The notes under the pieces are model-generated. The model saw nothing but the letters and a program-made list of their open reading frames with translations. It made no database searches and had not been told where the DNA came from. A stretch of DNA of 33,407 nucleotides, taken from NCBI RefSeq assembly GCF_001499735.1, contig NZ_LN848257.1:1108478-1141884 (forward strand). The letters run 5' to 3'. Source of the stretch: Thiocapsa sp. KS1. GTDB lineage: Bacteria; Pseudomonadota; Gammaproteobacteria; Chromatiales; Chromatiaceae. Positions 1 through 33,407 of the stretch are shown piece after piece (position 1 is the stretch's first letter; every line of letters starts with the position of its first letter). The translations under genes were made by a program, and so were the position numbers.

Positions 1-1459
1 GACTTTCCGCACCGAGCTGTGCCCGGCGCAGCGCCTCGCTCAGAGCGAGCCGACGGCGCCGCGCCGCGGCGAGCCCCCCGATCCACAGCAGGAGACCGGG
101 CAAGAAGGTCCAGACCGAATCGAACAGCCACAGGGATGGCGCGGCAAGATACTCGCGCAGACCCGAGGGCAGAGCGCCTGCCGTCGGCAGACCGGAATCG
201 AACCAACCCGGCAGACGCATGATCATCACGGGAACGGCAGCGGCCAAGGTGATCAGGAGCCAGCCGGAAACCAGTCGAGAGCGTCTGATCAGGCGGTCGC
301 CCACGCCGATGGCGGCCTCGATCGACCGGTCGAACGCCTCGTCCTCCTCGAAACGATGACGCACGTAACCAACCCCGTCGTCCTTGCCCGGCAGACGGAC
401 ATCGCGACCGATCTTGCGTGCGATCGACTCGCTCCCGTCGGCCGTCTCCCGGAGCTCGCTCGCGAGCTGCTCGCCCCAGGCGTCGAGCCATTCACGCCCG
501 CGATCGCTGAAGCCGAGATCCATCACGCCGACCTTGGCGAGCGCGGCGTCGAGACGCTCGTCCTCTGTCCGACACTCGGCCAGGAGCTGCGCTCGCCACT
601 GCTCCAATCGCTGCCAGCGTGCATCCATCTCCGTGTCGAGCTGTCGGAGGAAACCGTCGCGGACCCGGTGCAGCCGGTCCGCGAAGGTCGGATCCAGATC
701 GGCCGGGGCGCGGATCTCCAAGAGCGGCGCCGACGTGCCGGCTTCCCGGAGTGTCGCGTCCCCTCGCAACCGTGACACGTCGCTCAGCGTTTGAGCGACG
801 ACATGCTCGTCCTGCCCGTCTTGAGGTGCAGCCGGCTGTTTGAGGGCTTCGATCTGCCGGAGCACATCGGGCACGGCCGCATTCCACTGCACGGCGATCT
901 GATCCTGGAACGGCTCCCGATCCTCGGATTCAAGGGACACGTCGAGAATCGCAAGCCCGCCGGGCCGTCCGAGATCGTCGACCAAGACGGGACCCAGCAT
1001 CATCTCGATCAGAAGGCGCTGGCTCCGGATGCGGCGACGCGGATCATCGTCGAGGCGCACGACGAGCGTCGCGCCGAAGGCATCGGCTTGAAACGGCGCG
1101 ATGTCGGTCTGCTCGGGCAACGACAGCATCAGCGTCCAGCCCGGCAGTTGCTTCAGGCGTGTCGCGCAGGTCGCCAGCATTGCCATTGTGGTTGGATCCA
1201 CGTCGAGCGTCTGCGGCAGGTGGAACGCCAGCAGACGCCCGTCGGATGGAGCCGTCGGCAACTCATCGAGTGCGTCCGCGAGGGCCTGCGGCGGAATCTG
1301 GACCGGCCAATCATCCCAGGGCGACCGAGTCGCCTCCGCGGGTTGGCACACGTCCCAGATCCGCACGTCGTCACGCACGATCCAGTCGATGCAGTGGTCG
1401 CGCAACATGCGTGCAAACGGCCACCCGGGATCGAGGTTGCACCAGACGACGCGCGGCAT
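1..1459 (-). CDS. Membrane protein of the tubulin-like/vWA cluster (partial, runs off left edge)
   Basis: I read this frame by hand. It is open without a stop from an ATG at 1459 to base 1, giving about 486 residues with the C-terminus missing. The ATG has a CGGGAG ribosome binding site six bases upstream. The first 390 or so residues look soluble and cytosolic, with an acidic and arginine-rich helical stretch around residues 270-380. Two hydrophobic segments follow, near residues 400-420 and 445-470, separated by a short proline/glycine loop and followed by a basic tail. I do not recognise the family. It lies 78 bases downstream of the tubulin-like gene on the same strand, in the same frame as that gene's 3' part, so it is probably the third gene of the operon. 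A membrane-anchored adaptor or effector for the GTPase is an inference only. Confidence 0.75.
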   Translation of the reverse strand, partial: MPRVVWCNLDPGWPFARMLRDHCIDWIVRDDVRIWDVCQPAEATRSPWDDWPVQIPPQALADALDELPTAPSDGRLLAFHLPQTLDVDPTTMAMLATCATRLKQLPGWTLMLSLPEQTDIAPFQADAFGATLVVRLDDDPRRRIRSQRLLIEMMLGPVLVDDLGRPGGLAILDVSLESEDREPFQDQIAVQWNAAVPDVLRQIEALKQPAAPQDGQDEHVVAQTLSDVSRLRGDATLREAGTSAPLLEIRAPADLDPTFADRLHRVRDGFLRQLDTEMDARWQRLEQWRAQLLAECRTEDERLDAALAKVGVMDLGFSDRGREWLDAWGEQLASELRETADGSESIARKIGRDVRLPGKDDGVGYVRHRFEEDEAFDRSIEAAIGVGDRLIRRSRLVSGWLLITLAAAVPVMIMRLPGWFDSGLPTAGALPSGLREYLAAPSLWLFDSVWTFLPGLLLWIGGLAAARRRRLALSEALRRAQLGAES

Positions 1460-1537
1460 CGTCAGTCTCCCGCAAGCTGTCCGGTCGACCTGCCGATGCT
1501 CCGGGGAGGCGCCATTCGAGTCGAGGTCGCCATCGGA

Positions 1538-4500
1538 CTAAAGACGGCCAATGCTTCTATCGAACTGCCCACGCGCCATCTGCAGACCAAGCCCACGCGT
1601 TTCCTCGTTCAGAACCAGCGCGAGCTCACGCTCGGCTGCCAGTAGAAGGTCATTGGCGATCCGTTCCAGGATCTCCAGCCGCTCCTCGCTTTCCAGATGA
1701 CGATGGCGCCGATCGTGCGCTTGTCGCAGGTTGCGAAACAGCGTCGCCAGGGCATCTCTGGCCAAACGGTCGACCTGCGCTGCGCGGGTACGATCCTCGA
1801 GCAGACGGCAGATCCGAGCCAAGGTCTTCGCGTTGGTCAGCCCGTCGTAAAGCGGATCGGGGTCGCCGATCGGCAGTGCGGGATCGGCCAAATCACCCAT
1901 GCGTTCAAGGATCGAGGACACCATCGCCGGATCGCTCCGCATCAGATCGATGACCGGTACATCGTCATGCCTCTTCACCAGCACGCGCTCGTAGTCTGGC
2001 TCCCCGCGTCGGCGGTAGTCCCTATAGAGGGCCACCGGCCTGCCGCCGCGCTGTGCCCAATCCAAGAGCTCGAGCGCCACGCCGCCGACGTAGGCGTCGA
2101 AGAGCGCCTGGTCCTGCGCCGCCTCGAGTGTCGGATCGATCTCGGGTAGAACGCCCGGCCGATGCCATTGCTTGTCGAGATGCGGTGTAAAGAAGGGATT
2201 TGGGGGTTCCGGGGTGGTGTCGCTCGTGCGCCATGGCGCTATCCACCATCGTCCGGTAGGCCGCGTAGTAGATGCCGCGCTGCGCCGCGGAGACATTATC
2301 CTCGGCACTCAAGCCTGGATTGAGTTTGCGTAGATCACGGAGCATCAGATTGACCTGCATGCTGAGACAGCTCAGCGTGTGGTCGGGAAACTCCGGCTCG
2401 ACCAGAGGTGTATTGCCGTTTGCCTGAGCGAACAACGCTTGAAACCGGACTGCGTTGCCGATATTGGCTTCATTGGCCGGCGAGATCGTCCAGAAGCGAT
2501 AGCCTTGGCCCGCCAATGGATCGGACAGGGCCAGCAATGGCGCGGATTGATTGGCAACGAGTGCAACGATCTCGTCCATCAACTCATCGGGGGAACGGCC
2601 GGCCAGCACCGCCTCCCGACGCATCGCCTCCAGCGCTGTCAGCCGGTAACTGTCGGCGAACTGCCGTGCGATGGTCTCTCGGCAATGTCCCTCAACCATC
2701 TGTTCGCGGAACAACGCATTGCCCGAGAAGGCCGGCAGAACCTCCCATGCGCCGGTTCTGCCCTCGGCGCGGAACCGTTCGATGAGCGCTTGCGTCAGCG
2801 CCGCATTCACTTTGTCTGCCCCATACGATGCGGCTTCGATCCGCACGCGCAGATCGGCCCAGGTGCGCTGCTTCGCGGCCCGATCGGCAAAGACATAACG
2901 ACTGCCGTCCGACAAACCGGACTCCGGGCTATGTGCCGTCTCCGCGCGGTTGACGTCGATCGTCAGCGTATCTTTGAGATCATTCAGATCATCGAAGAAG
3001 CGCTCGATCACGGAGAGCATCTGCACGACATAGTTGTCGAGCAAGTGATAGAGCTGGCGCTTGGTCCCCTCCTCGGCCAGCTTGCGCAACATCGCCAGAA
3101 CATTGTTGTAATGTTCGCGATAAGCGCTTGCAAATTCTCGGAAACGTTTATCGAGCCATTCCGGAACAGCCGATTCGGTGCGCTGTAATGCGACATCCAG
3201 GGCGCTCTCGATCGGTTTGGTATTGGGATCGTCGAAGGCCTCGCGGAGCGTCGTCTCGATTGAGGTGCGCTGATTCTGTTCAGTGAGCGCATTGGTGCGC
3301 TGTGTGATCAAGTCACGCAGTTGGTACAGAAAATAACGCACCTGGAGGAGATGCGGGCCACCGCGCAGGAGGTAGGACTCCAGGTGGTAGTCTTTCCACT
3401 CCGTCTCGCCGAGGAACATCGCGGCGATCACGCTATTGTGAAACAGATCGTGAACCACTCCGGCCAAACCGCGCTCGATCTCGTTGAAATCGGCCTTGAG
3501 CTGACGCTCATAGACCCGGACGTCGTCCGCAAGGGCGTGCTTATCGGAGAGGGCGTCCGCACCGAGATCCTCGCGCCCCTGCGCGGCCTTCAGCTTGGAG
3601 CTGCTTTGCCAGAACGCGCCGATGACGTGCCGCTCCAACGCATCCAGGAAGTCCTCGAACTGAATGCTTTGGGTTTCGTTGCCACGGTCGTCCTCGACGC
3701 GACGATACACGCCGGCATGAAGATCGCGAAAGAATCGGACCCGTTCCTGCAATGCCAAATGTTCGAGATTGCGCACGAAGGACTCGCCCCGCGTGGGTTT
3801 CTCGAGGTTGGTCTCGCCGTTGGCAACGCGGGCGTGGTAGCGCTGCATGTCGGCACGGAAGATGTCGTCGAGCCGCAGCCAATGGCCATGGAGCATCGAA
3901 AGACCGTAGCTCAACGCCAAATACTCGAGCATGGCTGTCTGGGGATAGACAATGGAGGCCAGACCGAGACCCACGATGCTGTTGTCCCCGCCCTGGAAGG
4001 CCGCATTGATCTTTGCGCGGACGTCATTGACCGCACGGGCGTTGAATGTCCCTCCTACCGGCGAGAACAGCAATGTGTAGGCCGCCTTGGCCGCCAGTTC
4101 GCGATAGGCTTCAAGACCGAGTCCAAGATTTCCGCCGGACTGGCTCTCGTAGTCCAGCAGCGTGACACTGGTAAAGGGGACGGCATCGCGTTTGAGGCCC
4201 TGGTCCATCGCATATTCGAATCGCACCGTCCGATTCGTGCGCTGTCGTGTCTGCATACCGATCGCATTCAATTCCTTGAGTGCAGCGTATCCGTTGGCGC
4301 GCACCGTCGGAATCTGGTCGGTCGGCAGACGCGCCGCCAGGGTCAGGATGTCGGGCAGGAGGAACAAACCGCGGATCTCCGGCGTGATACCGCGCGCTCT
4401 GAGCATACCGCCGAGCAAGAGTGCCGTCTGCAGGAACATCCCGGAACCGGTTCCGCCCGCAAGGGAGCCGACGATCAGCACATTGATCTTGCCGTCAAAC

Positions 4501-4937
4501 TGGGTCCGATTGTCCAGGCTGGCGATCGCGCTGATCGCATTGTCGATCGTGGCGAGCTTGCCGGCGTCCTGCAAGGCCACATCGAAGGCCATGCGCGACA
4601 GCATCCGAATCTGACCCGCACCGTCCAGGAGAACCATCTGTCGGACCTCGGCGACCAATTGATCGTCGTCGACAAACCACTCGTCCATCCGCTCGCCGTG
4701 ACGCCCGAGGACGGAGAAGACGGTCTCCGCCGTGCTGCTCTGAACGAGCTGATCGTCTTTCAGATGGTTGAGCTTATGAAGATCGTTGCTGTCCGTATCA
4801 AAACCCAGGATTCCGATCCGCCCGCTGTCCGCGATGCCGGTTTCCATCGACATCGCGTAGACCCGATCGGCAAGCCAACAGCCAATTCCTCCGACGCCGA
4901 CCAAAAGGGTTGGCCTTGGTTGCGCAAGCTCGGACAT
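1538..4937 (-). CDS. Tubulin/FtsZ-like GTPase, frameshifted near 2199-2206
   Basis: The ATG at 4937 has a strong GGAGGT site ten bases upstream. The N-terminus has a nucleotide-binding strand-loop (LLVGVGGIGCWLADRV, residues 11-26) and the tubulin-superfamily phosphate loop SLAGGTGSGMF (residues 158-168, GGTGSG core). This fits the large bacterial tubulin-like (Tubulin_2/FtsZ-like) proteins rather than cell-division FtsZ, which is about 400 residues. The first frame leaves its sense at about residue 910. The second frame resumes with NPFFTPHLDKQWH and runs to a TAG at 1538. Removing one base in the CCCCC-AAA tract joins them as G-T-P-N-P-F-F, giving about 1,131 residues. It lies 187 bases downstream of the vWA gene. 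Known families of this type are proposed to drive membrane remodelling with vWA partners (Makarova and Koonin). Function here is inferred from that context. Confidence 0.85.
2199..2206 (-). other. One-base frameshift in a T3-G5 homopolymer pair
   Basis: On the coding strand the tract reads CCCCC-AAA. Upstream the protein is in one frame (…MVDSAMAHERHHPGT), downstream it continues in the +1 frame (NPFFTPHLDKQWH). Dropping one base restores a continuous protein. Possible causes are a sequencing or assembly error, a real mutation, or programmed +1 slippage at CCC-AAA. No classical slippery motif with a flanking stop codon is evident, so error or mutation is more likely. Confidence 0.7.
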
Positions 4938-5124
4938 GATCGATCAACCTCCGATGATAAAAAATAGGCAGCGTCTTGACGCACTGATCAAGGCAACACC
5001 CGGCCGAAGTCGCGTTATGAACGCACACCGGCCGATCTGAACGAGGTCTCTTCGGCCCGCGGGCACCGCAGCCTGGCCTCGACAGCGTGGTCTGAGAACA
5101 CCAACGCTACTGACCCGCGCGTTT

Positions 5125-7665
5125 TCAATCGCATCCCCTGTTCTGCTGTTTCTCGCTGTCGGAGACAAAGAGATAGCGATATCCGTTCTGTTCGTCGCGC
5201 AGCTCGTCGTTCCAGACCAGATTGATGTCCCTGCGCTTGGGATTGGCCTCGAAGGTCTCGCGAAGAGGCTCGCCGGTCCGCGTGCGAAACGTCCCGTCCG
5301 AAAAGCTCGAGCCCCGGAGCAACGCGATGCCGGAGGCCCGTGCAACCAAAACCAAACCATACTCGACGCAGCGTTCATCGGAGCAGGTGAGCGACAAGAG
5401 GCGCCGCCAGGGTCGATGAAGCCGCCGTCGCTTCGGTACCGAGATGGAATCGATTTCACACCGCCACACCTGGCTGTTGCGCGGGAAATGCTGAGTGCGC
5501 CAGAGACAATAGAGCTTGAGGAGCAGCAGAAGGGTCGCCAGCAAGAGTGCGATCTCCTGCCAGCAGCGCTGCCACCAGACGACGGGGCGGATGTCGATGG
5601 GAACCTCGAGTCGATCGGTCTGACGCGAGTGCGGGTTGTCGTACGCAATGCGTACCGTCTGCGGACCGGAAGGCGTCAGGCAATCACACCACCAGCGTTT
5701 GCGCGGCAGCACCAGAATTCGGCGATCGTCGACCACTTGCAGCTCGGCAGGCAGGCCGGTGAGGCTTTCAACCGAGATGTGCTCCGCCGACAAGGGCGCC
5801 CGTAATCCTTCCGCGGACACATAGATCCCGTTCCCGTCGCCGACCTGCGTCACCGCTCGGGAAAACGGAGCCGACTGGTCCGGGAGACTATGCCCAGTCT
5901 CGAGCAGCCGCATGACGGCGATCGTCGGCGCCAGATCCAGCTCCAGCGCGGTCGCGCCGCGGAGCCCCTCCTCCGCCGGCTCCAGCGCAAGCCGAATGCG
6001 CGTCGATCGAGTCTCTTGATAGCGCTCGTCGTAGCGCAGCAGCAATGGGGTCGGTCTCTTGGGGCCAATCGTCAAGAGCCCCTGCCGATCGTCCTCCAAC
6101 ACCGGACGTCCGTCGGGATAGACGAGCGTAACCCCGCTGGGCAGCGGCCGATCCAACGCCAAACGGAATCGAGCCGCCTCGGGGACATCCGGCACCGCGG
6201 CATCGATTGCGTAAACGTCGTGAACCTGGCGATCCGAGCCCATCATGAGTTCAACCCGATCGTCCGCGCAATCCGGACAGGTCATAAGGTGGCGGCCGTG
6301 CAGCGCAGGCGTGACGTCGACATCCGCCTCGATCTGCAGGATCAGATCCCGCGAGCGGAGGTAGCTCACCCCCTTGATCCGCGCCACGACGCTGAGACTG
6401 AGCTGACCCGGGCGCTCGTAAGGCCCGGCGTTTGCGTCGGCGCGTTGCTCCTGATCGTCGAACCGCATCTCGCGGCCGATCAATCCGTCGTTCAACGTAA
6501 ATTCGGGTTTGATCCCCGTCCCGTAGAGATCGAGGGGCACGCGTTGACCGTCGACGAGATCCGTCAACCAAGCCTGCACCTGCACCGGCTCGCCACGGCG
6601 CACGCGTAACCGACCGGCGGCATCGGGCTGCAACGGCACCCCGTTCCGATCGAAGAGCGCTAGATCCAGCTCGAGCCCCGTGACAAACAGGACCCGATCA
6701 TCCGCGCGCAACGGCTGATCCAGCTCGATCTCATAGGCCGCTCTCGGCGACAAGGGCGCCTCGGGGGTCAAATGGACGATGCGCGCCCGGAGCCGTTGCT
6801 GCTCGCCGGGGTCCGGCTCGCGCATCTGAAGCTCGAACTGGATGGGCGGATCCTGCGCCAGCGTGAAGGAGCTCGTGCGCCAGCGCGCCGGCGCCTTCTG
6901 TTGATCTCCGCTGGTGAGAATGACCACGCGACGTACACTGAAGGGGAGCTCGAATCCGAGCTTGGCGCCGTCTTGGCGCACGAACCGGCCCGACTCGACA
7001 GGGTCGGCACCGACCAGGATCGACACCACGTCACGCAGGCCGGGCACGATCTCTTGGGCACGCTTGATCTCGGTGGCACCGGCCAGCGGAGAGCCGTTGA
7101 AAGCGGTCAAGAGCGCGCCGCGCACATCGACCGCAATGCTCTCTCCCGGCAGGGAGATGAAGAACACCTGAAAATTGCGCCCCGGAAAGCGCCCTCTCAG
7201 CGTCTCGTAGTCCTGCGCCAGGCCGGCGGGGGGTGCATCGCCGAAAGCACCGTCGGTGAACACGAGCAAGGCGGCATCCTCCGTCTCCGGCGTTGCTTCC
7301 ACCAGTTGCTCCAACATCCGCTGAAGCGGCTGATAGGGCGTGCTTCCACCGGTCTGCCAGTTCACGCGCATGTCCCTCAGGTACGACGCGCGCTCTTTCG
7401 AGGCCACTTCCGTGATGCGGCCTCGGTCACCGTTCAGCCGAACGACGAACAAGCGATCGGACTCGTCCAGCGCGCTGACGACCAACTGGGCGGCAAAGGA
7501 TGCCTTGTGGAATTTGCCGGACATGCTGCTGGAATCGTCGAAGACGAGTCCGACCACGCGCGCCTGGGTCAGGCCGTTGATCCCGAGCAGAAAGAAGGCA
7601 AGACAGGCGGCAACGAGCGCCGCGGTGCTGATTCTCCTGGTTGAAGTCCGTGCTACGCCCGACAC
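5125..7665 (-). CDS. von Willebrand A domain membrane protein
   Basis: From the GTG at 7665 the protein has 846 residues. Residues 10-35 form a signal peptide or N-terminal anchor (basic RRIS, hydrophobic AALVAACLAFFLLGI, ending TQA). A vWA domain follows at once: VVGLVFDDSSSMSG carries the MIDAS motif D-x-S-x-S (D43, S45, S47), with GGSTPY and VFTDGAFGD further on. The middle 450 residues look like beta-rich extracytoplasmic domains. A second transmembrane segment (IALLLATLLLLLKLY, about residues 705-727) precedes a basic cytosolic tail of about 125 residues. The start is uncertain: the frame is open to a TTG at 7923, and a TTG at 7779 has a GGGAGG just upstream. It is the probable first gene of the cluster with the tubulin-like GTPase. 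The CDS ends at a TGA at 5125-5127. Confidence 0.85.
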   Translation of the reverse strand: MSGVARTSTRRISTAALVAACLAFFLLGINGLTQARVVGLVFDDSSSMSGKFHKASFAAQLVVSALDESDRLFVVRLNGDRGRITEVASKERASYLRDMRVNWQTGGSTPYQPLQRMLEQLVEATPETEDAALLVFTDGAFGDAPPAGLAQDYETLRGRFPGRNFQVFFISLPGESIAVDVRGALLTAFNGSPLAGATEIKRAQEIVPGLRDVVSILVGADPVESGRFVRQDGAKLGFELPFSVRRVVILTSGDQQKAPARWRTSSFTLAQDPPIQFELQMREPDPGEQQRLRARIVHLTPEAPLSPRAAYEIELDQPLRADDRVLFVTGLELDLALFDRNGVPLQPDAAGRLRVRRGEPVQVQAWLTDLVDGQRVPLDLYGTGIKPEFTLNDGLIGREMRFDDQEQRADANAGPYERPGQLSLSVVARIKGVSYLRSRDLILQIEADVDVTPALHGRHLMTCPDCADDRVELMMGSDRQVHDVYAIDAAVPDVPEAARFRLALDRPLPSGVTLVYPDGRPVLEDDRQGLLTIGPKRPTPLLLRYDERYQETRSTRIRLALEPAEEGLRGATALELDLAPTIAVMRLLETGHSLPDQSAPFSRAVTQVGDGNGIYVSAEGLRAPLSAEHISVESLTGLPAELQVVDDRRILVLPRKRWWCDCLTPSGPQTVRIAYDNPHSRQTDRLEVPIDIRPVVWWQRCWQEIALLLATLLLLLKLYCLWRTQHFPRNSQVWRCEIDSISVPKRRRLHRPWRRLLSLTCSDERCVEYGLVLVARASGIALLRGSSFSDGTFRTRTGEPLRETFEANPKRRDINLVWNDELRDEQNGYRYLFVSDSEKQQNRGCD

Positions 7666-8004
7666 ATCGGCGCCCGGAGTCTCGCGGAACGCACGATCAA
7701 TCCGTGTCGGGGCATCATCACGACAGGACCAAAATCCTGGCCAACAACCCGAATTCGGACAGCATCCATGGACCAACAAGACATCCTCCCAACGTCCGGC
7801 GGCGATCTCAGGTCCGCCCCCCGTGTTCCCGGTGTCGAGACATGCACGCCACAGCAGGAACCACACGAGCGGGCTGCGCGCGACGGACGCGCCCTGCCAC
7901 GCGGACGAGAGTCTTAATGTCAAAACGAACGATCAAGGTTCACGACGCGCACCGAGTACGCGAGGTATCGGTAGACAGCCTGTCGACAACGGACAGCGGC
8001 CGTA

Positions 8005-8034
8005 AACATACGATTAGGCAATCAAAAGAGGCAA
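8005..8034 (-). promoter_or_regulatory. Candidate sigma-70 promoter for the vWA/tubulin-like operon
   Basis: On the minus strand TTGCCT (8034-8029) is followed after 18 bases by TATGTT (8010-8005). Local AT content is higher than in the surroundings. It lies 340 bases upstream of the GTG start and about 80 bases upstream of the earliest in-frame TTG. Two matches of moderate quality; inference from consensus only. Confidence 0.3.
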
Positions 8035-8442
8035 GCATTTTTCGCGGTCGCGTCGCGCTGCCGGGGCGCTTCCCGGTCACCGAAACGCTGGCGGGACTGC
8101 AGGGCGAGCGAACTCCAGGGACTGAGCAGGCCGCCGCCGGCGTCTCCATTAACGACCGACCGCCTCCTCAGGCAGAGCCGGACAGGACGGCGAATGCCCT
8201 TCTCGCAGCCGGCGTCGGTGAGGATCGCTCTGCCTCACGGGCGTTACTCACAGCCACCGGCGCCCCAATCGGGCGCATGTCATGACCGACCACCGCGGTG
8301 ATGCCCTTCGCGACTCATCCAACCGGGCGAAGGTGCGCTCGGGAAAGGCATCGCACCTTATCGTACCCCGTTGGCCACGCGCTTGAACTCGCAAAGCGGC
8401 AGCACGCGTTTATCGGATCATCTCCGCGGATTGCATTCGAAC
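8035..8442. other. Intergenic region with no gene recognised
   Basis: About 400 bases between the vWA promoter candidate and the 3' end of the receiver-like gene. Open frames here have arginine/serine-rich compositions typical of high-GC noise. I see no RNA gene, clear terminator or repeat. Confidence 0.4.
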
Positions 8443-8895
8443 TCACTCGCCCTTGATGTCGTCCCAGAGCTCACGTACCGCCTCGACCCAGGCCACGAAC
8501 TTCTGCTCGGTCATGTGGTAGTAGGGGATATGGGTGACCCAAAAACCCTTCTCCTCAAGTTGGCGCGCAACGCGCGGCGCCTGAACCTGATTAGTGGAGT
8601 GAATAAGGATGGGGATGTCGACAGAGAAATGAGCCATCAACGCCAGGGCAACGTCGGTGCCGGACAAGGAGGTGTCTTCCGTGGTCCGGGCGCGCTCCGC
8701 GAGGTCGTGATCCAGCAACACTCCGCTCCAGATATGCCCGGGGTCGCGGCGGATAACGCCGAGGGCCGTGCCGGCGGACTGCGCCCAGCGCAGCAGCACG
8801 TCCGGCGGCAACCACGATCGGAATTCCTGCTCGCGACCGGCGTTGTCCTCGATGAGCAGAAGCCGAAAGGGCATTGGCGATGGTCTAGCTGGCAT
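8443..8895 (-). CDS. Receiver-like protein, cREC type (cyclic-phosphate-processing receiver domain family)
   Basis: 150 residues from the ATG at 8895, or 143 from a second ATG at 8874 (MPFRLLLIEDN), which gives a more natural start. The first strand FRLLLIEDN resembles a response-regulator receiver with its acidic pair. The second acidic site is VLLDHDL (about residues 59-65), followed by SGTDVALAL, the strand IPILIHSTNQ and the strand FWVTHIPY. The LDHDL and IHS-N signatures fit the stand-alone cREC-type receivers rather than phosphorylated two-component regulators: no output domain and no conserved Lys after the T/S strand is visible. That family has been linked computationally to processing of cyclic phosphate ends. 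Here the role is unknown. Its neighbours are a 62-residue protein (upstream on the same strand) and the vWA operon downstream. Confidence 0.65.
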   Translation of the reverse strand: MPARPSPMPFRLLLIEDNAGREQEFRSWLPPDVLLRWAQSAGTALGVIRRDPGHIWSGVLLDHDLAERARTTEDTSLSGTDVALALMAHFSVDIPILIHSTNQVQAPRVARQLEEKGFWVTHIPYYHMTEQKFVAWVEAVRELWDDIKGE

Positions 8896-9096
8896 GGAGT
8901 TAGGATCCGCAAGGCTGAGGTCAATGCTATGGCGCAGGGAATGCGCGGCAGTCAGTCGCGGGGTGGAGCCGATGGGCGTTCCTCTGGCCCGCCATCTCCC
9001 GCGGATCTCGGATCAAACGCCAGACGACTCCTTCAGAGAATATTCCCGATCATGAAGCTCCGGCTTCGTGACCGGGAATGCGAGCACCAGTGTGAC

Positions 9097-9285
9097 TCAG
9101 CCTTCCTTGCGCGCTTCCTCCCGCGCCGCGTCGACGGCATCGTCGAACCGCGAAAAGCTGCCGCGATGCGGTTTTCCGTTCTTCTTGACGTAGTACTTCG
9201 GGGATCCAAGCAGCGACGTCTGCTCAAACACGTCGAACCGACTGTATTTTCCGTTCACCGTCTCGCGCAGTTGTTGGTCGGCCAT
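9097..9285 (-). CDS. Small conserved-looking hypothetical protein, 62 residues
   Basis: Starting at the ATG at 9285 the product begins MADQQLRETVNGKYSRFDVF and ends in a helical, charged DAVDAAREEARKEG. The frame is open upstream to 9360, but that extension is compositionally poor and the internal ATG has a weak GGAAC site nine bases upstream. The alternation of aromatic, glycine and charged residues (KYYVKKNGKPHRGSF) looks like a folded small beta-hairpin/helix protein, not noise. I do not recognise the family. It lies about 200 bases upstream of the receiver-like gene on the same strand, and could be co-transcribed. Confidence 0.5.
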   Translation of the reverse strand: MADQQLRETVNGKYSRFDVFEQTSLLGSPKYYVKKNGKPHRGSFSRFDDAVDAAREEARKEG

Positions 9286-9360
9286 GGACTGAGTTCCAGA
9301 TATTGTTGAAGAGTGGACTGCTCCGGCACGGAGTAGCATCCGCCGTGCTCGCTGGTCCAA

Positions 9361-10056
9361 CGCGGCAGCCCTGGTGATTTTGAATGCGCACGTTGCGATT
9401 CAAGAATGGACGCGGCTGACCATGACTGTCGGCACGGACGCCGACGCAGTCGCCCGGGATCGCCCTTCACCCTTCCCGACGTCGCGAAAGCTGGGCCTCG
9501 AATTCGTGCAGGGCCGGCACCGCGCAGCATCGCTGCAGTTCTCGTTCTTGTGCGATCCCCGAACGTTCCAACGGAACAAGGCCGCCTGGTGCCGCGCAGA
9601 TGGGAATATCTCAAACAGCTCCGCACAACGCACGCACGCCACCGGAGTGTCTTTCTCTTTAAAACAGTTCACATCGGAACGTTGAGGATGCAACGGGACA
9701 CGAACAAAAGCGGAAATCTTGACTGAACTCCCGCCGACGTGCTCGGACCGTCGCCGAAGGATCGCGCCCAGCAGTTTGACGCAACCGATTCTTCGATTCA
9801 GGTCCATGTGCAGGTGCAGTTGGCGTCTCGACTCGCTTGGTCCGCTCGTCGTATCGTACACGAAGACTGGCGATGCTCAGTAGCACCGGCAACATCCTGG
9901 GGCGACTGCGGCTCGCTCCGGGCATTCGGGGCAACCAGGAGCCAGCCATGACGAGCCGGGCCGTGAGACCCGATGTCGACCGGCCGATCGCGACTGAAAC
10001 GAAACCGGCAAGCACGGCTTTGCTGCTCCACCATCGAACAGGAGAGACGGAACGAC
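9361..10056. other. Region upstream of the radical SAM gene; no confident gene
   Basis: Nearly 700 bases. On the minus strand around 9465-9690 there are protein-like stretches split between two frames: one reads DTPVACVRCAELFE, another DIPICAAPGGLVPLERSG and ends at a TGA near 9465. This could be a small Cys-containing gene with a frameshift, or noise. I find no convincing promoter for the downstream plus-strand genes. Confidence 0.3.
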
Positions 10057-11427
10057 ATGAAGCCCTCGCGCTATAACCTGACCTCCGCAAATCCGGACAC
10101 CGGGGAAACGATCCTTTTCAATACCCTCTACGGGAGCACTGTCGCGGTCGACCGTGCGCATTGGCCCGTCGTCGCAGACCTGCTCGCGAGCTCGACGTCC
10201 GGAGACTGTGACTCCGATCCGCAGATCCTGGGCGCGCTCAAAAGAGGTCGGTTCATCATCGAGGACGGGGTCGACGAGCTTGCGATCGTGCAAAATCGCA
10301 AGACCTGCGGCATGAAGGACACCAATCGCGCCGACGTCATCATCATGCCGAACATGGATTGTAATTTCGCGTGTCCCTACTGCTACGAGAAGCACGATCG
10401 AACAAACCGGATGACACCCCGGACGGAATCGGCACTCAAGGTCTGGCTAGGGAACGTCATCGACGAGCACAAACTCGTTCTGCTCAATTGGTTTGGCGGG
10501 GAGCCACTGCTCAGCCCCGGCACCATTCTGTCCATCGGCGAATTTGCGCGCAATCGCTGTCGTGAGAAGGGAGTCAGCCTGCTCGCCCACATCACAACGA
10601 ACGGCTACGCCTTGACGCCCTCGCTTATCTCGAGGCTGATCGACATTGAGATCTTCGGTTATCAGATCACCATGGACTGCCCGGCTCACATTCATGATCG
10701 GACGCGCATCCTGAGATCCGGGAAAGGGACTTTCGGCAGGATACTGGACAACGTAATTACGCTCTGCGAAGCCAACGACCAGGTGAAGATCGCCCTGAGG
10801 GTCAATTTCAATCACAAGAACATCGACGCCATACCCGACTTGCTCGCCCAGTTCCCCCAGCAGATCCGATCGCAGCTCAGAGTCGTCTACGAGCCGGTCT
10901 TCGGCGACGCGGCGCAAAGCGCAACGGCCAATTTGGCCGGGGCCGCGATTTCAAGCGCCTTGACGCGCTATTACGAGCTCGCGGCGAGCATTGGATTCGA
11001 CGTCGTGCTCGGCGGACTCGGGATCGGTAAGCTGGCATACTGCTACGCCGAGCGCGAGCATCAATACATCGTCAATTTCAATGGCGACGTCTTCAAGTGC
11101 TCGGTGGGCGACTTCGCCGGGTCCGGGCGCGTCGGCTTCATCGACGCCGAGGGCGTGTTCGTTCGAGACCAGGACAAATGGGACGACTGGTTCTCGATGG
11201 ATCTGTTCGAAGAGCACTGTAAAGACTGCAGTTTCCTGCCGCTCTGCATGGGCGGATGCCGCAAAGACCGCATCGAGAACAAGCGTACCGGGAGCTACTG
11301 CCATCTGGTCCCGACCAACACGTCTCACGCGCTCAAATCCGTGGCATTCGGCAGTTTCAAAGAGATCCTCAGCAGAGAGGTGAAAATTTCGCGCGACTGC
11401 GCGAAGGCCCGGCAAACGGTCGACTGA
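10057..11427 (+). CDS. Radical SAM/SPASM peptide maturase
   Basis: 456 residues from the ATG at 10057, with GGAGAG about 12-16 bases upstream. Residues 1-80 form an N-terminal domain (SRYNL, ILFNTLYGS, RGRFIIEDGVDEL) like those that precede the core in peptide-modifying SPASM enzymes. The radical SAM 4Fe-4S motif is CNFACPYC (C102, C106, C109, i.e. C-x3-C-x2-C). The SAM-binding WFGGEP follows at 145-150. The C-terminal SPASM domain supplies C329, C348, C388, C391, C397, C401 and C415, enough for two auxiliary clusters (CSFLPLCMGGC is typical). Such enzymes install thioether or C-C crosslinks in ribosomal peptides. The 45-codon Cys-rich gene 33 bases downstream on the same strand is the obvious substrate. 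No transporter or protease gene adjoins. The specific crosslink is unknown. Confidence 0.9.
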   Translation: MKPSRYNLTSANPDTGETILFNTLYGSTVAVDRAHWPVVADLLASSTSGDCDSDPQILGALKRGRFIIEDGVDELAIVQNRKTCGMKDTNRADVIIMPNMDCNFACPYCYEKHDRTNRMTPRTESALKVWLGNVIDEHKLVLLNWFGGEPLLSPGTILSIGEFARNRCREKGVSLLAHITTNGYALTPSLISRLIDIEIFGYQITMDCPAHIHDRTRILRSGKGTFGRILDNVITLCEANDQVKIALRVNFNHKNIDAIPDLLAQFPQQIRSQLRVVYEPVFGDAAQSATANLAGAAISSALTRYYELAASIGFDVVLGGLGIGKLAYCYAEREHQYIVNFNGDVFKCSVGDFAGSGRVGFIDAEGVFVRDQDKWDDWFSMDLFEEHCKDCSFLPLCMGGCRKDRIENKRTGSYCHLVPTNTSHALKSVAFGSFKEILSREVKISRDCAKARQTVD

Positions 11428-11448
11428 TTGCCTTCGTCAACCAAGCAT

Positions 11449-11454
11449 GGAGAG
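11449..11454 (+). promoter_or_regulatory. Ribosome binding site of the precursor peptide gene
   Basis: GGAGAG with a six-base spacer to the ATG at 11461. It supports translation of this very short gene and fixes its start. Confidence 0.7.
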
Positions 11455-11460
11455 ATCCAA

Positions 11461-11598
11461 ATGCACACCATCACCGAACCTTTGACGGAAGAGGAAATCC
11501 TGGCCGCCACGTCTCCGGAGGCCACCGGCGAGCAGATCAAGGCCGACGTTGAAACCAAGGCGCAATGCTGCGTCGACCATTTGTGCGGCTGCAAGTAG
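11461..11598 (+). CDS. Cys-rich RiPP precursor peptide (45 residues)
   Basis: ATG at 11461, TAG at 11596-11598, too short for ordinary gene callers. The N-terminal part (MHTITEPLTEEEILAATSPE and on to about residue 34) is acidic, helical and free of Cys, as expected for a leader. The C-terminal core QCCVDHLCGCK holds all four cysteines (C36, C37, C42, C44) in a CC-x4-C-x-C pattern and ends in Lys. It has a good ribosome binding site and starts 33 bases after the radical SAM/SPASM gene, so the two are almost surely co-transcribed. I do not recognise the core as belonging to a named class; it is not an evident SCIFF/ranthipeptide repeat or a Nif11-type leader. Modification by thioether (Cys to alpha- or beta-carbon) bridging is an inference from the enzyme type. 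Confidence 0.8.
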   Translation: MHTITEPLTEEEILAATSPEATGEQIKADVETKAQCCVDHLCGCK

Positions 11599-11603
11599 CC
11601 CGT

Positions 11604-11676
11604 TAGGCGGGGATTGGTAAGTCGCCCTGAGGCTCGGGCTTCGCCGGCTAACTGATTCCCCGCACCGCCCCGCCTA
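11604..11676. repeat. Inverted repeat after the precursor gene
   Basis: TAGGCGGGG at 11604-11612 is matched by CCCCGCCTA at 11668-11676, with a loop of 55 bases. It starts six bases after the precursor stop. No T-run follows, so an intrinsic terminator is not demonstrated. It might stabilise the mRNA end or be a remnant of a small repeat. Confidence 0.35.
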
Positions 11677-11713
11677 GTTACGCCGTTCCGCGGTGTAACG
11701 AGGAGGACCGGAT

Positions 11714-11746
11714 GCTCCGTGCCCCGAAGACACTGGGGCGCGGAGC
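11714..11746. terminator. Strong hairpin between convergent genes
   Basis: GCTCCGTGCCCC pairs with GGGGCGCGGAGC (12 pairs, one of them G-U on one strand) around a nine-base loop. It sits between the plus-strand RiPP unit and the 3' end of the minus-strand NTPase gene, which ends at 11821. Neither side has a clear T-tract, so it is at best a weak bidirectional terminator or processing hairpin. Confidence 0.35.
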
Positions 11747-11820
11747 GCAGAATAGACGCGTAACAACGCGGAGCGGTGCCATGAGAGACGAAAAACCACG
11801 CTAAATACACAATCGGTCGA

Positions 11821-14800
11821 TCAAGCTTTCCAAACAACTCGAGTCGCTGAAAAAACCTCCCGGTCATCCGGATCAAGGGAGTAGAGTTTCTCGTCCACGG
11901 TCTGGTCGATGCGGTCTTGGAGCCCAAATAGGTCAATCCTAGGACGCTTGCGCTGACACGCCTCGACGGCCTGCTGTCCAAGCAGCTCCCAGGGACCTTT
12001 GAGACGCTGAACTCGGTCGAAATGCGCCTGCACAATCTTCATTTGATACCGCACTTCATCGTCTGATGAGCCAGACGACACAACCGCTCGCAGCAGTGCA
12101 ACGGTCTCAAGCATCAGCGCGATGCCTCTAAGGCCGTAGACCCGACAACGCGTACGTGTCTTTTCCAGAAGAGCATCATGCTCCGGAGCAGCTGGCCACA
12201 ACACCTCCTGTTTCCAAAGCAAGTAGGCCCCGCCCAGTGCGAGGAGGTATTCGGCTCCTATCCGGTCAGCCAATTCCAGCGCCCGCTCATTTGACGCCAG
12301 CGCTCTCGGCCAATTGCCCATACCGGCATGGACGTTACTCTGGTAGATCAGGCCATAGGCTTGGTCCCAGGCGTAGTCCAGCTCATCTGCAACGGTCAAT
12401 CCCTCGGCAAGCGAGTCGGCGGCCTCAGCAGACTTTCCGACCGACCAGAGAACCATCGACCTGCCGATCAGCGCGAGGTCGATCGCGTCGGGGAAACACG
12501 CCCTCTTAGAAGCGTCAATCGCGTCCCGATAAACGTGTAATGATGCCCCATACTCGTGGCATCCCCAATGAGCATCGGCCAAGTTCACAAGATTCAGCGC
12601 CACACCCGGTCCGTATTCCAATCGTCGAACAATCGAGATCGCCTGGCGGTGCGTCCGGAGGCAGCCGGCGTTATCGTCGGTGTTGTGCTCGACACACCCT
12701 TTGCCCTTGAGCAGATCCCAATGCCGAAATAGCCGTTCGTCCTCGGGCAGACCCTTCGCGGCCTGGATGCGGCTGAGCGCCTCCGTATAGGCGCCGTGCG
12801 CTTGGTCGTTACGACCGGTGATGAAGCAGACATAGCCTTCTTCGGCGAGAAGGTCGAGGTCCACCCGATCGTCGCGCTCAAGCCTCGGCTCGACTCGGAG
12901 CCGGTCGATCGCCTCGCGGGCTTCCGACACCCGGTTCGACATCACGAGTAGCCGGATGCGCTGAACCCGCGCCTGGTGTCGTCGCGCCGAATCGGTCTCG
13001 ATAGCCAGCCACTGGTCTACCACTGCCAGCTGCGCCGCGCGGTCGCCGAGTGTGCGATAGAGCTCCACGGCGGACTCAAGCACGCTCGTGTCGTTAGAGC
13101 TGAGGAACCACCTCAGCATGTGCCGATAAGCGTCCTCTCGGTAGCGCTGAATTTGCACAACGAGAGGGATGAGATACTCGCGGACCAGTGGTGAACCGAT
13201 CCGCGCCAGCAGCGGATCCAGGCAATCCAGCCGGCCTTCCCGAAGTGCCGCACCGAGTACGAATCTGATCGCACCGCCTTCCTCCTCAAGGTGCTGCTCC
13301 GGTTGTCGCAGGAGTGCATCGATGCGTTCGGCAAGTTCGGTAGGCGTGGGGCTGGCATCGCCGATGATTCGTCCGATCATGTACTCTGCGTACGATTGAT
13401 GGACGAAGCGGTAGCGACCACCAGAGTCGACTAGGAGTACGCCCAGATCGAGCAACTGTTCCAGGGGGTCTAGGCACACTAGGCGGCTGTAATCGTCTCT
13501 GCCTTCGGCCCACTTCGCGCGGATGCGCTCGGCAATATCCGCCGGGAGAGACGGCTCCGTTGCGGACAGGCAGGCTCCGGCAACCCGAAGTGCCGTTTCG
13601 GCCTGCTCCGAGGAGAGGCGACCCTTGTGGAAGCGCTCGAAAACCGTTAGAGGTGAGGCGCCCGGCTCCAACGACGTTCCGTCGAACGACTCCATGAACA
13701 ACCGCAACATCAGCGGATGACGGCACAACTGGCGAATCGCCTCCGGCAGGTGGTCGAACCCGGTCGCGCAGGCTGGCAAGCCGGCTGCGGACGCTGCCAC
13801 CGCCCGGTACCGCTCGAAGGTGGTGCGCAGCTCGGCCTCGGAAAACCGAGGGAGCAGAATTCGGCAGCTTGGCCGGCCCGACTCGTCCGGCCAGCGGACA
13901 AACCCCCGCTCGTTCCGGGGCCAGATCTCGCCGACCGCCTTAAATCGGGCGGCCAGGGTGTCGTATGCGCCGCTGCGGACCGTCACGACGCACCGCATCC
14001 ATCTTCGCCGACGCAAGAGCCCGACCAAGTGGTCGACCTCGCGCAGCTGGCCATAAGGATCGGCGGCCTCGTTGACTGCGTCCAACAGCAGCAGACATCT
14101 CACCGCGCTGCCATCGGCGTCGGTTACGCCCAACCCCTCGGCCATCGCATCGAGTAGGGCGCTCCAATCATCGGTGCCGGTGACGACAAACAATTCCGCG
14201 AGAGCGCAGCCTAATGATCCGAGCCGAGGCGGCTCGAAAGGCTGGCCCTGCCCACCTCCGGACAGATTCTTACCGTCGAGGAGCAGAGGCAGAAAACTTC
14301 GGTCCTGGTCGGCAAGTGCAACGGCCGCTGTGTGGCACAGCAGGGACGTTTTCCCAGCTCCACTTTCGGCGACGAGCAGCAAGCAGACCTCGCGCGAGGC
14401 ATCGGCCGTCAGGTCGCCGATCGCAGCGGAGAAGCGCCGTCGGTCCTCGTAAACCTCTGGTATGTACTTGGTTCCGCGCAGCCCGAGGATCGTCTCAGTA
14501 GTTGCCTGGACGAGCCGCCGGCCCAGAGAATGAGCGCCCCACTTCGACGCGGCCGTCGGCTGGGTGAATACTGTGTCGATGACACTTTGGTACCGCAAGC
14601 CAGAGGTCACCTTCCGTGCGGCTCCGAGGTAATAAGCGACGCGTTTGCCGATGCCTTCAAACGTGAACACCGCCTCGCTCAGACCGTCCACCCCGTCATC
14701 GTCGAGGCGCCCAACAAATAACGGGGCGAGCCGCAAATAAGCTTCGGAGTGCGGCCGATGGAGAAGGCAGTCGCCCGGCTGCCGCCCGTCGCGCTCGTCG

Positions 14801-16146
14801 CCTGCCAGATTCAGTCGCACGACCGCGAAGGACTCACGGGGGCCACGCAACTCCAGTGCCTCGAACCCTGACTCGGCTCCACCGACCAACCGATAGAGCC
14901 GGACATCGGTTAGGAAGTGGAACTCCCCAAGGATCCGCGCAAAGTGCCCGAGATAACGGTCGTATACGTCGGCCGCTTGCTGCTCAGTTGGCGGGAGGGC
15001 ACCGTGTGCGAGGACATTCCGCAATTTGAGCATCGCTTCGAGAGGCGACATCCGAGCAACCGGCCCGGAGAAATCGACTTGTAAACAACCCTCACAGCTT
15101 TGCTGATGCAGGCGCTTCAGGGCTCCTAGGCACTCCGGCAAGAAAGCCCTTACCCCCGCCCGCTCGAACACGGATGGAATAGTCTGCAGCACCCGCATCC
15201 AATGACCCAGCGCGGGCCGGTGAAGGTCGCCGAGGGCGGCGTCGCCTTCAGGGCAGCGCACTTCCGGCCGGGCCGTATAGTCACTGACTAGGCACAGAGC
15301 CAGGAAGCGCACGACCTGTGCGAATGCGTGAGTGAGCAGGTGCAGCCGGCGGAACCCATCGGCCTCGGCGAGTGCCAGGTGCAACGGCAACGCCATCCCG
15401 TAGGGCAGCAGATCCACCGGTGGAAGCTCCGCTGGAATTCGGGCTAGTGGAGCGCTGGCCTGGGACAACTCAGCCCGGATGTCTCGGCCGACAATCCGGC
15501 TCAGAAACTCAAGTTCCTCGATCAAGACCTCGTGCGCAGGCCGACCACCGGGGAAAGTGCGTCCGCAAAAAGTGGCGGTGACCCACCCAGGATAGTCCTC
15601 GAACGTCATCGGATCGGTGTCCGAATCGTGCAGACCGACCCTATGCGTTGCGCCGTATTTCGTGGTAATCGGATGAAGCCAGCACCCGATAGGTTTGTAG
15701 TACCACTTGAACCGCCCTCGTGCCTCCGAAAGCTGCTGCAAACTACACCTACCATCCGGCGCCAGAAAGACACACGCAGTGTCATTAAAGTGGGCAGGGA
15801 AACCCGGAACGTTCTTGGAGAACAGACGCGGCGCCACTGCGGTCTTCTTGCCGGACGCGACACCCTTCCAGGACCCCTCGACGATGACTTGTTTTGGCAG
15901 TTGCACCCCGAGAGAGGCGAAGAACTGTCCCTCATTGTCAGCCAGTGCCTGGAGGATCAGGGCGGCTTCATCGCCGACATATATGCCGTCGTAACAGCAC
16001 ATACCCCGACACTGAGTCAAATCGCAACGCTGCAGTGGCCGGCGGAGCGACTCGGCGGCAACACTCGACGCGCCGAGTTGATTCCGTAATCGGAACTCCT
16101 CCTCTACGAACGCGGTGCAAGACAGTTCGGGTTCAGGCACTCGCAT
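11821..16146 (-). CDS. STAND NTPase with N-terminal Cys cluster, HEPN-like motif and TPR repeats
   Basis: 1441 residues from the ATG at 16146. Residues 38-200 match the DUF3109/YkgJ-like cysteine pattern: CDLTQCRGMCC (C41, C46, C50, C51), then C125, C134 (DGRCSLQQL) and C155 (KPIGCWLHPI), suggesting a metal or Fe-S site. Residues 250-420 are a helical domain with LRNVLAHG (R376, H381), the R-x4-H motif of HEPN domains. The NTPase has a Walker A AESGAGKTS (593-601), Walker B CLLLLDAVNE (684-693) and TVRSG (722-726), followed by HPLMLRLF and a winged-helix-like segment ending FVHQSYAEYM. Residues from about 1000 to 1350 are TPR-like repeats. This order (possible effector, NACHT-like switch, repeat sensor) resembles antiviral STAND proteins such as Avs. 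The Cys cluster as effector or redox sensor is inference. No clear ribosome binding site precedes the ATG. Confidence 0.85.
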   Translation of the reverse strand: MRVPEPELSCTAFVEEEFRLRNQLGASSVAAESLRRPLQRCDLTQCRGMCCYDGIYVGDEAALILQALADNEGQFFASLGVQLPKQVIVEGSWKGVASGKKTAVAPRLFSKNVPGFPAHFNDTACVFLAPDGRCSLQQLSEARGRFKWYYKPIGCWLHPITTKYGATHRVGLHDSDTDPMTFEDYPGWVTATFCGRTFPGGRPAHEVLIEELEFLSRIVGRDIRAELSQASAPLARIPAELPPVDLLPYGMALPLHLALAEADGFRRLHLLTHAFAQVVRFLALCLVSDYTARPEVRCPEGDAALGDLHRPALGHWMRVLQTIPSVFERAGVRAFLPECLGALKRLHQQSCEGCLQVDFSGPVARMSPLEAMLKLRNVLAHGALPPTEQQAADVYDRYLGHFARILGEFHFLTDVRLYRLVGGAESGFEALELRGPRESFAVVRLNLAGDERDGRQPGDCLLHRPHSEAYLRLAPLFVGRLDDDGVDGLSEAVFTFEGIGKRVAYYLGAARKVTSGLRYQSVIDTVFTQPTAASKWGAHSLGRRLVQATTETILGLRGTKYIPEVYEDRRRFSAAIGDLTADASREVCLLLVAESGAGKTSLLCHTAAVALADQDRSFLPLLLDGKNLSGGGQGQPFEPPRLGSLGCALAELFVVTGTDDWSALLDAMAEGLGVTDADGSAVRCLLLLDAVNEAADPYGQLREVDHLVGLLRRRRWMRCVVTVRSGAYDTLAARFKAVGEIWPRNERGFVRWPDESGRPSCRILLPRFSEAELRTTFERYRAVAASAAGLPACATGFDHLPEAIRQLCRHPLMLRLFMESFDGTSLEPGASPLTVFERFHKGRLSSEQAETALRVAGACLSATEPSLPADIAERIRAKWAEGRDDYSRLVCLDPLEQLLDLGVLLVDSGGRYRFVHQSYAEYMIGRIIGDASPTPTELAERIDALLRQPEQHLEEEGGAIRFVLGAALREGRLDCLDPLLARIGSPLVREYLIPLVVQIQRYREDAYRHMLRWFLSSNDTSVLESAVELYRTLGDRAAQLAVVDQWLAIETDSARRHQARVQRIRLLVMSNRVSEAREAIDRLRVEPRLERDDRVDLDLLAEEGYVCFITGRNDQAHGAYTEALSRIQAAKGLPEDERLFRHWDLLKGKGCVEHNTDDNAGCLRTHRQAISIVRRLEYGPGVALNLVNLADAHWGCHEYGASLHVYRDAIDASKRACFPDAIDLALIGRSMVLWSVGKSAEAADSLAEGLTVADELDYAWDQAYGLIYQSNVHAGMGNWPRALASNERALELADRIGAEYLLALGGAYLLWKQEVLWPAAPEHDALLEKTRTRCRVYGLRGIALMLETVALLRAVVSSGSSDDEVRYQMKIVQAHFDRVQRLKGPWELLGQQAVEACQRKRPRIDLFGLQDRIDQTVDEKLYSLDPDDREVFSATRVVWKA

Positions 16147-16196
16147 AGACAGTTAGAAATGAAGGAAACTGATGATAATTAGGGATGGGCGACGAA

Positions 16197-16221
16197 GCAG
16201 GCGAATAAGTTGCCCGCCTGC
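16197..16221. repeat. Perfect hairpin upstream of the NTPase gene
   Basis: GCAGGCG (16197-16203) and CGCCTGC (16215-16221) flank an 11-base loop, about 50 bases upstream of the NTPase ATG at 16146. The surrounding 180 bases are AT-rich compared with the window, with a TAATTAT-like -10 candidate at about 16175-16183 on the minus strand. It might be an operator or mRNA leader structure for the NTPase. Confidence 0.35.
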
Positions 16222-16669
16222 ACTGGGACGCAGATCAAATGGGAAAGCGGTAAGAGAACACACTCGGGACAGCATGAAAATTGTTAAAACTCTGCCGTAA
16301 GTACTGGGGTCAAAAACTTCAGTAGCGGCAGTGTAGACTGCCCCCTGGCCGGTGTCACGCCGCCCGCACGGGCCACCGCTGCCACCTCAGCGGATCCTAC
16401 CGGAAACTGGTGGATTCAACCGGCAGATGGTCCGCGCCGGAGAGGGCCGAATGGTCGGGGTGGGCTGGACGCCTTCACCCAACGGACGGTTCTGACCGCC
16501 CCCTTCGAGCGCTACGTGGTCGGACAAGACCCGAGGTGCGGATGCGCTGGCTGGGTGGACACGGCAAAGATCTGCGTGCACCGGGGCGCGGCCATGGCTG
16601 CCGCGGAGATGACGGCGGGCGATCGCGTGCGTCTGCGGGACAGCGCGGTCCGGTGGATCGGATACGTGC
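16222..16669. other. Region without a confident gene
   Basis: About 450 bases. The left 100 bases are AT-rich. On the plus strand short protein-like fragments in different frames (one ending TPSPNGRF with a stop near 16493, then FERYVVGQDPRCGCAGW from about 16506) suggest debris of broken genes beside the decayed phosphatase copy, but I cannot name them. Confidence 0.3.
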
Positions 16670-17058
16670 TCAAGCATCCGACTCTCGGCGCCCGAGTACA
16701 CAGAGGTAGCTCTCGTGCTTCTCGCCGACCAGACCAAGCGCGGCAGCACGCGTGATCCCGCGGGACTCGATCAGCTCGCGGGCGACCACGGCGACCCAGC
16801 GCGACCGCCCCGCGTGGCAGTGGACCAGGATTCGCCCACCCGCAACCACGACGTCGGCGATGAACCTAAGTGCCTCCCGCGCACGTCGCGCAGGTCGTTG
16901 CCGGGGCCGTCGACCAACGGGACGCAGAGCACCTCCACGTCCTCCTTGCCCTCGTCGCAGCAGTCCGACTTCATGCACAGCAGCGCGTCCACGTCCGACG
17001 GCAGGGTAACGGCGTCCCCGAAGTTTCCGATCGCGATCTGGTCGGTGATCCAGTCCAT
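16670..17058 (-). pseudogene. Decayed dual-specificity phosphatase, left copy of the duplication
   Basis: The start (MDWITDQIAIGNFGDAVTLP) is nearly identical to the intact copy at 19826-20212. After NDLRDVR a two-base GC insertion (16879-16882, ctcccGCGCacg against ctcccGCacg in the other copy) shifts the frame. The catalytic region still reads ILVHCHAGRSRWVAV in the shifted frame, so Cys and Arg of the loop survive, but the Ser after Arg became Trp. The tail after about base 16700 no longer matches the intact copy. The indel is not in a homopolymer, so real decay is likelier than sequence error. Confidence 0.75.
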
Positions 17059-17455
17059 GTCGGCGACTCCTGTATTCGGCGTGGCAGGTCCGTTTGAAAA
17101 TCTCGCCGCCTGGTGCGTTGAGCATTCACCGGGGCGGCCTCAGCGGGACCGGGAGAGGACAAGGCCGGACTCCCCCAGCCGAGCCTTGCTAATATCCGAG
17201 TCCGCTGCGACTCCCCGGCAAACGGAAGGTCCTCGACTCGGAGAGCCAATCATCCCATGCCGTCCGAGCGTCCTGGCCCTTGACGACGACGAAGGGAATC
17301 CCGTGAGCGGCGCACCGATGACTATCGATATCGAAAACCTGCTTGAGAGATCTTCACCCACGAACACCAGGCACGCCGCCGCCACTCGAACGACCGCCAC
17401 CGGCGGCTGCTTGGGATGCGGGCTGGTCGATCGAGTCGTTCCGCCGGATTGCCTC
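16701..17455. repeat. Direct repeat, left copy (phosphatase module)
   Basis: By eye this segment aligns with 19858-20605 in the same orientation over about 750 bases, with scattered substitutions and short indels. Identity appears well above 80 percent, but I have not computed it. It covers the phosphatase, its upstream region and about 190 bases of a divergent plus-strand frame. The copies lie about 3.15 kb apart and flank the transglutaminase-like gene. Confidence 0.8.
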
Positions 17456-17608
17456 CCCAAGGATCAGGTGGTATTTCTAAGTCTCGAAGCCGCCTTGGTC
17501 CCGAAGCCGTTGGGGCACGTGCGTGGCTTCGCGCTGCTGCGGCTGAGGAACGGCACGGTCTGGATACTCGGGCTGCCGGGCAAGGCATGGACCCAAAGCC
17601 GGCTCCCT

Positions 17609-17761
17609 TCAGCGGCCAGCGCGCTCGCTGGTGCGTCGGCCGGTACCGGAGCCGATGCCGAACGCCAGATTCGTCAGCTCCCCGGTCTTGAGGGCTCGGC
17701 AGTCGATACGCCGCGTCTCGGGGCACGACGGTGTTATCAGACATGCCCCAACGATATCCAT
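17609..17761 (-). CDS. Possible small ORF, 50 residues
   Basis: ATG at 17761 opens a 50-codon frame beginning MDIVGACLITPSCPETRRID and containing LKTGELTNLAFGIGSGTG, ending at a TGA at 17609. Composition is more protein-like than other local frames. A second fragment (SRLWVHALPGSPSIQTVPF) follows in the same strand, with a stop near 17480, so this may be debris of a larger broken gene. The competing reading is a long plus-strand frame that ends at 17884, overlapping the transglutaminase ATG as ATGA. I cannot decide between them. Confidence 0.25.
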   Translation of the reverse strand: MDIVGACLITPSCPETRRIDCRALKTGELTNLAFGIGSGTGRRTSERAGR

Positions 17762-17880
17762 GACGTGCGCGTATGCCGTCCGACGTTGTCATGTACCGCG
17801 GACGGCGCCCGCGCCGCAAACCGCATCCACGGCAATCCGGGCCACGGCCTGGCCGGTTTGACATCCGCTCGAGGAAACCC

Positions 17881-19209
17881 ATGAAGCCCTCTGTCCCTGA
17901 ACGCCCTCACCATGCCGGCTGGTTGACCATCGTCTCGTTGATCCTGCTCGTACTCGCGGCGATCGGGTCAACGCAGCCTCTGCTGGCCGCCTCGGCTGAC
18001 GTCAGGGATCCGCTGCTCATACCACCGGACGCCCGCTATGCCCCGCTCCGTCAGGCCATCGACGCTGCTCCCCCACGGGTCGACGATGACCTGGACGCCC
18101 TGGCCGCCTTCCTCGGCGGGCTTGCCAACGACGACTGCGGCCGTGCCTACGCGATCTATTACTGGCTGTCACAGAACATCGCCTATGACACCAAAGGCTT
18201 CTTCACCGGCGAATTCGGCAGTCTGACGCCCGAATCGGTCCTGCAACGCCGCGAGGCGGTCTGCTCCGGCTACTCGCGGCTGTTTCAAGCCCTCGCCACC
18301 CGCATAGGGCTCGACTCCCGCGAGATCTCCGGCGTCTCCAAGGGCTACGGCTGGTCGACCGACGGCACACTCGGTGACCATGCCTGGAACGCCGTGCGCA
18401 TCGATGGCCAATGGGGGCTCATCGATGCCACCTGGGGCGCCGGCCATCTAAATGATCAGAACCGATTCGTCCGGGCCACCGACGACTTCTACTTCCTGAC
18501 GCCGCCGGAGCGATTCATCTACAACCACCTGCCTAAGGATCCCGCCTGGCAGCTGCTGCCCGCGCCGATCTCCCACGCCGAGTTCCTGGCGCTGCCGGAC
18601 CTCGCTCCCGCCTTCTTCGTCCGCGGCCTCGAGCTGATGGACAATGTCGGCGCAGTGCTGAAAACCGGCAAGCAGTTGTCGCTGGAGCTGCGGAGCAACC
18701 AGGATGTGGTCACCGCCATGAGCGTCGAGCGCAACGGCCAGAAGGTGCCCGAGCAGCACTCTTTCATCGAGCGCGACGGTGACCGCTTCCATCTACAGGC
18801 GCTGCTGCCAATGCCGGGACGCTACGAGCTGCGGTTGTTCGTGAAGCCTGCCGACGCCCCGGGTCCGTACGACCAGGCCGTGCGCTTCACCGTCGACGCC
18901 AGTACCGGCGCCGGCGGCAAGGCCGGCTTCCCGCAGCAGACCTCGACCTATCAGACGCGCAGAGTCACTGGCCTTGCGCCCCTGGCCTATCACCTGCCCG
19001 CCGGCCAGCCGCAGCATTTCGACTTGCGTGTCCCCCGGGCCAATGCCGTCGCGTTGGTGAACAGCACCGGGGAATGGCATCAGCTCACCGCCGTCGGGGA
19101 CCGCTGGCGGGGCAACCTCGCCGCCCCCTCCGGTCCGCTGCAGCTTCTCGCTCAATTCGACCCGGCCAACAACAGTTACGATGTGTTGGTCACCTATCAG
19201 GTGGAGTGA
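17881..19209 (+). CDS. Secreted transglutaminase-like cysteine peptidase
   Basis: 442 residues from the ATG at 17881, with GAGGA seven bases upstream. Residues 12-37 are a signal peptide (TIVSLILLVLAAIGS, then LLAASA). The transglutaminase-like core has the catalytic triad in the usual order: Cys in REAVCSGYSRLF (C128), His in GDHAWNAVRI (H167) and Asp in GLIDATWGAG (D182). The sequence around the triad, including YDTKGFF and the DATWGAG/DQNRFV segment, resembles the KY/kyphoscoliosis-type peptidases of the superfamily. Residues 240-442 form beta-rich repeats without catalytic motifs. It is probably exported to the periplasm or cell surface to cleave or crosslink proteins. It sits between the two copies of the phosphatase module, and no operon partner is evident. 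Confidence 0.85.
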   Translation: MKPSVPERPHHAGWLTIVSLILLVLAAIGSTQPLLAASADVRDPLLIPPDARYAPLRQAIDAAPPRVDDDLDALAAFLGGLANDDCGRAYAIYYWLSQNIAYDTKGFFTGEFGSLTPESVLQRREAVCSGYSRLFQALATRIGLDSREISGVSKGYGWSTDGTLGDHAWNAVRIDGQWGLIDATWGAGHLNDQNRFVRATDDFYFLTPPERFIYNHLPKDPAWQLLPAPISHAEFLALPDLAPAFFVRGLELMDNVGAVLKTGKQLSLELRSNQDVVTAMSVERNGQKVPEQHSFIERDGDRFHLQALLPMPGRYELRLFVKPADAPGPYDQAVRFTVDASTGAGGKAGFPQQTSTYQTRRVTGLAPLAYHLPAGQPQHFDLRVPRANAVALVNSTGEWHQLTAVGDRWRGNLAAPSGPLQLLAQFDPANNSYDVLVTYQVE

Positions 19210-19218
19210 GCCCCAGGG

Positions 19219-19621
19219 CAAAAGGAACCTATCGGCCGGTCCTCTCAATCGACGGGGGTGGCGCCGGGCCCTGACAGGCGATGACGAACCAGACGATTTC
19301 CGGGGGCCGGTGCCCCGGGTCTATTTCCGCTTCGAGGACGAACGGCTGAGCTATAGGCCGCCGGCGGTCGACGCGGGAATCTTCATCGAGCTGAACACCC
19401 GGTCCTTTCGGGAGCTCTTTCGCCTCGACACGGCACCGGGAACCGAGCGCACCGAGCGGACGGGCTGGGATCGCTTCCTGCTCGAGGCGCGGATCAAGCA
19501 GGAGGGCCTGATCGACGCCGGGATGAGGTCAGACGTGCCAACCTCCGGGCGAACCAAGCCACAACCCCATCCCTCGCTGCGCGCCAAGGAGAGCGAAGCG
19601 AAGGCGCGTAGTCCCGGGTAG
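19219..19621 (+). pseudogene. Degraded gene with a patatin-type LSIDGGG motif
   Basis: Just after the transglutaminase stop one frame reads KGTYRPVLSIDGGGAGP and stops near 19275. YR-x-LSIDGGG is the oxyanion-hole/N-terminal motif of patatin-like phospholipases, but the gene ends there. From about 19285 another frame reads a protein-like stretch (VPRVYFRFEDERLSYRPP, then GIFIELNTRSFRELF and GWDRFLLEARIKQEG) that loses sense by 19530. I read this as a broken gene or junction of two fragments. The second fragment is unrecognised. Confidence 0.4.
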
Positions 19622-19825
19622 GCGTGGGCGCGAGCGTGTTGCCGCAGTGGCGAAGGGGCGGGAGTCCCGAAGCCGCGGAGGCAACATGCAGAGCGCATCC
19701 CACACGCCGTCAAGCTTCAGCCGGCCGGCCAACGTTGTTGGACTTCTTGTCGCAGCTCAACCCTGAGTCTGGGTCTAAGCCGGAAGAGCGGGATCGGGCC
19801 GACCGTTTTCTCGGTCGCGGCGAAA
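19535..19825. other. Intergenic region, possible dispersed-repeat sequence
   Basis: No gene seen. The stretch around 19560-19700 is rich in short imperfect repeats (gcgcgtagtcccgggtaggc, gggcgcgagcgtgttgccgc). It has the look of a dispersed intergenic repeat, which I cannot verify without the rest of the genome. Confidence 0.25.
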
Positions 19826-20212
19826 TCATGGCCCAAGCACCTCGTCGATGCCGTCCGAGAGGTAGATCTCACGCTTCGCGCTGATCAAGGCCAACGCTGC
19901 CCGCCTCGTCATCCCTCGGGACTCGACCAGATAGCGAGCGACCACGGCGACCGAGCGCGACCGCCCCGCGTGGCAGTGGACCAGGATTCGCCCACCCGCA
20001 GACACGACGTCGGCGATGAACCGCACCCCCTCCCGCACGTCGCGCAGGTCGTTGCCTGGTCCATCGACCAAGGGGATGCAGAGCACCTCGACGTCTTCGC
20101 GGCCCTCGTCGCAGCAGTCCGCCTTCAGGCACAGCAACGCCTCGATATCCGCCGGCAGCGAGACGGCATCCCGGTAGTTCCCGATCGCGATCTGGTCGGT
20201 GATCCAGTCCAT
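19826..20212 (-). CDS. Dual-specificity protein phosphatase, intact copy
   Basis: 128 residues from the ATG at 20212; the frame is open further up, but similarity to the left copy starts at this Met and an AGGAGTC-like site (on the minus strand, CAGGAGTCGCCGACATG) precedes it. The signature loop HCHAGRSRS (HC-x2-G-x2-R-S) carries the catalytic Cys and phosphate-binding Arg. The general-acid Asp probably lies in the PLVDGPGNDLRD loop. Length is that of a minimal DSP domain, without targeting or accessory domains. The double CC in LKADCCDEG is conserved in the dead copy. Substrate unknown. The kinase at 22130-26257 is a possible counterpart by proximity only. Confidence 0.85.
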   Translation of the reverse strand: MDWITDQIAIGNYRDAVSLPADIEALLCLKADCCDEGREDVEVLCIPLVDGPGNDLRDVREGVRFIADVVSAGGRILVHCHAGRSRSVAVVARYLVESRGMTRRAALALISAKREIYLSDGIDEVLGP

Positions 20213-20605
20213 GTCGGCGACTCCTGTACTCGGCGTGGCAGGGTTCGTTTGAAAATCGCGCCGCCCGCTGCGTTGAGCGTTCACCGGGGCGGCCTCAGCG
20301 GGAGCGGGCGAGGACAAAGCCGGCCTCCCCCAGCCGAGCCTTGTCGATGTCCGAGTCCGCTGCGACTCCCCGGCCCACCGAAGGTCCTCGACTCGGAGAG
20401 CCAATTATCCCATACCGTACGAGCGTCCTGGCGATCGACGACGAAGGCAATCCCGTGAAAGGCGCACCGGTCATTGTCGATATCGAAAACCTGCTTGAGG
20501 GAACTTCACCCATGAACACCAGGCAAGCCGCCGCCACTCGAACGACCGCCACCGGTGGCTGCTTGGGATGCGGGCTGGTCAATCGAGTCGTTCCACCGGG
20601 TGGCC
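19858..20605. repeat. Direct repeat, right copy (phosphatase module)
   Basis: Partner of 16701-17455, in the same orientation. Similarity stops on the right at about 20605, where a probable mobile-element remnant begins. This copy keeps the open phosphatase frame, and an ATG at 20347 where the left copy has ATA. Confidence 0.8.
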
Positions 20606-20913
20606 TCATTGCGCTCCCAGCCCAACGCCCCAGGCAGCTCGATGTCCAAACGCCGGTGCGTGCGAAACGCCTCAAGGCTCGGGGCCTGCTCGGCCGCACG
20701 CACCACCGCCTCGACCTCGCTCAAGGTGCCCGAGAGCCGTGCGGCCAGACAGCCTGGCAACAGGCTCAAGGTGGGCAAACCCCCTCAAAATACCCCCCCC
20801 TGTCGCCAACCCCGCCCGAAAGCCGGAAACTTCAGCGGTGGAATACTCCCTGCAAAAATCGCCGGTGGTTTGCGGATCAGGATGGGAAACAACAGGCGGG
20901 CCTGCGATGCTAA
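20347..20913 (+). CDS. Doubtful divergent ORF opposite the phosphatase, with CLGC motif
   Basis: ATG at 20347 opens MSESAATPRPTEGPRLGEPI, then VLAIDDEGNPVKGAPVIVDI and ATGGCLGCGLVNRVV. Up to about 20600 the same frame is kept in the left copy with conservative changes (L/I, M/V, I/V, S/T, D/N) and a three-base, frame-preserving indel. Beyond the repeat border the frame is noise. On the opposite strand a frame ending IDKARLGEAGFVLARSR just upstream of the phosphatase is equally preserved, so which strand codes is unsettled. Confidence 0.3.
   Translation: MSESAATPRPTEGPRLGEPIIPYRTSVLAIDDEGNPVKGAPVIVDIENLLEGTSPMNTRQAAATRTTATGGCLGCGLVNRVVPPGGLIALPAQRPRQLDVQTPVRAKRLKARGLLGRTHHRLDLAQGAREPCGQTAWQQAQGGQTPSKYPPLSPTPPESRKLQRWNTPCKNRRWFADQDGKQQAGLRC
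20506..20778 (-). pseudogene. Fragment, possibly of a transposon-linked helix-turn-helix protein
   Basis: The minus-strand frame from 20778 reads SLLPGCLAARLSGTLSEVEA, then VVRAAEQAPSLEAF and DIELPGALGWERNEATRW, after which it enters the phosphatase repeat. The LLP…L-GTL-E-E-VVRAAE pattern recalls zinc-ribbon/HTH proteins found beside transposases (DUF6431-like). Only the middle part is present. It marks the right border of the duplicated segment. The next 260 bases (20779-21037) hold no gene I can see. Confidence 0.3.
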
Positions 20914-21037
20914 GCTATTGCATCGTGAAAATTGGTGCGCTCGGCCAGTCGGTTAGTCTCGCATCGATGCATCCCGTGATCGAGTACGCAGGTCGATGCA
21001 ATCCGCCCTTTTCGTTACAAAGGCTTAAATCGCTGCC

Positions 21038-21945
21038 ATGTCGAAACCCGCAAAGTTTGCCTCGCTCGTTCTCCTGGTCGGTCATACCGGCGTCGCCGTG
21101 GCCGGCCCCGACGATCCCTGCAATCCGCCACCCCGAATCGAGGTCGCAACCCGGTACGAGGGTTGGAACGCCGGCTCGATGGACCAGTTCGGCGCCAATC
21201 TACCGGAAGGAGCCGCGCAAGCCTCGTATCGGTTCGAGTACCGCTCCGAGAACCGGTACAAGAATGGTCAGGCCCGCTTTTGTGTCCGTAGTACCTACGC
21301 ATCGTCGCCACCCTCTCCGGCGGACTATGGCGGCGGACAGGAGAACTGTACGATTGTCACCGCGTCCGGCGATCAGATCGCACTAATGCCTCCGATGTTC
21401 CCGAACGGAACGCCCGTCTATTTCAAGCAGTCCGCGAGCGACATGAAGCGTCAGCGGGAACTGTTCGGAGGCAGTCCAATGAACGCAGCCCCCGCGAACG
21501 TCCCTGCCCGAACGCCGGCGACGCTGTCCCGAACGGATCAGACACGTGTCATCGACGGGCGACAGGCGGCCCTGTACGTCGGCTCGTCCGCGGACGGTAA
21601 CACGCGTTTCGAAAAGTGGATCACGACCGACATCGACGATGCCGCACTGATTCGCCGTGCCGAGGACTGCCTATCCCACCGAATCGATCCCTCGGGTGGC
21701 GAACCTGCGAGCTCAGACGTCCCCGGCATCGCCGTCGAAACGCGGACCTTCTTCCACGACCAGCAGACATCCGAAGTGCGCCTGATCTCGATATCGCGGA
21801 AGCCGATTGGGGACGAAGATTTCCGGGTCCCCCCAACTACAAGAGCATGCAAGACGCGGCCAGGGATGCCGCGAAGACCTCCGGCCAGGCCATCCCCGCG
21901 TTTCCCGGGATGCTGGACATGCCTGGCGTGCCGGTGCAGCGCTGA
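21038..21945 (+). CDS. Periplasmic DUF4412-like protein with frameshift
   Basis: Signal peptide MSKPAKFASLVLLVGHTGVA with cleavage near VAG. The body (residues 25-265) has paired segments typical of this family: YRFEYRSENRYKNGQ, IVTASGDQIALMPP, YFKQSASD and, near the end, VRLISISRKPIGDEDFRVPP. A one-base deletion in the C6 run at 21829-21834 then moves the frame; with one more C the protein continues as NYKSMQDAARDAAKTSGQAI to a TGA at 21943-21945 (302 residues). In the uncorrected frame the tail to 22057 is arginine-rich noise. Function unknown; no operon partner. Confidence 0.65.
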
Positions 21946-22129
21946 TCGTCAACCCCGTGGAGGCGGCGTCTCCTCTCGCCTGGGTCTAGCCGCGGTCGGA
22001 AACCGCCGGCAGGCAAAAGCCGGCGTGGAGGTCGGACGGACGGAACGCCGACGGTGACGTGGCGACAATTTGCAGCGCAGGACCGAGCGGTCGATAACTG
22101 CCTCCCGACATTGCCCGTAGGCATCGGAG

Positions 22130-25100
22130 TCACTGATGGCCGTCGCGGACGGTCAGACCGGAGACATCATCGAGCGTCCCTCCGTTCAGTCGCCAGGACA
22201 CCTTCATCCTCAGCTCACGCTCCAGTGCAGGCGCGTCCCGAGTCTCGTAGGGCAGCGGCCAGGCCTTCAGCCCGTCCCCTACCCGCTGCGTGATCATGCG
22301 TCCGCCGACGTCGAATTGCAGGCCAACGCCTCCATGGCCGACCTCCAACTCATACAGCAGCGTCCCCGTCCGGGCATCCCAGACCCTTGCCGCCCCGTCT
22401 GCGGTACCGGTCAGAACGAGCGCATTGTCGCGGCCGATATCCACTGCGACGGGCATGGCGTCGACGAAATCCCCGTATCCCAGGAACACGGCCAGCTGCC
22501 TGCCGGTCTGGGTGTCGTACAGGCGTGCGCTCTTGTCGGCCCCCACCGTCGCCACGCGGGTACCATCCGGGGAAAACACGGCATCTGTGATAAACGGCCC
22601 TTGATGACCGCTGAATTCGCGGACTACCGTGCCCGCGGCGAAGTCGTATAGCAGTTCCTGGGTGCCTGACCCTGGTAGCGTGCTCTGCCCAATCGCGCTG
22701 CACCTGTCTAGTCCGCGGGCGCAGAACACGTCATGCAACTGCAGGTCGGCGGGCGGCGCAGGCAGCTCTGCCATCCGGCTTCCCGATTCGGCGCGAAACC
22801 CAAGCACGGACCCTTGGGGCGTCACCAGCAGAACGGCGTCCCCTGTGCCGCTGAAGCGAAGCGGACGCCGGTTCGGACCGCCGGGTGGAGGCTCGGATCT
22901 TTCCGGGCGCTCCAGCGACAGGTCCACATGGGTCTGCCAGGCCGGCCGTCCCTCGTTGAGATGCCAGACTCCCAACGACCCACCTTCCGTCAGATACGCA
23001 ATCGTCGTCTGCCCCTGGTCCACAGCCGCAGCGGTGATGGGTTTGTCGACATCGAAGGAGGCGATAACCTGCCGGCCCCTGCTGTCCACCCTGACGACTT
23101 CTCCAGTCGCCAGCAGGGCGAGTATTTCATTGGTCGCGGGAACGTCCGCGACAAGTAATGCCTCGTCGAGCCGCGCCGCGGAGGCGATCCAACTCCGGTC
23201 CCCGGAGAGGTCCCAAATCCTGACCAGACCGTTGCCGTCGGACGCCGCCACCAGCTGCCCGTCCGACCCGAATGCCACATCGGTCACGGGCCAAGCCCCG
23301 GTCTGACCGGCAAAGGCCATCTCCTCGGCACAGTTCGCGGTGTCCAGGATCCGGACACGTTGATCCAGAGTCCCAAGCGCAATCCGGTCGCCCGCCGGGC
23401 TGTAGGCCGCGGCGGGAACGTGCTCCGCCGAGACCTGGCAGATGGCCTCGGCCGAATAGAGATCGACAAGCATCGACGCACCACCGTCGCCGACAGGAAC
23501 TAGGGCGGTGGATCTCTCCTTCGAGAAACCGAAAGTCGTAATGCCTCCCGGTGTCACCGGAAACGCTGCCTTCAGAGTCCCGGTCATCGAATCCCAGCTA
23601 CTCAGCTGACCAGCATAAAGGGCAAGCGTCGGAGCCGTCGGCGCACCGACTGGGGCACCCACCACCACACCGCCCACCGGGGCAAGCCGGGCCAGGCCGA
23701 CCGGACTGCCGTCGCCGGTGCGGAAGGTCCGCACCGGCGCGCCGGACGCCGCCTCCCACAGCCGCACCGTCCCGTCGTTGGCCGCAGTAACGAGCAGATC
23801 GTTGTCGCCGAAGGCGACGCTGTTTATGCTCGCATCATGGGCACGCCAGGCTTTTACTAGCCGGCACCCAGGCACCGACCAGAGCCTGAGCGTGTCGTCC
23901 ACGCCGCCGGTTGCGAGCAGGCCCTCGTCGGCGCGGAACCCGGCCGCCATGATATCAAGCTCGTGACCGTGTAACGTGCAGATCTCCTCGGTCCCGTCCC
24001 CGCTATACAGCACTGCCTTGAGCCCGCACCACAGGACCAGAAAGCTGCCCTTCGGAGAGAAGACGATACGCGGCCCGCTAGGGGTATCCGAACAGCCCTC
24101 CGGCCAGTGCACGGTCGCCAACCGCCGGCCGTCATCGAGGCTCCAGAGGACGACTTCGGATTCCAAGCTGACCGTGGCCAGAACGCCCCCGGCTGGACTA
24201 AAGACTGGCCGCTCCACCGGTTCGCCGGGCCCGCCCACCATCCCGTGCAATGCGTCCACCGCCGGCATCGCGGTTCCCAGCAGCACGCGCAGGGCTGGAT
24301 CGTTCCGGCCCTGTTTCAGAGCCTCCACCAGGTACACGCTCGCCTGGGCCCGCCGCTCCTCGGCCAGTTCCTGGCGCGCCTTCTCGACGAGCATGTCCGC
24401 ATACCGTTCCCTCGTCCGGTCCCGCTCGTCGCGGATCTGACCGACATAGAGCAGCGACCCGCCAATCGCGATGAGCACAAAGGCTGCCGACAGGTTCGCG
24501 ATCCCCCGATTCCGCCGGTACGCCAGCTGCGCCCGGCGCAGCAGCGACGGCCGTTCATGCTCGATTGGCTCGTCTTTGAGGTAATGTCGGATATCCGCCA
24601 GCAGCGCGTCCGCGGACGAATACCGGTCGCTGGTTTCCGGCTCCAGCCCTCCCATAAGGATGGTGTTGAGCTCGGGCGACAGCTGCTTCACAAGATTCTT
24701 CGCCGGAACGGGCCTCTTTCCGTCGCGCTTCGCGGTGGAGACGACGATCGCCGAGGTCGTGTCGTGGGCGAAGATTCTGCTGTGCGTGAAGATTTCGTAG
24801 AAGGTTGCGCACAGGGAGTACACGTCGCTCTGGGGCCCGACTTCCGACTCCAGTTCCATGGCGCGCACCTGCTCCGGCGACATGTAGGCGGGCGTACCGA
24901 CAGCTGTGCCGGCGACGGTATACCGGGTCGCCCCTTCCCTTGTCGCCATCGCGACGCCAAAATCCATCAGCTTTAGGGTTCCGCCCGAGCTCACCATGAC
25001 GTTCGAAGGCTTTACATCCCGATGTACCAGTCCCTGGGCATGAATCACCGAAAGCCCCACGGCGGCCTGCTCGAAAAGAAGCGCCACCTCCCTCACGCTG

Positions 25101-26257
25101 CGCGCTCCGGGCGTGGCGAACATCTCATCCATCGTTTCGCCATCGACCCATTCGGTGACGAGGTAATGCTTCAGCCGCGCTGAAGACTTGAACTCCTTCT
25201 GATACCAGCCACCCCCCGGCTCCAGGTACTTCGGCGGATTCGCCCAATGCGCCTGTCCCGAGGCGATGACGTTCAGGACGTTCTGGTGCTGAATCCTGCC
25301 CAGGTATCGCGCCTCGCGTTTGAAACGCTCCACCGTCTCCTCGTCGAGACCATCCCTGAGTATCTTGACGGCAACCCGAAGCCCCGTGCTCAGTTGCCGC
25401 GCCTTGTACACAGTCGCGAAGCCGCCGGCACCCGCGACGTCCTGGACGAGAAAATCATTGAGCACGATTCCGCGGTCGTCCTCCGGGCCAAGCTCGGACA
25501 AGAGCCTTTTGAGATCAGCCGCTTGCCGGGCAGAGCGGCCCAGCATCCGCTCCAAAGCGGAAACGATCTCCGCGCCTCGCGCCTCCGAGGACTCGCGATT
25601 CCCTGCGGCATCGACGTAATGAGCGATCAGATTCTTGTCGAGTCCGTTGTACTCGAAGACCTGCGCAACGCGGCGATACAACCAGGGTCCGCTCGCCTCG
25701 ACGCGGCCATCCATCCATCCCTGCGGCTCGATGCTACACAGATGAACCACCAGCGGACGGCAGAGCGCCGCCAGCGCCCGCCAGTAGTCGTCACGCATGA
25801 TGGAATCGTGCGCAATCCGGTTTCGCACCTCCGTCAGGCGCCTGACGGCGATCGCGAAAGTGATCTTCTGGACATCCTGCTTCGAGGTATAGGGCGCAAA
25901 CCCCGCCAGAAGCGCTTTCGCTTCCCGCGGCAACTCCCTCTCCCACAGGCTGCGAACCTCCTGATACAGGCCTGATCGCTGCAGCCGCTCCCTCAGGTCC
26001 GGTGATGCGGTCGCCAGGTTCCTATTGACGGCCTTCAGCAGCGCCGCGATTAGCTGGTTCCACGCGCCCCAGGCCGGTCGGCCAAGCGGAAGGATGGCAT
26101 CGAACAGCTGCTGGTTCACCAGCTCCAGACGATCCCATTCGGCGAGTGCGACAAGGGCGACCCGCCGGGTGATCGACTCGAGCCGGCCGAGGAAATGGCG
26201 CACAAAGCGCTCATCGGAAAGATCCGCTGCCAGGAGTTGCGCGAGTTCTTCGTCCAT
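22130..26257 (-). CDS. HEPN-like / Ser-Thr protein kinase / TM / WD40 protein
   Basis: 1375 residues from the ATG at 26257, with GGTGGA eight bases upstream. Residues 1-260 are helical and carry EVRNRIAHD (R145, H150), the R-x4-H HEPN motif. The kinase (about 268-565) is complete: Gly-rich loop AGAGGFATVYKA, VAVKIL with K298, HRDVKPSN (412-419), DFG (432-434) and GTPAYMSPEQ (454-463). A transmembrane segment lies at about 590-606 (AAFVLIAIGGSLLYVG), followed by a coiled-coil-like RERYADMLVEKARQELAEER. The remaining 700 residues are WD40 repeats ending in typical LRLWSV, VRLWEA, VRIWDL, ARLYDT and ARVWDA strands. A membrane-bound sensor kinase with an outward-facing propeller would fit. The HEPN-like part on a Hanks kinase is less usual and may be regulatory rather than nuclease. 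Confidence 0.9.
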   Translation of the reverse strand: MDEELAQLLAADLSDERFVRHFLGRLESITRRVALVALAEWDRLELVNQQLFDAILPLGRPAWGAWNQLIAALLKAVNRNLATASPDLRERLQRSGLYQEVRSLWERELPREAKALLAGFAPYTSKQDVQKITFAIAVRRLTEVRNRIAHDSIMRDDYWRALAALCRPLVVHLCSIEPQGWMDGRVEASGPWLYRRVAQVFEYNGLDKNLIAHYVDAAGNRESSEARGAEIVSALERMLGRSARQAADLKRLLSELGPEDDRGIVLNDFLVQDVAGAGGFATVYKARQLSTGLRVAVKILRDGLDEETVERFKREARYLGRIQHQNVLNVIASGQAHWANPPKYLEPGGGWYQKEFKSSARLKHYLVTEWVDGETMDEMFATPGARSVREVALLFEQAAVGLSVIHAQGLVHRDVKPSNVMVSSGGTLKLMDFGVAMATREGATRYTVAGTAVGTPAYMSPEQVRAMELESEVGPQSDVYSLCATFYEIFTHSRIFAHDTTSAIVVSTAKRDGKRPVPAKNLVKQLSPELNTILMGGLEPETSDRYSSADALLADIRHYLKDEPIEHERPSLLRRAQLAYRRNRGIANLSAAFVLIAIGGSLLYVGQIRDERDRTRERYADMLVEKARQELAEERRAQASVYLVEALKQGRNDPALRVLLGTAMPAVDALHGMVGGPGEPVERPVFSPAGGVLATVSLESEVVLWSLDDGRRLATVHWPEGCSDTPSGPRIVFSPKGSFLVLWCGLKAVLYSGDGTEEICTLHGHELDIMAAGFRADEGLLATGGVDDTLRLWSVPGCRLVKAWRAHDASINSVAFGDNDLLVTAANDGTVRLWEAASGAPVRTFRTGDGSPVGLARLAPVGGVVVGAPVGAPTAPTLALYAGQLSSWDSMTGTLKAAFPVTPGGITTFGFSKERSTALVPVGDGGASMLVDLYSAEAICQVSAEHVPAAAYSPAGDRIALGTLDQRVRILDTANCAEEMAFAGQTGAWPVTDVAFGSDGQLVAASDGNGLVRIWDLSGDRSWIASAARLDEALLVADVPATNEILALLATGEVVRVDSRGRQVIASFDVDKPITAAAVDQGQTTIAYLTEGGSLGVWHLNEGRPAWQTHVDLSLERPERSEPPPGGPNRRPLRFSGTGDAVLLVTPQGSVLGFRAESGSRMAELPAPPADLQLHDVFCARGLDRCSAIGQSTLPGSGTQELLYDFAAGTVVREFSGHQGPFITDAVFSPDGTRVATVGADKSARLYDTQTGRQLAVFLGYGDFVDAMPVAVDIGRDNALVLTGTADGAARVWDARTGTLLYELEVGHGGVGLQFDVGGRMITQRVGDGLKAWPLPYETRDAPALERELRMKVSWRLNGGTLDDVSGLTVRDGHQ

Positions 26258-26525
26258 CGGCAGTCCACCGCAAGCAGAGCCGAGGAGGATTCTCGCTCAA
26301 CGCGTACGCCTTTGCCATCGGCCCGCGGTCCGGCGTATCCTGCCCCCGGCGTCCACCACCCCAAAGAACGGGATCAGCAGGTACCCGTAAGAGACCTGAA
26401 ATCGCTCGCGAGGAGACGCAGCCCGCCCAAGGACGCCGCAGATCTTTGCCTCCTGCCAAACCATCGCCACTCTCACCTATAAAAGCGATGAGGCATTGGG
26501 CTTAAGCAATGATGGTCCAGCCCAC

Positions 26526-27014
26526 CTATATCCGTTTCAGCGACAGGACCAGCGTCAAGGGACTCGTCGGCGACGCGACGAATCCGTGATGGGCATAGAA
26601 GGCCGCTGCCTGTTCCGACAAGGCATGCACCAAGAGTCCGCGGATACCAAGGATCAGGCTTGCGGCCCGGGTGCGCTCGACGGCATCGCGGAGCAAAGCG
26701 ACGCCGAGGCCCCGTCCTTGCCAGGTCCGATCGACGGCCAGGCGCCCCAGGATCGCCATCGGAACGGGGTCGGGCATGTTGCGCCGGATGCGCCCGGGCG
26801 CTTCCCGCAGCGCCAGCGCGCCCGAGGCCAGACAGTAATACCCGACCACCGCCCCTTCAGCCGAAACGACGTAGGTGCGCGAAGCGCCACTGACCTGATT
26901 GTTCCAGGCGCGGCGAACCAACCACTCGTCAAGCGGTTGGACACCGGAGGAGAAACCCTCGACGCGATGCGTCTCAGCGAGCGGCGCCGGAGCCTTGAGG
27001 GTCACACCTTCCAT
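26526..27014 (-). CDS. tacT: GNAT-family toxin acetyltransferase of a TacAT-type module
   Basis: 162 residues from the ATG at 27014. The family signature is clear: FSSGVQPLDEWL near the N-terminus, YYCLASGAL strand, LGRLAVDRTWQGRGLGVALL with the acetyl-CoA loop Q-G-R-G-L-G, and AAFYAHHGF with the catalytic-type Tyr near the C-terminus. Members acetylate the amino group of aminoacyl-tRNAs and block translation. It overlaps the DUF1778 antitoxin gene by 13 bases, the usual gene order (antitoxin first). The symbol names the family, not a proven orthologue. Confidence 0.9.
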   Translation of the reverse strand: MEGVTLKAPAPLAETHRVEGFSSGVQPLDEWLVRRAWNNQVSGASRTYVVSAEGAVVGYYCLASGALALREAPGRIRRNMPDPVPMAILGRLAVDRTWQGRGLGVALLRDAVERTRAASLILGIRGLLVHALSEQAAAFYAHHGFVASPTSPLTLVLSLKRI

Positions 27015-27295
27015 GGACTGGGGGCAGCCATCAGGCGCTCGTAACCCTCTCCATCAGGAGGATGGTCCAGTACCGCGAGGAAGCGCTCGTACGTCTCCGG
27101 ATCGACCCTGACCAACGTCTGGTCGAGCAGCGTCTCTTCGGCGGCCCGCCGGGCGGCGTCGATCATGAAATCGGAGCGCGACCGGCCCTGGATCTTGGCG
27201 GCTTGATCGATCAGGTCGCGAATCTCCTCCCGCACCCGGAGGTTAACGGCTCGGGTGGTTGGTTCTGTGTCGGCGGTGGGCGGCGAAGCGGGCAT
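27002..27295 (-). CDS. tacA: DUF1778 antitoxin of a TacAT-type module
   Basis: 97 residues from the ATG at 27295, with AAGGTG five bases upstream. Residues 15-50 form a ribbon-helix-helix DNA-binding domain (AVNLRVREEIRDLIDQAAK, then GRSRSDFMIDAARRAAEE). The C-terminal tail with PETYERFLAVLDHPPDG is the toxin-wrapping segment typical of DUF1778. It binds and neutralises the acetyltransferase encoded next and represses its own promoter in known systems. The palindrome 40 bases upstream is the probable operator. Confidence 0.9.
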   Translation of the reverse strand: MPASPPTADTEPTTRAVNLRVREEIRDLIDQAAKIQGRSRSDFMIDAARRAAEETLLDQTLVRVDPETYERFLAVLDHPPDGEGYERLMAAPSPWKV

Positions 27296-27333
27296 GGCGC
27301 ACCTTGGTTCTGAGTGAGACTGGGATTTCGATA

Positions 27334-27351
27334 CACAAAGTATATCTTGTG
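27334..27351. promoter_or_regulatory. Palindromic operator of the toxin-antitoxin operon
   Basis: CACAAAGTATATCTTGTG is a near-perfect palindrome (arms CACAA/TTGTG, centre TATA). It covers the -10 region of the promoter reading leftward into tacA. Ribbon-helix-helix antitoxins bind such sites. Confidence 0.6.
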
Positions 27352-27364
27352 GTCAGAGTGTCAA
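27338..27364 (-). promoter_or_regulatory. Promoter of the toxin-antitoxin operon
   Basis: On the minus strand a perfect TTGACA (27364-27359) is followed by TATACT/TACTTT candidates 14-16 bases downstream, inside the palindrome. This places the start of transcription close to 27330, about 35 bases before the antitoxin ATG. The short spacing leaves the exact -10 uncertain. Confidence 0.5.
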
Positions 27365-27602
27365 TCTTCTCGGGTGTCATCAGGCTGGCTTTCGACCAGG
27401 CACCTGGGTCGGGGCTGTTCTGGCTGACCGGCTCCCGGAGTGTCATCGGATACAGCGAGTCACCGAGCTTCTTGGTCGCCGAACCAGCGGGCAATCGAGA
27501 TGAAAGGCGTGCGCGGCGATCAGCCGATCGTTCGCACCAATCCGCAACCGCGCGCTTTGGGTTACCGGTCCAGGGTTTGGAACCCCGGAGAATGGCGCTG
27601 CT

Positions 27603-28781
27603 TTACTCGGCGTCTTTTGTCTCGCCCTGCGTCCGTTGCGCCTGCCAAAGCCGATAAAAGTCCAGTACCCGGGCCAGGTTGCTCAAGATCACAATCAGGT
27701 CGCCGGCAGCGAGTGTCCTGGGGGTGCGCTGGTCGCGCTCTGTGAGGTGGACCGACTCGTTGCCGAGGATGCGCAGGGAGTGGAGATAACTGTTGATCCA
27801 GGCGGCGATACTGCCGCTCTTCTCCAGCCGCTCGATGTTGCCGAATGCGTTGCTCCCCGGGGTCAGGCCCAGATCGCGGCACAGCCGGGCGGCCATGGCC
27901 TCGGCGGTGAGACGACCGAGGACGCCGAAGTGCTGGATGGACAGCTCGTTTTCCGGTCGCGCCATCGCCGCCTTGAGATCGTGCAGCAGGTCGCGCAGGC
28001 CGGTTTCGCTCTCTTCCGCGAGGAGGGCATCGATTTGGTCGGTCAGTCGGCTCCGCAGCTCCGCCGAGGCGGCGCTGTAGTCCCCGTCGCCCGCGAAGGT
28101 TCGCCCCAGGGCCTGGTCCATCGCGCTGTTCCAGGCGTCGAGCTCGGCCTGCTCATACACCACGAAGTGGATGCGCAAGCAGTGCCTGGAGATCCGTAAC
28201 CAGCTCAATGCTGCTTCGAGCAGGGTCGTCACCGCCTCGACCTTGGGGAAATGACGTGCCCCGCCGAGGACGGGCAGGGCGATCGTCGGGTAGCGCTCAC
28301 CGATAAACTCGAGGGCAGCCACGGCAGCGAAGGTACCCTGAACGGCTCGGCGGTAGGCATCGACAGCGGCGTCCTCGGACGCGAAATGTCGCGCACCGGG
28401 CAGCCTGACCATCAGCAGACGCTTGAACGGTGAGCCCGGCCGGGGGTTCAGCGCATAGATCCCCGCCGGGCTGTCATGAAAGCCCGGTTCGGGCGCAAGC
28501 CGGAAGGGGGAATGACCCGAGAGTGACAGCACCAGGCCGGCGTTTTCCAGCTCCAAGGATCCGTGGCGGTACTCAAGGGCGTAGAGCGCCGTCCCGAGCG
28601 GCCTTCCCGAGCCCGCATGCGCAGAGAAGATCACCAGATCCGCCATCTCCTCGGCGAGGTCGCCGTGGACGAGACGGAACTCCCGATACCCGTGCGGGGT
28701 TTCGATGGAGAGGGTGTTGAGAATGTTCAATTGGATCGTCCAGGGCGTCGCGCTCAGCGCAAGATCAGGGGACCTACGCAA
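27603..28781 (-). CDS. Macro-like domain plus DUF4145 (HEPN-like) protein
   Basis: Up to 392 residues. The earliest start is a TTG at 28781; a TTG at 28730 (before NILNTLSIE) is an alternative, and no ATG occurs before residue 46. Residues 30-215 look like a macro-type fold: VHGDLAEEMADLVIFSAHAG at the front, GTFAAVAAL, PTIALPVLGGARHFP and RIHFVVYEQAELDAWNSAM at the end, as in ADP-ribose-binding proteins (the GDI and IALPxLGxG elements). Residues 235-380 match DUF4145: LTAEAMAARLCRDLGL, then SLRILGNESVHLTE with the R…GN..xH motif, and a final helix VLDFYRLWQ. DUF4145 is a HEPN-related module common in defence islands. No neighbour partner is obvious apart from the toxin-antitoxin pair downstream. 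Role unknown. Confidence 0.65.
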   Translation of the reverse strand: MRRSPDLALSATPWTIQLNILNTLSIETPHGYREFRLVHGDLAEEMADLVIFSAHAGSGRPLGTALYALEYRHGSLELENAGLVLSLSGHSPFRLAPEPGFHDSPAGIYALNPRPGSPFKRLLMVRLPGARHFASEDAAVDAYRRAVQGTFAAVAALEFIGERYPTIALPVLGGARHFPKVEAVTTLLEAALSWLRISRHCLRIHFVVYEQAELDAWNSAMDQALGRTFAGDGDYSAASAELRSRLTDQIDALLAEESETGLRDLLHDLKAAMARPENELSIQHFGVLGRLTAEAMAARLCRDLGLTPGSNAFGNIERLEKSGSIAAWINSYLHSLRILGNESVHLTERDQRTPRTLAAGDLIVILSNLARVLDFYRLWQAQRTQGETKDAE

Positions 28782-29247
28782 TCGTGGACATGGCCGTGAT
28801 CGTTTTGGCCGTCGCGGTTGGGTGACGCAGAGTCGCGCGGTCCCGCATGCTGATTGCGATCGTGCGTAGGACTTTAACCGAAAGTATCAGCCGAACGCGA
28901 CGCGACGCCACGCGATCTCGTCGTCGGTCTTCACCCTGTCGTCTTTGAGCGGCGCACCCTGCTTGTTTACGCAGATCTCAGAACATCCGCAGCCCCTCAA
29001 AGGTTCGAGATCCGCCACAAAATCGCGCCTCCAAGCAAAGCCCCTACGGCTGGCTGTTCGAGAACGAGCCGTGCGGCCCCGGGGCGCAGTCCTACCGATC
29101 TTGGTTTGGCCACTGCCTGATGGTTCATACTCCGTCGGCAGGCACCCGGCGCCTTGGGCGGCGGGTTCAGATCGTCCGCGGCGTCACGCAGCAAAAGCCG
29201 ATCGGCGGGCGGGCTCGTCCGCACCCGCCGCTGCTCTGGCCTCAGTC
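28782..29247. other. Intergenic region with no gene recognised
   Basis: About 465 bases. A 43-codon minus-strand frame (beginning MNHQAVAKPRSVGLRPGAAR and ending in a hydrophobic LLGGAILWRISNL, stop at 28997) is possible but unsupported. No promoter, RNA gene or repeat stands out. Confidence 0.35.
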
Positions 29248-29484
29248 TTAATTGGGCCGGCGGAATACCAGTTGGTCGAAGCGCATGTAGCTCGTGTGCC
29301 GCCCAAAAAGACCAGCCAGGCAGCCGGGCTGCACCTCGATGTTGACGTCGCCCATCTGATACAACTCCCAACCGGCAGCGGCTTCGTGATTGATCAGCGT
29401 CGTCAATTGCCCGGCGACCACGTCCGGCCCCTGCTTACCCTTGGTACTGCCGATGAACGGGACGACTTTGTACTCGTAACTCAT
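29248..29484 (-). CDS. Small DUF4177-like protein coupled to yidD
   Basis: 78 residues from the ATG at 29484. It starts MSYEYKVVPFIGSTKGKQGP, followed by LTTLINHEAAAGWELYQMGD and PGCLAGLFG. The Y-KVVPF…Q…LIN…GWE pattern is that of small DUF4177-type proteins. The start overlaps the yidD stop as ATGA, and an AAGGAG site lies eight bases upstream inside yidD, so the two are translationally coupled. The hydrophobic GCLAGLFG suggests a membrane-contacting loop. Function unknown. Confidence 0.75.
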   Translation of the reverse strand: MSYEYKVVPFIGSTKGKQGPDVVAGQLTTLINHEAAAGWELYQMGDVNIEVQPGCLAGLFGRHTSYMRFDQLVFRRPN

Positions 29485-29714
29485 GGTTCAGCTCCTTGAG
29501 AGTGGCACCCGGGAAGTTCATCACGACCGCCGTTGGGGGGCCGGCAACGGCGCAGTCGCTGGGCGATCAGCCAGAGAGCCTTGCCAAGCGGCAGGATCTC
29601 CAAGGCCGCGATGGCGTAGTTCGAGCAGGACGGCTCGAAGCGGCAGCAGGCCCGCAGCCGTGCAGGAGCCTGACGCTGATAGAGTCTGATGCATTGGATT
29701 AGGGTTCGCTTCAT
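29481..29714 (-). CDS. yidD: YidD, membrane protein insertion efficiency factor
   Basis: 77 residues from the ATG at 29714. The family core is present: IRLYQRQAPARLRACCRFEPSCSNYA, a downstream ALEILPLGKALWLIAQRLRRCRP and PPNGGRDELPG. YidD assists insertion of inner-membrane proteins via YidC. It usually lies between rnpA and yidC; here it stands alone with a small coupled partner, so it is probably a second, accessory copy. The Cys-rich RACCRFEPSCSNY is normal for the family. Confidence 0.85.
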   Translation of the reverse strand: MKRTLIQCIRLYQRQAPARLRACCRFEPSCSNYAIAALEILPLGKALWLIAQRLRRCRPPNGGRDELPGCHSQGAEP

Positions 29715-30449
29715 GTCGTGGTCTCGAATCGCTGTTCACTTGCGAGACGCTGGCGTAATGGCCACCCTGGCGAAAAATCAGCACGGACCTCCTACCTCGC
29801 CAGAGAAGGCGTGAGTACTTCAGCGCTTTCCTGGATCTGATCCTCCGTGCTGGGATGACCAATCCCTGGCCGCGATCCCTCGCGGGGCCGTCCCCTGGCC
29901 CTGTCCCTTCAACGCGCGCGCAGACGCCTTTTTGAAAGTTCGGAGGAAATTTGTCGGCTCGACGCGGGATTCTGGATCGGCCTTCGCGATTGAAAATCGC
30001 CTGGCGCCGGGCGCCATCCACGCCAACAAGGGGTCCAAAAGAACCAGGCGAGCTCCGGCGAGACCCGACACTGCATCGGACTCATCGCAGCAGCGCGCCG
30101 TCTTCGCGGATGTTGGCGATCCCGATCTGGGCAGCAATCCGTTCCATATCGGTGGTGAGTCAACCCGATTTCCGGAATCGCTATGAAAACCGCGGGGGGC
30201 GGATCGTTGGCCTTCCAACGGGGCAGCGCGAGCGGAACCGGACAACGACGGGGCCGCCCCCGCGCTTGATCAGTACCCCGGACCCGCTTCGATGGTCCCC
30301 TGTCAATCCGGAACCGACTGCACAGCGACGGATGAAGCTCAAGCGCGATTCGCCGCCTCAGCGTTCTCGCTTCAGAATTGCCGACGGGCGTAGATCACTG
30401 CAGGCGCGCCGGAGCGCTCCAAGGCCCGACAACACCCAGACCACTGATC
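29715..30449. other. Intergenic region with gene debris
   Basis: About 735 bases without a complete gene. On the minus strand a short frame ending near 30085 reads MERIAAQIGIANIREDGALL, which is strongly protein-like but only about 21 codons with a stop just upstream, so it is probably the tail of a lost gene. A GC-rich palindrome (GGCGCC-G-GGCGCC) lies at 30003-30015. The stretch 29815-30080 may be a dispersed repeat; I cannot test that here. Confidence 0.35.
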
Positions 30450-30680
30450 ATGGTGAAGGAGTTAAGCGATGCCTCCGTGACGCTATGGACCAACGATCCG
30501 CTGGAGCTCGTCAGCCAGCGAGCAGATAGAGCCAGCGCGGCTTTCGATGAACGAATGCGGGACTTGGTGCGACGCGTGGGGCGCAAAGACATCACTCCCG
30601 AGGAGGCCCAGGCGGAACTCCGAGCAATCAGTGCTGCGCGCAAAATCGAAATCGATGAGATCTACGCCGGTTTAAAGTGA
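30450..30680 (+). CDS. Small helical hypothetical protein, 76 residues
   Basis: From the ATG at 30450 the product starts MVKELSDASVTLWTNDPLEL and continues as charged helices (DERMRDLVRRVGRKDITPEE, then AISAARKIEIDEIYAGL). Composition and the absence of arginine-serine noise support coding. No good ribosome binding site is visible, and the frame is open upstream to 30378. The gene converges with the large membrane protein gene 35 bases away. Family not recognised. Confidence 0.5.
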   Translation: MVKELSDASVTLWTNDPLELVSQRADRASAAFDERMRDLVRRVGRKDITPEEAQAELRAISAARKIEIDEIYAGLK

Positions 30681-30693
30681 AAAACGGTTCCCG

Positions 30694-30712
30694 ACTGCGT
30701 CCGGAACGCAGT
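30694..30712. terminator. Candidate bidirectional terminator
   Basis: ACTGCGT-CCGGA-ACGCAGT is a perfect seven-pair hairpin between the convergent genes. On the minus strand a TTTTT run follows at about 30684, and on the plus strand only TCTTCAT. It serves the minus-strand gene better. Confidence 0.5.
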
Positions 30713-30715
30713 TCT

Positions 30716-33127
30716 TCATGATCGCGTTCCGGCGCGCGGCGTATCGTTCGGCGGCGCACTCGGTGAAGCCCTGTCCACCAAGCGACCGCCTCGACCTTCA
30801 TCGTTCCCGGTCCGATTCGGGAGACTCCCGCTCAAGCGTAGCCGCAGCCGGCCCAGCCAACGCAGGAGAGGCGAGCTCAGCCAGATCAACACCATGGCGA
30901 CCAGAGACAACCCCAGAAACACGGCGATCGCCGGCCAGTGCGGACCCTGCCCGTTATCGCCGCGGAACCACGCCGAGAAACCGCTCCAGTCGTGCGGCAT
31001 ACCCGCCACGGCAAACTGAAAAAAGCCGGCAAAGAGCGCCAAGGGAAAACCGATGACGGTCAGAAAGTTGATCAAGCGATTCGAGCGCAGCTCCGCGTAG
31101 CTGCGCAGGGTCTGCTCCATGGCATCGATCGTCCGGTCGATGCGCTGCAACTCGCTGGCGATGCCCCAGCGCCGCTCCAGACACAGGTGAAGCTCGGCGA
31201 GACGTGGATCGTCCAGCGCCGGCTCGGTCGCGTGCAGTCCCTGCCGGAGACATACCCTGATCTCGGCGAGTCGATCCAGAATTGCACCGCCCCCGAAACC
31301 GAGGAACCGGCCCCGTCTGATCCGTTTACCGAGCAATCCGAGCAGATCCCCGGCTTGTTCGCCCTGCGATCGCAACAACCGTAACCGATCTGCGACCCGA
31401 TCCACCGCCTCTCGGATGCCGACCTCGCACAGCGGCGTCGACCGCCAGTCGTCCAGCACCGCGACGCCGTCGGCGTGGGCAAGGACATAGCCGCCGGCCA
31501 CCTGGATGAAATCGAAGCTTTCAGGGGTCGGCAGAGAGGCCAGTGCATGTCGATCGCCGCCGGCCCCCTCCTGGACGGCGACACAGGCGGCAAGGCAACG
31601 CTGCAGCGTCGGCGTCAGCAGCACGGGTTGAAGCGCGGACAGGACATCCTGCAGGCTCCGGGGCGTTGCGGAGCTCGGTTCGACCGGCAGGATCATGTCC
31701 GCCCTCGGCCAACGCAGCATAAGCCAGCCTTTGCCCGTGTCATCGATGGGCTCGGATCGACAGTCCAGCAACGGCCGCAGCGCTCCGGTGTGATCGACCA
31801 TGTTCAGGAAACGCACGGGCCGATAGCATTCCCAAAGCGCCTCGAGGACATCCTTGCGCCAATCCAGCCGTGAGCCGAGCCGTCCGTCGGAGACGCACCG
31901 TGGCGCGGCGAGCAAGGTGTAGGTGCCGCGGTCGTCCCACCACGGCTGATCCGGGCTTGGCGCACCGCTATCGGGACGCCGACCCCCCGGATAGCCTGCA
32001 ACCGACCGCGGTTTCCCACAGGGCTGCTCCCCGTTCCAGGCCTGGTCCTCCAGGGCCTCGAGACGCTCCCAGAGCTCCTGAAGGTGGACTCCGGTGGCCG
32101 GATCGACCGACAGCGACATGTCATCGCCGCTGCCCGCCAGGCCAGGGCGGTACAAGCCCATGAGCCCGAAGCCATCCCCCAGCCAGGTATGCTCCCGGTC
32201 GTTGCGCAGGAAAATCTTCTGTGCACCCGTCGCCGTGGTCTCCTCCAACAAGCAGGCATCGACGATCTTGCGGCGTCCTATGCCCCCCTCCATGGGCAGC
32301 AAGAGCTGCAGCGTTTCAGCCTGCTGAAGGGTCTGCAAGTAGGCTTGGTGCTCGTAGTTGAGAAAGGCGTGGGCGCGCTCCGCCTCCGCACAGAGAGCCG
32401 CCTCCGCGATCGGCTCCGGCGGCGACCCCGCCCGCAACAGGGCGGTCGTGAAGCGGAGCCCGCCCAACCAGGCTCGAGACAGCGACGCGGCCAGCGCCTG
32501 CTGGCTCGCGGCGGCCGTATCTCCGGCCGCGTCCGACCGAAAGGCAGCCATGTCCCAGTAGCCATGGCTCAGCGCGGTCAGCAGCGGACCCCAGGCACGG
32601 AAGGGGTCGGCAACGCGCGACGCCCCATGCTCCCATTGCCGCGCATAGCGCACCCACTGCTCCGGCACCTCCGACCGCTCGACGCCGTTCAGCCGCGCCA
32701 GCAGGACGATCAGACCGAGGCAGCTGTCCGGCGAGGCATCCTCCACGACGAGGGTAAATCGCGCGAAGAAGCGAACCGGCGCAGCATCTTCACCGACCAC
32801 CCGGAGCCAATCGTCCAACAAGGCGTGCGGCGGATCGAGTGCAAGATCCGTCACGCCTTGAAAACTTCGCCCGGGTTGACCGGGCAGAGGCAAGCCTTTG
32901 TCGTTGAGACAGATCCCGGAGTGCTCGATGGGCCGCGGACCTTCCTGCGCGCCATCCCAATGCCAACCGACACCGATCAGGCACTCGTTCGGAGCGGAGG
33001 TTCGCCGACTCGGATCAAAGGAGACCGGCCCGTCGCCAGCGGTCTCGGGCGATGCTTGATCCGCCGCTCGGGATGCCAAGACCTCAATCCCGCGATCGAG
33101 GACCCCCAGGTATTCAGCCCAATTCAT
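30716..33127 (-). CDS. Large two-TM membrane protein with CorA-like C-terminal hairpin
   Basis: 803 residues from the ATG at 33127, which overlaps the stop of the preceding frame as ATGA. The first 650 residues look cytosolic, with no signal peptide and no motif I recognise. Around 635-685 a long helix (IDRTIDAMEQTLRSYAELRS) leads into NRLINFLTVIGFPLALFAGFF (TM1, about 686-706), a short loop and AIAVFLGLSLVAMVLIW (TM2, about 731-751), then a basic tail. This helix-plus-hairpin arrangement resembles CorA-type channels, although the GMN motif is absent. That resemblance is by eye only. No relation to the left-edge membrane protein is established. Confidence 0.75.
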   Translation of the reverse strand: MNWAEYLGVLDRGIEVLASRAADQASPETAGDGPVSFDPSRRTSAPNECLIGVGWHWDGAQEGPRPIEHSGICLNDKGLPLPGQPGRSFQGVTDLALDPPHALLDDWLRVVGEDAAPVRFFARFTLVVEDASPDSCLGLIVLLARLNGVERSEVPEQWVRYARQWEHGASRVADPFRAWGPLLTALSHGYWDMAAFRSDAAGDTAAASQQALAASLSRAWLGGLRFTTALLRAGSPPEPIAEAALCAEAERAHAFLNYEHQAYLQTLQQAETLQLLLPMEGGIGRRKIVDACLLEETTATGAQKIFLRNDREHTWLGDGFGLMGLYRPGLAGSGDDMSLSVDPATGVHLQELWERLEALEDQAWNGEQPCGKPRSVAGYPGGRRPDSGAPSPDQPWWDDRGTYTLLAAPRCVSDGRLGSRLDWRKDVLEALWECYRPVRFLNMVDHTGALRPLLDCRSEPIDDTGKGWLMLRWPRADMILPVEPSSATPRSLQDVLSALQPVLLTPTLQRCLAACVAVQEGAGGDRHALASLPTPESFDFIQVAGGYVLAHADGVAVLDDWRSTPLCEVGIREAVDRVADRLRLLRSQGEQAGDLLGLLGKRIRRGRFLGFGGGAILDRLAEIRVCLRQGLHATEPALDDPRLAELHLCLERRWGIASELQRIDRTIDAMEQTLRSYAELRSNRLINFLTVIGFPLALFAGFFQFAVAGMPHDWSGFSAWFRGDNGQGPHWPAIAVFLGLSLVAMVLIWLSSPLLRWLGRLRLRLSGSLPNRTGNDEGRGGRLVDRASPSAPPNDTPRAGTRS

Positions 33128-33336
33128 TCGTTGTTCATTTCCATGTGTCGATAAAAGACCGGACCGGTGTACTCGGCCGCCTGGCGCTGATGCTGATCCC
33201 CCATCGGCCGATCGGTCACCTCCTCATCTCGCGCGCCATAGCATAGCGCGACTCGTCGTCCGAGCACTCGAGGACATGCGGACCGAGTAGGTGTGATACT
33301 TGGGCGTTGGCTTGCCGCAGGCGGGGCAGATGACAT
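33124..33336 (-). CDS. Short frame coupled to the large membrane protein
   Basis: The frame from an ATG at 33336 ends at 33124, overlapping the next ATG by four bases. Only the last 37 residues look protein-like (DEEVTDRPMGDQHQRQAAEY, then TGPVFYRHMEMNNE). The upstream part overlaps the zinc-ribbon frame below. An internal start, such as the ATG at 33201, is possible. Coupling by ATGA suggests co-translation with the membrane protein. Confidence 0.35.
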   Translation of the reverse strand: MSSAPPAASQRPSITPTRSACPRVLGRRVALCYGARDEEVTDRPMGDQHQRQAAEYTGPVFYRHMEMNNE

Positions 33337-33349
33337 TGTCGGTGGACAT
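33216..33349 (-). pseudogene. Small zinc-knuckle protein, frameshifted
   Basis: From the ATG at 33349: MSTDNVICPACGKPTPKYHT (one CxxC knuckle). The sense then moves to another frame reading GPHVLECSDDESRYAMAREM, stopping at 33216. Joined by a one-base insertion or two-base deletion, this gives a plausible protein of about 45 residues with C-x2-C…H…C. The alternative, an uninterrupted 54-residue frame starting further right, lacks the CPACG segment. It lies just upstream of the membrane-protein frames. Confidence 0.35.
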
Positions 33350-33407
33350 GTAGGTTGTTCTCGGTGTTCGATATGGGCATGGCCCGCCGGATGATCGGGT
33401 GTGACCG

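Follow-up and report, generated by a model that had tools for sequence, protein, structure and literature searches.

Several described RiPP systems resemble the locus considered here. The Clo7bot system, for which the annotated ctpM locus of Paraclostridium bifermentans (L017) served as the reference, gives the best NCBIfam match, and it has M-x-x-I-x-x-P precursors with short Cys-rich cores. However, in L017 many tandem precursors lie upstream and ABC transporters lie downstream, whereas our locus has one downstream precursor, no ABC transporters and a different core. CefA/CefB (NF038107) and TIGR04463 give similar whole-length scores and also have Cys-containing targets, but the CefA target of Methylomagnum (L014) is a 2,040-base gene and our precursor has only 45 codons. 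A Cys-every-fifth pattern is missing in our core. The SCIFF ranthipeptides, with the maturase CteB, provide the solved structure closest to our model, and they share a SPASM maturase, with an RRE that is only predicted in ours, and a 45-residue precursor; our precursor differs in having four Cys rather than six, and its core is unrelated.

Three further systems are relevant to the chemistry or the possible role. In NxxcA, the sulfur of Cys23 is joined to Asn20, three residues upstream, and this acceptor-x-x-Cys spacing is shared by D39-x-x-C42 of our precursor (excerpt of PMC8326336). The same excerpt gives Cys-Asp thioether links for freyrasin, made with PapB, whereas a link to D39 in our peptide is only predicted. 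Intracellular anti-phage lanthipeptides encoded in defence islands are a RiPP precedent for action on phages within the cell (excerpts of PMC12360287; see also PMC12715929), but the enzyme class and chemistry are different, and here one copy is on a phage contig.

The locus is in a stretch of 33,407 nucleotides from Thiocapsa sp. KS1 (NZ_LN848257.1, positions 1,108,478 to 1,141,884), here called the window; positions are those of the window unless a comparison locus (L number) is named. Its peptide was not recognised in published work in the open-licence literature. Our best reading is that the unit represents a new subfamily of radical SAM/SPASM RiPPs with a frozen core, probably thioether-linked, and without dedicated export, of which the matches listed contain one copy in a host island and one on a phage contig.

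The gene pair

The initial annotation reported a complete radical SAM/SPASM maturase gene followed by a 45-codon gene with its own ribosome binding site (RBS), and took the two to be a RiPP unit. Both genes are correctly placed (Table 1), and the maturase has C102, C106 and C109 as well as seven SPASM cysteines. The second gene starts 33 nt after the maturase stop and encodes MHTITEPLTEEEILAATSPEATGEQIKADVETKAQCCVDHLCGCK, which ends in KAQCCVDHLCGCK. Its GC content at codon positions 1, 2 and 3 (0.56, 0.44 and 0.80) is coding-like, the values for the maturase gene being 0.55, 0.42 and 0.78, and it has a homologue behind the nearest maturase found. No Rfam match was found in the window, and neither a sigma-70-like promoter nor a plus-strand terminator behind the precursor gene was found within positions 9300-11900.

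Table 1. Positions of the maturase and precursor features in the window and on the viral contig (L189)
Feature	Position	Strand	Evidence or remark
Maturase RBS, AGGAGAG	10040..10046	+	Sequence
Radical SAM/SPASM maturase, 456 aa	10057..11427	+	ATG 10057, stop 11425-11427
Precursor gene RBS, GGAGAG	11449..11454	+	Sequence
Precursor gene, 45 codons	11461..11598	+	Codon-position GC; L110 homologue
Leader, residues 1-32, Cys-free, M-x-x-I-x-x-P start	11461..11556	+	L110 alignment, motif count
Invariant core region KAQCCVDHLCGCK, residues 33-45, CC-x4-C-x-C	11557..11595	+	L110 identity
Maturase and precursor unit	L189 5031-6531	-	Flanked on both sides by long plus-strand genes
Tail fibre/central tail fibre J gene	L189 1226-4942	+	phrog_5616, phrog_31
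phrog_6040 gene, non-contractile tail-sheath TIM barrel	L189 6730-10560	+	

The short ORF could be a chance reading frame, and no family model recognises the precursor. However, only one ORF of this kind (RBS-preceded, 25-100 codons, at least four Cys within the last 14 residues and no earlier Cys) was found in the window, and only one in total across 60 random sequences of the same length and dinucleotide frequencies. Together with the conservation of 13 of 13 core residues across eight synonymous changes (see below), this rules out a chance frame, a reading to which we give practically no weight. The pair is confirmed as a real two-gene RiPP unit, of which the product and role are predicted.

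The precursor and its invariant core

The closest homologue among the matches listed, with 51 % identity over residues 1-435, is a maturase (L110) encoded by an uncultivated viral contig of 17.8 kb (IMGVR_UViG_3300043540_000937). A 45-codon ORF encoding MRVIKRPKKETEIRSSVDPKTSRDKIVKEMVAKAQCCVDHLCGCK is located 25 nt downstream of this maturase gene (L110 4361-4498). The last 13 residues of the two precursors are identical (13/13), and the nearest maturase found thus has a like gene behind it, which bears out the two-gene unit. Of the 13 core codons, eight differ, and every difference is synonymous. By comparison, the two maturases are identical at 223 of 443 aligned positions, with saturation at synonymous sites. 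This indicates that the core has been held fixed as protein and not as DNA, and on the comparison of these two loci the core peptide is under selection as protein.

The leaders align without gaps but share only 7 of 31 identities over residues 2-32, with a substitution score that was equalled in 4 of 100,000 shuffles; the ungapped alignment and the shuffle result point to diverged homologous leaders. The leader had been described as Cys-free and acidic, and of these properties the acidity is not conserved, the net charge of residues 1-32 being -7 in the window and +5 in L110. Similarly, all Cys do fall in the proposed core (QCCVDHLCGCK), but its boundary must be moved because the conserved part begins at K33, not Q35. 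Neither precursor is matched by an NCBIfam model, and the window precursor has no match in Pfam, in keeping with the earlier placement of the core outside the named RiPP classes.

The leaders start MHTITEP (window) and MRVIKRP (L110), both fitting M-x-x-[ILVM]-x-x-P, a motif that is our own reading of the L017 peptides and not a published definition. Most annotated Clo7bot precursors of L017 also have an M-x-x-I-x-x-P start (MKFIKKP). ORFs with this leader motif and at least two Cys were found on the coding strand at 12 of 93 loci (36 ORFs) and on the opposite strand at 5 of 93 (7 ORFs). The excess near related maturases is modest; L017 and L044 contribute 17 of the 36 ORFs, and L043, one of the 12 loci, looks chance-like.

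The expectation that related maturases would be followed by the same precursor held for the 51 % identical homologue and failed for the distant ones (25-32 % identity), which lack this core, though some carry Cys-rich peptides of their own. At one of these, in Zixibacteria (L030 6392-8003, plus strand), six short M-x-x-[ILM]-x-x-P precursors, each with a CCC core, are behind one maturase gene; we regard these as a RiPP family of their own, related to the one described here. Further copies of the precursor were not found in the KS1 genome, where two other matches had E values of 1.45 and 2.85, or in plasmids. Two records of one Gordonia phage, found with the L110 precursor as query (E 5), were taken as chance matches.

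The maturase

The radical SAM CX3CX2C motif (C102, C106 and C109, in CNFACPYC) is invariant in 45 aligned sequences. The SPASM cysteines are C329, C348, C388, C391, C397, C401 and C415, and an additional cysteine, C448, is outside the SPASM motif. The scores exceed the cut-offs for both Pfam Radical_SAM (42.6 bits, cut-off 29.5) and the NCBIfam SPASM domain TIGR04085 (45.3 bits, cut-off 27). However, among the best 25 of 58 matching NCBIfam families, the cut-offs of the RiPP maturase families are not reached. The best match is the Clo7bot maturase TIGR04334 (182.4 bits, cut-off 600), followed by the geopeptide maturase (177.9 of 400), CefB (NF038107, 174.7 of 600), TIGR04463 (173.7 of 525), PapB (87.2 of 340) and the SCIFF maturase TIGR03974 (72.7 of 425), and membership in each of these six families is ruled out on this basis. 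The L110 maturase has a similar profile, with 183.2 bits for TIGR04334 and the RiPP-maturase cut-offs likewise missed. A PADLOC match to prokaryotic viperin (pVip, 41.6 bits) was also rejected; as the NCBIfam viperin cut-off is missed (40.9 of 180 bits), it is read as general radical SAM similarity.

A predicted model of the maturase (pLDDT 85, pTM 0.85) has CteB (5why, 5wgg) as its best Foldseek match, followed by TigE, anSME and ChlB. In the model, the N-terminus comprises strands at residues 7-11, 18-22 and 27-31 and helices at 36-44, 55-63 and 74-86. Three strands and three helices are the layout expected of an RRE, and the N-terminal approximately 90 residues are predicted to be RRE-like, the CteB match being one of the whole chain.

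The radical SAM domain of the window maturase also has an extra cysteine in its conserved D-G motif. C208 (D207-C208, 10678-10683) replaces a G that is present both in L110 and in 44 of 44 aligned homologues, and this copy could consequently be unusual or impaired.

Distribution

The KS1 genome has one copy of the maturase gene, and the sole other match there is weak (29 % identity). When used as the query, the window maturase found no match in viral contigs. A search of viral contigs with a 45-row alignment (A2) recovered at least 600 stretches, and the best 80 of at least 130 relatives, at 79 loci, include no long match above about 30 % identity other than L110, and one 69-residue piece (L148) at 40 %. 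A profile built from the window and L110 maturases found the same L110 contig only. In plasmids there were 24 maturase records, 20 of them listed at 23-32 % identity, and in phages there were 10 (22-36 %). Genome contigs yielded at least 591 stretches, the best 80 of at least 535 relatives being 25-32 % identical. Near-full-length matches other than L110 do not exceed 32 % identity among the matches listed.

Overlapping draws of genomes were searched at E 1e-20, or 1e-15 for the family draw. Maturase matches, all at no more than 32 % identity, were found in 1 of 92 other relatives, 1/368 genomes of the class, 4/298 of the phylum, 6/209 of the family and 2/209 of the order. With the window and L110 profile, another proteobacterial class gave a match in 1 of 337 genomes at E 1e-30, and a second draw from the phylum gave matches in 2 of 397 others at E 1e-40; these are genomes already matched at 31 % and 25 % identity. 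One match in a member of the family (L098) resembles, in our judgement, foreign AT-rich DNA. In a tree of 92 of 94 rows (L062 and L092 were omitted as over-long, and L110 is absent), the window maturase is on a long branch beside a Bacteroidota clade with weak support (83).

The DNA of positions 9000-11900 had no match in plasmids. In viral contigs, the strict core pattern was found in the L110 contig only, and looser patterns at 1, 7 and 8 further sites (16 in total). Of these, the L191 site is out of frame within a phage gene and was rejected, and in the 15 others tblastn (E 1e-3) found no relative of the window maturase. The L204 site falls within a 144-codon frame, in register and close to its end. 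In L208 (6257-8223, minus strand), a different type of radical SAM protein (Pfam 72.5 bits) is encoded on the same strand as a CCDDHLCGC match, at a distance of about 0.9 kb. This match is taken as chance because it is not in the reading frame of the 141-residue ORF that contains it and no start codon precedes it, but L208 is the one case against a clean negative for the core outside the L110 contig. Among the matches listed, there are only two instances of the maturase with the invariant core.

Genetic context of the two copies

The context of the L110 copy was examined in a larger piece of its contig (L189), which covers the contig beyond its first 4.5 kb. The tail fibre gene of Table 1 (L189 1226-4942) is itself preceded by a DUF2460/minor tail protein gene, and the phrog_6040 gene is followed by one with baseplate and tail fibre matches. 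Phage morons are often placed in this way between phage genes, and the L110 copy appears to be a moron-like insert between tail genes.

Positions 8000-13500 are absent from 10 other genomes of the genus, except that 4 of the 10 contain a dispersed repeat about 50 bases long. This places the window copy in DNA that is strain-specific relative to these 10. The repeat is located just behind the unit (11735-11788); its copies in the four genomes are 84-86 % identical, and there is one more copy in the KS1 genome. It may be a REP element, as the L104 copy follows an ORF that by eye resembles a REP-associated transposase.

The earlier observation that transport and protease genes are absent nearby stands, no RiPP-type gene of either kind being found when the 20 other ORFs of the window were compared with Pfam. 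In the same scan, no transporter or immunity gene was recognised near the unit, and no dedicated trimming or receptor gene was seen beside it. The KS1 genome has no match to the C39 peptidase domain, which was matched by 8 of 14 controls, and three matches to TldD/PmbA. This combination is compatible with trimming by TldD/PmbA and with a product that acts without an exporter of its own, and proves neither.

Convergent with the unit is a gene for a 1441-residue protein (11821-16146, minus strand) with an odd mix of domains: a Cys-rich DUF3109-like N-terminus (27 bits, cut-off 33.5), an NTPase-like middle (nSTAND1 and NACHT below cut-off) and C-terminal TPR, together with a weak Avs2 match (15.5 bits). 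A further gene on the minus strand encodes a protein kinase with WD40 repeats (22130-26257) that strongly matches the PADLOC PD-T4-6 kinase models (best 221 bits). A TacA-like antitoxin gene adjoins a GNAT gene. These defence-like neighbours rest partly on weak matches and are read as hints only.

A Tubulin_2 protein (151.6 bits, cut-off 27) and an adjoining protein with weak von Willebrand A matches (2022-7923, minus strand) possibly form a two-gene system. A cREC_REC domain protein (8443-8895, minus strand) scores 27.6 bits (cut-off 27), and the DNA of 8459-8869 has a second copy, with 67 % identity, on contig 3 of the same genome. A transglutaminase-like gene (17773-19209) lies between two minus-strand stretches (16771-17058 and 19826-20404) that resemble each other. 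The second is a dual-specificity phosphatase gene (56.2 bits), and the first, with no Pfam match of its own, looks by eye like a broken copy.

Proposed mechanism

We consider it probable that the unit, with its fixed core and predicted crosslink, is a compact two-gene RiPP cassette that has moved between replicons. The N-terminal domain of the maturase would hold the leader by its M-x-x-I-x-x-P end, as the RRE of CteB binds its leader as a strand (excerpt of PMC8326336). The [4Fe-4S]/SAM centre would then make a 5'-deoxyadenosyl radical. In this enzyme family, the radical and the SPASM clusters join cysteine sulfur to carbon, and the maturase would make such a link in KAQCCVDHLCGCK. By analogy, we lean towards a thioether of some kind, at slightly better than an even chance. 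A tentative first guess, less likely than an even chance, is that C42 is joined to the beta carbon of D39; this pair is named first because its spacing equals the Asn-x-x-Cys of NxxcA. C36, C37, C44 and H40 could form more links or bind metal. The product may act in the cell or, once trimmed (TldD/PmbA being a candidate for this), be exported by a shared route; that it takes one of these courses is probable.

A crosslink that is not a thioether (carbon-carbon or other), or epimerisation, is unlikely. SPASM enzymes catalyse several such reactions and there is weak similarity to cyclophane makers (YhhB, 53.4 of 445 bits), but the usual cyclophane partners are Trp, Tyr and Phe, none of which is present in the core, and the nearest models are those of maturases of Cys-rich peptides. 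Even less weight is given to the core being a metal-binding peptide (CC-x4-C-x-C with D39 and H40), with the maturase making a small change or serving as a metal or redox partner. Four Cys and one His within 10 residues, all invariant, would suit metal binding. However, the radical SAM and SPASM cysteine sets are complete, and the best structural match of the model is a thioether-forming enzyme.

Possible role

A role in phage-host or phage-phage conflict is suggested by the copy among tail genes on a viral contig and by the position of the window copy in strain-specific DNA. It is the likeliest of the roles considered, but is offered as a guess that we regard as doubtful. The more specific proposal of a portable phage or island RiPP, carried as a phage moron, of which the frozen, crosslinked 13-residue end acts intracellularly and excludes competing phages or steers the host, is a shade more doubtful. 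Alternatively, phage carriage might be incidental, and the product might serve as a signal or in the manner of a cofactor, with a structure that is exactly defined, as is the case for PQQ, mycofactocin or SCIFF peptides. The invariant core and the lack of a C39 exporter in the genome are consistent with this, as is the connection of SCIFF-derived ranthipeptides with quorum sensing (the title of a work cited in the excerpt of PMC8326336). The distribution is very sparse, with no close homologue in 209 other family/order genomes, unlike that of housekeeping cofactors, and neither a trimming nor a receptor gene dedicated to the unit was seen next to it; this alternative is likewise possible but doubtful. 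A secreted bacteriocin-like toxin is improbable. Many small Cys-rich RiPPs are such toxins and Clo7bot loci carry ABC transporters (L017), but here no transporter or immunity gene was recognised nearby, the genome has no C39 domain and the core does not diversify.

Many RiPP families combine a conserved leader with a variable core. Here this is reversed, as it is the leader and half of the enzyme that have changed and the core that is constant, and this argues for a product whose structure is exactly defined. With two genes and a conserved target of 13 residues, the system would be easy to reconstitute, and because one copy is located among phage tail genes, it can be tested directly why a phage would carry a modified-peptide pathway.
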